Source: Paracoccaceae bacterium
GTDB taxonomy: Bacteria; Pseudomonadota; Alphaproteobacteria; Rhodobacterales; Rhodobacteraceae
DNA: 64,000 nucleotides
Direction: 5' to 3'
Assembly: GCA_033344815.1 (NCBI GenBank)
Contig: JAWPMR010000001.1
Coordinates: forward strand, 2,280,136-2,344,135
Part shown: one piece after another, positions 1 to 64,000 of the stretch
Layout of the letters: the number at the start of each line of letters is the position of its first letter
Position numbering within the stretch: position 1 is the stretch's first letter
Position numbers and translations under genes: made by a program
Notes under the pieces: model-generated
The model's database searches: none
Seen by the model: the letters and a program-made list of their open reading frames with translations, nothing else
Told to the model about the DNA's origin: nothing

Positions 1-699
1 CTGACTTCTGGCGTTTACTTCGGAGAGCCCCGCGGTATTTTCGAAGAAGGCAACGAACGCGTTGGCATCAACACACAACGCTATACAGAAGGCGAAATTG
101 ACCGCGTTGCGCGCTCCGCTTTTGAATTGGCGCGGCGCCGGTCGAGCAAAGTATGCTCGATGGAAAAAGCAAATGTTATGGAAAGCGGTATTCTGTGGCG
201 CGAAGTCGTGCAGAAGGTGCGTGACACTGATTACCCTGATATCGAGTTGTCGCACATGTATGCCGACAACGGCGCAATGCAGTTGGTGCGTGCGCCCAAG
301 CAATTTGACGTGATCCTCACCGACAATCTTTTTGGTGATATCCTCTCTGATTGTGCAGCAATGCTGACCGGGTCCCTGGGCATGTTACCTTCTGCCAGCC
401 TTGGCGCGCCGACAGATAATGGCCCGCCCCGCGCGCTTTACGAACCGGTGCATGGCTCTGCACCAGACATCGCCGGTCAGGGTAAAGCGAACCCGATTGC
501 CTGTATCCTGAGCTTTGCCATGGCCCTGCGCTATTCGTTTGATCAAGGCGATGAGGCGGCCCGTGTTGAAAAGGCTATCGAACGGGTTCTGGCAGACGGT
601 GCACGCACCGCAGATTTAATGGGCGAAGAGGGCGGCACGCCCATAACAACCACCCAAATGGGCGATGCCATACTGACAGCGCTAGACGAAAGCCTGTGA
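1..699 (+). CDS. leuB: 3-isopropylmalate dehydrogenase, C-terminal part (5' end outside window)
   Basis: Oxidises and decarboxylates 3-isopropylmalate to 2-oxoisocaproate with NAD, the third step of leucine synthesis in the cytoplasm. The frame is open from the first base and reads GVYFGEPRG, then [13 protein letters not shown] and the substrate/metal stretch [10 protein letters not shown]. The NAD-binding region [18 protein letters not shown] follows, and these are all signature blocks of LeuB. The protein ends in a normal C-terminus at the TGA at 697-699. Only about 232 residues of the usual ~368 are present, because the window begins inside the gene. No other leu gene is visible. Confidence 0.97.
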
Positions 700-895
700 C
701 AGCACAGGGCGGGTCATATTGTTTCTCGAAGGCCTCGGTCCCCCTGAAACCGCGTCCCGCCTGTTGGTCAACATCCAAAACCGAGACCCCCGAAGGCCAT
801 CGGGCGTGTGATCCATCAGCCTCTGCGATTTCCTCTATTGACCACGCGTTGGCTTTCAAACCACCAGTCCGACCAGAATTCCGGGAAATGCTACC

Positions 896-1846
896 ATGAG
901 CCCGAATACAAAAGGCGCGCTTTATGCGCTTGCGGCCTTTGGTATTTTCGCCAGCCACGATGTCATTATCAAAGTCCTTGGCGGTGGCTATTCGCCCGTG
1001 CAGATTGTCTTTTTCAGTGTCCTGTTCAGCTTTCCGCTCGCAATGCTTTACTTGCTGCGCGATGCAACGCATGGAACGCTGATACCGAGACATCCCTGGT
1101 GGATGACGGCGCGCACGCTTGCGGCAGTCATCACTGGCTTCTGCGCTTTCTATGCGTTTTCTGTTCTGCCGTTGGCAGAGGTTTACGCCATCCTCTTTGC
1201 CGCTCCGTTACTGATCACCATTCTTGCGATTCCTATCTTGGGCGAACAGGTTAAACTGCGCCGGTGGATTGCTGTGGGCGTGGGCCTGACAGGCGTTTTA
1301 GTCGTGTTGCGTCCCGGCCAGGCTGATCTGGAATTGGGCCATCTTGCGGCATTGATCTCTGCAATATGTGGATCCATCGCTTCCATCATCGTGCGCAAGA
1401 TCGGGCGCGAGGAACGCACGGTCGTGATAATGCTGTACCCGATGATGGCGAATTTCGTTGTCATGGCGGCGCTCTTACCGCTGGTGTACCAGCCCCTCCC
1501 TCTCGAGGATCTGGGCAAACTTGGCATCGTTGCGGTTTTTGCGTGGATTGCAGGCCGGTTTCTTATTGCGGCCTATAACACCGGTGAGGCTGTCGTGGTT
1601 GCGCCCATGCAATATTCTCAAATCCTTTGGGCGTCATTCTACGGTCTCATGTTTTTTGATGAAACACCCGACACCCACACGATCATTGGCTCATCCATTA
1701 TCATCGCAAGCGGGCTTTTTATCGTGTTACGGGAAAGCAAAGCGCCCGGTTCCGAACAACCCGTTTTACGGACCCGGTCGCGCGCGGAAACCGGCACGAC
1801 ACCCCGGATTTCCACGTTTATCAAGCCCCGCAAACCCAAGAAATAG
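896..1846 (+). CDS. EamA/DMT-superfamily permease
   Basis: An inner-membrane transporter of the drug/metabolite superfamily, 316 residues. About ten hydrophobic segments fall in two EamA repeats (roughly residues 5-135 and 145-280), with the family's typical FGIFASHDVIIK and PLLITILAIPILGE stretches. The cytoplasmic tail is basic (ends KPRKPKK). A GGGAAA-type ribosome site lies just before the ATG at 896. The substrate cannot be told from sequence; relatives export amino acids or metabolites. It stands alone about 200 bp after leuB, in the same direction. Confidence 0.85.
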   Translation: MSPNTKGALYALAAFGIFASHDVIIKVLGGGYSPVQIVFFSVLFSFPLAMLYLLRDATHGTLIPRHPWWMTARTLAAVITGFCAFYAFSVLPLAEVYAILFAAPLLITILAIPILGEQVKLRRWIAVGVGLTGVLVVLRPGQADLELGHLAALISAICGSIASIIVRKIGREERTVVIMLYPMMANFVVMAALLPLVYQPLPLEDLGKLGIVAVFAWIAGRFLIAAYNTGEAVVVAPMQYSQILWASFYGLMFFDETPDTHTIIGSSIIIASGLFIVLRESKAPGSEQPVLRTRSRAETGTTPRISTFIKPRKPKK

Positions 1847-2706
1847 ACGCCAACGCCTCAATAGGCTTGCTTCCCCAAGCCATCTTATGAGCGCCTTAGC
1901 ATGGTGTCTGTGTTTGATAAATCAAGAGGAAGAAAAAAGCGGCTGGTTCATTCGCGGCTTTCGGGTCGCCTGGCGGCTTCAAGAGTGCCATTTTAAACCC
2001 CTAGAGGAACATCACCCATTTTCGTGACTGGCCTTGCTCGATTTTTCGGGGGCGTTGGCACTGTTGATTGCACCGCTGCGAGATGCGTTTCGCCGGTGCG
2101 TGCGGCAAGAGTTTTGTGTGTCGCATGGCTATTGGCGGGAAATGGCTCGGCCGCCTAACGGGTATCGACAGATAGGGATTTGCTGTCCTGTTTTTGAAAC
2201 CCTCGTGAGTATTTGCAAGTCGCTCAGTATCTCGGAGCAGTCCTGGCTCAGAAACAACTCCAGTCACCTGTGTCCAAAAGGGCAGGTAAACGATACGGCA
2301 ACGGGCAGTATTCAGAACAGTATGAGGCTTGGTATTCACTTCGAGGCGCAATGTGAGCCTGACTATCAAACGGGCTCAGTCTGTACCCTTTGGGCTGATG
2401 GCGATAGGCAGTCTTCGTCCACCTTCATGTGTGAAACGGTTCGATACAATAGGGCGTTTTTTGATTTAAAATCTTGCATTTTTGTTGCCCTGATCGCCTC
2501 TCATCCCGCCATTTAAATTGCAACAAGGACAAAACCTTTGCGCAGCTTTTGACACCTGTTGAAGGGCGTCAAAAGCCCGGCGCCGCTAAGCCGCTAAGCA
2601 TCCCGCCATAGTAAACGTCTCTTCTGGCAGATCGTGTCGCCGCAGACGATGCAGTCGCGGTGTCCGAATGGGTCAATTGCCATCCACGTAACCGCGCTGA
2701 CCGGGT
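1847..2706. other. Gene-poor stretch, 860 bp
   Basis: No reading frame here resembles a known protein, and the longest frames have no ribosome site and unusual composition. The only structure I see is the inverted repeat at 2545-2576. It lies between the EamA gene and the 3' end of the convergent GGDEF-EAL gene. Confidence 0.5.
2545..2576. repeat. Perfect 9-bp inverted repeat
   Basis: GCTTTTGAC at 2545-2553 and its exact complement GTCAAAAGC at 2568-2576 are separated by 14 bases. It sits downstream of the GGDEF-EAL gene, which ends at 2707. It could be a termination or stability hairpin, but there is no clear T run, so the role is open. Confidence 0.4.
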
Positions 2707-5109
2707 TTAACTCTGTCGCTTTTTTGGAGATCGCCACCAATCTAACGAGGCGGTTGTCAATGCGTTCACCTCATGGGCGGGAACGGCCGCTGAGAACAAG
2801 TATCCTTGTCCGTCCTGACATCCCATCCGGGCAAGTGCCTGACGTTGCTCTTCTGTCTCCACCCCTTCTGCAATCACTGAAAGACCCAGATTTGAACCTA
2901 ACTGCACGATCGCATTGACAATAGATTGCGCGGATCTTTCATGCATATCCCGCACGAAACTACGGTCAATCTTGAGACGGTTCAGAGGCAACGCCCTGAG
3001 GTAGCTCAGGGAGGAATATCCCGTGCCGAAGTCGTCCAGGGCAATGGTGACGCCCATATCCGTCAGTTCAAGCAGGGTTGCCGCTGTTTTTTCGGCATCA
3101 GAAATCAGCACGCCTTCTGTTATCTCAATTTCCAATCGCGCGGCGTCCAATCCGGTTTCACTGAGCACGCGGCGCACAATCTGTGCGACATCCTCCCGTT
3201 CGAACTGAATCGGAGAGATATTCACACAAACCATCGGACAAACACCGCCAGAATGGCAACTTTGCCAGGTCATCGCATCCAAACACGACCGCTTCAGTAA
3301 TTGCTCGCCCAATGCACCGATAAGCCCTGTCTGTTCAGCCACTGGAATGAAAATATCCGGACCCACAAAACCCAACTCGGCATCTGCCCATCGTGCCAAG
3401 GCCTCAAACCCGACCAATCCACCGTCAATCAACGAGTATTGAGGTTGATAGAAAGGCACAATCTGTTCGGCAACGATCGCTTTTTTCAGCCGCTCGGTCA
3501 CGATCAATCTTTTTTGCAGGCCCTTTTGCATGTCTTCGACAAAGGTACGGCATTGATTGCGCCCACCGTTTTTTGCCGCATAGAGAGCCAGATCAACCTG
3601 TACCAACAATTCTTCGCCGTCTCTGGAATCAAATGGAAAACGTGCCAGACCGATAGATGCTGACAAAGACAGATCTAGATGATCGATCAGATAAGGCTGT
3701 GAAAGATCCTGTACCAGGTGATCCCCCATTGTAACCAATTCCGGCAACATGAGTTCTTGGGCTGATTTGACGAGCACCAGAAACTCATCCCCGCCCAGCC
3801 TCGCCACAAAATCATTCGCTGAAATTGTCTGGCACAGGCGTTCGGCAACCACCTGCAAAAGTTCATCTCCGACGCCATGGCCATAGCTGTCATTCACCTG
3901 TTTGAAACCATCAAGGTCAATCAGGAATACTGCCGCATGGTCATTTTCCGGGTCGAGCTTTGCCAATCTGTCCTGCAGCGAGTTCCTGTTGTGGATCCCC
4001 GTCAGCGAGTCGTGCGTAGCCAGGAACTCGACTTGCTTCTTAGCCTCCACCATCGCCGTCGCATCTGCAAAAATTCCACGGAAGCCGGAAAAGGTATCAT
4101 TCTCGAATTGTGGTCGACCGCGCATCATGATCCAACGCCTTGCCCCGTTCTGCACGTCAGTGATCAAAAGCAATACGTCGTGAAAATCCACCTTATTGGA
4201 AAACGCGGTTTGCAGACGTTCAAGGTCGGGACAGTTTTCATCCGAAACACGGGCGGAAATGGCTTCCAGCAAAGAGAGCGACGTCGTTTCCCCAGGTGAT
4301 ACTCCGAGCATGTCCAGAACTTGTTGGGGCGCGCGTCGGATACAGAGGTCACCATTGGTCTGCCAGAGCCATTCGGTTGCCTGCTCCTCATAGTCCTTCA
4401 GCAAAAGGTCAACAACTTCACTCTTTTCCGCCAGCGACTCGCGGTCATTAAAGGCCCTCATCGAGGATTTGGCTCTTTCAAGCACTGCGTTAAAAACCCC
4501 GCCGCCCGCTGCCAGCGCCAGAAATGCGATGAGATAATCGGTACCAGATCCCGTTGCGATCCCAGTCCCCAAAGCGACCAGAAAGCTCGCAGTGGTTTGG
4601 ACACCGAGATAGGAAAAAGCAGCGGCTGGCGTTCTGGAAAAACCAACTGTGCCAAGCGCGAGACTGCCCGCCATGATACAAGCCAAAACCGCCTTTTGAT
4701 CACCGCTTACGACGGGATAGAAAAGTGCCATACCCAAGGCCCAGAGGCCAGAATTTGCATATGTTTCCAGTACAAAACGACGCAAGTCTTTGCGATTTCC
4801 GTCAGTCTTGTAAGTAGAGTTCCAAGAAAAAAATAGGGCCCATGAAAATGTGAGCATTGCAACCGTCCACAGAATGACCAGTGCATTGACGCCGCTGTTC
4901 CATGCCTGAAGGGAGAGTGCTGGCGCAAAGAACGTATTGGCCGCCAAGAATACACGCATCTGTTCGATTGAACCGCGAATCTGACCTCTGCGCATGCGGT
5001 TGGCGGCAGCTTCGCTTAAATGGCCCTCTTCAAGTTCATCGAGGCCGAGCAGCAAATAAAACCTGGTCCACAAACGTGCGGCAAACGACTGGCAACCCGC
5101 AAGCGCCAT
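2707..5109 (-). CDS. Membrane-bound GGDEF-EAL cyclic-di-GMP signalling protein
   Basis: Makes and/or breaks the second messenger cyclic di-GMP; 800 residues. Hydrophobic segments occupy roughly residues 50-205, followed by a PAS-like region (about 240-350). A GGDEF domain follows (about 360-520) with HDSLTGIHNR and an intact GGDEF motif near 438. Last comes an EAL domain (about 530-795) with FEALARW near 567 and DDFGTGYSSL near 690. Both catalytic signatures are intact, so either activity is possible; in many such hybrids only one is active. A strong ribosome site (GAGGGAG) precedes the ATG. It is monocistronic, and the input signal is unknown. Confidence 0.95.
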   Translation of the reverse strand: MALAGCQSFAARLWTRFYLLLGLDELEEGHLSEAAANRMRRGQIRGSIEQMRVFLAANTFFAPALSLQAWNSGVNALVILWTVAMLTFSWALFFSWNSTYKTDGNRKDLRRFVLETYANSGLWALGMALFYPVVSGDQKAVLACIMAGSLALGTVGFSRTPAAAFSYLGVQTTASFLVALGTGIATGSGTDYLIAFLALAAGGGVFNAVLERAKSSMRAFNDRESLAEKSEVVDLLLKDYEEQATEWLWQTNGDLCIRRAPQQVLDMLGVSPGETTSLSLLEAISARVSDENCPDLERLQTAFSNKVDFHDVLLLITDVQNGARRWIMMRGRPQFENDTFSGFRGIFADATAMVEAKKQVEFLATHDSLTGIHNRNSLQDRLAKLDPENDHAAVFLIDLDGFKQVNDSYGHGVGDELLQVVAERLCQTISANDFVARLGGDEFLVLVKSAQELMLPELVTMGDHLVQDLSQPYLIDHLDLSLSASIGLARFPFDSRDGEELLVQVDLALYAAKNGGRNQCRTFVEDMQKGLQKRLIVTERLKKAIVAEQIVPFYQPQYSLIDGGLVGFEALARWADAELGFVGPDIFIPVAEQTGLIGALGEQLLKRSCLDAMTWQSCHSGGVCPMVCVNISPIQFEREDVAQIVRRVLSETGLDAARLEIEITEGVLISDAEKTAATLLELTDMGVTIALDDFGTGYSSLSYLRALPLNRLKIDRSFVRDMHERSAQSIVNAIVQLGSNLGLSVIAEGVETEEQRQALARMGCQDGQGYLFSAAVPAHEVNALTTASLDWWRSPKKRQS

Positions 5110-5582
5110 AACACTACTCCCTCAAACCCACCGTCAGAAGGCTTACTCTGTCATCGTTTAATTACCGTTTACATCTTGAGGCCGCACAGCTTGCTTGAAA
5201 CACTCCTGCCCCGAAAAGACCTGCGTTTCGCGCATGCCCATTGTCAGCCATTGGGAAAAAACATTGGCGTTGACACTCGCGTGCCTTGTGCAAAGCGCGC
5301 TATTTCCATTCCGTGCATCTGTCACGTGGCGTTCTGCTCCGACCGGACCTTTCGCACATCTGCCGAATTTTCAACAAAGCTTGCATACAGCCGGGGGAGC
5401 GAGGATCTCGCTTCCTTTCCCCTTGCCCGGGTCACCGGAAACCATGCGAGGCTTTCACCATGATCTGACCGGATAGGGGGGCGTCCAGCTCATTTTTAAC
5501 AAATCATCTTTGGTATGGCAGTCTGCATCGACAGAAATCAGTCTTTACAATTAATTTGCATGAAGGCTATCAGGCCATGCGT
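5110..5582. other. Intergenic stretch between GGDEF-EAL gene and tRNA
   Basis: No credible gene. It must carry the promoter of the leftward GGDEF-EAL gene and that of the rightward tRNA. A possible tRNA promoter is TTTACA (5544-5549), 17 bases, CTATCA (5567-5572), about 10 bases ahead of the mature tRNA. Its -10 match is poor. Confidence 0.35.
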
Positions 5583-5659
5583 GGTCCCGTAGCTCAGCTG
5601 GATAGAGCACCAGATTCCTAATCTGGGGGCCGCAGGTTCAATTCCTGCCGGGATCACCA
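5583..5659 (+). tRNA. tRNA-Arg (anticodon CCT), CCA encoded
   Basis: A 77-base cloverleaf. The acceptor stem GGTCCCG pairs with CGGGATC with one G-U, the D stem is GCTC/GAGC, and the anticodon stem CCAGA/TCTGG encloses loop TTCCTAA, which gives anticodon CCT (reads AGG). The T arm is GCAGG TTCAATT CCTGC. The discriminator A and CCA are encoded. No integrase or attachment-site duplication is visible beside it. Confidence 0.97.
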
Positions 5660-5905
5660 GTTTGAGAAGCAACGCGTCGGAATATTTGCTGGTAAGTCTT
5701 TTTCGCCACGGTCGCTATTGCATTCATCTAACTGAGGTGCTTGCAGTCTAACCCATTCAAGGAAAATTTCAGTACCGCCTCACTTCACCTGTTTTATGCA
5801 GCCAATTGGCGGATCACCGACCTTTGGCGCGCATCACAACTCCAGCACTTTGGATGCTTTGTGGTATTCTGTATGACATGCGCTTGATAGCGAGGGTTCA
5901 ACTGC

Positions 5906-5921
5906 GTTACGAAGGTGTAAC
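5906..5921. promoter_or_regulatory. Candidate operator of the LacI/GntR-type regulator
   Basis: Half-sites GTTAC and GTAAC separated by six bases lie 18-33 bases upstream of the regulator's start. The half-sites resemble the GTTAC/GTAAC arms known for GntR-type LacI-family operators, though the spacing is wider here. Autoregulation is inferred. Confidence 0.3.
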
Positions 5922-5938
5922 AAAACAGGATTCCAATT

Positions 5939-6982
5939 GTGACAAGACCTAAACAGCGCCCCTTGACCCTTCGTGATGTATCAGAAGCCTGTGGGGTGTC
6001 TGAAATGACGGTCAGCCGGGTTTTGCGCGATCGGGGTGATGTCTCTGCTGCAACGCGCAAGCGGGTCCTCGAAGCAGCAAAAACCCTTGGGTATGTCCCC
6101 AACCAGATTGCGGGGTCTCTGGCCTCACAGCGGGTCAATCTGGTCGCGGTGATCATACCCTCTTTGTCGAATATGGTCTTTCCCGAAGTTCTGACAGGGA
6201 TCAATCAAGCTTTCGAAGGCACACCGTTGCAGCCAGTGGTCGGCGTCACAGACTACGGGCCGGAAAAAGAAGAACAGGTGCTTTATGAAATGCTGTCCTG
6301 GCGTCCCTCAGGCGTTATCATTGCTGGACTGGAACACTCCGAAGCAACCCGCACGATGCTGGAAAGCTCTGGTATTCCTGTTGTCGAAATCATGGACACT
6401 GACGGCAATCCCGTAGATGCGATGGTTGGGATTTCTCACCGCCGTGCAGGACGCATGATGGCGGCGGCGATCCTCAAGGAAGGGTATACTCGGATTGGAT
6501 TCATGGGCACCAAAATGCCGCTGGATCACCGCGCCCGCAAACGCTTCGAAGGCCTGACCGAGGGTTTGACAAAAGCGGGCATCGAGATCGAAGCACGCGA
6601 CTTTTATTCTGGTGGCTCTGCGTTGGCCAAAGGGCGCGAAATGACGCAATCCATGCTGGAACGTGCACCCGATCTGGATTTCCTTTATTATTCCAATGAC
6701 ATGATCGGTGCCGGGGGGTTACTCTACCTTCTCGATCAGGGAATCGACATTCCGGGACAGATTGGACTGGCCGGGTTCAACGGTGTGGAATTGCTGCAGG
6801 GATTGCCGCGCAGGCTTGCCACCATGGATGCGTGCCGGTCAGAGATTGGTGACGCCGCTGCCAAGATTATTCTGGATCGCAGCGCATTGCCCGAAGAAAC
6901 CGAGCCCGGCGAACCGGTGCGGATTACGCTAACGCCGACAATTTCATACGGGGATACCCTGCGCCGCAACCAACACGGATGA
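5939..6982 (+). CDS. LacI-family transcriptional regulator, GntR-like
   Basis: A 347-residue repressor. The N-terminal helix-turn-helix (residues about 9-33, LRDVSEACGVSEMTVSRVLR) is the LacI type. A hinge helix and a periplasmic-binding-protein-like effector domain (about 60-340) follow. The sequence is closest in style to gluconate repressors of this family. The start is GTG at 5939. The stop overlaps the start of the next gene (ATGA), so the two are translationally coupled. No gluconate genes lie nearby, so the regulon is elsewhere or the effector differs. Confidence 0.9.
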   Translation: MTRPKQRPLTLRDVSEACGVSEMTVSRVLRDRGDVSAATRKRVLEAAKTLGYVPNQIAGSLASQRVNLVAVIIPSLSNMVFPEVLTGINQAFEGTPLQPVVGVTDYGPEKEEQVLYEMLSWRPSGVIIAGLEHSEATRTMLESSGIPVVEIMDTDGNPVDAMVGISHRRAGRMMAAAILKEGYTRIGFMGTKMPLDHRARKRFEGLTEGLTKAGIEIEARDFYSGGSALAKGREMTQSMLERAPDLDFLYYSNDMIGAGGLLYLLDQGIDIPGQIGLAGFNGVELLQGLPRRLATMDACRSEIGDAAAKIILDRSALPEETEPGEPVRITLTPTISYGDTLRRNQHG

Positions 6983-8205
6983 ATACTCTGACATTGGACA
7001 ACACTGCGGCGCGCTGGTTGTTTCTGGACCGCCATGCTCTCAGTGACACACCAAAGGGCGATGCGCGGGGCGCTGATTTGTTGGGGTTGATTGAGCGGCT
7101 GGGCTTTGTTCAACTGGATAGCATCAATACTGTCTCTCGTGCCCATGATCTCATTTTGTTTTCACGTCGCCCGCGGTACCGACCCAAAGCCCTGAAGCGC
7201 CTATACGAAAAAGATCGTGCATTATTTGAGCATTGGACACATGACGCCGCTGTCATCCCGATGGGATACTATCAGTGGTGGCAGTTGCGCAGAGAACGCG
7301 ACGCGCAAAAGCTCAAAGCACAATGGCGTGACTGGCGTGACTGGCGTCGAGATGGATTTGAAGCACAGTTTCAAACAGTCCTGGACCAGATCCGGGATCA
7401 GGGGCCGCTATGCTCGTCAGACGTTGGCGCTGGCGAGAAGCGCGGTTCCGGGGGATGGTGGGACTGGCACCCGTCAAAAACGGCACTGGAATATTTGTGG
7501 CGCTCCGGCGCGTTATGTGTCGTGGGGCGCGAAGGGTTTCGCAAGCGATATGACCTGACCGAGCGGGTCATCGACGCGGCACTTTGCAAACCCCAGCAGT
7601 CCGAAGAACACACGACGGCGACTATCGATTGGTGTTGTGCGGGTGCTTTGGATCGACTTGGGTTTGCAACACCCACCGAACTTGCGGCTTTCTGGGATCA
7701 CATTTCGATTTCTGAGGCGAAAGACTGGTGCGCTGGCGAGCTCGCAGCCGGCAGGCTGCAACCCATCCGGATCACATGTGTTGGCGGTGCCCTGCGCGAT
7801 TGTTTTGCGCGTCCTGATATTGGCGCGGACCCGGCACTGGACGTGCAGCCTACGCAACGACTGCGCATCCTGAGCCCCTTTGATCCGGCGCTGCGCGATA
7901 GAAAACGTGCCGAAAGGCTCTTTGGTTTTGAGTACCGGATCGAGATATTCGTGCCCGAAGCCAAACGACGGTATGGGTATTATGTTTTCCCCATTCTCGA
8001 AGGCGACCGATTGGTGGGGCGCGTTGACATGAAGGCCTTCAGGGACCGGGACACTTTGCAGGTGCGCGCTGTCTGGCCGGAACCAAAAGTGCGATGGGGC
8101 AAGGGTCGGATCGCCGCATTTGAATCCGAACTGTCGCGTATTCAGAGGCTCGCTGACGTCAGTCAATTGTCATTTGAAGACGGCTGGCTGCGCGATCCTC
8201 AATAG
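6979..8205 (+). CDS. YcaQ/AlkX-type winged-helix DNA glycosylase family protein
   Basis: 408 residues matching the HTH_42 family, whose studied members (E. coli YcaQ/AlkX, Streptomyces AlkZ) unhook interstrand crosslinks or alkylated bases. The block FVQLDSINTVSRAHDLILFSR (residues about 43-63) contains the QxD catalytic motif, at Q45 and D47. Winged-helix segments and the C-terminal WEDGWLRD-like tail are typical. It overlaps the upstream repressor gene by four bases. Pairing a glycosylase with a sugar-type repressor is unexpected and may simply reflect shared transcription. Confidence 0.85.
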   Translation: MNTLTLDNTAARWLFLDRHALSDTPKGDARGADLLGLIERLGFVQLDSINTVSRAHDLILFSRRPRYRPKALKRLYEKDRALFEHWTHDAAVIPMGYYQWWQLRRERDAQKLKAQWRDWRDWRRDGFEAQFQTVLDQIRDQGPLCSSDVGAGEKRGSGGWWDWHPSKTALEYLWRSGALCVVGREGFRKRYDLTERVIDAALCKPQQSEEHTTATIDWCCAGALDRLGFATPTELAAFWDHISISEAKDWCAGELAAGRLQPIRITCVGGALRDCFARPDIGADPALDVQPTQRLRILSPFDPALRDRKRAERLFGFEYRIEIFVPEAKRRYGYYVFPILEGDRLVGRVDMKAFRDRDTLQVRAVWPEPKVRWGKGRIAAFESELSRIQRLADVSQLSFEDGWLRDPQ

Positions 8206-8714
8206 GTCGTCGCGGCGCGTGCGGCCTGATCGTACTGCCCCGACATCAGACGCAACAACGACGCGGCCCTGCTGACTTGTTCCGGTTCCAATCCTAACTC
8301 ACCAACCGCCCGCAAAAGTAAACCTTCACGAATTTCACGGTAACGGACACAGGTTTCAGCGCCTTTTTCTGTTGCGGCCACCGTCTTTTCCTTTCCTTGC
8401 CGCCCGTCCTTGACGAGCCCCGCCTTGATCAGCTTTTTGATGGCGTAGTTGACGGTGTGGGTATCCTCCACATTCAGAACCAGACAAATATCTGCCAGTT
8501 TTTTGGGCCGCTCTCGATGATAAACTGAATGCAATACAAGCACGTCCAGCGCTCCCAGTTCTGGATAACCGGCCATGGCAATCGCCCGCACCATCCAGCG
8601 TTGAAACGCATTATTTGCAAGTGTGAGCCCGTACTCCAGTTCAGAGATTTCAGCGAACGAACCGCTCGCAAGATGGGCAGAGGACACTACAGGGCCAAGA
8701 TAAGGATCAGTCAT
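8199..8714 (-). CDS. MarR-like winged-helix transcriptional regulator
   Basis: 171 residues with a winged-helix core at about 50-135. PKKLADICLVLNVEDTHTVN forms the first helices, and KKLIKAGLVKDGR leads to the wing. It is transcribed away from the TRAP/pxp operon, with the shared 190-bp intergenic region carrying a palindrome over the -35 element. This makes it the likely regulator of that operon (inference). Its 3' end overlaps the convergent glycosylase gene by seven bases. Confidence 0.8.
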   Translation of the reverse strand: MTDPYLGPVVSSAHLASGSFAEISELEYGLTLANNAFQRWMVRAIAMAGYPELGALDVLVLHSVYHRERPKKLADICLVLNVEDTHTVNYAIKKLIKAGLVKDGRQGKEKTVAATEKGAETCVRYREIREGLLLRAVGELGLEPEQVSRAASLLRLMSGQYDQAARAATTY

Positions 8715-8743
8715 ACCGATAGACTGCCACTTGCTGACAATTT

Positions 8744-8760
8744 GTCAACATTTTGTTGAC
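8744..8760. promoter_or_regulatory. Palindromic operator GTCAAC-N5-GTTGAC
   Basis: A perfect 6-bp dyad with a 5-bp centre lies 30-46 bases from the start of the MarR-like gene. It overlaps the -35 element of the divergent TRAP operon promoter. That position would let a bound dimer block both directions. No binding data exist; the call is by symmetry and place. Confidence 0.55.
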
Positions 8761-8784
8761 GTGTTGCAAAAGATAGGCAGTATT
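8756..8784 (+). promoter_or_regulatory. Probable promoter of the TRAP/pxp operon
   Basis: TTGACG at 8756-8761, a 17-base spacer, then AGTATT at 8779-8784. The start site would be near 8791, giving a ~117-base leader before the ATG at 8908. The -35 matches consensus in five of six bases; the -10 is weaker. Confidence 0.5.
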
Positions 8785-8907
8785 ACCAGCAGAGAATCAC
8801 TCTAACTAAGATTCGCAACGGCTGACCGTGCCTGAGGCTCAACCTCTAAGCACCAAGTATTCCAGCGGGCGTTAGATCCGCGCAAAGACCAACCAACGGA
8901 GAGATCA

Positions 8908-9897
8908 ATGAAAATGACACAGAAATTCATGGCCGGTACGGCCACGCTTGCAATTGCGGTGGGCGCGGTCGCACCAGCATTTGCAGCTGAGAAATGGGAT
9001 ATGCCCATGGCTTATTCCGCGTCGAACTTCCATTCTGAAAACGGCGTTGCCTTTGCGGAGTGCGTAGGCGCGGGCACGAATGGTGAGATCACCATCGAAG
9101 TGCATCCGGGCGGATCGCTGTTCGCGGGTGCGGACATCAAACGGGCCATTCAAACCGGTCAGGTGCAGATTGGGGAGCGCCTGCTGTCAGGTCACCAGAA
9201 CGAAAGTGCCGTGTTCGGATTTGACAGTATTCCGTTCCTGGCTCCTTCGTTTGATGACAGCGAAAAGCTGTTCAAAGCAGCCAAGCCAAAAATCGACGCG
9301 CTTTTAGACGAGCAAAACCTCGAAATGCTCTACGCTGTGCCATGGCCGCCACAAGGGCTGTATTTCAAAAAAGAAGTGAACAGCGTGGCCGATATGGCTG
9401 GAGTCAAATTCCGTTCATATAACAACACAACCAGCCGTTTGGCTGAACTCACCGGCATGTTGCCCGTCACGGTCGAAGCCGCTGAAATCAGTCAAGCTTT
9501 TGCAACTGGAGTTGCTGAATCCATGGTATCCTCGGGCGCCACCGGATATGATCGCAAGGTCTGGGAAAGCCTGACACATTTCTACGAGGTTGATGCCTGG
9601 TTGCCCCGCAACTACGTGATGGTCAATCAGGACGTTTGGGCGAATGTGTCTGAGGCAAACCAAACCGCCATCCGGACCTGCGCGGATGAGGCCGCGGCAC
9701 GGGGACTGGAAGCCTCCAAAGCCTATACACAATTCACCATGGACGGTCTCGCCGCTGGCGGTATGACAGTGCAGCCTGCAGGCGACGCTTTGATGGGCGA
9801 ATTGCGCGAAATCGGTGCGACCATGACAACCGAATGGCTCGAAGCTGCCGGAGACGAAGGTGCCGCCCTCGTCGATGACTTCAAAGCGATGCAATAA
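8908..9897 (+). CDS. TRAP transporter substrate-binding protein (DctP family)
   Basis: Periplasmic receptor that captures a small carboxylate and hands it to the TRAP permease; 329 residues. A Sec signal peptide ends near residue 27 (APAFA-AEKW). The DctP fold is marked by VHPGGSLF, by the VKFRSYNN block with the conserved arginine that binds the ligand's carboxylate, and by WAVANQAA-like NVSEANQTAI near the C-terminus. A good ribosome site (GGAGAG) precedes the ATG. Its operon partners are 5-oxoprolinase subunits, so pyroglutamate is the best guess for ligand; pyroglutamate-binding DctP proteins are known in Bordetella. Confidence 0.93.
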   Translation: MKMTQKFMAGTATLAIAVGAVAPAFAAEKWDMPMAYSASNFHSENGVAFAECVGAGTNGEITIEVHPGGSLFAGADIKRAIQTGQVQIGERLLSGHQNESAVFGFDSIPFLAPSFDDSEKLFKAAKPKIDALLDEQNLEMLYAVPWPPQGLYFKKEVNSVADMAGVKFRSYNNTTSRLAELTGMLPVTVEAAEISQAFATGVAESMVSSGATGYDRKVWESLTHFYEVDAWLPRNYVMVNQDVWANVSEANQTAIRTCADEAAARGLEASKAYTQFTMDGLAAGGMTVQPAGDALMGELREIGATMTTEWLEAAGDEGAALVDDFKAMQ

Positions 9898-9906
9898 ACT
9901 TTAAGT

Positions 9907-9937
9907 AGCGGCCCTGAGTTTCGGGGCCGCTAATTTT
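9907..9937 (+). terminator. Intercistronic hairpin after the TRAP binding-protein gene
   Basis: AGCGGCCC (9907-9914) pairs with GGGCCGCT (9924-9931) around a nine-base loop, followed by AATTTTC. It lies between the receptor gene and the permease genes. Such a hairpin would stabilise or partly terminate the message, keeping receptor levels above permease levels. Confidence 0.6.
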
Positions 9938-9963
9938 CAATCTCCATTGGGTGGGGTGATGCC

Positions 9964-10488
9964 GTGACTGCGATCCGCAAGACGCTTGATTTCCTATACC
10001 TGCTTGCCGGAATTGCCGCAGCACTATGCCTGATCGCAATTCTCGTACTGATCGTGGCGCAGATGGTGGCGCGCTGGACCGGCGAAATATTCCCCGGCGC
10101 CCCGAATTATGCAGGCTACGCGATGGCTGCGGCAAGCTTTCTGGCCTTTGCCAACGCGCTGAACAAGGGCGCGCATATCCGGGTTTCCATCCTGCTGAAT
10201 TCTGTCCCCGCGCATCTTAAGCGTGCTCTGGAAATCTGGTGTTTCACATTGGGCGCAGCGGTCGCATGGTATTTCACCTATTACGCCTATTGGTTTGTGT
10301 ATTGGTCGTGGAAGTTCAACGAGGTCAGTCAGGGACAGGACGCGATCCACTTGTGGATCCCGCAATCTGTCATGGTTATTGGCGGCGGTTTGCTGGCCAT
10401 CGCACTGACGGATAACCTGGCACATGTCATTTTCAAAGGCGATCACCGGATCACCCGCGATACCGTCGACGATACATTCGAGGTGTGA
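9964..10488 (+). CDS. TRAP transporter small permease (DctQ family)
   Basis: 174 residues with four membrane helices, the normal size and topology for the small Q subunit that scaffolds the M subunit in the inner membrane. The family pattern appears as YAMAAASFLAFANAL followed by HIRV at the start of helix 3. The start is GTG at 9964, preceded by GGGGTG-type ribosome site. The M-subunit start follows the stop by four bases. Confidence 0.9.
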   Translation: MTAIRKTLDFLYLLAGIAAALCLIAILVLIVAQMVARWTGEIFPGAPNYAGYAMAAASFLAFANALNKGAHIRVSILLNSVPAHLKRALEIWCFTLGAAVAWYFTYYAYWFVYWSWKFNEVSQGQDAIHLWIPQSVMVIGGGLLAIALTDNLAHVIFKGDHRITRDTVDDTFEV

Positions 10489-10492
10489 TGCG

Positions 10493-11803
10493 ATGACCGA
10501 ACTCTACGCCATCATCCTTTTCCTTGTTGTCCTCTTCCTGCTTCTTGGCACCGGCGTCTGGGTTGGCCTCGCGCTGATGGGTGTGGCCTGGGTCGGAATG
10601 GAGCTGTTTACCACCCGTCCCGTGGGCGACACGATGATCACAACGATCTGGGCGTCTTCGAGCAGCTGGACCCTGACTGCCCTGCCCCTGTTCATCTGGA
10701 TGGGAGAAATTCTCTACCGCACGCGACTGTCCGAGGACATGTTCAAGGGTCTCTCGCCCTGGCTTGCGCGTTTGCCGGGCGGATTGGTCCATACCAACAT
10801 CGTCGCCTGCACCGTTTTCGCGGCGGTCTCGGGATCCTCCGCCGCCACGCTAACCACCGTCGGCAAGATGTCGATCCCCGAACTGCGCAACAGAAACTAC
10901 CCGGAAAACATGGTAATTGGCACATTGGCAGGCGCGGCCACATTAGGACTGATGATCCCACCATCCCTTGCGCTAATCGTCTATGGCGTCACTGTGAACG
11001 AATCCATAACCAAGCTGTTTTTTGCAGGCGTATTCCCCGGATTGATCCTCGCGGGCATGTTCATGGCCTATGTGGCAATCGTCTCCTTTATGTCAAAGGA
11101 TTGGAGCCCCACGGTCGAGACGGGAATGAGCTTTGGTGAAAAGCTTGCGAACTCCCGGTTTCTTGCACCCGTTTTTGCGCTGATCACAATCGTCATCGGC
11201 TCCATGTATCTGGGGTACGCCACAGCAACCGAGGCCGCAGCCATCGGTGTCATCGGGGCGCTGCTGCTGGCGCTGTTTCAGGGATCCTTGAGCCCAACCT
11301 CGTTCCGCGACAGCTTGATGGGCGCGATGCGCACCTCTGCCATGATCGCCTTGATCCTTGCGGGGGCGGCGTTCCTGAAACTCTCCATGGGTTTCACTGG
11401 GTTGCCCCGCGCATTGGCGGATGGGATTGCAGCGATGGAACTCACGCGGTTTCAGCTGCTTATGGCGTTGTTGGTTTTTTACATCATCCTTGGCATGTTT
11501 CTGGATGGTATCTCTTCGGTGGTTTTGACCATGGCTGTGGTCGAGCCAATGGTACGCGAAGCGGGCATCGACCTGATCTGGTTCGGCATCTTCGTTGTTG
11601 TTGTTGTCGAAATGGCCCAGATCACACCACCCATTGGGTTCAATCTCTTTGTGCTGCAAGGCATGACGAACCATGAGATGGGGTACATCACCAAAGCCGC
11701 GCTGCCGATGTTTTTGATTATGGTCCTGATGGTTTTTGTGCTGATCTGGTTCCCGGACATCGCGACCTGGTTGCCCGAAAATCTGCGACAGACCCCGAAT
11801 TAG
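10493..11803 (+). CDS. TRAP transporter large permease (DctM family)
   Basis: 436 residues, the normal size for the M subunit that moves substrate with sodium. There are about 12 hydrophobic segments. Family blocks are VSGSSAATLTTVG (residues about 113-125) and MIPPSLALIVYG, with the C-terminal repeat EMAQITPPIGFNLFVLQG. I chose the ATG at 10493 (MTELYAIIL) rather than an upstream ATG, because the longer form would add 23 hydrophilic residues overlapping the Q gene. Confidence 0.93.
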   Translation: MTELYAIILFLVVLFLLLGTGVWVGLALMGVAWVGMELFTTRPVGDTMITTIWASSSSWTLTALPLFIWMGEILYRTRLSEDMFKGLSPWLARLPGGLVHTNIVACTVFAAVSGSSAATLTTVGKMSIPELRNRNYPENMVIGTLAGAATLGLMIPPSLALIVYGVTVNESITKLFFAGVFPGLILAGMFMAYVAIVSFMSKDWSPTVETGMSFGEKLANSRFLAPVFALITIVIGSMYLGYATATEAAAIGVIGALLLALFQGSLSPTSFRDSLMGAMRTSAMIALILAGAAFLKLSMGFTGLPRALADGIAAMELTRFQLLMALLVFYIILGMFLDGISSVVLTMAVVEPMVREAGIDLIWFGIFVVVVVEMAQITPPIGFNLFVLQGMTNHEMGYITKAALPMFLIMVLMVFVLIWFPDIATWLPENLRQTPN

Positions 11804-11808
11804 CAAAA

Positions 11809-12744
11809 GTGGTACGACTGTTATGGATGATATCCGACAACGCGCGCACCTGTTTGATCGCAGGTCTCGTGGCAGGTCTGGCGCTGCCGGGGCTCGCCAA
11901 AGCGATGCAGCCCTGGTTGCCACAAATGGTTGCGGCATTGCTGACCGTTACCGCTCTGCGCATCGGTCGGGATGCCGCGATGGGGGCGATATCGGATCTG
12001 CGCTGGGGGCTGGGGTCCGTCGCCGTATTGCAGCTCATTCTGCCGATTGTCTTGTTTGGCCTGTGCTGGGCCCTTGGCATTTCGCAAACGCCCGTAGCCA
12101 TGGCAATCATTTTGGCAACAACGGCGCCTGCAATCACCGGGTCGCCCAATCTGGCGCTGCTGTTGGGACAGGATGGCGGGCGCATGATGCAAATCATGGT
12201 ACTGGGAACTGCCGCTTTTCCCCTGACTGTCATCCCGATCCTGTGGTTACTGCCCCAACTAGGCGCGCTCAGCGCAATCCTGGCAGCTGCTGTAACCGTG
12301 TTGGTCGTCATAACAGTCGCAACTTTTGTCGGTTTCAGCCTGCGCGCGACCTTTTTCCCATCGCCGAGCGCAAAACAGATCAAGGCCCTGGATGGTCTTT
12401 CCGTGCTGGCGTTCTCGGGCATTGTGGTGGCATTGATGGCTGCACTGAACCCCGCTTTGCGCAGCGATCCCGCGAATGTTGCGTTATGGGCTCTTCTCGC
12501 TTTTGCCATTGGGTACGGTGCACAGGGCCTGACCCTCTTGTGTTTGCGGGGCTCGCGCCTGAACCATGTGGCGGGGCCGCTAGCCATTGGTGCGGGCAAC
12601 CGCAATATCGCCCTCTTTCTGGTCGCCTTGCCAGCGGATGTATTGGCACCGTTGATGGTTTTTGTCGGGTGCTGGCAATTGCCCATGTATCTGACCCCGA
12701 TCCTGCTGCGCAGGCTTTACCGTTCAAGGGCATCAAATGACTGA
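11809..12744 (+). CDS. Multi-pass permease resembling the bile acid:sodium symporter (BASS) family
   Basis: 311 residues with about ten membrane segments. The helix-break motif AITGSPNLALLLG (about 109-121) and the second-repeat motif AIGAGNRNIALFLVA (about 262-276) resemble the crossover regions of BASS-type sodium symporters. It starts six bases after the dctM stop (GTG at 11809, or ATG at 11827). Its end overlaps pxpB by eight bases, so it belongs to the 5-oxoproline operon. It may be an exporter, a second importer or a glutamate/oxoproline exchanger. The family call is moderate. Confidence 0.6.
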   Translation: MVRLLWMISDNARTCLIAGLVAGLALPGLAKAMQPWLPQMVAALLTVTALRIGRDAAMGAISDLRWGLGSVAVLQLILPIVLFGLCWALGISQTPVAMAIILATTAPAITGSPNLALLLGQDGGRMMQIMVLGTAAFPLTVIPILWLLPQLGALSAILAAAVTVLVVITVATFVGFSLRATFFPSPSAKQIKALDGLSVLAFSGIVVALMAALNPALRSDPANVALWALLAFAIGYGAQGLTLLCLRGSRLNHVAGPLAIGAGNRNIALFLVALPADVLAPLMVFVGCWQLPMYLTPILLRRLYRSRASND

Positions 12745-13468
12745 AACGCCACGCATCCGTACGGTTGGCTTGTCAGGGCTCCTTGTCAGTTTTGGCACAT
12801 CCATGAGCGAACCCGCCAATCGTGCCGCATTGGCATTTCGAGCCGCCCTTGAGGCGCAAGAGTGGCCCGAAGTCCGCGAAAGCATGATGTCGCTTGTGTC
12901 TGTCTTTGTCGCCGTGGATCTGGTCACAACGCCCGCTGAGGCGACAACAGAAAAGCTTCAAGTGCTCCTGGAAACGCAGGATTGGTACGAAGCCGCCTTG
13001 CCCGCGGGCCGGACGTTGCTGCATGTTCCAACGCTCTACGGCACGGACCTTGCGCCACAGTTGGAAGAAGCCGCCGAGGTTGCCGGGCTGGACCCGGATG
13101 AAGCCATCCGGCTGCTGTCTACTTCCCGGGTACGGGTCCTGACTTTGGGATTTGCTCCGGGCCAACCTTACCTTGGTGAATTGCCCGAGGTTTGGAACAT
13201 CCCGCGACAACAAAACCTGACCAAAAGTGTACCCACCGGCGCTTTGGTGGTGGCCATCCGACAATTGATCACCTTCACGGCTCCGACACCAACCGGATGG
13301 CGGCATATTGGACAAACTGCGTTTCGCAATTTCGTTCTGGAAGCCGAACACCCGTTTGCTTTGTCGCCGGGGGACGAGCTGATCTTTCCGTCCATTGATC
13401 GGGCAGCTTTTGACAAAATCGACCCCAGTGATCGTTTTGGCGCTGCTGATCGGGAAATGATCGCATGA
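12737..13468 (+). CDS. pxpB: 5-oxoprolinase subunit PxpB (KipI/allophanate hydrolase subunit 1 family)
   Basis: One of three subunits of the prokaryotic ATP-dependent 5-oxoprolinase, which opens 5-oxoproline to L-glutamate. 243 residues; the family block LTLGFAPGQPYLGELP lies near 137-152, and the C-terminal PFALSPGDELIFPSID is typical. It has an extra N-terminal stretch compared with KipI. Overlaps flank it on both sides: eight bases with the permease gene and four with pxpC (ATGA). Tight coupling of this kind fits a stoichiometric complex. Confidence 0.9.
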   Translation: MTETPRIRTVGLSGLLVSFGTSMSEPANRAALAFRAALEAQEWPEVRESMMSLVSVFVAVDLVTTPAEATTEKLQVLLETQDWYEAALPAGRTLLHVPTLYGTDLAPQLEEAAEVAGLDPDEAIRLLSTSRVRVLTLGFAPGQPYLGELPEVWNIPRQQNLTKSVPTGALVVAIRQLITFTAPTPTGWRHIGQTAFRNFVLEAEHPFALSPGDELIFPSIDRAAFDKIDPSDRFGAADREMIA

Positions 13469-14487
13469 GCGCGCACCTCAGGGTTTTATCGGCAGGCCCG
13501 GCCATGAGCATTCAGGATTTGGGCCGTGAAGGGCATCTGGCCTTTGGCCTTACGCGGGGCGGCGCGGCTGACCGATTGGCCCTCTTTGAAGGGGCTGCGC
13601 TTTTGGGACAACCCGCAGAATGCGCCACGATCGAGATGGTCGGTATGGGTGGTACATTTGAGGCCACTGCGGATACGATCATTGCCCTCACCGGGGCGCG
13701 CATGGCCGCAACCCTTGATGGTGCGCCAATGGTCTGGAATGCATCGCATACGTTGCCAGCGGGCGCCAAACTTGTGATTGGCGGGGCGCAAACCGGAACT
13801 TATGGCTATCTGCATATCGCAGGCGGGTTCGATACACCTCTCTACATGGGTGCGCGCGCCACGCATCTGACCGCGCAGATTGGTGCCGTGTTGAAGACCG
13901 GCGATGACATCGCCTTTCGCCCATCGACCCCGGCACGCAGTGGGTATTTCCTATTACCTGACACCAGATTTCAAGGCGGCGCTGTTCGGGTAACGCCTTC
14001 ATTTCAATCGGAGCATTTCTCGCAAGAAACGCGAAACCGCTTTTGCCAAACCACGTTCCGCCGCGATCCACGCAGCAACCGTCAGGGCGTGCGCATGGAT
14101 GCCGATGCCCCCGGCTTTTACGCCGAAGGTGGATTGAGCATCGTTTCCGAGGTGATCACCACCGGCGATATTCAGGTTGCCGGGGACGGCGCGCCTTATG
14201 TGCTTATGTGTGAAAGCCAGACCACGGGCGGATATCCCAGAATAGGTACGGTCATCCCGTCTGATTTGCCGAAAGTCGCGCAAGCACCTGTTGGGACCGT
14301 GATTGAGTTTGAGTTCATTTCACATGATACGGCAATCGAGATTGAGAAACGCATCCGAAATGAGATCAAAACGCTCTCCTCTCGTGCGCAACCTTTGGTG
14401 CGAGATCCGCACGACATTCCCGACTTACTTGCCTATCAACTCATCAGTGGCACGGTGTCGGCAACCGCCGATCCATTTGCGTCTTAA
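13465..14487 (+). CDS. pxpC: 5-oxoprolinase subunit PxpC (KipA/biotin-dependent carboxyltransferase family)
   Basis: 340 residues, usual length. It opens with SAGPAMSIQDLGREGHLAFG (about 9-28), the hallmark of the KipA/allophanate hydrolase subunit 2 family, followed by GGAADRLALFEGAALLG. The C-terminal TGGYPRIGTVIPSDL block is also conserved. It works with PxpB and PxpA. It starts inside the end of pxpB and is followed by pxpA after 12 bases containing an AAGGAG ribosome site. Confidence 0.93.
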   Translation: MSAHLRVLSAGPAMSIQDLGREGHLAFGLTRGGAADRLALFEGAALLGQPAECATIEMVGMGGTFEATADTIIALTGARMAATLDGAPMVWNASHTLPAGAKLVIGGAQTGTYGYLHIAGGFDTPLYMGARATHLTAQIGAVLKTGDDIAFRPSTPARSGYFLLPDTRFQGGAVRVTPSFQSEHFSQETRNRFCQTTFRRDPRSNRQGVRMDADAPGFYAEGGLSIVSEVITTGDIQVAGDGAPYVLMCESQTTGGYPRIGTVIPSDLPKVAQAPVGTVIEFEFISHDTAIEIEKRIRNEIKTLSSRAQPLVRDPHDIPDLLAYQLISGTVSATADPFAS

Positions 14488-14499
14488 AGGAGATATCGC

Positions 14500-15270
14500 A
14501 TGACCCATGTAGATCTTAACGCCGATATGGGCGAGAGTTTCGGCCCTTGGAACATGGGCGATGACGCTTCCTTGCTGAAAACTGTGACCTCAGCAAACAT
14601 CGCCTGCGGCGCGCACGCCGGTGACCCGGATGTGATGGCCACGACCATGCGTTTTGCGCTGGAAAACGGCGTCGGAATTGGCGCGCATCCTGGTTTTGCG
14701 GATTTGCAGGGGTTTGGTCGCCGACGGATGGATGTGCCGCGCGCAACATTACAAAACTCGATACGGTATCAGGTGGCAGCCTCGATCGGGATGGCCAAAT
14801 CGCTGGGCGCAGAGGTACGTCACTTAAAGGTGCACGGCGCTTTGGCCAACATGGCCTCTGAAGACGAAGCACTCGCCACAGATCTTTATCAAGCTGCCCT
14901 TTCCGTGGCACCTGATTTGATCGTCATGGTGTTATGTGCCACGGCGCAGGAAGCGGCGGCGCGCAAACTTGGCTGCGCCTATGCTGGCGAGATTTTTGCG
15001 GATCGTGCCTATAACGATGATGCGACACTGGTGGATCGCAGTCTTCCCGGCGCCGTAATCCACGACCCGGAAATCGCTGGAAAACGCATGGTGGAGATGG
15101 TTCAGGCCGGTGCAATCATTACGGAAACCGGCAAGCGGATCGAAACCGATATCGATACAATTTGCCTGCATGGCGACACGCCAACGGCGGTGCAGATCGC
15201 AGTCTCTGTGCGCCACGCCCTTGAGACGTCAGGTATCAGCGTCCGTCAATTCGAGGGTCGGCGCGTTTGA
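14500..15270 (+). CDS. pxpA: 5-oxoprolinase subunit PxpA (LamB/YcsF family)
   Basis: 256 residues, standard for the family. VDLNADMGESFGPW opens the protein and SANIACGAHAGDP follows at about 31-43; these carry the conserved Asp and His residues of the LamB/YcsF fold. GIGAHPGFADLQGFGRR and LKVHGALANM are further signatures. It closes the operon and so completes a full PxpABC set beside two transport systems. The convergent cytochrome gene ends 13 bases later. Confidence 0.95.
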   Translation: MTHVDLNADMGESFGPWNMGDDASLLKTVTSANIACGAHAGDPDVMATTMRFALENGVGIGAHPGFADLQGFGRRRMDVPRATLQNSIRYQVAASIGMAKSLGAEVRHLKVHGALANMASEDEALATDLYQAALSVAPDLIVMVLCATAQEAAARKLGCAYAGEIFADRAYNDDATLVDRSLPGAVIHDPEIAGKRMVEMVQAGAIITETGKRIETDIDTICLHGDTPTAVQIAVSVRHALETSGISVRQFEGRRV

Positions 15271-15283
15271 TCACACGCCGCGA

Positions 15284-16633
15284 TCATTGATCCGACGTTT
15301 CCTGCTTTAGAAAGGCGATAAGGTCGTCGCGATCCTTGCGCTTGGTAATACGCTGCATGGGCATTTTAGACCCCGGGATGTAGTGATCAGGCCCCTGATC
15401 AAACAACAGGTCAATCGTTTCATCTGACCAGATGATCCCGGAGTCTTTGAGGGTGGAGGAGTATAGGTAGCCCTCTACCGTTCCTGCAGGACGCTCGAAA
15501 AGCCCGTACAAAGTTGGACCCGCACGACGTTTTCCGTCAGCACCCAACGTATGACAAATCGAGCATTTCCGCTGGAACTGCCGTTCTCCGTTGGACATTT
15601 CTTCAGGCGCTTTCAGGAAGCTGCGTTTGGTGTCGGACATCTGCGGTGACGCACCCAAATCCTTGATCGGCCAGCTATACATCGCGTCATCCAGACCTCC
15701 TGCATGAATGTTTTCTCCACTTTCGGAAAACGCCAATGCCCATATGGGACCAGACAGTGTTGCGCGAAAATCATTGGAAATACGCCAATCCACTGTGTCG
15801 ATCAGCATGATGTACCCTTGCGCATCCCCAACAGCGATGCGTGCCGCTTGCGGATGGTACGCCATCGCAAGAATAGGGCGACGGTCGGCTGTGAAATCGC
15901 GCAAAGGCTCCCCCTCAGGCAGACTGGCAAGCCGTGTCGTGCCATCCACCGCCCCATAGGCAATCCAACTGTCATCCGCCCCAATTGTCAGCGTATTGAT
16001 ACCGAACCCATGATTGACGAGGCGCCGCAGCGGTGCACCGGTCATCGCATCCCACACACGGATGGTCCCATCTGCGGAAGCGCTATAGAGTCTTTGCCCA
16101 TCCGCGGAAAATGCCACGTCATTCACGATGTTATCATGGCCGGTAATATTAATGACCGGCGTGTCATCCACGACGGACCAGATCCGCAGGGTTCTATCCC
16201 AGCTTGCAGACGCCACGCGGTTGCCATCCGGTGACATGGCAAGTCGGATGACTTTGGCTGTATGCGTGCCGAGCACTTGAGACTGACTCGTGGCCTCATT
16301 CCAAACACGCACGGTAAAATCATCACCAGCCGAAACCACACGCCCTTTTGTTGCCAACACAACCGCATTGACGGCTGCGGTATGCCCTTCAAGCCAGACC
16401 GGAACGCCATCGCGCCACAAGCCGACCGAATTGTCAAAACTGGCGGTCAATATCGTTCCATCTGATCCCGCCGAGATGCCTTTGATCGGACCGCCATGAC
16501 CTTTCAAGGTAAAAAACTCCTGGGCTGTACTGCTCGGCGCCGCGCAGAGATTTAGACATAGCACCAACAGACCAAAAACAGGCAAAAGCCTGCCTTTCAA
16601 GACGCGTGCTATCCTGTCATTTAAATCGGCCAT
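15284..16633 (-). CDS. Periplasmic WD40-repeat protein fused to a c-type cytochrome
   Basis: 449 residues. A hydrophobic signal sequence or anchor lies near 15-38. Five or more WD40 repeats fill about 40-330 (for example ASWDRTLRIWS and ASADGTIRVWD). A C-terminal cytochrome c domain carries CSICH at 357-361 for haem attachment, with a likely axial Met in GSKMPM near 424. The role is presumably electron transfer guided by protein docking; the partner is unknown. It is convergent with pxpA and has no obvious operon mates. Confidence 0.88.
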   Translation of the reverse strand: MADLNDRIARVLKGRLLPVFGLLVLCLNLCAAPSSTAQEFFTLKGHGGPIKGISAGSDGTILTASFDNSVGLWRDGVPVWLEGHTAAVNAVVLATKGRVVSAGDDFTVRVWNEATSQSQVLGTHTAKVIRLAMSPDGNRVASASWDRTLRIWSVVDDTPVINITGHDNIVNDVAFSADGQRLYSASADGTIRVWDAMTGAPLRRLVNHGFGINTLTIGADDSWIAYGAVDGTTRLASLPEGEPLRDFTADRRPILAMAYHPQAARIAVGDAQGYIMLIDTVDWRISNDFRATLSGPIWALAFSESGENIHAGGLDDAMYSWPIKDLGASPQMSDTKRSFLKAPEEMSNGERQFQRKCSICHTLGADGKRRAGPTLYGLFERPAGTVEGYLYSSTLKDSGIIWSDETIDLLFDQGPDHYIPGSKMPMQRITKRKDRDDLIAFLKQETSDQ

Positions 16634-17363
16634 GTCATCCCCGATTTATCAGGGACCGCGCAGGTCGGGAAAGATCTTTTTTCTTGCATGTCTGAACTAT
16701 CGCAAAAATGCCCTGTGTGGTCCATCGGCGTGCACTTGCCTGCATTTGATGCGCGATCTAACGCATGGTCAATTCAGAAATTTCTGCACCCGGTTGATGT
16801 ATTTGGCCTGCATCAGACCGGCGCGGTTTAGATGCAGGCGGTGATGGTTGCCGCCGTTGGGTTTTGGATTCTCCTATCCGGTCTCTTATCTCGACCAATT
16901 TCGCCACCAGACGGCGGCCAATTTCGGCGCCGGCGCCATGTATCGAAACACTACGAAATCAGAAGCTTATCCTTGCCACCAGGATCGACTCGCCCATCGA
17001 AGGCTGTGCGCAATAATCCGCCAAAACGGACTTAAAGAAAGCGCGTGACACCACAATGCTTCTGCGGAGCGCGCTCGCCGCAACCTCGACTATGGCGAGG
17101 TTTCCTCGCCGATCAATGAGAGCGCTTGGCCCCAAGCAGACTTGCCCGGATGCCTGACACTCTGCGACGCAGGACCCCCTGTCATCGCTGGCGAGCAGAT
17201 GATTCATTGCCTTTGGACTGCGTCCATCACTGAACCCAAATACCAGATCAAACAAATTGCTTTAAACCATATCCTGTTCGCACACTTGCACGCTCGGGCC
17301 GAATTTCGCCTTGATGAACAGCTGTTACTTCTTGAGACAAGCCAGCAAACAACAACTGGCTTT
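16634..17363. other. Gene-poor stretch, 730 bp
   Basis: I see no gene here. It must hold the promoter of the WD40-cytochrome gene at its left end and the end of the leftward operon at its right end. The frames present have no ribosome sites or recognisable motifs. Confidence 0.45.
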
Positions 17364-17969
17364 TTACGTGAGCTTTTTAGGACTGTGCTTTTCGCTTAGC
17401 TGCTTTTCGATACGACGCGGAATGAATTGTCCCGGCATCGTCCAGTTGGGTGTTTCACCGGCAAATTCTTCAAAAAAACCGATGGCAAGATTCACGTCCT
17501 CACGCACGTTTTCCCGAAAGGACCACCAGGCACGCAGATCACCCAGCTTCGGCGCTGTATCGGCGGTCAAAGAAAAATCCTGCTCGATCACTGAATCCCG
17601 CACCGCGAGGCAAAAAGAAACATACAAGTAACCTTCAGGCCAAAAAGTGGCCGGTTGATCGCGATCACTGTCCGTTTCACTGGCGGTAACAGGCGCATGA
17701 CGCACCAATTCACGTAACATCAAACCGGCGGCAAATGTAACGTATTCCAAGCGGTGATCTTCGGCCTTGTACTTTTGCGTCTCGAACGAACGAAACCACG
17801 TACCAAACGCCTCTAGGAGCTTACCTTCATCAAGTGTCAGGGTTTGACCCGTTTCGAGCTCTACTTCGGCAAGAAATTCCCGGAAAGAACTGACGAACCA
17901 TCGCGCGCGACGGATCGTCTTGCGCACCGGCATGTCACTTTCTTCCAAAACGTGGAGGGATTCTTTCAC
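17364..17969 (-). CDS. Unknown protein, last gene of the leftward sugar operon
   Basis: 201 residues, soluble, acidic, rich in aromatic residues; no signal peptide or membrane segment. I do not recognise a family. Start chosen at GTG 17969, which has AAAGGA seven bases upstream and lies one base after the stop of the preceding gene, so the two are translationally coupled. Blocks such as WFVSSFREFL and PEGYLYVSFCLAVRD look conserved in style. Its basic C-terminus reads PRRIEKQL. It may form a complex with its upstream partner. Confidence 0.65.
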   Translation of the reverse strand: MKESLHVLEESDMPVRKTIRRARWFVSSFREFLAEVELETGQTLTLDEGKLLEAFGTWFRSFETQKYKAEDHRLEYVTFAAGLMLRELVRHAPVTASETDSDRDQPATFWPEGYLYVSFCLAVRDSVIEQDFSLTADTAPKLGDLRAWWSFRENVREDVNLAIGFFEEFAGETPNWTMPGQFIPRRIEKQLSEKHSPKKLT

Positions 17970-17970
17970 G

Positions 17971-18636
17971 TCAGATCCTTTCAGACACGTCCAACAGGAT
18001 CGCATTCAACGCTTCGGGATCGTTCCATGCGTTTTGGCATGCTTCCAGAGATCCCGCGCCCAGCCAACCCGAAATACGTACCAGTTCCTCTTCGGATGTT
18101 TTGCCGTCCCCGGGTTCGGTCAACAACCAGAGGACCGCGCCAATACATGTACGCAGCGGCAACCCGGCCTCGGGGCCCTGTCCTGAGCCCAGCAATCCCG
18201 GGGCAACGCCAAAAGGTTCGCGACGGATCATCGCGTGCAGCAAAGCCGCCGCACGGAAGGGCTCGTTTTCCGCATCATGCCAGCACAGGGCGAGGATCGT
18301 TTCGCTGACCAGAAAATCGGACTCTTTTGCCTCTGCCAGCAAGATGGAAATGGCAAAACCCGCGCATGCTGCCATCTCGGTCGCAGACATATCCGCACCC
18401 TGCATGGCTGCTGCTGCCTCCGCGACAACTGATGTCTCAGGCGGTCCGGAAATGCCGGCGCCCTTTGGATCAAACGGCGTGATGTTTTCGACGGCGTGGC
18501 GTAACGGACCCGGCAAGGCTTCCAGCGCATGAGAGACCACCGAGGCCGCAGGCCCCGCATGCTGGCGCACGCCCCGCACGAGGTCGCGCAACGGGAGCGT
18601 CAAGGCGCGTGGATTGGGATAGGAACTGCTCATCAT
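17971..18636 (-). CDS. Unknown alpha-helical protein in the leftward sugar operon
   Basis: 221 residues, probably cytoplasmic, helical and alanine/leucine rich, with no motif I know. A weak ribosome site (AGAAGG) precedes ATGATG. It begins 20 bases after the PfkB kinase gene and ends one base before the next gene's start, so it belongs to the same transcript. Both unknown genes may be specific to this locus in relatives. Confidence 0.65.
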   Translation of the reverse strand: MMSSSYPNPRALTLPLRDLVRGVRQHAGPAASVVSHALEALPGPLRHAVENITPFDPKGAGISGPPETSVVAEAAAAMQGADMSATEMAACAGFAISILLAEAKESDFLVSETILALCWHDAENEPFRAAALLHAMIRREPFGVAPGLLGSGQGPEAGLPLRTCIGAVLWLLTEPGDGKTSEEELVRISGWLGAGSLEACQNAWNDPEALNAILLDVSERI

Positions 18637-18655
18637 GGCAGGCCTTCTATTGGAG

Positions 18656-19612
18656 TCACGCCCCAGTATACGCCTTCAAGCCAGTGTTAGCCATGAAAGA
18701 AAGAGTTGTATCCAGATCAACGACTCCTGCCTGCGATCCCAGACCAGTCGCATTCTGCGCCGAACTGGCCTGACCCAAACGGATACAGTCCTCGGTTGAT
18801 TTGTCCAAGTGCAGACCCGTTGCAAACCCCGCATTAAAGCAATCACCGCAGCCGCAAGTGCACACCACGTCGATTTCATAGGCCGGAATATCGATATTCA
18901 CGCCACTCTGATCTCGATACATGGCTCCGTCGGCCCCCAATGTCAGGATGACAGCGCCAGTTCCCTGATCCAGCAGGAATTGCGCAATGTCGTCAAAATC
19001 CGTGAGCCCGGATAGCGCCATTGCCTCTTCTTCTGAGGGCATAAATACATCGGTATGCACCAAAAGCGGCTTGATCAGAGCCAGATCATCAGGCGTCGAG
19101 GCAAAGACATCCAAGGTTGTTTGACAGCCCCGCTTCTTCGCTTCCGCCAGGACCTCGACGGTGCGGCCTTTATCCATCGCATCCATCAATCCTACGCCGC
19201 CAACGTGCAGGATTCTAGTGTCCAACACGCGATCCAACTGCGCGTCATCCACGTAAAAACCCGCCGTCGCACCCAACTTGTGTAGCGCGGGACGCGCGCC
19301 GTCAGGCCGCGTGGTGACAATGCTGGACGAGGTGGAAAAATCCGGACAGCGCTGCATCATGTCCCGATCAACGCCGAAATCATCAAGCCGGCGCAACACC
19401 CAATCCCCCATCAGATCGTTCCCAACGCCGCCAACGGCCTGCACCTGCAACCCATGTTTCGCCGCCACAATAGCCGCCGATCCGGCAGCACCTGAAACAG
19501 CCAGCGCGAAGTCATCCACAAAGAAAGTATTTCCACCCGGCGGGATATCGTTCACCGGCCGGCACAGTGCATCAAATGTGTAAAACCCCATGGAGGTGTA
19601 ATCGAATGTCAT
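18656..19612 (-). CDS. PfkB-family carbohydrate kinase
   Basis: A ribokinase-like ATP-dependent sugar or polyol kinase of 318 residues. The N-terminal glycine block GGNTFFVDDFALAVSGAAGS (about 26-45) and AVGGVGNDLMGDWV are typical. The second signature reads CTCGCGDCFNAGF (about 247-259), so the usual GAGD anion hole is GCGD with the catalytic Asp kept. The unusual cysteines around it are noteworthy. It sits 21 bases after the ABC ATPase gene, so it probably phosphorylates the imported sugar or a product of it. Confidence 0.9.
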   Translation of the reverse strand: MTFDYTSMGFYTFDALCRPVNDIPPGGNTFFVDDFALAVSGAAGSAAIVAAKHGLQVQAVGGVGNDLMGDWVLRRLDDFGVDRDMMQRCPDFSTSSSIVTTRPDGARPALHKLGATAGFYVDDAQLDRVLDTRILHVGGVGLMDAMDKGRTVEVLAEAKKRGCQTTLDVFASTPDDLALIKPLLVHTDVFMPSEEEAMALSGLTDFDDIAQFLLDQGTGAVILTLGADGAMYRDQSGVNIDIPAYEIDVVCTCGCGDCFNAGFATGLHLDKSTEDCIRLGQASSAQNATGLGSQAGVVDLDTTLSFMANTGLKAYTGA

Positions 19613-19633
19613 AGGATCCCCCGGATGTTCGGC

Positions 19634-20686
19634 TTAGTCAGCGATGCGCTGCCCCGTCTGTGCATCAAATAGAAAAATGCGCTCTTTATCGAACTTCACT
19701 GAAACAGAGGTGTCAAGTTTGGCGCGAAAGTCACGATCGGCTTTGACCTCGACACGTCTATCGCCCACCTCAATCGTCAGGTAGGTCAAATCGCCTGTAG
19801 GCTCCACGCCAAATACCGTTCCCTTGAGCTGTGGCTGAGCGCCACCAACGGTACAGTCTTCGGGGCGAAAACCAAGCACCACTTGTCCACTCTGCGCCGC
19901 AGACAGGCCCGTCACTTCGATCCCGGGCGCGGTAAACACACCCTCCTGAACCTGACCTTCAACAAGGTTCATCGGGGGCGAACCAATGAAACCCGCCACA
20001 AAGGTATTGGCAGGGTCATTGTAAATTTCATCAGGCGTGCCGATTTGCTGGATCGCACCCCCTTCCATGATCACGATGCGGTCCGCCAGGGTCATTGCCT
20101 CGATCTGATCATGGGTCACATAGACAGTTGTTACTTTTAACTGCCGCTGAATATGCTTGATCTGGACCCGCATCGCTTGACGCAACTTGGCGTCCAGATT
20201 GCTGAGCGGTTCGTCCATCAGGAACACCTGAGGCTGGCGCACGATGGCACGCGCGAGTGCAGCACGTTGGCGCTGCCCCCCGGATAAAGCGCCGGGTTTA
20301 CGATCCAGATACTCTGTCAGTTCGGTCATTTCAGCCGCGCGCTGTACCAAGGCATCCTGTTCGGGCTTAGGCACCTGCCGCATACGCAAAGGAAAGCGGA
20401 TGTTTTCATAGATCGTCATGTTGGGATAAAGCGCGTAGCCCTGAAACACCATCGCCACATCGCGGTCCCGGGCGTCAACGTCATTCATGACCTCACCGTC
20501 CATGATCACATCGCCCTCGCTTGGCTCCTCAAGGCCGGCAATCATCCGCATTGTCGTGGTTTTGCCGCATCCGGACGGTCCAAGAAAAACAACAAATTCC
20601 TCATCCGCGATATCGATGTTCACATCGCGCACGCCCCAGACGTTGCCCCATCGCTTCTGGATGCCGGTAAGCTCAATGCGTGCCAT
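19634..20686 (-). CDS. Sugar ABC transporter ATP-binding protein (MalK/UgpC type)
   Basis: 350 residues. Walker A is GPSGCGKTT (about 38-46), the signature LSGGQRQR, and Walker B plus D-loop VFLMDEPLSNLD. A C-terminal TOBE/regulatory domain (about 235-350) marks the MalK/UgpC class that can energise CUT1 importers. I chose the ATG at 20686 (MARIELTGI) because an upstream extension would run into the permease gene. Two bases separate the start from the preceding permease stop. Confidence 0.93.
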   Translation of the reverse strand: MARIELTGIQKRWGNVWGVRDVNIDIADEEFVVFLGPSGCGKTTTMRMIAGLEEPSEGDVIMDGEVMNDVDARDRDVAMVFQGYALYPNMTIYENIRFPLRMRQVPKPEQDALVQRAAEMTELTEYLDRKPGALSGGQRQRAALARAIVRQPQVFLMDEPLSNLDAKLRQAMRVQIKHIQRQLKVTTVYVTHDQIEAMTLADRIVIMEGGAIQQIGTPDEIYNDPANTFVAGFIGSPPMNLVEGQVQEGVFTAPGIEVTGLSAAQSGQVVLGFRPEDCTVGGAQPQLKGTVFGVEPTGDLTYLTIEVGDRRVEVKADRDFRAKLDTSVSVKFDKERIFLFDAQTGQRIAD

Positions 20687-20688
20687 TT

Positions 20689-21534
20689 TTATCCCTTCAC
20701 CGCGCCCATCGTCAGACCACGTGACAGATGTTTCTGGATCAACACGACCACGATAAACACCGGCACGAAGGCCAGAAAGGCGACCAGTGCAATTGCGTTG
20801 TAAATAAGCCCGTCCGAGCCGCCGGTAAAATTCGCCAGCGCCACCGACATTGTATAAGCATTGGGTGTCGAAGCGATCAGCAGCGTGAACAAAAATTCGT
20901 TGATGGCAAAGATCATCGCGATGACGCTTGCCGTGATGATGCCGGGCAGTATGGCGGGGATGATGATTTCCCACAGGATGCGCAGATCACCCGCGCCATC
21001 CGTTTTGGCGGCATCTTCCAGTTCTTTGGGGATGTCCATCATGTAAGACCGGATGATCCACGTCACAAATGACAGATTAATCGCCGCGTAGATCAGCATT
21101 AAGGCCCAGACCGTGTCCAGCAATCCCATGTTACGAAACAGGAAGAAAATCGGGATCGCAACAATCGCGGGCGCCATCATCCGGGTAGATAGAATGTAAA
21201 ACCCGATGTCATCGCGCCCCCGGTAGGTATAGCGCGAGAGCGAATAGGCCGCCGGGATCGCCAGCACCAGATCAATCAATACGGACCCGATGATGGCCAG
21301 CACCGAATTGCGCAGGTATTTGGCCATGGGCCAGTCTTCCCAGATCATATGCCAGGCATCGAGGCTAAATGTGGGCCAATAGATCGGCTGAGTGGTGATG
21401 ATCTCGGTCCGTGGGCGGAAGCCGATGGACAGGAACCACAGCACTGGCATCAGACAGAACAACGCCCATGCTCCGAGGATCGCATACCGGAGTGTGAGGC
21501 TTTCGCCGCGGGATTTTCTGCGCACCGATGCCAT
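20689..21534 (-). CDS. Sugar ABC transporter permease (MalG type)
   Basis: 281 residues with six membrane segments. The cytoplasmic loop that docks on the ATPase reads ELEDAAKTDGAGDLRILWEI (the EAA motif), near 182-201. This is the second permease of a CUT1 importer. It is three bases from the upstream permease gene and two from the ATPase gene. Confidence 0.92.
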   Translation of the reverse strand: MASVRRKSRGESLTLRYAILGAWALFCLMPVLWFLSIGFRPRTEIITTQPIYWPTFSLDAWHMIWEDWPMAKYLRNSVLAIIGSVLIDLVLAIPAAYSLSRYTYRGRDDIGFYILSTRMMAPAIVAIPIFFLFRNMGLLDTVWALMLIYAAINLSFVTWIIRSYMMDIPKELEDAAKTDGAGDLRILWEIIIPAILPGIITASVIAMIFAINEFLFTLLIASTPNAYTMSVALANFTGGSDGLIYNAIALVAFLAFVPVFIVVVLIQKHLSRGLTMGAVKG

Positions 21535-21536
21535 AG

Positions 21537-22481
21537 TTATACCTTCGCCGACACAAAGGCGCGTTTGACCACAAACTGCGCGATGATGATGGTCAGGATC
21601 AGCATGATCACTGAAGCAGAAGACGCATAGCCGAAGTCAAAGAACTTAAAGCCTGTACGGTAGATGAAATAGCTGATTGTTTCTGTGCCAAAGGCCGGCC
21701 CCCCTTTGGTGATGACAAACACGTTAGTGAACATCGTGGTGATGTCGATGCCGCGCAGGATCAGGGCGACGGCAATCACCGGTTTCATCATCGGCAAGGA
21801 GATGTTCCAGAAGATCTGATACCATGAGGCGCCATCCAGACGCGCAGCCTCTTCGACCTCTTCGTCCTGACCCTGAAGGGCAGCCACAAAAATTATGAAT
21901 AGAAACGGGGTCCATTGCCAGACATCCGCGAGGATCAGAATGGACCGGCTCATCCAGATGGAAGATTGAAAAGCGATGTTGCCGTCGATCAACCCCAGCC
22001 GGATCGAGATATCAGCAAAAACGCGAGCATCCAGAAAGAACAGTTTGTAGATGAACGCCACGGCGGAGGGCATGAACAGCATCGGGATCAGAAAGATGAT
22101 CCGCCAGCCTTTGACCCATGGATCGCGGTAGGCATAAAACGCGATTGCCAGAGCGATCAGACATTGCAGCGTCAGGGAAATCGACCCGATCACAAAGGTA
22201 TTCCAGAGCGCACCCCAGAATTGATAGTCGTTGAACAGACGCGCGTAATTGGCAAAACCAACCGGCTGCCATGGTCCGAACTTGACCGCATAAAAACTCT
22301 GAACAATGGCATAGATGCCAGGATAGAGCGTAATCAGCAGCAGATAAATGACTGCCGGGGCCACCAAAAGATACGGGAACCATGCCTTTAGACGCTTGCT
22401 GCGTCTTTTGAATGTCTTCTGTGTCGGCCTTGCCGGGGCGGTTTGATCCGCCCCGGTGCCCGACAGGTTTGAAGTGCCCAT
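21537..22481 (-). CDS. Sugar ABC transporter permease (MalF type)
   Basis: 314 residues with a basic cytoplasmic N-terminus and six membrane segments. The EAA loop is EEVEEAARLDGASWYQIFW (about 213-231). It pairs with the MalG-type permease gene immediately downstream, and lies 35 bases after the binding-protein gene. Confidence 0.92.
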   Translation of the reverse strand: MGTSNLSGTGADQTAPARPTQKTFKRRSKRLKAWFPYLLVAPAVIYLLLITLYPGIYAIVQSFYAVKFGPWQPVGFANYARLFNDYQFWGALWNTFVIGSISLTLQCLIALAIAFYAYRDPWVKGWRIIFLIPMLFMPSAVAFIYKLFFLDARVFADISIRLGLIDGNIAFQSSIWMSRSILILADVWQWTPFLFIIFVAALQGQDEEVEEAARLDGASWYQIFWNISLPMMKPVIAVALILRGIDITTMFTNVFVITKGGPAFGTETISYFIYRTGFKFFDFGYASSASVIMLILTIIIAQFVVKRAFVSAKV

Positions 22482-22516
22482 ATTGAGGTACAGCCCGTCT
22501 TAAGGTCGTGGATCGT

Positions 22517-24070
22517 TTAGAACGGCAAATCCTTGCCTTCACCCACATAAAGACCCGGCGCTGCCGCGGCATAATCCACCGGATCATTGCCTTGGTAGAA
22601 CCCGTTGCTGGACATGATCTGCTTGACTGCAGCGGCCGCATTATCGAGCGCCTCCTTCGGCGTGATCTGCCCCACAACAGCGCGGTTGATCTCATTGCCG
22701 ATGGCCTGCTCAATCGGGAAAGCGCCAGGCAGGCGCGGCGAACACCACGCGTGTTCAAGGCTGTCGGCCCAGACTTTCGCAGGCTGTGAGACTTCTTGCA
22801 GGTTGGTGTTGGTCAGGACGGATTTGTAACCCGGAGCCACACCATTTGCATTGGCCTCGTTCATCGCCATGATCGACCCGGTGGTCAGGAAGGCCAGCAT
22901 CAGGAATGCACCTTCTGGGTTCTGCGCACTGGCCGCGACACAGGATGTCGAGCCCGCGATATTTGGCGGTGCAAAACGACCCCCATCGATGCGTGGTTCG
23001 TAAATGGTGACGAAATCATCGACGATCTGGCTTTGATCCGGCCGCATCGCCTGCGTCCCTGAATCCTGCCAGCTGATGTTGGTGGCGACCTGCCCGCCCA
23101 ACCAAGCCGCGCGATTTTCCGGCCAACCGGCACCCGCGTGACCTTCATTGGCGTTTTTGGTCAGCGCCATGATGATCTCCAGCCCCTTCATGCCTGCGTC
23201 ACCGTTAAAGATCGGCTCCCAGTTTTCATCAAACAGCATCATGCCGGCCTGAGCGGCAATATGCTCCCACGTATAGGTCGACCAGAAGCCGGGTGCTGCC
23301 ATCATGCCAACACCGGATACGCCAGGTTCGATCTTGTTCAACTCGCCAGATACACGGATCAATTCATCATAGGTCGGGATCGAAGTGACTTTATCAACAG
23401 AGCCCCCCAACAGGGTTTCCATGTAACCTTTGCGTACATGCACCATCTGAATGTCGCAATCGAACGGAATGCCATACATCTTACCATTAAAGAAGCCGTA
23501 ATTCAGACGATAGGTGTCATAGAAGTCATCCAGCGGCAGACCCCATTTGTCAGCATAATCATCAAGGCTGGCGAGGAAACCCGGTGCCGCGAAGTCGCCT
23601 AACCACGGGGAGAAGAACTGCAACGCGTCAAAGGAGGCATTGCCGGAAATGAACTCGGCAAGCGCCTTGTCATAAAAGCTGTCATCCGGGATCGGGACCA
23701 ATTCAACCGTGATGCCCGAGAGTTTTTCAAACGGCACCAGACCCTCGGCAGCCGATTCCGCATCCGCCGCGCCAATGGCGAAACGCACAGTCGTGCCCGC
23801 CAGTTCGGAGCGCACGGCTTCCCAATCTACGGTGCGGATCCAGTCTTTATTGCTGTCCCAGATCGGCTTGTCGTCGGACATGCCATAAAGGTCGCGGTAG
23901 TCCTGCCGCACGTATTTATTGATCGAAATATCATCCAGAACGCTTTGTGGATCGGGCAGATGCCCATCAGCAAGCGCTGCGCTGCCAAAGCTCAGACCAC
24001 CTGCGGCAAAGCCCGCAGCGGATGAGCTTTTCAGGAAAGAGCGCCGTGATAGGTGATTGCTATTCGTCAT
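22517..24070 (-). CDS. Extracellular sugar-binding protein, Tat-exported
   Basis: 517 residues, long for a CUT1 receptor. The N-terminus has a twin-arginine signal (SRRSFLKSS at about 8-16) then a hydrophobic stretch ending near ALA-DG at about 35. Tat export implies folding in the cytoplasm before export, which is common for these long receptors in Rhodobacterales. The body has extracellular-binding-protein blocks such as FDALQFFSPWLGDFAAPGF and AGSTSCVAASAQNPEGAF. It is the first gene of the leftward operon and divergent from the dehydrogenase gene. Confidence 0.92.
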   Translation of the reverse strand: MTNSNHLSRRSFLKSSSAAGFAAGGLSFGSAALADGHLPDPQSVLDDISINKYVRQDYRDLYGMSDDKPIWDSNKDWIRTVDWEAVRSELAGTTVRFAIGAADAESAAEGLVPFEKLSGITVELVPIPDDSFYDKALAEFISGNASFDALQFFSPWLGDFAAPGFLASLDDYADKWGLPLDDFYDTYRLNYGFFNGKMYGIPFDCDIQMVHVRKGYMETLLGGSVDKVTSIPTYDELIRVSGELNKIEPGVSGVGMMAAPGFWSTYTWEHIAAQAGMMLFDENWEPIFNGDAGMKGLEIIMALTKNANEGHAGAGWPENRAAWLGGQVATNISWQDSGTQAMRPDQSQIVDDFVTIYEPRIDGGRFAPPNIAGSTSCVAASAQNPEGAFLMLAFLTTGSIMAMNEANANGVAPGYKSVLTNTNLQEVSQPAKVWADSLEHAWCSPRLPGAFPIEQAIGNEINRAVVGQITPKEALDNAAAAVKQIMSSNGFYQGNDPVDYAAAAPGLYVGEGKDLPF

Positions 24071-24188
24071 TTTTGTTGTCCTCCCAATTGGTCTGTCGTG
24101 CCGTTACCATCCAGCCAGTGAAACAGCCCGGCATCAACCCCGATCCTCCCGATCCGGGCCTGAACATATGAATGCCCTTGTTAACGAT

Positions 24189-24266
24189 TGTTCATTTTAC
24201 CAATCCGGTCAACTCCTATTTTAATTATGACTGAACATTTGAATTGACAATAGAACCAAAGTTCAT
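24189..24266. promoter_or_regulatory. Three TGTTCA/TGAACA-type half-sites in the divergent promoter region
   Basis: TGTTCAT at 24189-24195, TGAACA at 24232-24237 and GTTCAT at 24261-24266 lie in the AT-rich region between the two arms of the locus. The last falls within the spacer of the likely rightward promoter. They could be the binding sites of the SorC-type regulator encoded at 28950, but this is only inferred. Confidence 0.35.
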
Positions 24267-24272
24267 GCTATT
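24244..24272 (+). promoter_or_regulatory. Probable promoter of the dehydrogenase-E1-E2 operon
   Basis: An exact -35 consensus TTGACA at 24244-24249, 17-base spacer, then GCTATT at 24267-24272. The transcript would start near 24279, 29 bases before the ATG at 24308. Confidence 0.5.
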
Positions 24273-24307
24273 GAAAGAACACCTCTTGCGCAGAAGGATC
24301 GTGCCTC

Positions 24308-25639
24308 ATGGCCTCCAACATCTCCCTCACAGGTCTCGCCAAAGATCTTTCCGAACGGGCAGCCTCTGGTAAACCAGTACGCATTGGCCTGATTGGGTCA
24401 GGCGAGATGGGTACGGATATTGTGACCCGCGCCGCAATGATGGACGGTGTCGAGGTCGCTGCGATTTCGGAAATCAACCCGAGCGCCGCCCACAAGGCCG
24501 TGGAGATTGCCCGCAGCACAGATGGCTTTAGCGCGGATGCAAATTCGGCGGACAGCCTCAATACGGTGATAGAAAGCGGCAAGACAGCGATTGCGAATAA
24601 CGCAGACGCCATTCTCGAATCCGGACTAATTGACGTTGTGATTGATGCAACCGGCATCCCGGCGGTCGGGGCTGAAATCGGCCTCAAGGCGATGGAACGG
24701 GGCAAGCACCTCGTCATGATGAACGTCGAGGCGGACGTGACAATTGGGGCCTACTTGCGCCGCGAAGCGGATCGCCTTGGCGTGGTGTACTCGCTTGGGG
24801 CCGGCGATGAGCCGTCTTCGTGCATGGAACTGATCGAATTCGTCTCCGCCATGGGGCACAAGATCGTCTGTGCAGGCAAGGGCAAGAACAATCCCTTGAA
24901 CATCGACGCCCTGCCAGAGGCTTATATGGAAGAAGCTGCGCGGCGTCACATGAACCCGCGTCTGCTGGTCGAATTCGTTGATGGTTCCAAAACCGCCGTA
25001 GAAATGTGCGCAATCGCCAATGCAACGGGCCTGATCCCGGATTGCGATGGCATGCATGGTCCTGCTGCCGGACCCAAAGAGCTTGCCAAAACTCTGATCC
25101 CCAAGAAAGACGGCGGCTTACTCGACGGGATTGGGCGGGTGGACTATTCCATCGGCAAAGGCGTCTCACCCGGCGTTTTTGTGGTGATTGAGGCCGAACA
25201 TCCCCGCATTCGCGAACGCTTGAAAGATCTGAAAATGGGGGATGGCCCTTATTTCGAATTCATCCGCCCCTATCACCTGACGTCTCTAGAGGTACCGCTG
25301 ACCTGCGCACGTGCTGTTCTTTATGGTAAGGCCGACATGGTCCCAATGGACCAGCCTGTTGCTGAAGTTGCAGCCGTTGCCAAACGCGATCTTAAACCCG
25401 GCGAAACATTGGATCAGATCGGCGAATACACCTATCGCGCCTGGGCGATGGAAACGTCACGCGCACGGATCGCGCGGGCCCTGCCGGCAGGTTTGCTGAC
25501 GGGCGCTACAACCACCGCCGCAATCGCAAAGGGTGAATTGATCACCGCTCATAACACCACTCTGCCTGATGCCCGCATCGTGGATCTGCGCCGTCGTCAG
25601 GACGAGATGCTTTATGGTAAGGACGCGGCGAATGTCTGA
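24308..25639 (+). CDS. Homoserine dehydrogenase-like NAD(P) oxidoreductase with C-terminal SAF domain
   Basis: 443 residues. A Rossmann nucleotide site GLIGSGEMGTDIV lies at about 27-39. A homoserine-dehydrogenase-like catalytic half follows, with VVIDATGIPAVGAEIGL and GAGDEPSSCMELIEF. A SAF-like domain closes the protein (about 350-430; PLTCARAVLYGKADMVPMDQ then KRDLKPGETLDQIGEYTYRA). Such SAF proteins are often mislabelled as FlgA or antifreeze-like. They are not threonine-synthesis enzymes; here the context is sugar catabolism. The substrate is unknown. Its stop overlaps the next start by eight bases. Confidence 0.82.
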   Translation: MASNISLTGLAKDLSERAASGKPVRIGLIGSGEMGTDIVTRAAMMDGVEVAAISEINPSAAHKAVEIARSTDGFSADANSADSLNTVIESGKTAIANNADAILESGLIDVVIDATGIPAVGAEIGLKAMERGKHLVMMNVEADVTIGAYLRREADRLGVVYSLGAGDEPSSCMELIEFVSAMGHKIVCAGKGKNNPLNIDALPEAYMEEAARRHMNPRLLVEFVDGSKTAVEMCAIANATGLIPDCDGMHGPAAGPKELAKTLIPKKDGGLLDGIGRVDYSIGKGVSPGVFVVIEAEHPRIRERLKDLKMGDGPYFEFIRPYHLTSLEVPLTCARAVLYGKADMVPMDQPVAEVAAVAKRDLKPGETLDQIGEYTYRAWAMETSRARIARALPAGLLTGATTTAAIAKGELITAHNTTLPDARIVDLRRRQDEMLYGKDAANV

Positions 25640-26639
25640 GCCCAAGAATACGCCCTATGCCATCCGCACCTATGACGCGGATAAGTTGAAGGGTGCGCTG
25701 CGCAAGATGTTCTTGATCCGGAAATTCGAGGAAGGTGCTGAGGACAGTTACACGCGTGGTCTGATCCACGGGACGATGCATTTATCCATCGGACAAGAGG
25801 CCTCGGCTGTAGCGTCCTGCATGTCGCTGAGCGATGAGGACAAGATCACCTCTACCCATCGAGGCCACGGCCATTGCGTGGCAAAAGGTGCGGACTTGGG
25901 CCGCATGTTTGCCGAATTTTTCGGAAAAGAAGACGGCTATTGCCGAGGTCGCGGCGGCTCGATGCACATCGCGGATGTGGAAAAGGGCAACCTTGGAGCC
26001 AATGGCATTGTCGGAGGTGGGTTGCCCATCGCCGTAGGCGCGGCGCTTTCAGCCAAACGCCTTGGTACCGGTGCTGTGACGGTCTGCTTTTTTGGTGACG
26101 GGGCCAATAATGAGGGTGCCTTCCATGAAGCTTTGAACATGGCTGCGGTGTGGAAACTGCCCGTGGTATTCGTTTGTGAGAACAACCGGTATGGCATGTC
26201 GACATCGACGGAACGCTCAACAGCCGTGAAAAACATTGCAGACCGTGCGTCGGCTTACAACATGCCCGGCGTAACCGTGGACGGAAACGATTTTTCAGCC
26301 GTGAGCGAAGCGGTTGATACCGCAGTTGCGCGCGCGCGCGCGGGTCAAGGACCAAGCCTTGTTGAAAACCTGACATACCGTTGGCGCGGCCATTCAAAAT
26401 CGGACCGCAACCGGTATCGCACCAAAAAAGAGATCGCCGATTGGATGGCACGGGATCCCATAAAGCAGATGTCCAATCTGCTGGTGACGCATAAAATCAT
26501 GTCAGAAGAGGACATCGCGTCTTTGGAAACGGAAACCGAACGGGTCATTGAGGACGCGATCGCTTTTGCCAATGCGAGCCCTTCGCCCGCCGCGAGTGAT
26601 GCGACACGCTTTGTCTATACCGATGAGGCCGCTGCGTGA
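25632..26639 (+). CDS. Thiamine diphosphate-dependent dehydrogenase E1 component, alpha subunit (acetoin dehydrogenase type)
   Basis: 335 residues. The ThDP-binding motif is present: [13 protein letters not shown] followed about 20 residues later by VFVCENN (near 155-185). [13 protein letters not shown] and [10 protein letters not shown] are typical of E1 alpha. The family includes pyruvate, branched-chain and acetoin dehydrogenases. The E2 partner type below argues for an acetoin-like substrate. Start chosen at ATG 25632, which overlaps the previous gene; the frame is open further upstream but lies in the dehydrogenase gene. Confidence 0.92.
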
Positions 26640-27646
26640 ACATGCACGCCAAGCCCGGTTTGCGCGAGCTATCTTATGCGGAAGCGATCCGCGAAGCGAT
26701 GGATATTGCCCTCGGGCGCGATGAGCGCGTCATTTTGATGGGCGAGGACATCGGTGTTTATGGCGGCGCGTTTCAGGTCACAGGCGACCTGGTCGAAAAA
26801 TACGGCACGGGCCGCGTGATGGACACGCCAATTTCCGAGCTTGGTGGCGCGGGCGTTGCCGTTGGCGCGGCGATGACCGGCTTGCGCCCGATTTTTGAGT
26901 TTCAGTTTTCGGATTTCGCCACGCTTGCGATGGAGCAGATCGTCAATCAGGCCGCCAAGATCCGCTTTATGCTGGGCGGTGCGGTCTCTGTCCCGCTTGT
27001 GATGCGGTTCCCCGCAGGTTCCGGCACCGGGGCTGCGGCACAGCACAGCCAAAGCATCGAAGCGTGGCTGGGTCATGTGCCCGGTCTGAAGGTCATCCAA
27101 CCCTCAACCCCAGAAGACGCCAAAGGCATGTTGCTCGCAGCGCTTGAAGACCCAGATCCTGTGATGATCTTTGAGCACAAAATTCTCTACAAGATGAAAG
27201 GGCATGTGCCGGAAGGGCATTATACAACCCCCATTGGCAAGGCCTCTGTGCGTCGCGAGGGTCGCGATCTGAGCATCGTCGCGACGTCCCTGATGGTGCA
27301 CAAAGCGCTCGCAGCCGCAGATGATTTGGCTAAAGACGGGATAGATGCCGAAGTGATAGACTTGCGCACAATTCGCCCGATGGATCGTGAAACGGTGCTG
27401 GCCTCCGTGCGCAAAACCGGGCGGTTGATTTGCGTCTATGAAGGCGTAAAAACCCTTGGCGTGGGCGCCGAGGTTTCTGCAATGGTCGCTGAAAGCGATG
27501 CTTTTGACTATCTGGATGCACCTATCATCCGGTTGGGAGGTGCGGAAAGCCCGATCCCCTATAACCCTGAGCTGGAAAAAGCCGCCGTCCCGCAAATCCC
27601 GGATGTTCTTGAGGCCGCAAGGGCGTTGGTTCAAGGCCGCCTCTGA
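26636..27646 (+). CDS. Thiamine diphosphate-dependent dehydrogenase E1 component, beta subunit
   Basis: 336 residues, usual size. [18 protein letters not shown] (about 35-52), [17 protein letters not shown] and [19 protein letters not shown] are standard E1 beta blocks. A C-terminal transketolase-like domain (about 200-330) is complete. GTG at 26636 overlaps the E1 alpha stop (GTGA); an in-frame ATG lies six bases on. E1 alpha and beta together form the heterotetramer that decarboxylates or cleaves the substrate and loads the acyl group on E2. Confidence 0.93.
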
Positions 27647-28914
27647 TGCCCATCGAAGTGATCATGCCCAAGGTCGACATGGACATGGCCAGCGGTGTCA
27701 TCAGCGCATGGCACGTTGAGATTGGGGCAACCGTCGCCAAGGGGGATCCCTTGTTTGATATTGAAACCGATAAAGCCGCGATGGAAGTCGAGGCGCAAAG
27801 TGATGGAATTCTCCATCATCCCATTGCTGAGGGCACCGAAGTCGCGATTGGCCAACCGGTTGCATGGCTGTACGCGGCGGATGAAGTCGTTGGCGATGCG
27901 CCCGAAGGTGAAAGGGCGGCCTCGGCCCCTGCTGCGCAAGACACGTCCGATAATGCGTTTGCGGAAGCGGATCAGGTTGCAGCATCTGCAGTTCCATTGA
28001 CGGACAAAATCCGTGCCACGCCCCGCGCGCGATCGCTTGCCCGCGAGGCCGGTTTGGACATCACAACCCTCACAGGGTCCGGTCCCCGCAATCGCATCCA
28101 AGCCGAAGACGTGCCAAGCAAGCTCCATGTTAACCCATCATTGCCTGCGTCTTTTGTACCCGAAAACGGGCCTCTTTCAGTGACACATAAGAAAGGCAGC
28201 GGCGGAACACCCATTGTCCTGATCCATGGCTTTGCCAGCGATTCCAAATCTTGGGCGCCGCTGGAACATTATCTGGCAGATTGTCCCTTGATCCGCATCG
28301 ACCTGCCTTGCCACGGCAAGTCCCCCAACCTGCGGATCACCGGTTTCGCTGATCTTGTAACAGTAGTGCGCCAGACTTTTGACGATCTGCATTTGGAGGC
28401 TGCGCAACTCATCGGCCATAGCCTTGGCGGCGCTGTTGCATTGGCGCTTGCGGATACGAGAGCTCGCAAGATCAAGTCACTAAATCTGATCGCTCCCGGT
28501 GGGCTTGGTCCAGACATTAACACGGCATCGCTCAACGGGATCACAAATGCCACGCGTGTGGAAAGCCTTACACCGTGGCTGAAAATGCTTGTCCATGACG
28601 AGGCTCTGATCACCGAAGGCTACGCTCGCGCCGTAATGGCAACTCGGATCAACGCAAACATGCGTGCCGCGCAAATGGCCCTCGCTGACGCCGTTTTTCC
28701 GGATGGCACACAAGCATTTGATCTCCGCGCTGCCTTGCAAAGGGTTGAAATGCCGACCCGTGTGATCTGGGGGCGTCAGGACAGAATAATTAAATGGCAA
28801 CATGCTCTTAACGCTCCCGGCGATGTCGCGTTGCATCTTTTTGATGCCACAGGTCATATGCCTCAGATTGAACATACAGATGAGATTGGGAAGCTGCTGA
28901 AATCAGCGCTATAG
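27646..28914 (+). CDS. AcoC-type E2: lipoyl domain fused to alpha/beta-hydrolase
   Basis: 422 residues. The lipoyl domain (1-78) has the attachment lysine K43 in ETDKAAMEVEA. An E1/E3-binding domain follows (about 124-158, RATPRARSLAREAGLD). Instead of the CAT-type acyltransferase of pyruvate dehydrogenase E2, the C-terminus is an alpha/beta-hydrolase (about 175-420) with IGHSLGGAVAL, nucleophile Ser259, and GHMPQIE carrying the likely catalytic His. This architecture is that of AcoC of acetoin dehydrogenase. The E1 beta stop and this ATG share a base (TGATG). No E3 gene is present. Confidence 0.9.
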   Translation: MPIEVIMPKVDMDMASGVISAWHVEIGATVAKGDPLFDIETDKAAMEVEAQSDGILHHPIAEGTEVAIGQPVAWLYAADEVVGDAPEGERAASAPAAQDTSDNAFAEADQVAASAVPLTDKIRATPRARSLAREAGLDITTLTGSGPRNRIQAEDVPSKLHVNPSLPASFVPENGPLSVTHKKGSGGTPIVLIHGFASDSKSWAPLEHYLADCPLIRIDLPCHGKSPNLRITGFADLVTVVRQTFDDLHLEAAQLIGHSLGGAVALALADTRARKIKSLNLIAPGGLGPDINTASLNGITNATRVESLTPWLKMLVHDEALITEGYARAVMATRINANMRAAQMALADAVFPDGTQAFDLRAALQRVEMPTRVIWGRQDRIIKWQHALNAPGDVALHLFDATGHMPQIEHTDEIGKLLKSAL

Positions 28915-28949
28915 TGGCGCAACCAGAATGACCCGCGCAGGAGCCACAT

Positions 28950-29939
28950 ATGCCCGATGATCTGAAAAAAACCGTCGAGCTGCACCGAGACCGGACGTTA
29001 AACGATCCGCACAGCCAGATGCGTATTCGAGCTGCATGGCTCTATTATGTTGAGGGAAACACACAATCTGACGTCGCGAAAAAGCTGGGTGTGAACCGCA
29101 TCATGATCACCCGGTTACTGTCAGAGGCCAAGAAGCGAGGCGAGGTGGTCATACAGATCAAATCCAAGCTCACCTCTTTGGTACAAGCGCAAACAGAACT
29201 CGAAGAAAAATATGGTCTGCGCAAAGCCATTCTTGCACCTCACGCGGATGCTTCTGCCGATCCGACTCGTGTGATCGCCGCCGCAGCGGGCGAATACGTC
29301 TCAGGCCTTATGCATCACAATATCACTGTTGGGGTGGGGTGGGGTCGCACCTTGCATTCCATGCTGCCCTATATTGAAGGTCAGACACTCAAAGGCGCGC
29401 GCATCGTGTCGTTACTCGGGGGGATCGCTCAGGCCCGCCGCTTTAACCCTGCGGAATTTGCATGGCAATTTGCAGAGCTTTTCGACGCCGAAGGGTTCCT
29501 TGTCCCTGCCCCCGCCATCGTCGATTCCCCGCAAACCAAACATGCGTTGCTGGAACACTGCGGGTTGGATCGGATCATTTCCATGGCGGATGCTTGTGAC
29601 GTGGCCCTATTGTCCTGCGGCGGCATAACGACCCTGACAACTTCGTATCGCGCCGGGCATGTGTCCGAAGCAGAGCGGACATCCCTCATTGAAGCAGGCG
29701 CGGTGGGGGATCTACTCTACAACTTTCTCGACCGGGACGGCGTGCCGCTGGACCATCCCGTCAACACACGCAACATATCTGCATCTGTGGATCACCTTGC
29801 GCGGCTCCCGAACAAGGTCCTCATTTCAGGTGGGTCAGAAAAAGTTGAGATTATCCGAGCCACTTTAAAAGCCATTATGCCCGGCACGCTGATCACCGAC
29901 GAGGTTACGGGCGCGCAATTGCTCAGTGATACCGTTTAG
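28950..29939 (+). CDS. SorC/DeoR-type sugar-binding transcriptional regulator
   Basis: 329 residues. An N-terminal helix-turn-helix (about 35-60, EGNTQSDVAKKLGVNRIMITRLLSEA) precedes a sugar-phosphate-binding SorC effector domain (about 75-325, with GVGWGRTLHSML). Regulators of this family respond to phosphorylated sugars, which suits a locus with a PfkB kinase. It is the last gene of the rightward arm, 36 bases after E2, and is the likely local regulator of both arms (inference). Confidence 0.9.
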   Translation: MPDDLKKTVELHRDRTLNDPHSQMRIRAAWLYYVEGNTQSDVAKKLGVNRIMITRLLSEAKKRGEVVIQIKSKLTSLVQAQTELEEKYGLRKAILAPHADASADPTRVIAAAAGEYVSGLMHHNITVGVGWGRTLHSMLPYIEGQTLKGARIVSLLGGIAQARRFNPAEFAWQFAELFDAEGFLVPAPAIVDSPQTKHALLEHCGLDRIISMADACDVALLSCGGITTLTTSYRAGHVSEAERTSLIEAGAVGDLLYNFLDRDGVPLDHPVNTRNISASVDHLARLPNKVLISGGSEKVEIIRATLKAIMPGTLITDEVTGAQLLSDTV

Positions 29940-30947
29940 ATGTCTATTTCTGAGTGCTGTGCCAACTCAGGCGGAACCAGTCAGTGCACGCGTTGCGCAA
30001 TTTGGCCTCTGACCTTTGCATTGGATGGAACATTTGGTTAGCTGCGCTCAGGTCGGGGGGGTCTTTCATAACTGCACATCCAAGGCCGATACCATATCAG
30101 CGCCTCTTTGTTGATGCGTTGATATTTTGGGTAAATGCGCTGTGCGACTGCCAAATTCATAAGATAATTGCGAGCGTCAACCAAGTAGACATTCACGAAC
30201 GCAACGCCTCTGCTCCCTCCACGTTGAACCACAGTCCTGCGAGCGCAAAACACAAAGAACCAGCATCGATCTGGTCTTGCACCTCGTGGTTTTTGCGGAA
30301 AAGGAGAGGTTTTATCCAGTCTACGGCAGTTTTGGCCGGTCGGAGTGCGCATCCGTTGGCCACTTGCATTGTAAGGTCGAGGTCATCACATCATATCCAG
30401 GCCGCCGTCAGATTTGAAACTGACGCACGTCGCGCAGACACCTGAGAGTATTCTGCGCGCGCATACACGAAAACCGAAGGCTTGAATCGAAAAAGCTCAG
30501 GAATTCTCTTCAGGCTTCTGTGACGGCCTTGTTCCGAACAACCGCACCACCGTTGGTTTGGCTCATCAATCTCACCCGAATGGCTTTCAGTAGCCAGAAT
30601 ATCAGGCTTCTGAGCAGAGCACTGGTGTTCTCATGCGTGGATCTGTTGTCGGCATGAAACGATCCCTGATCACTGTGAAACATCCTCGGGACGCGCGCTT
30701 GCGGTCCTTGTGCAAATTCAAAAACCCCACGCTCTAAAAACCGGAAAAGACTTGCACCAGTAGCAGCAATCATAGAGGACTTTGTGGTTCGCCTGCCAAT
30801 GTGAGGGCCGGTGCATTCGCTATCAATCTTGATCGCTCACGCGAGGCTGCTTTTGAATTTCCCCGCCCGGGAACAGCGTGAGCAAATCACGATGATTTAG
30901 TGTTTGAGTGAAACACATGTTGAAGCAACTGGAGAGCAAACCAGCAA
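29940..30947. other. Gene-poor stretch, 1 kb
   Basis: No intact gene is recognisable. Fragments on the minus strand near 30210-30330 read like former coding sequence broken by stops, but I cannot name them. Together with the broken genes at 32.9-34.4 kb this suggests a decaying region. Confidence 0.4.
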
Positions 30948-32552
30948 GTGCCTTTGAAGATTTTCCTTTCCCGCTCGGTGTTACCAATATTGAGTCTGGC
31001 CGTACTTGTTTTATCCTGTGTATCGGCTTTCATCGGCTTGGAGGCTTCCAGCCTGTGGGTTGACGAATTGTTTTCCACCTACTTCGCCGACACAGCTTTG
31101 CCGGATTTGGAAGCAGTGTTTTCGCGGGCAACGGAAGATACGAATCCGCCAGGCTATTACCTTCTTCTTTGGGAAAGCCTGCGCCTAACAGGTATGTCAT
31201 TCGTTCCGGGCGGCCGGGGACTTTCGGCGTTACTGGCCATCCTCGCGATCCTCGCACTTGTTCTGGCACCAACCAAAGGGATCGGTTTCACGCCGCGGCT
31301 TTTGGCAGCCGTCTTCGTGGTGGCAACTCCGATCTGGTTCTTTAACAGTCAAAACATAAGGGCTTACGCGCTGATCTTCCTGCTTGCCGTTGGTATGGCT
31401 GCAAGCGCCCTTCGCACAATGGATGGTCTTCTCGTAGGGCGCGCGCCTGTTGGTCCACTGGCACTGTTGGCAGTCCTGTCGCTCGCGGCCAGTCTGAGCC
31501 AATACTATGCGATTTTGCTCGCTGGCGGACTGTTCACTGTTTTGTTGTTTTTCTGCCGCTCGGTGACAGCGCTGACTGGGGTCGCACTATCTGGTTTACT
31601 CGTTCTTGTCCCATTTCTGGCTTTCATGACTTGGCATCAGGAAAGAATTATTCCTGAGATCGGCGACATGTGGTTTGCAACCGATCTGAGTTTCGAGTGG
31701 ATCTTATCGAACTCCATCTTTGGGCTGAAACAATTGGTCGGGACGCAATTCTCACTCCTGATATTGGGTGTTCTGATCGCGCTGGCTGTCTGGGCGCTTT
31801 TTGCACAGGGCCCACGAAAGTTTTTCTCCGTACTGACCCGTGATCGTATTGGGGCCGCGCTTGCACTGCTCATGGGCAGTTTTCTAGTTGCCTACCTTTA
31901 TGCAATTGCGGTGACCTTCGCATTCACGCCGATCTTTGCTGCCCGGCTATTTGATGTCTTGGCGCCCATGGCTTGGGTTGCGCTCGCATATGGGGCGCAT
32001 GCTGTGCTTGGGCTGATGGACACCCCGGTTCGCAACGTCGTCGCGACGGCCTCGCTGTCATGCGTTGTGTTACTGGCAGGAACCAAAATGTTGGACCGTG
32101 GACAAGACGCCATGCAACCATGGCGCCACTCGGCTGAGGCAGTAGCCGCAAAAGATGGGTGCATCGGTTCAACCCTGCCCGTGGTGTGGTTCGAACAACC
32201 CCTTTTTAAAGAAAACAATCCAGAAAGGTTCTACGGTTTTTACTTGCCGCCGGATCAAGACCGCAAATGGTTACCGCTCAGTCGTCATGACCTTCAAACC
32301 GATCTCGGCAGCGAGAAAATGAGAGCGGTTGTGCAGAACACAGCGTCGGGACTGCGTGAGTGCACCCTACTTTTGTGGTCAGTCCATATGCAAATTGATG
32401 ATCTGGGTGCCGTCACTGAAGCACTTGCAGCACATATGGGTCAGGATGTGATGTCATCAGGTATAGACATAGAGATTGTTCGGCCCAGACATTCCGTATC
32501 TTCTGGCTATCTTTTTGTTCTGCAACCGTCATCGACCGCAAATCTGCCTTAG
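30948..32552 (+). CDS. Membrane glycosyltransferase, GT39/ArnT-like
   Basis: 534 residues with about ten or more membrane segments over the first 390 residues, then a soluble periplasmic domain. The first periplasmic loop has SSLWVDELFST (about 34-44); an acidic DE pair at this position is the catalytic hallmark of the dolichyl/undecaprenyl-phosphate-sugar transferases. NPPGYYLLLW follows, also typical. It would move a sugar from a lipid carrier to a lipid, protein or polysaccharide. Start GTG at 30948 is uncertain; a GGAG lies upstream at 14 bases. It neighbours broken polysaccharide genes. Confidence 0.8.
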   Translation: MPLKIFLSRSVLPILSLAVLVLSCVSAFIGLEASSLWVDELFSTYFADTALPDLEAVFSRATEDTNPPGYYLLLWESLRLTGMSFVPGGRGLSALLAILAILALVLAPTKGIGFTPRLLAAVFVVATPIWFFNSQNIRAYALIFLLAVGMAASALRTMDGLLVGRAPVGPLALLAVLSLAASLSQYYAILLAGGLFTVLLFFCRSVTALTGVALSGLLVLVPFLAFMTWHQERIIPEIGDMWFATDLSFEWILSNSIFGLKQLVGTQFSLLILGVLIALAVWALFAQGPRKFFSVLTRDRIGAALALLMGSFLVAYLYAIAVTFAFTPIFAARLFDVLAPMAWVALAYGAHAVLGLMDTPVRNVVATASLSCVVLLAGTKMLDRGQDAMQPWRHSAEAVAAKDGCIGSTLPVVWFEQPLFKENNPERFYGFYLPPDQDRKWLPLSRHDLQTDLGSEKMRAVVQNTASGLRECTLLLWSVHMQIDDLGAVTEALAAHMGQDVMSSGIDIEIVRPRHSVSSGYLFVLQPSSTANLP

Positions 32553-32945
32553 TGCGGACTTGGCAACCGGGGCCAACGAGCCAACGAGCCAACGAGCCAA
32601 CGAGCCAACGACTAATTCGCCAGTACGATGGAAATCACCAAACCAAAATGGCGCTGCAACTACTGTCCCGCTTTGACTGTCAGCAGAGAAATGACCGTCG
32701 GCGTTGTGAAAGTTGCGTATCGCAATGCTGATCAATCAATTCGCGGTCTGCCCCGTCGGGATAAAACCATCCGTCTTGTATAACTGATCGATGACCAGTG
32801 TATTTGTCGTCGCATCTAAATGTACGGCATCCGCGATCTGACACTGGCAATTCTTAACGTTTTACCCGCAACCAATGCTTTGCCGGCCCACGCTTGATGA
32901 ACTGTCCTCATATGCCTGATAAGGCTAAAACGTTGGAATACCAGA
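32553..32945. other. Intergenic stretch with an 8-bp tandem repeat
   Basis: Contains the repeat at 32573-32612 and otherwise no recognisable gene. The convergent deacetylase pseudogene ends at 32946. Confidence 0.4.
32573..32612. repeat. Tandem octamer repeat (CCAACGAG) x5
   Basis: Four exact copies of CCAACGAG and a fifth with a final C instead of G. It starts 20 bases after the glycosyltransferase stop codon. The 8-base unit would shift the frame on slippage, but no frame clearly depends on it here. Confidence 0.95.
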
Positions 32946-33824
32946 TCAATCGGCCTGTGCCCGTCGCCAAGCAGGCGGATGATGTTCAATCACGTCGGAA
33001 AACACCCGGTCAAGACAGTCCCACATCGCTCCGCTTGAAGGACGTGCCACGTTCCTCTTCATTCTTGCGAGAATGAGGTAGTAGCGGAAGTGGGATCTGA
33101 GTGGTGCGCGAAATTTGGGCTGACCCGGATCAATTTCCCAGGGGTGAGAATAAAAAATGGGTCGCAAATCGGCTCCGGCGGCTCGGTTTAATCCACGAAA
33201 AGAACGGGGATAGGGCAAAAGCCGGAACCACCCACTACACGAGACAGGCAGTCTCGTGCTTGCCGCACGGATCGTGGTCATGGGATTCTCAACAACAATT
33301 GAAGACATCGAAAACGGAAACTGTAGCGCATCCGGCTGGCCGCACTGATCATGTCGGATCGAATTAATGCCCGATCTAAAGACAAGGCCGGTCTCTGCCA
33401 AAACTTCGCAAGCCCACCAGATTGTTTGATTGAGCGCGAAATTGGCGGCGCAGTATCCGTTGATCTGCGCTTAAGGCACTTGTTCAAGCGCGGCCTTCGC
33501 GCGGGACACATCGGTTTTAAACTCCTTTGGCGGCTGATCACTCAAACGATGATGCGCCCATCCATGACTGGCCAGTTCGTGCCCTGTGCTGAAAATTCGG
33601 CAAATAAGGTCAGGATGTTGCTCAACCACTGTGCCGAGAACAAAAAAGGTCGCTGTGACCGAATGCTGGTTAAACATATCTAGATTGCGTGACGTTGTAG
33701 CCAGAACGCGACGTTGCTTGTTGACCCATTCCGCGCTCAGCGTGGCAGCGTGATGGGCTTCCTCCAAATCCACAGTCATCGCGCCGGTCCATGAAACCTT
33801 ATGTGCATGTGTCACCGACCTCAT
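32946..33824 (-). pseudogene. Polysaccharide deacetylase with internal stop codon (XrtA-system, DUF3473 type)
   Basis: One frame of about 292 codons interrupted by a single TAA at 33471-33473. The first part has TVDLEEAHH, TATFFVLGTVVEQHP and SHGWAHHR, the metal-binding His pair of NodB-type deacetylases. After the stop the same frame continues with GYCAANFALN, SGINSIRHDQCGQPDALQFPF and FYSHPWEIDPGQP, the C-terminal domain of exopolysaccharide/exosortase-associated deacetylases. The normally conserved GYRAPSFS block reads GYCAANFA, so the copy is degenerate beyond the stop. Its product would have trimmed acetyl groups from an exopolysaccharide. Confidence 0.85.
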
Positions 33825-34085
33825 GCCGCGTCATACCCCCGTGAGCGCCCGTCCACGGCCCGAGTTTAACTGGTCTGCGAATAGGAATGTCTTCGTCTAA
33901 ACATCAAGAGTTTTTATCGCTGTCCAAAGATCACATTCTAAAGACAACACGGCATTGCTTCAGAGCCAGCAGCACAGGCTGTTCCAGCAGTTTCGTCACG
34001 CTCGTTACGTCAAGGTTTGAGGCGCAATGCCGCCGCAAAGCTTAGACATTTACCCGACTGAGCACTGAGAGCAGTTGCACCATCC

Positions 34086-34440
34086 CTATCGCGCGCCTTC
34101 GGCAAAAAAAGATAACGCGCATCGTCTGAAAGATGATCTGTACCGATAGCAAGGATCCGCGGTTGTGAATGCAATAGAGATCATAGCCGACCTTTTCAGC
34201 GGCACCTTCAAGGACTGCACCATAGGGAAAATTGACTTGCGCCTAACCAGTAAAACCGGAACGCACGCAATAACGATGATCCTAAAGTGGAATTTTTTGC
34301 CGCAGATCCGCAACAAAATCTGGTCGCTCGGGGCGCGAACCAATCTGTGACATTTCGCCACGAATGACATTGAAAAATTGCCGCAGTTCTTCCAGCGGTC
34401 CGCTATACTCGGCCTGAATCGCGCAAACAACATCAATTAG
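34086..34440 (-). pseudogene. Decayed exopolysaccharide sugar transferase (undecaprenyl-phosphate glycosylphosphotransferase), C-terminal part
   Basis: Read on the minus strand, the sequence gives EELRQFFNVIRGEMSQIGSR, then PERPDFVADLRQKIP, a TAG (34282-34284), RSGFTG, a second TAG (34243-34245) in place of the conserved Trp of GLTGWAQVN, then AQVNFPYGAV and YDLYCIHN. A run of seven A/T bases at 34104-34110 breaks the frame just before FFAEGAR-stop. These are the signature blocks of the bacterial sugar transferase family that starts exopolysaccharide repeat units. Three separate lesions and the missing N-terminal membrane part show it is dead. Confidence 0.88.
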
Positions 34441-34458
34441 TACATTGCAGAACGGTTG

Positions 34459-35655
34459 TTATTTGATTTCTGCAGCTTGGCTCAAATTCTCATCCGCGTC
34501 CGTCGACCGATCAATGCCACAGATACTCAGTTCTTCTTCTTCGCCGCTGTGTTTGCCAATTGGGATATTATTGATGCGAAAAAGAATACTCAGGTTGGAA
34601 GACATCTGCGCATCAAATCGCCCTGTATAAAGACTTTCGATCGTCCCATCTTCGAACATACTATAGAGCGCGCATGAAAACTTTTCATGAAACCCTTCAA
34701 TTTCTGAAGAAATTACAAAGGCGTACGGCTCATAGGTGTACTCTTCGGGATCCGCAAACTCGACGGGACATTCTAAACCAGTCTTGTCGCGATGCTCACC
34801 AATAGATGCACGCAGAATGTCCAGATCGCCATAGTATCTGTCCAGCTTACCCTGACAGAACGCTTCGGCTGCATCCCGATGCGAAGAGAAGGTGCAGGCG
34901 ATCGGCTCCACGAAGTCCGCTTCAAAAGTCACCACTTTCTCGCTGATTGTGGAGCCTGAAACGTAGCCCAGGACCTGTACGCTTGTAATCGTTTGGGGCG
35001 CCGGATCTTCCGTGGGTTCAGGACGTTTGTACCGGAACTGAATGAGGTTGCGCCAGCTTTTTGCTTCCTCATCTTCGGCGATTTCTGTGTTTGGGGGTTG
35101 CTTACCATCAAGCCCATCTGCAGGCTTCGTTGCTTTCGCTGCCGTCGCCTTGATTGCTGCTTTGTCTTTTGCCTCACTAAAGAGGGTCTCACAGGTCAGC
35201 GCTGTCGTTCCGTCGGGCCGATGATCACCCAATCGCTTTTGAGAATCGACGGTCATACTGGCCCCGGGCATAACGTACCCACCGTTCGCAACGAAAATAA
35301 TCTGTGAAAATCCGAGGAGTTTTGCCTCTCCGGTATCGGCGAAGTTTTTCATACGGGCAAGGGTGATTGTTGTCGGATCACACAAGACATCATACCCACC
35401 GTCACCGGTATTCAAGAAGACATCGCGCATAATCGCATTCACCGCTTTTTCTGTGAACTGGTATCCGGCACGGGTCACGGCCTCAGTGCAAATATCGTAA
35501 AAATAGCCGACATATGCACCCGAATTGGTGTCGATGGAAACAAAGGGAGGGGTATCAACGCGGACGCCAATACTGACCTGATCCTTTGCAAAGGAGGGTG
35601 TGAAAGGCATCAGCATCGCAAAGGCCACAATGAGAACATGAATGGACTTTTGCAT
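34459..35655 (-). CDS. Periplasmic solute-binding protein, amino-acid-receptor fold (SBP_bac_3-like) with an insertion
   Basis: 398 residues. The Sec signal peptide ends near residue 23 (PSFA-KD). The two lobes are recognisable: VRVDTPPFVS, AYVGYFYDICTEAV and YDVLCDPTTITLARM in the first, and VQVLGYVSGSTISEKV, FCQGKLDRYYGDLDIL and YTYEPYAFVIS in the second. An Ala/Lys/Glu-rich insertion of about 80 residues (about 145-225) separates them. No ABC permease or ATPase is present; instead the upstream gene, whose stop overlaps this start (TAGTGATG), encodes a large membrane protein. Confidence 0.8.
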   Translation of the reverse strand: MQKSIHVLIVAFAMLMPFTPSFAKDQVSIGVRVDTPPFVSIDTNSGAYVGYFYDICTEAVTRAGYQFTEKAVNAIMRDVFLNTGDGGYDVLCDPTTITLARMKNFADTGEAKLLGFSQIIFVANGGYVMPGASMTVDSQKRLGDHRPDGTTALTCETLFSEAKDKAAIKATAAKATKPADGLDGKQPPNTEIAEDEEAKSWRNLIQFRYKRPEPTEDPAPQTITSVQVLGYVSGSTISEKVVTFEADFVEPIACTFSSHRDAAEAFCQGKLDRYYGDLDILRASIGEHRDKTGLECPVEFADPEEYTYEPYAFVISSEIEGFHEKFSCALYSMFEDGTIESLYTGRFDAQMSSNLSILFRINNIPIGKHSGEEEELSICGIDRSTDADENLSQAAEIK

Positions 35656-35657
35656 CA

Positions 35658-37550
35658 CTATTCCGCCGGTTCAGCCGCAAAAGAGCGCCGCCGACGCCCA
35701 TCTATCGGCCATTGGTTCAACAACACTTCCGAGATTACGTAAATCACCACGAAACCGATCAACCAGGAATATAGTGTTGAATAAAAAATGAGCCCGTAGT
35801 CGATGGCGTCCAGGCCGGGTCGCGGCGGGTTGGCCACCCGCGCGGAAACGATGCCAAAAAATGTGCGAGAGAACGCACCGATGAGTGCCGTTCCTGCAGC
35901 AGCGCGAAGTGCCCAGCGCAAGCTTGCCCGCCACGTGGGTCGCCCGGACAGGGAGGCCAATCCGGCTGAGTGCCCGTCAAGCAGGAAGATCACAAACAAC
36001 GCCAACACCGAACCGCGCAAAATGACAAACACCTGGCTCTCGAATGCGGTGCGAACGGCAACCCAGTCGTTATTGGCAATCCCGTTCGTGATCGCCACGT
36101 TCCAAAGATTGATCGCGACGACCAGGAACATTGCGAAAGCCCATGACGCAAAAAGAGCGAGTGCAATTTGCGGAAAGGACGACGTCCAATGCCCGCGGCA
36201 CACATTCATCCAATGACCCGACTGCCGACCTGCATCCCGAAGCGCGAGCGCTATAAGCATTGGGACACAGAACCCGTTCAAAGCGTCAATTGAATAGCGG
36301 ATCATGCGTTGATAAACGCTGCCACTATCGCCAAACCGCATCAATTCTTGCTCAAAAATACCAAGTCCCTGGCTCCAAGCCAGGGTAACGACCATCACAA
36401 GAAAGAGCGACCACAGTAAAGTCATAGTGGTGAACGAGGGCAGCCTTTCGTGTGCTGATTTGCCTACAATATCCTGCAGAAAAGTCATCAGCCTGTCGCG
36501 CGCAATGTCTTGTTGCGCAAAGATCTCGCGCATTTTGCCTTCGCTCGTCTTTGATCCGGAGTCTTCAATGGCGGCCTTGTCGTTCCCAGAGACAGCAAGG
36601 CTGGTATGAAGTTCTTCAGCCGTTTCACGCGGGATCAGTTCGTGCTCCACGTAAAGCGCAAGTAAGATACAGAGATCTTCGGCAAGCGCGTCTGCGTCCG
36701 ACGCCATCCGTTCCCAAGTACCACGTTTTACTTCGGTTATCCCTGGATCATCTTCTGGCTGAACTTTTTCTTCTTCCGATTTCTGCTCGCTCCGTCCGGG
36801 CGTAAACTCTGTTCGCTCATCCAACTCCAAGATAAGGACATCCTTGCGCGAGCGCAGTTCCTGCTCCAGCAATTCGAAGCGTTCGCGCGCTTCGATATTT
36901 TCCAGTTTTACCCGCCGATCCAGAATCCACGATGAAACCGCAAAAATTAGGTCGAGGTTTGTGCTGAAATCTTCCGGGGCGGTGAGTTGACCCGCCGCAG
37001 ATGTGCGATAATGCTCGCGTCGGTCCCAGTCGCCTTTCGGGATCAGCAGGCTTTCGTCATTCTTTCTTGACAAGTTGATCGCGCTGCGACGCAGGTCGTC
37101 GGTTGCACTCAGTACACGCGTCGGAATACCAGCAAGACGGTGTGCCGTAACGCGCATGGAGTCCTCAGCGCGCTTCAGGAATGGAACCGTTGGGGCCGCC
37201 CCTACCAAAGCGAGCGCCACACCCAAAGACACCGAGGCAGGGATGGCGAAAGTTCCGTCCTCGTTTTCACCTGAAGGCAAGTCGGTTGCGCCCACAATAC
37301 TTGGATCGATGTTGAGCGCGGGCAGGACTTGCGCATAGACGCACAACATAAGATAGGCAATCAAAAGTGCCAGCGTGTAAAAGAACCATGCCTGCACGAC
37401 GACACGCCGCGCCCGCAGCTTGTCTGGCGAAAGTAGCGATACAAGCCGTTCAAGCCGCTTTCCTACGTCATAGGTGGTGCGGTTGAAGCGTTCGTAAGAG
37501 AAAAACACGATAATTACCGCTCCGTAGAGCAGTGCAGCAAAATCAGACAT
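35658..37550 (-). CDS. Large multi-pass membrane protein of unknown function, coupled to a binding protein
   Basis: 630 residues, no family recognised. Membrane segments lie near 5-18, 50-75 and 105-125. A charged, probably cytoplasmic region of about 240 residues follows (130-370) with coiled-coil-like heptads (ENIEARERFELLEQELRSRK). A second membrane block of about six segments spans 375-610, and the tail is basic then acidic. It is translationally coupled to the binding-protein gene and preceded by a secreted micropeptide gene, so the three probably work together as a ligand-sensing or transport unit. Not homologous by eye to any channel or ABC permease. Confidence 0.75.
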   Translation of the reverse strand: MSDFAALLYGAVIIVFFSYERFNRTTYDVGKRLERLVSLLSPDKLRARRVVVQAWFFYTLALLIAYLMLCVYAQVLPALNIDPSIVGATDLPSGENEDGTFAIPASVSLGVALALVGAAPTVPFLKRAEDSMRVTAHRLAGIPTRVLSATDDLRRSAINLSRKNDESLLIPKGDWDRREHYRTSAAGQLTAPEDFSTNLDLIFAVSSWILDRRVKLENIEARERFELLEQELRSRKDVLILELDERTEFTPGRSEQKSEEEKVQPEDDPGITEVKRGTWERMASDADALAEDLCILLALYVEHELIPRETAEELHTSLAVSGNDKAAIEDSGSKTSEGKMREIFAQQDIARDRLMTFLQDIVGKSAHERLPSFTTMTLLWSLFLVMVVTLAWSQGLGIFEQELMRFGDSGSVYQRMIRYSIDALNGFCVPMLIALALRDAGRQSGHWMNVCRGHWTSSFPQIALALFASWAFAMFLVVAINLWNVAITNGIANNDWVAVRTAFESQVFVILRGSVLALFVIFLLDGHSAGLASLSGRPTWRASLRWALRAAAGTALIGAFSRTFFGIVSARVANPPRPGLDAIDYGLIFYSTLYSWLIGFVVIYVISEVLLNQWPIDGRRRRSFAAEPAE

Positions 37551-37564
37551 AAAATAACTTAATC

Positions 37565-37584
37565 AGCTCGCGCGCGGGCGAGCT
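37565..37584. repeat. Hairpin between the micropeptide and membrane-protein genes
   Basis: AGCTCGC and GCGAGCT form a 7-bp stem with a 6-base loop, overlapping the micropeptide's stop codon and 15 bases before the next ATG on the minus strand. It may act as an attenuator or shape translation of the membrane-protein gene. Confidence 0.45.
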
Positions 37585-37678
37585 AGCGGCACTTTTGCAC
37601 AGCAGGATTACAGGTCTGAGCAGAAGAAATGATGGGTGTGCTGAAGACGACGATCAGCGCTAAAAATAAAGCTTTCAA
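37583..37678 (-). CDS. 31-residue secreted micropeptide, possible
   Basis: TTG start at 37678 with a strong ribosome site, GGAGG, six bases upstream. The product has a short basic start, a hydrophobic core, a likely signal cleavage after SSA, and a mature tail of about 11 residues, QTCNPAVQKCR, with two cysteines that could form a disulfide loop. It lies 32 bases ahead of the membrane-protein gene on the same strand. It could be a leader, a lipoprotein-like accessory or a signal. Too short to prove by composition. Confidence 0.5.
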   Translation of the reverse strand: MKALFLALIVVFSTPIISSAQTCNPAVQKCR

Positions 37679-38329
37679 AGTAGGCCTCCATTATAGAAAA
37701 TGTTTCAATGTATTATGGTTAATTGATGTTAACTGATTCTGCAACTATTGCTAGATGTCACCGCGGAGCGCTTGCCTTTAACGCACATTCTCTGCTCCGC
37801 GGCCTTCTCATCACGGTTAACGTCTTCGGCCTAAAACAGGTTAACAACGACTTTTTGAGCTTCTTCCGTAAAGGCTGAAGGAATTGCCCTATTTTGGAAT
37901 TTTGGGCGTCGAATCGTTCTTTTCATTTGATGTCGAATCGTTCTTTTCATTGGATAATGCCCAAAAACTCGGACCTGAATGTGTAAGCATTTCGAATTTC
38001 CGGCGACCCGACCAGTCTCGCGATCCCAACATGTGTCAAAATTTAGGCAAAAAATCCGCAATTAACTCTTTGGTAGTTTATTGGATGGTTAATCCACCAT
38101 GAGTTCAAAATCCGACTGATGTTTTTCAGACTGAAATGACACGGAAAGTTCAAATGGCACCAATTTCAAGTCGAACATGATGAGACCAGCAAAAATGCGC
38201 TTCTTTTTTTTGAAACACTGTGCGGCAAGACCAAAAACCGCTAAGTAATTTTTGATTTCGAAGAACATTCGGACAGTTGAGCCCACAAAGATTTGTTTGT
38301 TGGATTAGAGAGAAATCTCGGGGAATATA
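37679..38329. other. Divergent intergenic region, 650 bp
   Basis: AT-rich; separates the leftward membrane-protein set from the rightward protease gene, so it holds both promoters. It contains the tandem duplication at 37909-37956. No gene recognised. Confidence 0.45.
37909..37956. repeat. Tandem duplication of a 24-bp unit
   Basis: Two adjacent 24-base copies beginning GTCGAATCGTTCTTTTCATT differ at one base near the end (T/G). It could be a pair of protein-binding sites in the upstream region of the protease gene, or a slippage product. Confidence 0.85.
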
Positions 38330-41300
38330 ATGCTGATCAACCAAAACCTGAGTGTATCTGTTGGCTCAAGTGTCGCTGACCGCGGCGATCTCAACTCAGA
38401 ACAGTCAAACACCAATTTTTCAAGTACCAATCCAAGTGGTTCGGGAATACAGGACGAGATGGACAAAATTGACCGGCCAGGCGATATCACTGCCTTTTCT
38501 GAAACGCGTACTGAAGTGTCTGTGGCCGTTTCCTATGACGAAGGATTGATCGGACCGGGACCGACAGTGAAAAAAATTCCATCTGTGGAATTTGAACATA
38601 TTGGCGGCTGTGGTTGTCCCGGCTGCGGTGGTATGCGAACCGAAGATGCAATTCTGCGAGAGATGGTAACTGGCAATGACGCAAATACCGGGCTGAGCGG
38701 GGGCGCGCTGTCAGCGCCATCACAACTCAGCGATTTGGCGGATTTTCTGACCACAGGTTTTTGGAACAATTTCGGCCGGGCACCGGGTGAATTTAACATG
38801 ACCGGGTCGGGCATAAATGCCAAAAGCGGCGTGCTGCATTACAACGTTACAGGCTTCTCGAATGCGGGCCGCGCTGGAACGGATACCAACGGCCTGTCGA
38901 GCGCCCGTGCAGATCTCGTCCGCGATGTAATGGACGTCTTTGGTGAAGTCCTTGGGATCTCCTTCCAAGAGACGACCTCGTCCAGCGTCAACGTCACTGA
39001 CATCTTTTTCAAAGATACAGATGCCCGCAGCGCGTACGCCAATTCTGCGGGTTCTTCTGGAAACTTTCAATATTCCTGGATCAACGTATCTCAGGATTGG
39101 TCTGGCAGCACGTCAACATACAACGACTACACTCTACAAACGATTTTCCACGAGGTCGGTCATGCGCTTGGGCTCGGCCACCAAGGTGTTTACAATGGCT
39201 CTGGCTCTTATGCCACCGACGCCGATTTTGAGAATGACAGCTGGCAGGCGACGATGATGTCGTACTTCAGTCAGAACGAGAATACATCCATTCCGGCGAG
39301 CTTTTCTTTCCTTCAGACGCCGATGGCAGTCGACTGGATTGCGCTGCAGGACATGTACGGTGATCAGAGCTTTGGCGGCACAAATTTTGGCGTTGGGAAC
39401 GCGTTTTTGGGCGACACGGTTTACGGCTTTAACACAAATATCTCATCAAACACCTCAAACATCTGGGCCGAATTCGCGACATATGCGGATAAAACTGCGT
39501 CAACAATTGTTGATGCGGGCGGCATCGACACATTGGATTTCAGCGGCTATTCGGCAACTCAACTTATCAACCTGACGCCAACCAACCAGTTTGACACGGC
39601 GCCTTCGATTTCTGACATCGGCGGACGGATCGGGAACCTAACGTTGGCCGAAGGGACCATCATCGAAAACGCAATTGGTGGGAGCGGAGCTGATACATTT
39701 TTTGGCAACAACGCCGACAATACGTTCACCGGTAATGCAGGAAATGATCTTTTCTACGACAGCCTCGGCGCAGATAGATACTTCGGCGGCTCGGGCACTG
39801 ATACGGTTGATTTTCAGGATATTTTTGAGAGCTTCTCCTTTAACATCAGCGGCGCTTTTCTGCAGGTCATAAATGCGGCAACCGATTTTGTTGAAAACAC
39901 CGTCGAGTTCCTGAAATTTGGCAATCAAACGCTCAGCTTTCAGTCGATTGTTGATGGTTTAGGCACCAATTCGGCACCGACAGCCAATAACGACACCTAT
40001 GCCACGGACGAGCAAACAGTTCTGACAGGTGGGAACCTCCTCGCAAATGATACCGATACAGAGGATGGCGCCTTGGTTGTGTCGACCGTAAACGGCGGAG
40101 CTGCGAATGTTGGAGCGCAAATTTCACTCGCTTCTGGCGCGCTCCTTTCCGTGAATAGTGATGGTACGTTTGAGTATGATCCGAACGGAGCGTTTGACTG
40201 GTTAGCCGAGGGACAGGTAGGCACGGACGCATTTTCCTATACCGCCTCCGATGGTAGCGCGGTCTCAAATCAGGCGACTGTGAGCATTTCCCTTTCTGGC
40301 ATCGATGATACTCCAGCCGCCACGGCCATTGGACAAAGCGGCGTAGCAACCGTTTCACAATCCGGCCCGAATGAATGGCACACCGTCACGTTTGGCGCAG
40401 TGATCAGCGACGCAGTTGTGGTTATGGGCCCGGCCACCAATTTAGATACAGCACCGTTGAGCACGCGCGTTCGCAATGTGTCGGACACCGGTTTTCAATT
40501 CCAGATTGACGAATGGGACTATCTGGACGGCGTTCATGGGCTCGAAAACATCGGATGGCTGGCGGTTTCCGAGGGCTCTCACACACTCAGCAGCGGGGAA
40601 AAAATTCTTGCGTCAACGGCTTCGGTCGGAGACGGCTTTTCCAATGTGTCCTTTGGCGAGACCCTTACGGACGCCGTTGTGCTGGCCGAGGTAACATCGG
40701 TTAATGAAAGCGACGCGGTCGTCACTCGCATCCGAGGGGTCAATGACACGGGTTTCCAGACGCGCATTCAGGAACAAGAAGCCGGTAACAGCCATGTGGA
40801 TGAAACGGTGTCCTGGATCGCAATTGAGTCTGGTCTGAACTCTGCATTCGAAGCATTTCAAACCCCGAATGAGGTGCGCCACCTGGTCTCCAGCTATGAA
40901 TTCACAAATGATTTTGGCGCAACGCCGGTCCTGCTTGCTGACATGCAATCCAACGATGGCGGTGACACCGCAACAACACGACTTGCTGCGCTGGACAGCG
41001 GTGGCGTTTCACTGTTTGTCGAGGAAGAGCAATCAGCAAACGTCGAAACGAACCATGCGACCGAAACTGTTGGCATTGCAGCTTTTGCGGGCGGTTTGCT
41101 CTATGCGAATGAACAACCCGATGCAGGATTGATCTTGCAGGACGATACAGCGACGGTTTCTGAAAGCAATGTCCTGTCACTCGATGTGCTTTCCAATGAT
41201 GCAAACAAGGGCGGAGGCGCGCTGGTACTGACGCAAATTGAGGGCGTGGACGTCAGCGTTGGCGATAGCGTAACGCTTGCGTCAGGTGCGCGCGTCACAC

Positions 41301-42277
41301 TAAACGCGGATCAGACCGTTACCTACGATCAAAACAGTTCATTCGATGCCCTGAACACGGGGCAAAGTGCAACGGATCAATTCGTCTACACGGTGTCCAA
41401 TGGTGAGAGCGCAACCTCTGCCGCAACTGTAACAGTGACGATTTTGGGCGCGGATGACCCAACGCCGGCCGGGGACGTGATCGGGCAGAGCGGCGTCGTC
41501 TCTGTCAGTCAGGCTGGACCGGGCCAATGGCACAGCATTTCATTCGACGCGGCGATTGAAAATGCTGTTGTTGTGCTGGGACCAGCAACCAGCAACGACA
41601 GTGCACAGCTGACGACGCGCGTACGCAGCGTGACTGAAACCGGATTTGAGTTCCAGATTGACGAATGGAACTATCTGGACGGGGTCCATGGCGTTGAAAG
41701 CATCGGGTGGCTTGCGATTTCCGAAGGGTCTCATACGCTGGGAAGCGGTCAGACTGTTGTTGCCTCCACCGCATCCATCGACACGCGTTTCTCGACATTG
41801 TCTTTCGGCGAAACGCTGGACGATGCGATTGTCTTTGCCGAAGTAAGTACGGTAAATGAAAGCGACGCGGTCACCACGCGCATTAAAAGTGTCAGCGAGC
41901 AGGGATTTGAGGTCAAGATCCAGGAAGAGGAGGCTGGTGACGCTCACGGTTCCGAGACTGTGTCGTGGATTGCAATCGAGAGTGGCTTGACCGACGGGTT
42001 GGAGGCAGTCCGTGCCAGTAATCTATTTGGTAACGACGGCGCTGGTTTCGAATTTGAGAACGCCTTTGCGGCCACACCGGTCCTGATTGCGGATATGCAA
42101 AGCACGTTTGGCAGTGATCCCGCGACAATCCGCTTGAGCAGTCTTGATGCAAATGACGTATCAATGTTCGTAGAGGAAGAGCAGTCCGCAAATGATGAAG
42201 TCAGGCATATCGAGGAAGTTGCGGGCTATATCGCTTTGGATAGCGGTCTGATCTATGAGGACACGTTCATTTTCTGA
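38330..42277 (+). CDS. Large secreted metzincin metallopeptidase with duplicated cadherin-like and beta modules
   Basis: 1315 residues. No Sec signal, so type I secretion is likely. A cysteine-rich GGCGCPGCGG lies near residue 92. The zinc motif HEVGHALGLGHQG (about 274-286) and Met-turn MMSYF (about 308) are those of serralysin-like M10 peptidases. A short RTX-like patch (GADTFFGNNADNTFTGNAGNDLF) lies at about 452-475. Two copies follow of a cadherin-like/VCBS domain (NDTYATDEQ near 555; DDTATVSES near 942) plus a ~260-residue module starting IGQSGV. The second half is therefore an internal duplication. It stands alone; no ABC or membrane-fusion genes adjoin it. Confidence 0.9.
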   Translation: MLINQNLSVSVGSSVADRGDLNSEQSNTNFSSTNPSGSGIQDEMDKIDRPGDITAFSETRTEVSVAVSYDEGLIGPGPTVKKIPSVEFEHIGGCGCPGCGGMRTEDAILREMVTGNDANTGLSGGALSAPSQLSDLADFLTTGFWNNFGRAPGEFNMTGSGINAKSGVLHYNVTGFSNAGRAGTDTNGLSSARADLVRDVMDVFGEVLGISFQETTSSSVNVTDIFFKDTDARSAYANSAGSSGNFQYSWINVSQDWSGSTSTYNDYTLQTIFHEVGHALGLGHQGVYNGSGSYATDADFENDSWQATMMSYFSQNENTSIPASFSFLQTPMAVDWIALQDMYGDQSFGGTNFGVGNAFLGDTVYGFNTNISSNTSNIWAEFATYADKTASTIVDAGGIDTLDFSGYSATQLINLTPTNQFDTAPSISDIGGRIGNLTLAEGTIIENAIGGSGADTFFGNNADNTFTGNAGNDLFYDSLGADRYFGGSGTDTVDFQDIFESFSFNISGAFLQVINAATDFVENTVEFLKFGNQTLSFQSIVDGLGTNSAPTANNDTYATDEQTVLTGGNLLANDTDTEDGALVVSTVNGGAANVGAQISLASGALLSVNSDGTFEYDPNGAFDWLAEGQVGTDAFSYTASDGSAVSNQATVSISLSGIDDTPAATAIGQSGVATVSQSGPNEWHTVTFGAVISDAVVVMGPATNLDTAPLSTRVRNVSDTGFQFQIDEWDYLDGVHGLENIGWLAVSEGSHTLSSGEKILASTASVGDGFSNVSFGETLTDAVVLAEVTSVNESDAVVTRIRGVNDTGFQTRIQEQEAGNSHVDETVSWIAIESGLNSAFEAFQTPNEVRHLVSSYEFTNDFGATPVLLADMQSNDGGDTATTRLAALDSGGVSLFVEEEQSANVETNHATETVGIAAFAGGLLYANEQPDAGLILQDDTATVSESNVLSLDVLSNDANKGGGALVLTQIEGVDVSVGDSVTLASGARVTLNADQTVTYDQNSSFDALNTGQSATDQFVYTVSNGESATSAATVTVTILGADDPTPAGDVIGQSGVVSVSQAGPGQWHSISFDAAIENAVVVLGPATSNDSAQLTTRVRSVTETGFEFQIDEWNYLDGVHGVESIGWLAISEGSHTLGSGQTVVASTASIDTRFSTLSFGETLDDAIVFAEVSTVNESDAVTTRIKSVSEQGFEVKIQEEEAGDAHGSETVSWIAIESGLTDGLEAVRASNLFGNDGAGFEFENAFAATPVLIADMQSTFGSDPATIRLSSLDANDVSMFVEEEQSANDEVRHIEEVAGYIALDSGLIYEDTFIF

Positions 42278-42503
42278 CCCCTTCGTCGCGCTCTGGAATT
42301 GTGTGCACACACTACATTTCCATGCAACTAATGGCACCGACTCCGCGGAGACAAGCGCCTCGTTGAAACGACCCCCGGTTTTTGGAGCGAAATGAACAGC
42401 ACTGAAGAGTTTGTTCGACTTTTTGGTCCAGTAAGAAACACAGCGTTGTGGAAACAAAAATCTCTCCGTGGCATCGCGCACTCCATGCTGCCCTGCCCCA
42501 AAT

Positions 42504-43326
42504 CTATGGGCCACTTTTGAGCAAGGTTTCTGGAACGGGTGGGCGCATGTTTAGCGCCTGATGTGGTCGGACACCATTGTACTGTCGCAGCCTAGTATTG
42601 ATGACGATCTGTGCCTGTTTGGTGGTTTGGAACATTCTGCCTTGAAGACTTCGCGGCGTAGTGTGCCATTGAAGCGTTCTGTATAGCGGTTCTTCCAACG
42701 CGACCCCGGGTAGATCTGCATCGGCTTGATCCCGACTTTTCTCAGCCAGTCTTTCAGTGCCGCAGCAATGAACTCTGAGCTACGGTCTGAACGAAGATCC
42801 CCGGTCTTCCGGCGCCGTAAAAGCAGTGGGTAGAGCGCATCCTGCACATCTGCGCTGGTCATCTTTGGTTTGACCGCGAGACAAAGCGCTTCACAGCTAT
42901 GTTCATCGAGCACTGCCAGAATTTTGTATGGGCGTCCGTTGCTCAGCGTGTCGTGCACGAAATTGGCGCTCCAGATGTGACTGGGATGTTGCGACAGCAG
43001 TCGGATGATGAGCTGTCCTTGTGGTGCAGCCGTTTGCGCTTCTTGTGCCACTGTAGAAATTGCAGACCTTCTTCGCCCCATAGCCGCTCAATCTTCTTGT
43101 GATTGACGAGCCAGCCTTCGACTCGCAGCAGTTCCGCAACCTTACGATAGCCGTAGCTGCCATATTGCTTTGCCAATCGGAGCATTGCCAGGCGCAACAC
43201 GTCATCATCCGTGGAAAGCGCCTCGTATCGCAACGTGCTTCGAGCCACGCCCAGAACCCGACATATCCGCCATTCGGAGGTTGCCAGCTTTTGCTCAGTT
43301 TTAGGGGGCCAGAATAATGCAAGCAC
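42504..43326 (-). pseudogene. Frameshifted IS3-family transposase (OrfB)
   Basis: Three frames together rebuild an IS3 OrfB. The first gives RICRVLGVARSTLRYEAL, YGSYGYRKVAELL and KKIERLWGEEGL. The second gives HPSHIWSANFVHD, LAVLDEH, RSDRSSEFIAAALKDWL and YTERFNGTLRREVF, with the DDE residues largely in place. The third gives RLRQYNGVRPHQALNM and ends at 42504. At least two frameshifts, and RSDRSS and RWKNRY in place of the usual RSDNGPEF and PWENGY, show decay. No OrfA or clear terminal repeats are visible. Confidence 0.88.
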
Positions 43327-44189
43327 TCGTTTTCAAAAGAATGCAGCCTTTCTGTGTAAAGGACAGGAGCGTTGAAAATTCTTTGATTTTGCGGGATCTT
43401 CACAGTGAACACGGGATCTCGGCCGACGATGCAATTTTGGACCTGTCATCGAAGAGAATAGACGGCATTCTTTTCGTTTGGCACCCGGCAAGACCAGAGA
43501 TGTCCTGTGCACGGCCAGAATGTAAGTTCGACCTACGACGCGCACATAAACCCAAAACGGTTTCCGGTTGGGAACTATGACTGCATGAAGGTCGTCATGA
43601 AATGCCTTCTTGGCAGCAGGTCACTAGCACTTTTTCGAAGGCACCTTTACAAATATCTGAACATCTGGATTTGCGAGGAGGTCGAAGGCGTGGCGTATGG
43701 GACGCCCTTTTTGCTGACGGTTGTGACCGCTGATCGAATCTATACAAGTGGTTGATTTATTGTCGAATATCCCGAAATCTATACGACAAGCATTTGGGAT
43801 CGCGATATTAGGCAGAAACCTTCGAACCGTTCCAGTGGTCATCGCCAAAGATCACCCACCAAGGTAGACGGAAAATTGGACGTTTCGATCGGAAAGTGAT
43901 GCAAAATCTGAATGACATGCTGATTCATCCCGAAAGTCCAAGCATTAGAATTCACAATGAAGCTGATCTCTTCCAATTTGCAATCATGCTGAAGGGTTGC
44001 CCAATCCACATTGATAAGAAGTGAGCCTCTCAAGGTCATTCAGGCGGATCTATTTTGGACCATTGCCCACGTCGTTCCGAAAAGTACGTATCTGCAGAGT
44101 AGTTTTCCGGAAAGCGGCGTAGAAAGATGTCCGCCCGTCCGCCTCAAATCATTCTGATCATCCCAACAGCCTCAAAAGTCACACATCCG
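43327..44189. other. Gene-poor stretch, 860 bp
   Basis: Follows the broken IS3 element. Short frames only, none with a ribosome site or motif I know. It may contain the lost end of the element and older debris. Confidence 0.4.
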
Positions 44190-45290
44190 TCACAACTCGC
44201 TGAATTGATGAACTGACCTCGCCAACCACTCCGGAGAAATCTCAACGCCCCAACCAGGTGCATCGGTCACAAAGGCTTGTCCGCCATCGATGGAATAGGG
44301 CGATTGAACGAAAAGTCCCTCTTGCCACGGGTAGTAGTCAAGACCTTCGATGGAGAATTCCAGATACTTCCCCGCATTCGGAATGGCGCGCAGCAAATGC
44401 ATCGTGAACAGTGTCACCAACGACCAATTCGCGCAATGCGGTGTGACCGGCAAACCGGCCGTTTTAGCCATTTCCACGACTCTGAGGGTGCGACAGATCC
44501 CACCCAAGTAAAGGATATCCGGTTGGACGATATCCACGACTCGCATGTCAATCATGCGCTGCCACGTCGGCAGATCGCAGTCCTGTTCGCCGCCTGTAAC
44601 GTCGATATCGAGAGCGTCTGTGACCTGTTTTGTTTGTTCAAAGTGCCAATAGGGGCACGGTTCTTCAAAATGGCAATAATCCTGATCTTCAAGCATGCGA
44701 CCGACTTCAATGGCCCGGTCCGGTGTGTAGCAACTATTGGCATCTATCAGCAGGTCCACATCATGGCCTAACGCGCGGCGCAGGGTGGGAATGATCTCCT
44801 CGGTGCGCCCGGGCCATTCGTCCCGGTTGCGTCCCACTTCGGCACCTGCGCGTATTTTGAAGGCGTCAAACCCTTGTGTATCGCGCAGATGTTTCATTCG
44901 GATCGCTTCGTCCTGGGGTGTTATGTCTCGCTTCATTGAGGACGCATAGGCGCGGATCGGTCCCGGCGTTCCGCCCAGAAGCTCGACCACGGGTTTGCCC
45001 TGTTGTTTGCCACGCAGATCCCAGATCGCTGTGTCAACGCCGCCCATCGCGCGTCGCAGATAGGATCCCGGAAACTTGTGTTCGCGCTCGGTGACAATAT
45101 CAAGCAGATCATCCAGATCGGTTATGTCCTGCCCAAGCATCCACGGGGCGACCTGGCGGTGCAGCACCTGACATGTGATGTCCGAATGATAGGTGGACAC
45201 CTGCCCCCAGCCTTGCGCGCCATCTTCGGCGGTGACACGCACAAAACCGACGTCCTGTGTGGTAAAAGTCTCAATGGATTTCAGTTTCAT
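44190..45290 (-). CDS. Mandelate racemase/muconate lactonizing enzyme family protein (enolase superfamily)
   Basis: 366 residues. Metal ligands are visible as D in IDANSCYTP, E in FEEPCPYW and E in TGGEQDCD. The His-Asp dyad of the mandelate racemase subgroup is likely in QPDILYLGG and TPHCANWS, and FKIRAG holds the K-x-R on the other face. Such enzymes dehydrate acid sugars or epimerise carboxylates; the substrate is unknown. Start chosen at ATG 45290 (MKLKSIETF), since an upstream extension has no similarity and overlaps the GMC gene. It is 13 bases after the GMC oxidoreductase gene. Confidence 0.92.
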   Translation of the reverse strand: MKLKSIETFTTQDVGFVRVTAEDGAQGWGQVSTYHSDITCQVLHRQVAPWMLGQDITDLDDLLDIVTEREHKFPGSYLRRAMGGVDTAIWDLRGKQQGKPVVELLGGTPGPIRAYASSMKRDITPQDEAIRMKHLRDTQGFDAFKIRAGAEVGRNRDEWPGRTEEIIPTLRRALGHDVDLLIDANSCYTPDRAIEVGRMLEDQDYCHFEEPCPYWHFEQTKQVTDALDIDVTGGEQDCDLPTWQRMIDMRVVDIVQPDILYLGGICRTLRVVEMAKTAGLPVTPHCANWSLVTLFTMHLLRAIPNAGKYLEFSIEGLDYYPWQEGLFVQSPYSIDGGQAFVTDAPGWGVEISPEWLARSVHQFSEL

Positions 45291-45303
45291 ATGCAAACGC
45301 CTC

Positions 45304-46920
45304 TCAGGATGTCGCGCTTTGGAGGATAATATCGGATGCTTTTTCACCGACCATGATGGCTGGCGCATTCGTGTTACCGGTTGGAATGGTGGGAAAGATC
45401 GAGGCATCAGCAATGCGCAACCCTTTCAACCCGTGAACCTTGAGCTGTGGATCGACCACGCTTGTGGCAGGATCTCGACCCATGCGACAGGTTGAGCAGG
45501 CATGGAAAACGGTCCAGGCGTTCTCTTGGATATATCTGGATATGTCTGCATCGCTTGTAGCCTGCGCACCAGGTAAAAGCTCGCTTTCAATCACGGAACG
45601 CAACGCAGGGGCTTGAGCGATCTCGCGCATCAATCTTGTCCCGGCCACCATCAAGGCCCGATCCTCTTCGGTGTCGAGATAATTGGGGTGTATTTCAGGC
45701 GATGCCATAGGATCTGGCGAACAGATGTTGAGATGCCCGACACTCGTCGGTTTGCACGGATTGAAGCCCATCAAGAACCCCTTGAAGGGATCCGGGCGCA
45801 TCAGCGGGCGGATCCCTTCGGGCGCGCGGGTATAGCTGACGGGCGAAAAGTAGAGCTGCAGATCCGGGCCTTGAGACGCGTCGGACATGCTAATGAACCC
45901 ACCCCCTTGATTAAGGCTCAGTGAAAGCGGGCCCGTGCGCATTAACGCATACTGAAGCGCGGCTTTGGTCTTCCCCCAAAGCGGTCCTAGAGCCTGATTG
46001 AGGCTTGGTACGTTTGAGGTATAGTAATTGTCGCTGCCCAGATGATCCTGGAGGTTGCGTCCAACATGCGACGCATTCAGTCGCACGGGGATGCCATGAT
46101 CCTGCAAGACTTCACCTGGCCCAACGCCAGAAAGTTGCAGCAATTGTGGCGAGTTGATCGCGCCCGCGGATAGGATCACTTCGGCGCGCGCTTGCAGGGT
46201 TTTGGTCTGACCATTCTGTTGAAACTTAACGCCGGTCGCGCGCAGGCCTTCAAATAGCACCCGCGTCACATGGGCACCTGTGCGGATTTCAAGATTTTGG
46301 CGTCGCTTTGCGGGTTTGAGATAACTGCGCGCAGTAGAGGCGCGAAAACCTCCCTTGGTAGTGATCTGATAGCACGCGGCGCCTTCCATATTCTCGCCGT
46401 TGTAGTCCGGGTTGGTCGGGATGCCGGTCTGTCGTGCCGCCTCAAGGAAAATGCGCGTCAATGGATGCACTTCATCCGTGACATCATGCACGGGCAGGGG
46501 GCCGCCTTTGCCGCGCGCCGGGCTGGATGGTCCGTCCCAGTCTTCCATACGGCGAAATATAGGCTCTACGTCATCCCACGCCCAACCGGGTGCCGCCGCA
46601 TTCCATTCCGCATAATCGCTAGGATGGCCGCGCACATAGACCATCGCATTGATCGAACTGGACCCGCCGAGCACCTTGCCGCGCGGCCAGTAAGAGCGAC
46701 GATCCTTTAAGCCCGCAATAGGTTCCGTTGTGTATTTCCAGTTGACCTTTTCGTCATGAAAAACCTTGCCGTAGCCAATTGGCATCTGGATCCAAAGGTC
46801 CCTGTCATGCCCTCCGGCTTCGAGAAGGGCGACGCGAAAGCGGCCACATTCCGTGAGCCGGTTCGCCAGTACCGCCCCCGCAGAGCCAGCACCAACGATA
46901 ACGTAGTCAAATGCCTCCAA
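45304..46920 (-). CDS. GMC-family oxidoreductase (choline dehydrogenase-like)
   Basis: 538 residues, standard length. FAD-binding VIVGAGSAGAVLANRL opens the protein. GMC signature 1 (WPRGKVLGGSSSINAMVYVRG) and signature 2 (GAINSPQLLQLSGVG) are intact. The active-site region HACSTCRMG and TNAPAIMVGEKASD close it. It oxidises a primary alcohol group to aldehyde. Start at TTG 46920 with GGAGAAA upstream, one base past the permease stop, is preferred over an extension into that gene. It is co-transcribed with the ABC importer, so its substrate is probably the imported compound or a derivative. Confidence 0.92.
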   Translation of the reverse strand: MEAFDYVIVGAGSAGAVLANRLTECGRFRVALLEAGGHDRDLWIQMPIGYGKVFHDEKVNWKYTTEPIAGLKDRRSYWPRGKVLGGSSSINAMVYVRGHPSDYAEWNAAAPGWAWDDVEPIFRRMEDWDGPSSPARGKGGPLPVHDVTDEVHPLTRIFLEAARQTGIPTNPDYNGENMEGAACYQITTKGGFRASTARSYLKPAKRRQNLEIRTGAHVTRVLFEGLRATGVKFQQNGQTKTLQARAEVILSAGAINSPQLLQLSGVGPGEVLQDHGIPVRLNASHVGRNLQDHLGSDNYYTSNVPSLNQALGPLWGKTKAALQYALMRTGPLSLSLNQGGGFISMSDASQGPDLQLYFSPVSYTRAPEGIRPLMRPDPFKGFLMGFNPCKPTSVGHLNICSPDPMASPEIHPNYLDTEEDRALMVAGTRLMREIAQAPALRSVIESELLPGAQATSDADISRYIQENAWTVFHACSTCRMGRDPATSVVDPQLKVHGLKGLRIADASIFPTIPTGNTNAPAIMVGEKASDIILQSATS

Positions 46921-46921
46921 G

Positions 46922-47746
46922 CTATTTCTCCGACCCGCCGCGTCCGAACACCTGTGCAAGGACCATCATCACTGATGTAATGATGATCATGATTGTCGAG
47001 ATCGCTGCAATTGTCGGGTCGATTTGATCACGCAACGCGTTGAACATATTGCGTGTTAGCGTCGGGTTGTCGCCACCTGATATGAACATCGCGACGACGA
47101 CTTCATCAAAGGAGGTCAAAAACGCCAGCAGGGCTGCGGTCACGATGGCAAATCGGATCTGCGGTACGGTTATCGTGAGAAATGCCTGCCAGCGTGGGGC
47201 ACCCAAACTGCGCGCGGCAAGTTCCTGATTCATGTCATAACTTTTGAGCGCGGATCCGGTCACAATGATCACAAGCGGCAGCGCTAAAACGCTGTGTGCC
47301 AGTACAAGTCCGGTTAGTGTGTAAAGCAGGCTGAGTTTGACAAAGATGTAAAACGCCCCGATCGCGACCAGAACCACCGGCACCATCATCGGGGTGATCA
47401 AGGCAAGATAAGCAACCTTTACAAAACGCACGCCGCAACAATGCAGCCCGTAAGCCGCAACAACGCCGACCGGTGTTGCCACGAGCATTGTCAGGAAAGC
47501 GGCCTTGAGAGAGGTCGCGGTTGCCTGCATCCATTCCGGCGACCCAAAGTAATTCCGATACCAGCGCAGCGACCAGTTTTCCGGCGGAAATTCGAGGTAT
47601 TGCGAATCCGAAAAGGACATCGGGATCACGATTAAGGTCGGCACCACCAAGAGCAGCATGACAACACCGGCAAACACATAGAGCCAAAGGCGCTGGCCGT
47701 GGGTGACCTGAGTGTCAGAGGCGGGTTTATCAAACCATGCGAACAT
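46922..47746 (-). CDS. ABC transporter permease (PotC type)
   Basis: 274 residues with six membrane segments. The ATPase-docking loop reads QELAARSLGAPRWQAFLTIT (about 181-200). The family imports polyamines, betaines and similar cations. I chose ATG 47746 (MFAWFDKPAS); it shares a base with the stop of the upstream permease (TGATG). Confidence 0.92.
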   Translation of the reverse strand: MFAWFDKPASDTQVTHGQRLWLYVFAGVVMLLLVVPTLIVIPMSFSDSQYLEFPPENWSLRWYRNYFGSPEWMQATATSLKAAFLTMLVATPVGVVAAYGLHCCGVRFVKVAYLALITPMMVPVVLVAIGAFYIFVKLSLLYTLTGLVLAHSVLALPLVIIVTGSALKSYDMNQELAARSLGAPRWQAFLTITVPQIRFAIVTAALLAFLTSFDEVVVAMFISGGDNPTLTRNMFNALRDQIDPTIAAISTIMIIITSVMMVLAQVFGRGGSEK

Positions 47747-48645
47747 CAGTGCCCACCTGCCCCCATATTTGCCACATTGGAGAAGCGAGACGCCACCCAG
47801 AGGATTGCGATGGTTAACACCAGAAGCACAACGCCAAGCGCACTTGCTGCTCCCCAGTTCACAAATAATTCGATGTTGGAGACGATTTTCATCGACACCA
47901 TGATCACCTTGCCACCGCCCAACACGGCGGGCGTTACAAAGAAACCCAAGCACAATACAAAGACCATAAGCGACCCAGCCAGCAATCCAGGCGCGGACAG
48001 CGGGAAAAACACGGTCCAAAAGGCCCAGCGCGGGCTGGCCCCCAGATTGGAGGCTGCTTTCAGGTAATCGTGATCTATCGCTTTCATAGCGTTATAAACG
48101 GGCAGGATCAGGAACGGCAGCATGATATGGACCATGCCGATCAATGTACCCGTCATATTGTGCACGATCTTGATCGGCTCATCCCAAACCCCGAGCGAGA
48201 TGGCCCATTGATTGACCAGACCCTGCTTTTGCAACAGCACCAGCCATGCATAAGTGCGTACCAAGAGTGACGTCCAGAACGGTACAAGGACCGTGATCAA
48301 CGCCAGATTGGCCCAGCGGGTTGGCAGTTGGGACATGAAGTAAGCCAGCGGATAACCGATGAGAATACATAGGCCAGTGGTCAAAAAACTGACCTGAAAT
48401 GTAGTCATGAAAATACGGTAATAGGACTTGCGTTCGATCATACGGGCGTAGTTTTCGAGCGAGAATTGCCCGTCCGCGCCAATGAAGGACACATAGAACA
48501 ACCACCCGACAGGGATCACGAGTATCACAAGGACCAAGAGCAGCGCAGGTGAGCTGAGGCCAAACAACCGGAGCCGCTCAAGCACGCCATCGCGGTGCAG
48601 GCCCGCGCCTTGTGGCAGGGGAATGGAACTATCAGTCATCATCAT
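47746..48645 (-). CDS. ABC transporter permease (PotB type)
   Basis: About 299 residues with six membrane segments. The docking loop is YLKAASNLGASPRWAFWTVF. Several adjacent start codons exist (ATG at 48645, 48642 and 48639; TTG at 48651). All overlap the end of the ATPase gene, so translation is coupled. It pairs with the PotC-type permease. Confidence 0.9.
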   Translation of the reverse strand: MMMTDSSIPLPQGAGLHRDGVLERLRLFGLSSPALLLVLVILVIPVGWLFYVSFIGADGQFSLENYARMIERKSYYRIFMTTFQVSFLTTGLCILIGYPLAYFMSQLPTRWANLALITVLVPFWTSLLVRTYAWLVLLQKQGLVNQWAISLGVWDEPIKIVHNMTGTLIGMVHIMLPFLILPVYNAMKAIDHDYLKAASNLGASPRWAFWTVFFPLSAPGLLAGSLMVFVLCLGFFVTPAVLGGGKVIMVSMKIVSNIELFVNWGAASALGVVLLVLTIAILWVASRFSNVANMGAGGH

Positions 48646-49720
48646 TCGCAATCAAAACGGTGTCGGCGGCATCCAACGTCAGGGCGATCTGATCTCCGGG
48701 AGCAGGTAATTTGGCGACCATATTACCGCGGATACCGCCGCGCAGGCTGACTTCGGTACCGTCGGGCAATTGGGCATACAAAAGATAGCTGTCGCCCTGA
48801 TAGACGACATTTGACACCGTTGCCTGAAACAGATTGGCCGTATCGGGTGCGTCATTTGATGCCATCCGCAATCGTTCGGGGCGTATCATCAGAAGTAGTT
48901 TTCCTGATGGCGCGTTGTTTCCCGCGTGTTTGAGGGGGGCGCCCGCGAACATTATCTGACTGCCTTCCCGCGATACCGGCAGAAAGGTTGAATCCCCGAT
49001 GAAGTCCGCCACAAACCGGTTCGACGGTGCGTCATAGACTTCCTGTGGGGATGCCAGCTGCATGATCTTACCGTGATTGACCACGGCGATCCTATCCGAC
49101 ATGGTCAAGGCTTCGCGCTGGTCATGCGTCACATAAACCGTTGTCATACCTAGTTTTTCATGCAGATGGCGCAGTTCGATCTGCATCTGGTCACGCAATT
49201 TCTTATAAAGCGCGGAAAGGGGCTCATCCATCAAAAGGATACGGGGTTCAAACACAATTGCACGTGCCACTGCCACGCGTTGTTTTTGACCGCCCGACAG
49301 CTGGTGAATGCGCCGCGCGCCGTACCCCCCTAATTGAACGGTTTCCAATGCTTGCTCAACCCGCGCGTCAATCTCGTCCTTGGCGGTTTTACGCAGACGT
49401 AACGGATAGCCGACGTTTCCTGCCACTGTCATATGCGGAAAAAGCGCGTAATTCTGAAACACCATACCCACGTCGCGCAGATGCGGCGGTTTGCGGATCA
49501 CTTCTTCATCGCCGAACTTCAAACTGCCGCCATCAGGTCGTGTGAACCCCGCCAAGACCATCAGCAAGGTTGTTTTGCCAGAGCCTGAAGGACCCAGAAG
49601 TGTCAGAAATTCGCCGCTTTTTACGTCGAGTGAGACATCATCAAGAGCGTGGACTGAGCCGTAGGTTTTGGTGACATTCCGCACCGAAATCGGCAATGCT
49701 TTAGACAGAACCTCGGTCAC
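48632..49720 (-). CDS. ABC transporter ATP-binding protein (PotA type)
   Basis: 362 residues. Walker A GPSGSGKTT, signature LSGGQKQRVAVARA and Walker B ILLMDEP are intact, and a C-terminal TOBE domain (about 270-355) is present. Oddly, the D-loop reads SALYKKL where SALDKKL is usual; one base (GAT to TAT) would explain it. I prefer the GTG start at 49720, which has AGGAAG six bases upstream, over a TTG farther out. It is preceded by a hairpin that separates it from the receptor gene. Confidence 0.92.
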   Translation of the reverse strand: MTEVLSKALPISVRNVTKTYGSVHALDDVSLDVKSGEFLTLLGPSGSGKTTLLMVLAGFTRPDGGSLKFGDEEVIRKPPHLRDVGMVFQNYALFPHMTVAGNVGYPLRLRKTAKDEIDARVEQALETVQLGGYGARRIHQLSGGQKQRVAVARAIVFEPRILLMDEPLSALYKKLRDQMQIELRHLHEKLGMTTVYVTHDQREALTMSDRIAVVNHGKIMQLASPQEVYDAPSNRFVADFIGDSTFLPVSREGSQIMFAGAPLKHAGNNAPSGKLLLMIRPERLRMASNDAPDTANLFQATVSNVVYQGDSYLLYAQLPDGTEVSLRGGIRGNMVAKLPAPGDQIALTLDAADTVLIANDDD

Positions 49721-49737
49721 AACACACTTCCTGTATA

Positions 49738-49768
49738 CCTCTGTGGGTGACAACCGTGCCCACAGAGG
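49738..49768. repeat. Intercistronic hairpin between receptor and ATPase genes
   Basis: CCTCTGTGGG (49738-49747) and CCCACAGAGG (49759-49768) form a perfect 10-bp stem with an 11-base loop. On the minus strand it follows the receptor gene and precedes the ATPase ribosome site. There is no T run after it in that direction, so message stabilisation is likelier than full termination. Confidence 0.7.
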
Positions 49769-49787
49769 TCGTTTTTTGTCACCAAGC

Positions 49788-50828
49788 TCACTCGGTCAGC
49801 ATTTCCTGATACATCTCGTCAGCTATGGTTTCCCATTTGGCGTACCATTCCAGTGAAACTGGCAGTTGCATAGCAGCGTTTTCCGGTGACGAGGGCAGTC
49901 CCGCCGCCACTTCATCGGTGATCACGCCGGTGCCATAGGCCGCTTTGTTTGTCGGGCCATAGGTGATGTAAGTGGGCAGATCATCCTGATATTCCGGTTT
50001 GGAGATTTCATTGAGAAACGCCATCGCCACATCCTTGTTTGGCGCACCTTTGGGAATGGCAAAACAATCATAATCAAGCAAAGCCTGGTTGAAGCTGTAC
50101 TTTACCTGAGCGCCATCCTTGGCGGCGTTGTCAAAACGCCCGTTCCAGCCGGTGGTCATGTCGACCTCACCGTCTTTCATCAATTGCGCCTGCTGGGCAC
50201 CTGAGGACCAGAAAACATCAATATTCGGCTTAAGTTCGCGTATTTTGTCCAGAGCCCGTTCGATGCCCTCTTCAGAATCCAATTCAGCATATACATCTTC
50301 GGGGGCCACGCCCAAAGCCATCATCGCAGGCTCAAGTGCGCCCGCCACTTTGTTGCGATAGGCTCGTTTGCCCGGGAATTTCTCAACGTCCCAGAAATCC
50401 GCCCAGCTTTGTGGCCCGGCATCGCCATATGTCGCAGTATTCCATGCATAGACGGTCGAAAAAACATCACCGCCGACGCAATAGTCGGTGTAGAGGCCCG
50501 GGTAGAAACTGGACACATCAATTACGCTGTAGTCGAGTTTTTCCAACAGCCCTTCTGCCGCTGCCCGCGCCGCGGAACCCGAGCCGCTGGCTACAATGTC
50601 CAATGAGACCGCGCCCGTAGACACCTGCAGGCGCACATCCGACATGCCGCCATAGGATTCCTGTTTGACAACAATGCCGGTATTGGCAGCTGCGGGCTCA
50701 AACAGTGCTTTACTTTGGGCTTCCTGATAGGATCCGCCCCAGGAAGCGATGGTGACAGTCTGATCCTGCGCATGTGCTGTTGAGCCAATCAAAATGGCGG
50801 CCAGTGTTAGGCCTCTTGCCGTGTTCAT
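49788..50828 (-). CDS. ABC transporter substrate-binding protein (PotD-like)
   Basis: 346 residues. The signal peptide ends near residue 20 (TAHA-QD). VTIASWGGSYQEAQSKALFEP is the typical start of extracellular binding proteins for polyamines and related cations, and VDMTTGWNGRFDNA lies in the hinge area. It is the first gene of a five- or six-gene leftward run (receptor, ATPase, two permeases, GMC oxidoreductase, enolase-type enzyme). The ligand is not known; an amine or betaine is likely. Confidence 0.92.
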   Translation of the reverse strand: MNTARGLTLAAILIGSTAHAQDQTVTIASWGGSYQEAQSKALFEPAAANTGIVVKQESYGGMSDVRLQVSTGAVSLDIVASGSGSAARAAAEGLLEKLDYSVIDVSSFYPGLYTDYCVGGDVFSTVYAWNTATYGDAGPQSWADFWDVEKFPGKRAYRNKVAGALEPAMMALGVAPEDVYAELDSEEGIERALDKIRELKPNIDVFWSSGAQQAQLMKDGEVDMTTGWNGRFDNAAKDGAQVKYSFNQALLDYDCFAIPKGAPNKDVAMAFLNEISKPEYQDDLPTYITYGPTNKAAYGTGVITDEVAAGLPSSPENAAMQLPVSLEWYAKWETIADEMYQEMLTE

Positions 50829-50928
50829 GTCTTACTCCTTGTTGTCTGTTTGAGCTTCCCATGCGGAAAGCACATACGCCTTTGATTTTCCCGAGCAGTA
50901 CGGCGCATCAGCCGCCCGGTGTCAGTTG

Positions 50929-52251
50929 TCAGACAGCAGTCGCTGCGCGTTTCATTTCAAGGCGATCCTGCCTGCGATACCAGGCGACGGTTGCCGGCAA
51001 GAACCATGGTTTTCCAGTGTAAAATGGCCGCGTCGGGTTCGACAAACCGTCAAGTGCGGTTGACCCCTCGGCAAGTCCTAGCACTTTTTGACCCAAACGC
51101 TTCCCAAGGTAGCTGGCCATGGACACGCCGGATCCGCAATATCCCATCGCGTAATGGATGCCGTTATGAACGCCGGTATGGGCCAGTTCGTCAAAGGTGT
51201 AAGCGACGCGACCCATCCAGGAATGCGTGATGCCGTATGAGGCCAGCTCTGGGAAAATCTCACACATATCGGTAAAAAGCTTGGGGCCGCTGATGGATGT
51301 ATCCGTTTCATTTGCCGAAACCCGCCCACCAAAAATTACCCGCCTGCCGTCCGGTGACGCACGATAGTAGTAAACAACCTTGCGCGTATCGCTGGCAATG
51401 CGGCCCGTCGGGAACAGAGCGGTGACGAGATCTATAGGCAAGGGCTCCGTTGCAATGATATAGCTGCCAATTGGAATGACACGCCGCTGGAGCCAGGGCG
51501 TCAGGCCAGTAGTATATCCGTTTGTGGCCACAATCACTTCTCGGGTGCGGACGTTACCTTTTTCGGTCGACAGAATAAAACCGCCGACATCTCTGGTGAT
51601 TGCGGTAACCGCGCACCCGCCCAAGACGTCTGCACCCGCTGATCGCGCGAGCGACAGAAGCCCGCGATGGTATTTGGCCGGATCGATCGAGGCATGTCGC
51701 GTAAAGACCACGCCCCCATGATAGGCATCAGAGCCCAGTTCACGCCGTTGTTCAGCGCGCGGCACCACAAAGGCTTCGATGTTTTCGGTGCGCGACAAAG
51801 TTTCTGCATCGCGCGCAATCTCTTCATAGTGCGCGGGAGTATGGGCAGCATGGAACCTGCCACTGCGGGCAAAATCACATTCCAACCCTTCATGCGTGAT
51901 AAAATCACCGATCCAATCCAACGCCGTCTCGCCTTCCTTGCGGATGGCGCGGGCACGTTCTGCCCCATATGTTGCGGTCAGTTTTTGCAAAGATGGTTTG
52001 ACACTTGTGCTGATCTGACCGCCATTGCGTGTGCTGCATCCCCAACCCGGATCCTGCGCGTCCAGAACCAATGTCTGGCAGCCGCCGCGCGCGGTTTCAA
52101 TCGCGGCGTGCAGACCAGTGTATCCCGACCCAATGACGACGACGTCGACGGAATGCGGTAGGTTTTCTGTGAGGGAGGAAGGAACTGACACTCCTTCCAG
52201 CCAATAGGAACTGTCTTTGCAATCTGGTCTGATGACCGTGTTCCCCGCCAT
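50929..52251 (-). CDS. FAD-dependent amine oxidoreductase (DAO family, PuuB-like)
   Basis: 440 residues. An ADP-binding VVVIGSGYTGLHAAIETARG (about 35-54) and a GWGCSTRNGGQI block are like those of gamma-glutamylputrescine oxidase and related amine oxidases. The C-terminal GYCGSGVSMASYLGKRLG contacts FAD. GGGAGTG precedes the ATG. It is 100 bp upstream of the receptor gene on the same strand, so it may lead the transport operon. Its likely substrate is a secondary amine. Confidence 0.88.
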   Translation of the reverse strand: MAGNTVIRPDCKDSSYWLEGVSVPSSLTENLPHSVDVVVIGSGYTGLHAAIETARGGCQTLVLDAQDPGWGCSTRNGGQISTSVKPSLQKLTATYGAERARAIRKEGETALDWIGDFITHEGLECDFARSGRFHAAHTPAHYEEIARDAETLSRTENIEAFVVPRAEQRRELGSDAYHGGVVFTRHASIDPAKYHRGLLSLARSAGADVLGGCAVTAITRDVGGFILSTEKGNVRTREVIVATNGYTTGLTPWLQRRVIPIGSYIIATEPLPIDLVTALFPTGRIASDTRKVVYYYRASPDGRRVIFGGRVSANETDTSISGPKLFTDMCEIFPELASYGITHSWMGRVAYTFDELAHTGVHNGIHYAMGYCGSGVSMASYLGKRLGQKVLGLAEGSTALDGLSNPTRPFYTGKPWFLPATVAWYRRQDRLEMKRAATAV

Positions 52252-52376
52252 TGTCCACTCCCTGGAGCACTTGACCTAAATGGGTCTGAATGCGTTGATC
52301 CGCAGGAAATCCCAGATCGCAAACAGATCATTCATCGACGATAGGAAGAAAGCTGTATTAAATCAATACAATTGGA

Positions 52377-52387
52377 ATTACGGTAAT
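52377..52387. promoter_or_regulatory. Dyad in the divergent region before the LysR gene
   Basis: ATTACGGTAAT is symmetrical around its centre base and matches the T-N11-A type of site bound by LysR regulators. It lies 32 bases before the LysR start, between it and the divergent oxidoreductase gene. Autoregulation is inferred. Confidence 0.4.
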
Positions 52388-52418
52388 ATTCGATTTACTT
52401 ATGGCGTAAGGCGTACGT

Positions 52419-53318
52419 ATGGGACCATCCTTAAAGCTGCGGCATCTGGAAGTGTTCAATGCATTGATCGAGGCCGGATCTGTGTCCCGCGCTGCGGTCC
52501 GGCTTAATCTGACACAACCTGCCGTGAGTATTGCGCTCAGTAACTTTGAGGCCGACTTGGGGTTTGCCTTGTTTCATCGTGAGCGCGGGTTTTTCACACC
52601 CACAAAAGAAGCCATGCTGTTACATGAAGAGGTTGTGCACGGCTTGCAGGCGATCAGCCAGGTTCAGGAGCGGGCAGTCAGGATCCTTTCGGGTCAAACC
52701 GGATGCGTCCGCATTGCGACCAACGGTGTTCTGGCGTTCAACTTTCTACCCGGTTTGCTGGCGAATTTTCAACGCGAACATCCTGGAATCACGATTGAAA
52801 TCAAGGTGCATTCTTCCCGCCAGATTGCGACATGGGTTGCCACGCAGACCATTGATATCGGGCTGATTGATCTGCCCGTCCCCGTCGCGGGTCTGGATGC
52901 TGAGATTTTCAAGTTCGATTGTGTCTGCGCGATGCACAAGGATGATCCGCTCACTGCATTCCAAGAAATCCATCCAAAACTGCTGGAGGGGCGTTCGGTA
53001 ATCAAAATAACCGGCGATCACCAAATAGATCAACAACTTGACACGCTTCTGGCCGCGGCCAACGTGTCGGTTTCCCGGAACATGACAGCTTATTACTTCG
53101 CAATTGCCCGCAATCTGGTTGCTGCAGGCCAACATCTCGCCGTTCTTGATCCAGTGAATGGCAAGGCTGATTTACAAGACGATGTGACTTGGCGACCATT
53201 TACACCCAACATTTATAACAGTCTTGCTGTGGTCACCCAAAAAGATCAGCCCATCGGCCAAGCCGCGCTGGAAGTACATGAACGTATTCGGGGCGCATTG
53301 AATGCGCTGGCCGTCTGA
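52419..53318 (+). CDS. LysR-family transcriptional regulator
   Basis: 299 residues with an N-terminal helix-turn-helix (about 5-60; LKLRHLEVFNALIEAGSVSR, then AVRLNLTQPAVSIAL) and a substrate-binding effector domain (about 90-295). It is divergent from the oxidoreductase and ABC operon, and 32 bases ahead of the cupin gene, so it likely regulates one or both. Confidence 0.93.
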   Translation: MGPSLKLRHLEVFNALIEAGSVSRAAVRLNLTQPAVSIALSNFEADLGFALFHRERGFFTPTKEAMLLHEEVVHGLQAISQVQERAVRILSGQTGCVRIATNGVLAFNFLPGLLANFQREHPGITIEIKVHSSRQIATWVATQTIDIGLIDLPVPVAGLDAEIFKFDCVCAMHKDDPLTAFQEIHPKLLEGRSVIKITGDHQIDQQLDTLLAAANVSVSRNMTAYYFAIARNLVAAGQHLAVLDPVNGKADLQDDVTWRPFTPNIYNSLAVVTQKDQPIGQAALEVHERIRGALNALAV

Positions 53319-53350
53319 AGGAAACCAACCCGTCGCAAGGGCCCTCTAAA

Positions 53351-53935
53351 GTGACAACAACCTCCCGCCTCAATGGATTCATGGCCGCCGCAAGTGCTCA
53401 GTTATTGCGTGACGACAGCAAGATAGCGGATCACATCGGCACGGCACTTGCTGCAGGATATGCAGGGCCGCGAGCACTGCCACCCGCCTCAATGCCAGCC
53501 TGCGCGATTCTGGACTCCATGCTATCCAATGCCGAAGAGGACCACATACAGAAATTGGCCGCTTGTGCCGAGGATCTGCACTGGCGCATGGCAGGTTTCG
53601 GCAAATTGTCAGGCGAAATCAATAATAAACTTGCAGTTGCCGAATTGATTGGACCGGATGGCCTGTTTGTCAGGCCGGATATTCGTATTGGCCTGCTGTT
53701 ACAGCGAGAAGGCTTTCACTATCCTAACCACTCTCATGCAGCGGAAGAAATCTACCTCGTTCTTAGCGGCACTGCGATGTGGGCGGTAGATAACGCAGAA
53801 CCGATCCCGCGCGGACCCGGTGGCATTATCCGCCACAGATCTTACCAGCCCCACAGCATCGAGACCATAGGCGAGCCATTATGCGCGCTTTGGGGCTGGG
53901 TTGGCGATGTCGCTGGCGGGTCCTATTCCGTGTGA
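53351..53935 (+). CDS. Cupin of the DMSP-lyase family (DddQ-like)
   Basis: 194 residues, single cupin at about 105-190. YPNHSHAAEEIYLVLSG gives H129, E133 and Y135, and QPH gives H168. Their spacing matches the metal ligands and catalytic Tyr of DddQ, the enzyme that splits dimethylsulfoniopropionate into dimethyl sulfide and acrylate. DLHWRMAGFGKL upstream also fits. The start is GTG at 53351. It is probably co-transcribed with the LysR gene. Other cupins share this layout, so DMSP lyase activity is probable rather than certain. Confidence 0.68.
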   Translation: MTTTSRLNGFMAAASAQLLRDDSKIADHIGTALAAGYAGPRALPPASMPACAILDSMLSNAEEDHIQKLAACAEDLHWRMAGFGKLSGEINNKLAVAELIGPDGLFVRPDIRIGLLLQREGFHYPNHSHAAEEIYLVLSGTAMWAVDNAEPIPRGPGGIIRHRSYQPHSIETIGEPLCALWGWVGDVAGGSYSV

Positions 53936-54401
53936 CGTCAAACCATGCGGCTCTGGGCCCGGGCGTCGTTTGAATGAAAGACTCAATGAATGAAGTTTGT
54001 CGGACCAAGGACGCCGGACCCTGATGATGCGTCGATTGGGGCAATAGCTTTACTTGCGCCACCGCGAGTTGGATCGGTAATTTGTGTAAATACGTGAGGA
54101 AGGTACATACCCGGGTTCGCCCAGCGCAGATGTTTTCCGCCCACTTCAACGATAACGGCCTGACTTCCGTAAACTACACCAAGGGACTGAGAATGTTGCA
54201 ATTGCTCAAACGCAGCCGAAGTGTTGTTGCTCTGTAGGCACTCTTGATCTGTTGAATGATTTTTTAACCCACTTACTGCAGTGCAAGCGCGTTCCGGTAG
54301 AATGAATGTATTTTGAGGCAGGGCACTCTAACGCTTGGACCCGTATGATGCCAATACGCGGCCCTCTTACAGTCATCGTGCCATTTCACCCAAGAGTGTG
54401 C
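53936..54401. other. Gene-poor stretch before the IS110 remnant
   Basis: I see no gene. A 72-residue frame on the minus strand (53983-54201) looks protein-like but lacks a ribosome site and matches nothing I know. Confidence 0.35.
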
Positions 54402-54640
54402 CTACTGGCGCAGCATGATGACCACTGCGGTTTGCACAAACAGCATGCACAGATATCGGCTGCCGTGGTTGTGTTCCTGCTCAATATCGCCTGCCCGCCA
54501 GTGCGACTCTGTCGCGGGATCAATCCGAGCCAGGCGTAAAATCGCGCCCATGGTCACAGGCCTCGTCCTTGCCGATTGCAGCACCCATTGCCGTCGTGCG
54601 GCTCGCAGCCGAATTCATAAGCCCGATTTGTTCAACCACG
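54402..54640 (-). pseudogene. Remnant of an IS110-family transposase (C-terminal domain)
   Basis: On the minus strand one frame reads ASRTTAMGAAIGKDEACDHG then RDF, matching the T-A-x-x-A-A-I-G...GRDF block of IS110/IS116 transposases. A frameshift near 54555 is needed to continue into HNHGSRYLCMLFVQTAVV, which matches the G-x-x-Y-L-R-x-L-L-V-x-G-A block. The N-terminal DEDD domain is not seen. It is a short fossil. Confidence 0.7.
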
Positions 54641-55141
54641 ACCTCTTGGAGCCCGCCGAATTGCACGGCGCAAATACATTAGACTCGGATGATGCGCCCT
54701 TGAAGGTTTCTACTTTATCGGTGAACCCGATGAGCTTTTCCCGTCGGTCGCGAGCAATACTTGGAGCTTCATCTGATCGGAACGTTCTGCATCACTTCTA
54801 AAAAATATCCTTTTTCTGAAACACTTTGCGACTAGAGCAATCAATGATGCAACGAGAACGCGCCGTCGCTTGATCGGCCTGTTGATGGGCTCAGGGTCAA
54901 TGCCCCCAGAAAGCTGGGCACAACAGACAGGACGAGATCGCGTGCGAAGTACGCAACTAGAAAGATCGCATCACTCGTCCGGGTGCCAACGCTTAGCTGC
55001 CGCGCTTTGGTGTCATCTTTCGCAGCTTATCGCGATTTTTTTGGCACATTCTGATCGCGACGAGCGGTGAAAACGGCGTGATAGTGTAATTATGTGCCAA
55101 TCCTCTCCCCATCTGATGGGAATTGCAGAAACTTCGCGGGT
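54641..55141. other. Gene-poor stretch, 500 bp
   Basis: No gene recognised. Probably the eroded rest of the IS110 element and flanking debris. Confidence 0.35.
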
Positions 55142-55624
55142 CTAGTTTTGAAAAAAGGGCACAGTTGAAATTGACATTTTGGCGGACCCATCTTGAACCT
55201 CGCGCGCATGCGCAATGTAAATCAGGGTCTTATTTTCCTCATCCAGAATACGTTTGACGTTCAAGGACTTCCACACAATTGATCTACGCTCGGAAAAGAC
55301 GTTTTCGCCCTCGTCCGATCGATCAATATCGCCGATTGATACAGGCCCGGTCTGGCGGCACGCGATCGAAGAGTTGGAGGGGTCTTCAAACCAATCGCCT
55401 TTTTGCAGCCGATCTATGAACCCTCTTTCGAAATAAGCGACATGGCAAGTGACACCGTCGACCAATGGATCGGCAAAGGCCTCAATGATGATATCATTGC
55501 CGAGCCAGTCCACATCGACTTTGCCGACTGTCTCTGCCTTGGCGGCACTGGAGATCAGCGTAACTATGGCAACGAACAAAGCGATCATTCTGCGGATTTC
55601 TGAACGGTATGACATCATTCGCAT
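55142..55624 (-). CDS. creA: CreA family protein (periplasmic, function unknown)
   Basis: 160 residues. The signal peptide ends near AKA-ET. The body is the CreA family from end to end: VDWLGNDIIIEAFADPLVDGV, TCHVAYFERG, DPSNSSIACRQTGP and SAKMSISTVPF. Two cysteines (in TCH and ACR) are conserved and may form a disulfide. The role in the cell is not established. The ATG at 55624 shares a base with the stop of the upstream micro-ORF (TGATG). Confidence 0.93.
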   Translation of the reverse strand: MRMMSYRSEIRRMIALFVAIVTLISSAAKAETVGKVDVDWLGNDIIIEAFADPLVDGVTCHVAYFERGFIDRLQKGDWFEDPSNSSIACRQTGPVSIGDIDRSDEGENVFSERRSIVWKSLNVKRILDEENKTLIYIAHAREVQDGSAKMSISTVPFFQN

Positions 55625-55698
55625 CAACCTAATCCCAGGAATGAAATGATCGCCAAAATCACTACCACCAGACCTATGACGTATATTAATCGATTCAT
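55624..55698 (-). CDS. 24-residue membrane peptide upstream of creA
   Basis: MNRLIYVIGLVVVILAII plus SFLGLG: a single membrane helix with a short basic start. AGGGA ribosome site seven bases upstream of the ATG at 55698. Its stop overlaps the creA start, so it is translationally coupled to creA. I recall similar tiny peptides in Rhodobacteraceae, often annotated as hypothetical. Confidence 0.65.
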   Translation of the reverse strand: MNRLIYVIGLVVVILAIISFLGLG

Positions 55699-56557
55699 GA
55701 CTGTTCCCTTGATGGCCTGCTCTTGGACGCGCCTATTGGCCCGACGGAACACAACGCTCAGGCAAGAAACTGGTTCCAAAGTTTCGCAGCAATAATCCCA
55801 AGCCACATGCACCGTGGTTTCAGCATCGCGTCGGCGGCGTCATCCATGTCAAAATCGCGACGATGTATCTGCCGACTCTCTTGATGGCTCGTCATCAATG
55901 TGACCGCACAACTTTTATGAACAAGACGCTCGATGTCATCATGTTCTGCTGCAGTGAGCCATTCGCTAAGTATGATAGGCGACTTCTGATCTTTGGGCGT
56001 CGATCCAGCGGAGAGTTTCACTGCTCCAATGTATCTTGTCGGCCTACTCACGCGCCACCGTCAGAATGTGGTTGCCCGATGACATGCATCATCCCGTGAC
56101 AAGATGGATCTTCTTTCTCGGGGCCATGTTACCCCGCCTGGGAACCGGTAAACGATATGCGACTTAGCGCAGTTCCTGACGGCCAAGAGGCATCTATCAA
56201 GACGGATGCATCCAAGTCCGCTGCATCATCCTCATCCTTTGGACCACCGGACGACACTTGGCATGACTTTGATGTGCACAAGAAAATACCCTTGAACAAG
56301 GGAGTGTTTGGTGGGCAAACGCATTGGCGATTGATCCAGCTTGGCACGGATGGCTGGTAATCTCACCGGGATAGACGTCGTAACCACGCATCATGCCGAA
56401 GCGTTCCTCGGACAACTAGAATTCCGCGACGCATTCTGGCGTCACCGGGAACTTTCATTGCCTTGGCGAATTTGTCCTGCAACATAGGAGGCGCCGGCAA
56501 TTTTGTTGCTGAGAGCCAAATAGAGACCTTTGAAAACGCGGTGTATAAGGACGAAAG
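55699..56557. other. Gene-poor stretch, 860 bp
   Basis: No confident gene. Minus-strand fragments near 56350-56400 (reading EERFGMMRGYDVYPGEITSH) look like former coding sequence, but I cannot assign a family. The promoter of the MscS gene lies at the right end. Confidence 0.4.
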
Positions 56558-57940
56558 ATGGGTTTGATAAAAGCGGTAGCCAGTGCCACCTTTTTGATGT
56601 GTTGGGTTTTGCTCCTGATGCCGCTCCAGGCTGCCCCCTCATTCGCTCAGTCCACCGCCACCACAGCTGACGCCGAACCCATCGAAACCGAACAACAAGT
56701 TGACATTGAGCCGGTCGCCGCGGATGCCGATATTGCGGGACGGATTGCGCGAATCCTGAATGCTACGGGCTGGTACCAAGGGATCGATGTGGGTGTCGAT
56801 GAAAGCGTCGCCTTTCTTGATGGTGTCGCGCAAACTGAGGCGCATAAGACCTGGGCGCAAAACCTGGCTGCCAAAACAACGGGCGTAGCGGCAGTCGTAA
56901 ATCGCATTCAGGTGAACGACGATGTTGAGTGGTCCTTTGATCCGGCCTTGGTCGAATTGAACCGGCTTGTTCAGGATACTGTCGCCGCGTTGCCCTTGTT
57001 TCTACTAGCGCTTCTGGTGCTGCCTTTAGCCTGGTATGCCGCGAAACTGGTCGCGCGTTTTGTGCGTTGGCTGCTGGGCGCACGTGTTCAAACACCCTTC
57101 CTGCGCTCCATTATATCGCGCATCGTGGCATTCCCGGTTTTCCTAACCGGTCTCTACATTGTATTGCAGGTTGCGGGCCTCACGCAGCTTGCGCTGTCAC
57201 TTTTAGGTGGTGCTGGCGTGATCGGTATCGTCATCGGTTTTGCCTTTCGCGATATTGCCGAAAATTTTCTGGCCAGCCTGATCCTGAGCGTACGCCGACC
57301 GTTTCAGCGGGGCGACTTCATTGAGGTTGCCGGGCTGGCCGGTACCGTCAAGAGCATGACCACACGCAGCACGCTGTTATCCTCGGTGGAAGGCAATCAA
57401 ATACACATTCCGAACGCCACAATTTTTAAGAACGTCATCGAGAATTTTACATCCTCTCCAAGCAGGCGCGGCGATTTCAACGTTGGGATTGGATATGATG
57501 CCACTGTTCCGGATGTTCAGGCCATTATTCTTGATTGCTTGCAGAAACATCACGCGGTCATGTCCGACCCTGAGCCAATGGTGTTGGTTGATGCGCTCGG
57601 CGCGTCGACGGTGAATATTCGCACATATTATTGGTTCAACGGTCATGTAATCTCTGCGATCAAGCTCAAATCAGCCCTGCTCAGGACAGTCAAAACCGCC
57701 TTGATGAATGCAGGTATTTCTCTTCCGGATGAAGCGCGCGAGGTAATTTTCCCGCAGGGCGTCCACGTGATCACCGGGGCCGAGCAAGAAGCCCCGACAC
57801 TGACCAAGGACACTGCCGCCCGCCCGCCAGTAGAAGAACCCGATGCAACCGATGCGGAGGGCGATTTGCTGACAGAGAACACACCAGATGAAGAGGGATC
57901 TGATGTAGAACAAAAAAGTGATCTCTTGGGATCCAGCTAG
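56558..57940 (+). CDS. MscS-family mechanosensitive channel with N-terminal BON domain
   Basis: 460 residues. The signal peptide ends near SFA-QS at residue 30. A BON-like domain (about 55-118, ARILNATGWYQGIDVGVDES) probably lies in the periplasm, with membrane segments at about 140-165 and 180-215. The pore helix and MscS beta domain follow: LLGGAGVIGIVIGFAFRDIAENF (about 213-235) and VRRPFQRGDFIEV. The C-terminal tail is acidic. It opens under membrane tension in hypo-osmotic shock. ATG at 56558 has GAAAG upstream. Confidence 0.92.
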   Translation: MGLIKAVASATFLMCWVLLLMPLQAAPSFAQSTATTADAEPIETEQQVDIEPVAADADIAGRIARILNATGWYQGIDVGVDESVAFLDGVAQTEAHKTWAQNLAAKTTGVAAVVNRIQVNDDVEWSFDPALVELNRLVQDTVAALPLFLLALLVLPLAWYAAKLVARFVRWLLGARVQTPFLRSIISRIVAFPVFLTGLYIVLQVAGLTQLALSLLGGAGVIGIVIGFAFRDIAENFLASLILSVRRPFQRGDFIEVAGLAGTVKSMTTRSTLLSSVEGNQIHIPNATIFKNVIENFTSSPSRRGDFNVGIGYDATVPDVQAIILDCLQKHHAVMSDPEPMVLVDALGASTVNIRTYYWFNGHVISAIKLKSALLRTVKTALMNAGISLPDEAREVIFPQGVHVITGAEQEAPTLTKDTAARPPVEEPDATDAEGDLLTENTPDEEGSDVEQKSDLLGSS

Positions 57941-58213
57941 TCTTCATTCGTGGAGAACGCCGATCTGCCTCGTTGGGGGCAAAACACACTATGTTACCAC
58001 TTTCAGTGCCGGACATCGTTGCCGTGAAGTATATCAAAATCACAGGCTCCCTCCGGATGCTTTATCGCTTTTTTTGAAAATTGCGCGGCATCAATCAAAG
58101 TACACTGCAGCAAAAAGCAAAGTTTTTGCCTTGCAGTTTCAGGGCGGGAATTCCGTGCCAAAAAGAACGATGGTCGCACAGCCTGCAACTCAGGGCTTAT
58201 ACTGCAAACTGTC

Positions 58214-61200
58214 CTATAAAATGAAATCGCTACTCAGGTAGTCACTTGCCGTAATCCCTGATCCATCATTGATCCGAATTGCGAATTCTATGGTCGTGTC
58301 ATTATCAGTATTCCCGAACACCCGCGTTTGACCGCCTGCATTTTGCACCCACAAACCCCCGGCACCAAAATTCAACCCAACCGTGTTGGAAACATTGCCA
58401 AGGAAGGTAAAGGACTGGTTGCCACCGGACATAGAGTTTGCGTCAATACCCGACACGTCGATGACGTCACCGCCTGCGTTACCGACACCTTCGATCCCGT
58501 CAATGATATCGGCAAGGGCCAAAGTCGACGCGCTGACGCTTCCAAAGACAAACGTATCAGCCTGCGCATTGCCGCGCAGAATGTCCATGCCAAAACCGCC
58601 CACCAGAATGTCTTTGCCGTTGCCACCGACCAAAATGTCATTTCCGGCACCGCCATCGAGGAAATCAAACCCATCGCCACCGCGCAGGATATCATTCCCA
58701 TTCTCTCCAAAAAGTTCATCGGCCTGCGCGTTGCCTTCCAGCGTGTCATTGCCGTCGCCGCCCTGCAGAAAGTCTTCTCCGGCCGAACCAAACATCAGAT
58801 CATCATTGCTGCCACCATCCATGACATCGTCACCGCCACCGCCGCGCATGATGTCATTGCCGTTGTCACCGAACAGGATATCTTCGCCGATTTCCCCGAT
58901 GATCAAGTCATTGCCAGACCCGCCCGAAATGAAGTCATTGCCGCCACTGCCATTGAGCGTGTCATTCCCGGCGTCTCCTGCGATATTATCAGTACCGTCG
59001 CCACCATAGGCCGCATCATCGCCATCGCCGCCCTCCAGAAAATCATCGCCTTCCGCACCTCGAAGGATGTCATTTCCCAAACCCCCGACAATCCCGTCAT
59101 CCCCGGTCAACCCAACAAGTAGGTCGTTGCCAATACCTCCGACGATATCATCCGCGCCAGCGCCGCCGAAAATCCTGTCAGCGCCGCCACCGCCATCAAG
59201 AAAATCATTCCCCTCACCTCCGTTCAGGGTATCATTGCCATTGCCACCCTGAAGGGAGTCGTCACCCGCATAACCCAGAATTTGGTCATTCCCACCGCGT
59301 CCCGACATGACGTTGTTTTGAGCAGTGCCAAACAATGTGTCGCTGCCATTTCCGGAGACGATGTTTTCAAAGTTAGAGAACAATTCGCCCACGATGCTGG
59401 TCAAGCCTGTGGCCAGGTTAACAGTGTAACTAAAGCCAAAAAGCGTCGTATTGAGGGTATCAATCCCACTGCCCCCATCAAGAAGTTCGGCAGCGCCCAG
59501 ACCCGCAAAAATCGTATCATTGCCTGCTTCTCCAAACACCGTATCTTCACCCGACGATGTGATCGTGTCATTGCCGCTCCCAGCAAAGATCTGGTCTGCA
59601 CCGCTGAAATTTGTCGATGTGATCACATCGTTTCCAGCGCCGGCTTCAATAGTGTCATTGCCGCCACCGGCATTAATGATATCGTTTCCCGCGCCCGCAA
59701 GAATGGTATCGTTGCCATTGCCCGCATTGATCGTATCAGCCCCATTCCCGGTCTCGATAACGTTCGCCCCCGCCGTTCCGGTAACTGTATCATTGCCGCT
59801 GCCCAATACTATGTTTTCGAAATCCGTGAAGACTTCCACCGGGAAGTTTGTATCTCCGGTTGCAAGGTTCACATTTTGATCGGTGGTTGTGGTGCTCATG
59901 TTCAGCGTATCAACACCGGTGCCGCCGCTTAATTGTCGCAAACCGACAACCGGGCTTGCTCCGGAGTAATGGATCGTGTCATTGCCGCCACCGCCAAAGT
60001 AACGACCAAAACTCGCTGTGAAAATCGTGTCATCGCCGTCTTGACCCAATACAATGCTATCGTCGGGGCCTGCCAGAACGGTCGATCCAGCAACGCCGGT
60101 TGTGACGGATCTCGACACCAGAAAGTTCTCCGTTACAACCATGTAGTCGTCCGGATCAATCGTCGACGGGCGGGGATCCCAGATAGAGGCGAATATCTCA
60201 CCAAGATCGCCTTGCCATGTGAACAATATACGCCCATCACTGGCCAGGCCGACATCTATATTTGTCGTGTTGGCATTTTCCACAGTGAACCGTGCACCAT
60301 CAGGCGTCCCGTCCGCATTGAAACGCCGTGCAAACAAGTTGCTGTTGGTATCATCATCCCAAGCTATGACATAGCCACCGTCGGTCAGCGCCACTACCGC
60401 TGCTTCATTCTGATTGTTGGGCCCAGAGGCAACGATGACCTGTCCCTGAAAAACACCTGTGTTTGAATAGGTTCTGGCAAACACATCGTTGTTGTTGGTC
60501 GTGTAGGTCACAACGAATCCGCCACCGGCCAAACTTGTGACCGCAGGATCTGTGGCGTTACCGGCCACGGCGCTGGCGACAACGCCAGCTATCCCCGCAG
60601 GGGTACGAATGACGAATTCGATGCCTTCAACACCAGCATCTGTCTCTTCGTAAACAGTTACGAAATTGCCATTGGTGAGTACCGCTACGTCACCCAAACG
60701 ATCAGGATCCGCGCTGTTTTGTGCGGAAGCGAATTGCGCTCCCAGTAGTCCATCTTGGTCAATCACCCTGGCATTGATGTCCGTATCTGTGCCATCATTG
60801 TCATGAAAGTTGACATAGACATCATCGTTGGACGCAATCAGATTTGCTGAAATTTGAGGGTTGCGCAGATCGTCTTCAGCAGTGGTTTCTGTCGCTATCG
60901 TCGCGCTGTCAATTTGGAATCCAGCAAGGTTGAAACGCTCATAGCGTATGGCAGAGGCATTGGCGGAATCAATATCGTCATCGACATACGCGATCGCGAA
61001 TCCATCATGCGTTGCCGTCAGATCAAAGTCGCGTTCGTTATCTACAAAAAAACTGCTGTTCAATCGGAATGGGTCACCCGAAGCCTCGCCGGTAGCGCTG
61101 TATCTCTGCGCGATGATGTCTGTTCCTGCTGCTGTCCCGATAGCTCCCAAGACACCTTCTTGCCACACTACGACAATGGTCCCGTTCGCAAGCCCTACTA

Positions 61201-61282
61201 TTTTCGGTTGTGTCTGCCCGCCTGTTGTCGCCGATCCTGTATTTACCTGAAATGGACTTAGCCATTCTGTGGGCGCCGGCAT
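58214..61282 (-). CDS. RTX calcium-binding secreted protein
   Basis: 1022 residues. The N-terminal half (about 1-400) is a run of beta-rich repeats with the recurring pattern NGTIVVVWQE and QRYSATGEASGDPF, typical of extracellular repeat proteins. From about 430 to 960 there are roughly three dozen GGxGxDxxx nonapeptides in blocks that bind calcium. The last ~60 residues form a hydrophobic/acidic type I secretion tail. Start taken at ATG 61282 (AAGGAA upstream, MPAPTEWLSPF). No enzymatic domain is seen, and no HlyB/HlyD-like genes lie in the window. Confidence 0.9.
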   Translation of the reverse strand: MPAPTEWLSPFQVNTGSATTGGQTQPKIVGLANGTIVVVWQEGVLGAIGTAAGTDIIAQRYSATGEASGDPFRLNSSFFVDNERDFDLTATHDGFAIAYVDDDIDSANASAIRYERFNLAGFQIDSATIATETTAEDDLRNPQISANLIASNDDVYVNFHDNDGTDTDINARVIDQDGLLGAQFASAQNSADPDRLGDVAVLTNGNFVTVYEETDAGVEGIEFVIRTPAGIAGVVASAVAGNATDPAVTSLAGGGFVVTYTTNNNDVFARTYSNTGVFQGQVIVASGPNNQNEAAVVALTDGGYVIAWDDDTNSNLFARRFNADGTPDGARFTVENANTTNIDVGLASDGRILFTWQGDLGEIFASIWDPRPSTIDPDDYMVVTENFLVSRSVTTGVAGSTVLAGPDDSIVLGQDGDDTIFTASFGRYFGGGGNDTIHYSGASPVVGLRQLSGGTGVDTLNMSTTTTDQNVNLATGDTNFPVEVFTDFENIVLGSGNDTVTGTAGANVIETGNGADTINAGNGNDTILAGAGNDIINAGGGNDTIEAGAGNDVITSTNFSGADQIFAGSGNDTITSSGEDTVFGEAGNDTIFAGLGAAELLDGGSGIDTLNTTLFGFSYTVNLATGLTSIVGELFSNFENIVSGNGSDTLFGTAQNNVMSGRGGNDQILGYAGDDSLQGGNGNDTLNGGEGNDFLDGGGGADRIFGGAGADDIVGGIGNDLLVGLTGDDGIVGGLGNDILRGAEGDDFLEGGDGDDAAYGGDGTDNIAGDAGNDTLNGSGGNDFISGGSGNDLIIGEIGEDILFGDNGNDIMRGGGGDDVMDGGSNDDLMFGSAGEDFLQGGDGNDTLEGNAQADELFGENGNDILRGGDGFDFLDGGAGNDILVGGNGKDILVGGFGMDILRGNAQADTFVFGSVSASTLALADIIDGIEGVGNAGGDVIDVSGIDANSMSGGNQSFTFLGNVSNTVGLNFGAGGLWVQNAGGQTRVFGNTDNDTTIEFAIRINDGSGITASDYLSSDFIL

Positions 61283-61844
61283 AAAAAATTCCTTGGTTGT
61301 TAATAAATGCAGTGTGGTCCTATTCCATTGCATTGGTCAACAACGCCGAAAGAAACTGTCTCAAAATATGGGCGTTTTGCGCTCCCGGATCGTAGAAACT
61401 TGATGCCGCCAAGCGGATAGTTATCGTGAAGCAAGAGACTTAAACTTTGCCTCAATTTAAAAGGTAGTATGGAAAGCAACTGAGTCTTTCATGTCCCGCT
61501 TGCATTGAGCCGGTGAGATGTTGGTTTTTCACCTCTGTGCGTTTTGAGTGCTGTGTCTTGTGCCAGGGTAAAAAGACTAAAAAGCCGATACCCCTAGTGA
61601 CAATTCAAAATTAAAATCTGTGGCGACCACAGTGCCCCACGGTGGTGACCAGAAGAGCGCAGCAGCAGGTGATCAAACCATTTGCAACAGACCTGTCGAA
61701 AAGAAAACATCAAGCGCTCAATGCGAAATGACGTTGTCACTCGATCTGTGCGATTAGATAACAAAGGCCAGCTCCGGGAGAACTCAGCCGAAGGTAAACA
61801 GATGCAAGTGGACTCTCAGCCTAATTGAAAATGCTGTTTGCGGT
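61283..61844. other. Gene-poor stretch, 560 bp
   Basis: Between two minus-strand genes; holds the promoter of the RTX gene. No gene or repeat recognised. Confidence 0.4.
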
Positions 61845-63317
61845 TCAACTGGCGCGGTTCTGCAAGCCCGCGTTGGTCTTTGACTGGCTACGTTTGGCGT
61901 TGTCCGTAGAGGTCAAGTTGTGCGAGTCCAACGCATCAGGCGACAAATCCAATGCCCGTTTCAACCATCCGGTTGCTTTGACGGCATCGGCTGTGCGAGA
62001 CGTTGTTTCATCTACAGACAGACTTAATTGTGACGAGTCATGCTGCGCTGTGATTCTCAAACGATTCTGAAGCGTTACAGATTTTGGACGGTCCAATAAG
62101 AAAGCCGTCCGGCCCCAATGACCGTCGGAGTGCAACCCATTTGTCAACAAGACATCTGAGGCTAGTTGCATTTCGAAGCTCACAAACACAGCGTGAGCCG
62201 TACCTGCAACGGAACAGAAGAGGTCTTCTGTCGCACGCGCTGGTTTTACATTCGGTTTGGCGAAATCAAATTGAAATAGCTCCGATGCTGGTCCCAAAGG
62301 ATTGAGGCCAAGCGCCGCAAAATCATTTGGCGTAATTTGCGCGATCTTTGAGAAGCGATGAAAAGCTCTGAGATCAAAACCTTCCGCCTCTCCCGGCCGC
62401 CACAGATCAAGCAGTTTTTCACTTTCAACGAGTTGGGCCTTTAGTGTCCCATGTTCAGGGACGGTGCGCGCCTGGGGTTTGGCAAGCATGAACATTGCAT
62501 GCGTGAGTGTCGCCAACGCCCCTTCGCCGAGCAAGACGGTGTCCACGATTTCTGAGATTACGACATCAGCAGGTTCCGGAATGTCCACACCGACGACCAG
62601 ATTGTGCGACGATTTCGGGATAACCGTAATGCGGTCGCTGAGCCCGTTGTCTTCAATGACCTGGATTGCTGCTTGTGCTATCAAGGGTTGCTGCTCGCAA
62701 GTATATACGTGTTTCGCACCGGCCTGAGCCGCCAACATAGCTGTCAAACCCGCACCACAACCGATATCGAGCACAATGTCTCCATGTTGCACTTTCGCCT
62801 CGATGGCCTTGGCATATGCGCTGTTGCGAGCCGTGTCTGCCAGCATTGGAAAGTGCCAGCGGGGAACAAACATTTGATGAAGCCGTTCCTGCAGTATCTG
62901 TGCGTCGTGGTGCTGGGGAACTAAGCTAAGGGCTTGCGAGAGAACCTCTGACGTCCGAATACCGCCATCCGTCAGGGGTTCAAGTTTGGCAATACCGACG
63001 AGGTTTTCCGCTTCTTGCGCGCTCTGCTGATCGCTTTCTTGTTTCATTCGCAAAGGATCAGTTGAAATATTCTTAGCCAATTTTGGTTCCTCGTCAGAAA
63101 TGAAAGCTGCCGAATTTGCGTATGCATCAAAAGCATCTAAGAATGGTAAAGGGAAAACGGCGACTTCGCGCTGCGTTGCCTGACTAGTTTGCACGGCTTT
63201 TCGCCCGAGCGCATTACAAACAGGAATTGAACAGAGCTCGCTAACGCATGCATTAGCCTGGCATTTGGGACCTGAAAAGCGGGAATTGTTCTGGGAAGAA
63301 AGCTGTTCAAGAGACAT
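61845..63317 (-). CDS. Protein arginine methyltransferase-like protein (PRMT7/PRMT9 type) with TPR-like segments
   Basis: About 490 residues from the ATG at 63317 (the frame stays open to 63482; a shorter start at 63047 is also possible). Motif I, VLDIGCGAGLTAML, binds S-adenosylmethionine, and YTCEQQP follows. The double-E loop reads SEIVDTVLLGEG, and VPEHGTLKAQLVES matches the same class. RWHFPMLADTARNSAY before motif I is the PRMT YF-type region. A TPR-like helix pair precedes it, and another may end the protein (GWLKRALDLSPDA). Bacterial PRMTs are uncommon. Targets are unknown. Confidence 0.82.
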   Translation of the reverse strand: MSLEQLSSQNNSRFSGPKCQANACVSELCSIPVCNALGRKAVQTSQATQREVAVFPLPFLDAFDAYANSAAFISDEEPKLAKNISTDPLRMKQESDQQSAQEAENLVGIAKLEPLTDGGIRTSEVLSQALSLVPQHHDAQILQERLHQMFVPRWHFPMLADTARNSAYAKAIEAKVQHGDIVLDIGCGAGLTAMLAAQAGAKHVYTCEQQPLIAQAAIQVIEDNGLSDRITVIPKSSHNLVVGVDIPEPADVVISEIVDTVLLGEGALATLTHAMFMLAKPQARTVPEHGTLKAQLVESEKLLDLWRPGEAEGFDLRAFHRFSKIAQITPNDFAALGLNPLGPASELFQFDFAKPNVKPARATEDLFCSVAGTAHAVFVSFEMQLASDVLLTNGLHSDGHWGRTAFLLDRPKSVTLQNRLRITAQHDSSQLSLSVDETTSRTADAVKATGWLKRALDLSPDALDSHNLTSTDNAKRSQSKTNAGLQNRAS

Positions 63318-64000
63318 CGCTTCTTTCGTGTGGTCATTCCATGCGCAGCCCAGATGCAAATGCGATATCTGCTGTCTTGCCAGAATGCGCAGATTTTCTA
63401 GCGGGGCATGGACGTGGATCGCGCGACCGTGTTTCTTCGGGCGCAGAAGTTTGACACGGAACTCGCAAAGAGAACGGAACATCCCTAGATCGCACCAGCC
63501 AGAACAGAAATGCCCCTCTCACCAGATTGTATCGCAATCGCCTGCCGAGCAGGGGATGAGACCTAAATAAGTGATGTAGCCGTTTCTCATCGCTGCGGTC
63601 GGCAACTGCCGATACCGAAGCCAAGCCAATGTTGCCAATGGGCATTTGGTGGATTTTCGTTTGACAGCCCGACAGGATGCAAAGGCTGCCAAAGCCGTTT
63701 TGAACACATCCGCCTTCACAGGCCACTCTCTTTATGCACGGACAAAGCGCCTGGGTATCGCGAGGCAATCGGAAAGATCAACCATCCGACCCACATTTTG
63801 ACCCCATTGCGCCTATTGACGAGACGTATCGAAAGAACGGCATCTAGAGCGGCCATGCCGCCACAAAAAGGCTGATCGGTGACTAGCAGAGCGTCATCAC
63901 TGAGGTCTGCAATGGTAACCAAACATGGGGTGACCCCCCAGAAGACTCAAAAACAGACCCATTCAGACGCAACAGCCGAGCTTGCGGGGCGAGATCGCAT
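63318..64000. other. Unassigned stretch at the window's end, 680 bp
   Basis: Overlapping minus-strand frames exist but none shows a known motif or a ribosome site. Part may be an N-terminal extension of the methyltransferase gene; the rest may be debris or belong to a gene beyond the window. Confidence 0.35.

Follow-up and report, generated by a model that had tools for sequence, protein, structure and literature searches.

Gene content and layout of the locus

Positions 17364 to 29939 of the window (the whole stretch of DNA analysed, 64,000 nt in length) carry two divergent gene arms (Table 1). All twelve genes listed in a preliminary description of this DNA were recovered from open reading frames and Pfam/NCBIfam profiles, each on the strand given there: a CUT1 importer, a PfkB kinase and two unknown genes running leftward, and a SAF-domain dehydrogenase, E1 alpha, E1 beta, an AcoC-type E2 and a SorC regulator running rightward. 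The CUT1 set is complete, with a binding protein, two permeases, a MalK-type ATPase and a sugar kinase; both permeases take their names, not from Pfam, but from a Sinorhizobium meliloti cluster whose annotated genes follow the same order. The kinase scores below every NCBIfam cut-off, and the N-terminus of the solute-binding protein (SRRSFLK) resembles, by eye, a Tat signal. The ATPase probably starts at 20686, as the profile match opens only at residue 97 of a longer frame, and the starts of E1 alpha and of unkA, the last gene of the left arm, were refined to about 25632 (Met22) and about 17933, respectively.

Table 1. Genes and operator-like sites of the two-armed locus, with positions in the window
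Feature	Position	Strand	Basis
unkA, conserved protein	17364..17933	-	No Pfam/NCBIfam family
unkB, conserved partner of unkA	17971..18636	-	No Pfam/NCBIfam family
PfkB-family sugar kinase, proposed methylerythritol kinase	18656..19612	-	Pfam PfkB, E 6.9e-39
CUT1-type ABC importer ATPase, MalK/UgpC type	19634..20686	-	Pfam/NCBIfam profiles
ABC permease	20689..21534	-	Open frame; order as in annotated L132 sugar permease
ABC permease	21537..22481	-	Open frame; order as in annotated L132 sugar permease
Solute-binding protein	22517..24070	-	SBP_bac_1, E 4.7e-28
Operator-like TGAACATATG, between divergent arms	24161..24170	.	Motif analysis
Operator-like TGAACATTTG, between divergent arms	24232..24241	.	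Motif analysis
DXR-II (DRL)	24308..25639	+	Pfam DRL_cat, PDB match, diagnostic residues
E1 alpha	25632..26639	+	E1_dh, E 2e-91; signature residues
E1 beta	26636..27646	+	Pfam/NCBIfam; tree
E2, AcoC type (lipoyl, E3-binding and alpha/beta-hydrolase domains)	27646..28914	+	Pfam; NF011457
SorC-type regulator with sugar-binding domain	28950..29939	+	PF04198, E 1.8e-46

The SAF-domain dehydrogenase is, by its sequence features, a type II DXP reductoisomerase (DXR-II); the preliminary description had the gene right and missed this identity. The product matches Pfam DRL_cat (PF21135; E 1.6e-64) and, along its length, the Brucella structures 3UPL and 3UPY (E 1.8e-174; 3UPL over residues 1-435). Five residues described in PMC3847144 as separating DXR-II from the DLO families (K191, K193, T229, R320 and H250) are all present; they are kept in 122 of 129 distinct DXR-II-like sequences, the remaining seven being classed as DLO-like from their identity (31-37%) and residues.

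The neighbouring complex, previously called acetoin-dehydrogenase-like, proved so only in part. Its E2 passes the NCBIfam profile for acetoin-dehydrogenase E2 (NF011457; 364.9 bits, cut-off 307), whereas E1 beta groups apart from two acetoin clusters, and from the PDH E1 beta of the host (L001), in a quick tree with long branches and only these two acetoin references. E1 beta scores above the cut-off of the PDH E1-beta subfamily NF006667, and E1 alpha, at 384.6 bits, falls below the PDH equivalog cut-off of TIGR03182 (393.85); the latter protein carries signature residues and has STHRGHGHC in common with the acetoin examples. Unlike the acetoin clusters compared, positions 17364 to 29939 hold no acoX-like kinase, butanediol dehydrogenase or sigma-54 regulator.

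Neither unkA nor unkB belongs to a Pfam or NCBIfam family, and PDB searches with their AlphaFold models (unkA helical, pLDDT 87; unkB, pLDDT 88) gave no match at E<=0.001. We found unkA near 52 of the 65 E1-linked DXR-II loci with enough flank; unkB occurs in 31 of 80 named loci, 30 of which also have unkA. In two samples drawn from the family, 149 genomes in either case and presumably identical, unkA turned up in five and DXR-II in nine, with four genomes common to both. In the fifth unkA genome (L189) a broken PfkB gene, unkB and unkA adjoin ispD, and this locus, having no DXR-II, looks from its gene content like a relic. A 446-residue unkA frame in L036 was considered as an unkA-unkB fusion; the idea was dropped because long unkA frames are also seen next to a separate unkB-like frame, as in L190.

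Conservation of the gene set and of a shared motif

Clustering of DXR-II with E1 exceeds chance: the two lie within 4.5 kb in 71 of the 80 best named loci, and among 19 genomes of the host genus, the two that carry DXR-II are also the two that carry this E1 beta. Among 39 genomes, 38 have an E1-linked DXR-II. The linked copy is the only one in 20 of the 21 genomes with DXR-I, and an unlinked copy is found in 16 of the 18 without it. One genome of the latter kind (G026) has a linked copy only, which may thus also serve synthesis. The host itself possesses DXR-I and DXS, so its isoprenoid synthesis need not rely on DXR-II; two genes for E3 score above cut-off elsewhere in its genome. In the DXR-II tree linked and unlinked copies are intermixed, and their substrate-binding and family-identity residues are identical.

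The importer varies between loci (CUT1, CUT2 or a glucitol-type PTS). Among the 65 linked loci with enough flank, CUT1 is present in 25, all with PfkB, and the glucitol-type PTS in 15, three with PfkB and none with CUT1; such an association of PfkB with CUT1, and rarely with the PTS, is expected if the substrate of DXR-II is a polyol phosphate. None of the importer types queried was seen at seven of the 65. GlpD-like genes lie near 14 of the 65 linked loci, and Zn-dependent dehydrogenases likewise accompany some loci. Sinorhizobium fredii NGR234 is among the carriers of the linked cluster. Priestia has a similar set (E1, E2, E3, SorC and DXR-II) with a different kinase, and some clusters include lpdA/lipA and thiamine genes, the latter adjoining the Rhizobium cluster. 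In Listeria, Ligilactobacillus and Enterococcus, DXR-II sits in glucitol-PTS operons near which no E1 was seen, and some Phyllobacterium-type copies without E1 have a CUT2 importer and an aldose epimerase beside them.

Two sites of an operator-like motif lie between the divergent arms. The motif was picked after inspecting 24 intergenic regions, and its 14 exact sites in these (mean of 0.2 in dinucleotide-shuffled sequences) are a biased count, the motif having been chosen there. It occurs twice in the window as a whole, which 22 of 100 shuffles equal, so only the position of the two sites is telling. The motif was then sought in a thinned set of held-out loci, within the 400 bases upstream and allowing no more than one mismatch, with single-base shuffles as control. 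It was present at 23 of 24 linked loci (37 sites, against a mean of 1.34 in shuffles) and at 6 of 27 unlinked loci (6 sites, against 1.40); the held-out loci have common ancestry with the first set. The putative operator is enriched at linked loci, and the SorC product carries a sugar-binding domain.

A candidate route of methylerythritol breakdown and its alternatives

DXR-II interconverts DXP, a 1-deoxyketose phosphate, and MEP, a branched polyol phosphate. The earlier suggestion, that a 1-deoxyketose or a product of a branched polyol is cleaved thiolytically, is supported by this identity, which makes it specific, although the substrate is still inferred. We consider it probable, from gene content and family assignments, that the locus encodes a catabolic pathway for 2-C-methyl-D-erythritol (ME). 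The CUT1 importer would take up ME, and the PfkB kinase would phosphorylate it to MEP. DXR-II, working against its biosynthetic direction, would then oxidise and rearrange MEP to DXP. E1 would split DXP between C2 and C3, the acetyl group passing via the lipoyl-E2 to CoA, to give acetyl-CoA and glyceraldehyde 3-phosphate with an E3 supplied from elsewhere in the genome. This last step, being oxidative and practically irreversible, would pull the preceding one; the DXR reaction is taken to be reversible, and it counts against the route that the literature searched gave no published statement of this. SorC may govern both arms through the common motif, perhaps with MEP or DXP as its effector.

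The exchange of importers and kinases, the separate E1 lineage, the common motif and the redundancy with DXR-I all fit thiolytic cleavage. The ME pathway is further favoured by the linkage of DXR-II to E1 in most loci, the similar set in Priestia, the presence of DXR-II in glucitol-PTS operons, the signature of E1 alpha and the lpdA/lipA and thiamine genes of some clusters. Formation of deoxyxylulose has also been reported for a PDH-type E1, and aceE mutations in Escherichia coli are reported to yield DXP (PMC3424233). Against it we count both unknown genes, which it leaves unexplained, as a simple reverse route also does the GlpD-like genes; the operons of the Gram-positive bacteria without E1; the Phyllobacterium-type copies; the seven linked loci at which no queried importer type was seen; the linked-only copy of G026; the intermixed DXR-II tree; and the passing of the acetoin cut-off by E2 and of the PDH subfamily cut-off by E1 beta.

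The same enzymes might instead serve some other substrate of the branched or 1-deoxy kind, such as a different stereoisomer of 2-methyltetrol, a 1-deoxyketose of greater chain length or several such compounds, DXR-II performing an analogous rearrangement. The varying importers and the accompanying GlpD-like and Zn-dependent dehydrogenases would suit such a function, which we consider unlikely given the identical residues of linked and unlinked DXR-II. DXP is a thiazole precursor, and the thiamine genes beside the Rhizobium cluster would accord with salvage, in which imported 1-deoxyxylulose is phosphorylated to DXP, DXR-II acts in the forward direction to supply isoprenoid synthesis and E1/E2 remove only the surplus. 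This we think decidedly improbable, since DXR-II would be spare in a host with DXR-I and is so regularly kept beside E1, the recurring PTS is of a polyol type, and Ligilactobacillus and Enterococcus use mevalonate. Salvage does have on its side that the forward, biosynthetic direction is the one in which DXR-II is known, as described in PMC3847144.

An acetoin/2,3-butanediol dehydrogenase system, lying beside a sugar importer by chance, was set aside as very improbable on the E1 beta tree and the gene content, despite the E2 score and the common STHRGHGHC; DXR-II and the sugar kinase would have no role in it. We give hardly any credence to E1 as an alternative DXP synthase, joining pyruvate and glyceraldehyde 3-phosphate and feeding DXR-II for isoprenoids: the aceE mutations (PMC3424233) speak for it, but E2, E3, LipA, the importer, the kinase and the PTS would be idle, and the host already has DXS.

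If the ME pathway is true, a seemingly spare DXR-II copy in many bacteria would be explained and the scattered distribution of the enzyme would become testable; an enzyme complex that cleaves DXP would be gained, and annotations as homoserine, acetoin or pyruvate dehydrogenase would be corrected. There would also be a biological sink for methylerythritol, perhaps including 2-methyltetrols, which reportedly occur in aerosol. More tentatively, and at somewhat less than an even chance, DXR-II may be catabolic at root, part of a widespread reverse-MEP route recycling carbon of the isoprenoid pathway. This carbon would comprise 2-C-methylerythritol in its free form, perhaps 2-methyltetrols derived from isoprene and, in certain genomes, phosphorylated compounds taken up from outside, MEcPP for example. 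Where DXR-II is the sole MEP synthase, that function would be a later co-option. On this reading, 2-oxoacid-dehydrogenase-type complexes would acquire a novel reaction, DXP, CoA and NAD+ yielding acetyl-CoA plus glyceraldehyde 3-phosphate.

Comparison with known systems

As the preliminary description had held, no described pathway with this gene set came to light in the literature searched, most subscription papers lying outside its scope. In family, length and diagnostic residues the reductoisomerase is like the DXR-II/DRL alternative MEP synthase (3UPL, 3UPY; PMC3847144), which that source describes as biosynthetic, whereas the operon that holds it here looks catabolic, and the genome has DXR-I as well. 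With AcoABC the locus has in common E1 alpha, E1 beta, an E2 with an alpha/beta-hydrolase domain and, as proposed here, acetyl transfer to CoA; it differs in its accessory genes and its separate E1 beta group. The AI-2 (Lsr) system offers a likeness of logic, in that import and phosphorylation are followed by rearrangement of a C5 methyl-ketone phosphate and by formation of acetyl-CoA and a triose phosphate, under a regulator (LsrR) of the SorC type found here; its enzymes are others, however, with the thiolase-like LsrF in place of a ThDP/lipoyl complex, and without DXR-II. Erythritol (Ery) catabolism likewise has polyol import, a polyol phosphate and a SorC-type regulator, and the GlpD-like dehydrogenase in some relatives of the locus is a further likeness, but Ery proceeds without DXR-II and without E1/E2.

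Gene content and the SAF-domain protein

The twelve genes of the preliminary description were all recovered, in place, by the window gene calls. Searches against Pfam and NCBIfam assigned the PfkB kinase, a MalK/UgpC-type ATPase, the solute-binding protein, E1 alpha, E1 beta, an AcoC-type E2 and a SorC-type regulator, while both permeases were named by position and by an annotated Sinorhizobium meliloti cluster in the same order. Two left-arm proteins, UnkA and UnkB, were without family in both searches; their predicted models are helical (pLDDT 87 and 88) and had no PDB match at E ≤ 0.001.

The SAF-domain protein matches Pfam DRL_cat (E 1.6e-64) and, over residues 1–435, the Brucella structures 3UPL and 3UPY (E 1.8e-174), and is identified from these alignments as a type II DXP reductoisomerase (DXR-II), the enzyme interconverting DXP and methylerythritol phosphate (MEP). 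As the alignment is gap-free until near the C-terminus, Brucella residue numbering can be transferred. Seven of seven residues that PMC3847144 assigns to substrate binding, dimer formation or family identity (K191, K193, T229, R320, G121, H250, V351) are kept in the window protein. K191, K193, T229, H250 and R320 are all kept in 122 of 129 distinct fetched sequences; the other seven, with 31–37% identity to the window protein, are called DLO-like on sequence grounds. One such relative from Deinococcus (L156, 35% identity) is part of a polysaccharide-type gene cluster, a setting that differs from that of DXR-II.

Distribution and linkage to E1

The single 5.08-Mb contig of the host genome carries the ordinary reductoisomerase DXR-I, DXP synthase and a single DXR-II, which is not needed for host isoprenoid synthesis. 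Within the host genus DXR-II was found in 2 of 19 genomes, the same two that carry this E1 beta; at E ≤ 1e-80 it occurs in 16 of 398 genomes of the phylum, and the trait is therefore patchy.

In a genome scan, E1 lies within 4.5 kb of DXR-II in 71 of the best 80 of 580 relatives, and further clusters were found on plasmid records of Rhizobium, Sinorhizobium, Terrarubrum and Pseudoroseomonas. Among the nine loci without E1, L021 stops at a contig edge, five (L033, L034, L041, L055, L067) belong to genomes with another, linked DXR-II, L060 has no linked copy in its genome, and the genomes of L043 and L024 fall outside the second-copy comparison. In Priestia, of another phylum, all genes of the set point the same way: E1 alpha, E1 beta, E2, E3, SorC, an MFS transporter, another SorC, DXR-II and an FGGY kinase, with E1 approximately 8 kb from DXR-II and labelled linked by hand. 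Some Rhizobium and Sinorhizobium plasmid clusters include lpdA, lipA or thiamine genes; those at L131 and L132 are in line with a ThDP- and lipoate-dependent complex.

Of the best 80 loci (from 580 relatives), 40 were put forward for a genome comparison, which covered 39 genomes; DXR-I is present in 21 of them and an E1-linked DXR-II in 38. The linked copy is the sole DXR-II in 20 of the 21 genomes with DXR-I (G022 has an unlinked copy besides), and 16 of the 18 without DXR-I carry an unlinked copy (Fisher p 6e-8, kinship ignored; some second copies judged from ~1 kb of flank per side). The split is not clean: neither G017 (a metagenome bin) nor G026 has DXR-I, each having the linked copy only, and G030 has an unlinked copy only. 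On the DXR-II tree (74 rows) both kinds are intermixed, with 8 changes and a 53-row clade of 45 linked and 8 unlinked rows; such a pattern is compatible with switching between roles, on a tree whose root is uncertain. Extra Phyllobacterium copies (L033, L133) are accompanied by a CUT2 importer, a LacI regulator and an aldose epimerase, with E1 absent. Another locus, L189, looks like a relic.

Coordinates and contents of neighbouring and compared features
Feature	Location	Content
Oxoprolinase-like set	window 10424-15270	TRAP transporter large subunit, then carboxyltransferase-domain (CT_C_D, CT_A_B) and LamB/YcsF genes
WD40 repeat protein	window 15284-16633	cytochrome c domain at C-terminus
1315-residue protein	window 38330-42277	serralysin C-terminal, cadherin-like, RTX and H-type lectin domains
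Thiamine synthesis genes	L131 16813-21323	adjoining the Rhizobium cluster
Cofactor-related genes lpdA, lipA	L132 14770-17215	inside the Sinorhizobium cluster
Relic-like locus	L189 ~7900-10388	broken PfkB, unkB and unkA adjoining ispD; DXR-II absent
Second module	L195, L192, L190, L016, L017, L036, L038, L042, L051, L056, L057, L062, L066	three parts not seen in each

Import, phosphorylation and regulation

Neighbours were counted in those 65 linked loci (from 95 loci) whose flanks were long enough; being relatives, they are not independent. A CUT1 importer is present in 25, always with PfkB (25/25), and a glucitol-type PTS in 15, with PfkB in three and CUT1 in none; 19 have a CUT2 importer and seven none of the queried types. 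SorC (51/65), UnkA (52/65), a GlpD-like gene (14/65) and E3 (5/65) also recur. The kinase thus accompanies a non-phosphorylating importer and is mostly missing beside a phosphorylating one, which fits a polyol phosphate as DXR-II substrate.

Ligilactobacillus and Enterococcus are mevalonate users. Listeria is mainly so (PMC13001223). In all three, DXR-II lies beside a glucitol-type PTS and SorC, with GutM in Listeria and Ligilactobacillus, and no E1 was found in these neighbourhoods. In Ligilactobacillus salivarius (L128, L165) DXR-II, the PTS, GutM and a sugar-binding regulator are followed by Fsa and transketolase; as these stand in place of E1, they are perhaps an alternative route for splitting DXP.

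The window has two copies of the motif TGAACAWWTG, and both stand between the divergent arms. Two sites were also reached in 22 of 100 shuffles of the 64 kb; the number is not unusual, the placement is. A near match stands upstream in 23 of 24 held-out linked loci versus 6 of 27 unlinked ones, and the motif is a candidate SorC site.

Some linked loci have nearby a second recurring module of an ABC importer, a metallo-beta-lactamase-fold protein (ribonucleases nearest) and SurE, sometimes with SorC and UnkA paralogues; at L195, from the host genus, it comes after E2 in the same orientation. Its binding protein most resembles phosphonate-, pyridoxal-phosphate- and Fe-type proteins, and we speculate that it might import phosphorylated methylerythritol, e.g. 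MEcPP.

The dehydrogenase complex and the proposed pathway

In a quick E1 beta tree (33 rows, midpoint root, long end branches), 27 DXR-II-linked rows, including Priestia, share a branch of support 95 with one Clostridioides sequence. The host PDH, two acetoin clusters and a Phaeobacter sequence fall outside it, and support is only 45 for the branch parting the 27 from all other rows. Linked E1 alpha proteins have T69, S73 and K277 (in ≥97% of 103 unthinned rows; positions as in the 356-residue ORF) in place of the F/L, Y and M/E/V of four enzymes compared, which may make the pocket more spacious and supply a lysine to hold the phosphate. Counting against this reading, E2 scores over the NCBIfam acetoin E2 cut-off and E1 beta over that of a PDH subfamily. 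The Mesorhizobium and Priestia E2 is a standard 2-oxoacid acyltransferase, and the host has two E3 genes scoring above the cut-off at other places in its genome. Clostridioides difficile (L160, L163) has an E1-E2-lpdA cluster with MFS and SorC, whose E1 beta groups with those linked to DXR-II; downstream of it, past a galactitol-type PTS, come lipoate ligase, ispD and ispF, and no DXR-II was seen in the fetched stretches.

The preliminary description knew of no described pathway with this gene set, and the literature search, which most subscription papers lay beyond, likewise found no prior description of methylerythritol catabolism or oxidative DXP cleavage. The locus is real and conserved, and its enzyme identities are well supported. 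PMC3424233 reports that PDH forms deoxyxylulose from pyruvate and glyceraldehyde and that aceE mutations yield DXP; reverse cleavage of DXP is therefore chemically reasonable. Judged from its genes, the locus is best explained as a methylerythritol catabolic pathway, of putative direction and substrate, that would run the first steps of isoprenoid synthesis in reverse.
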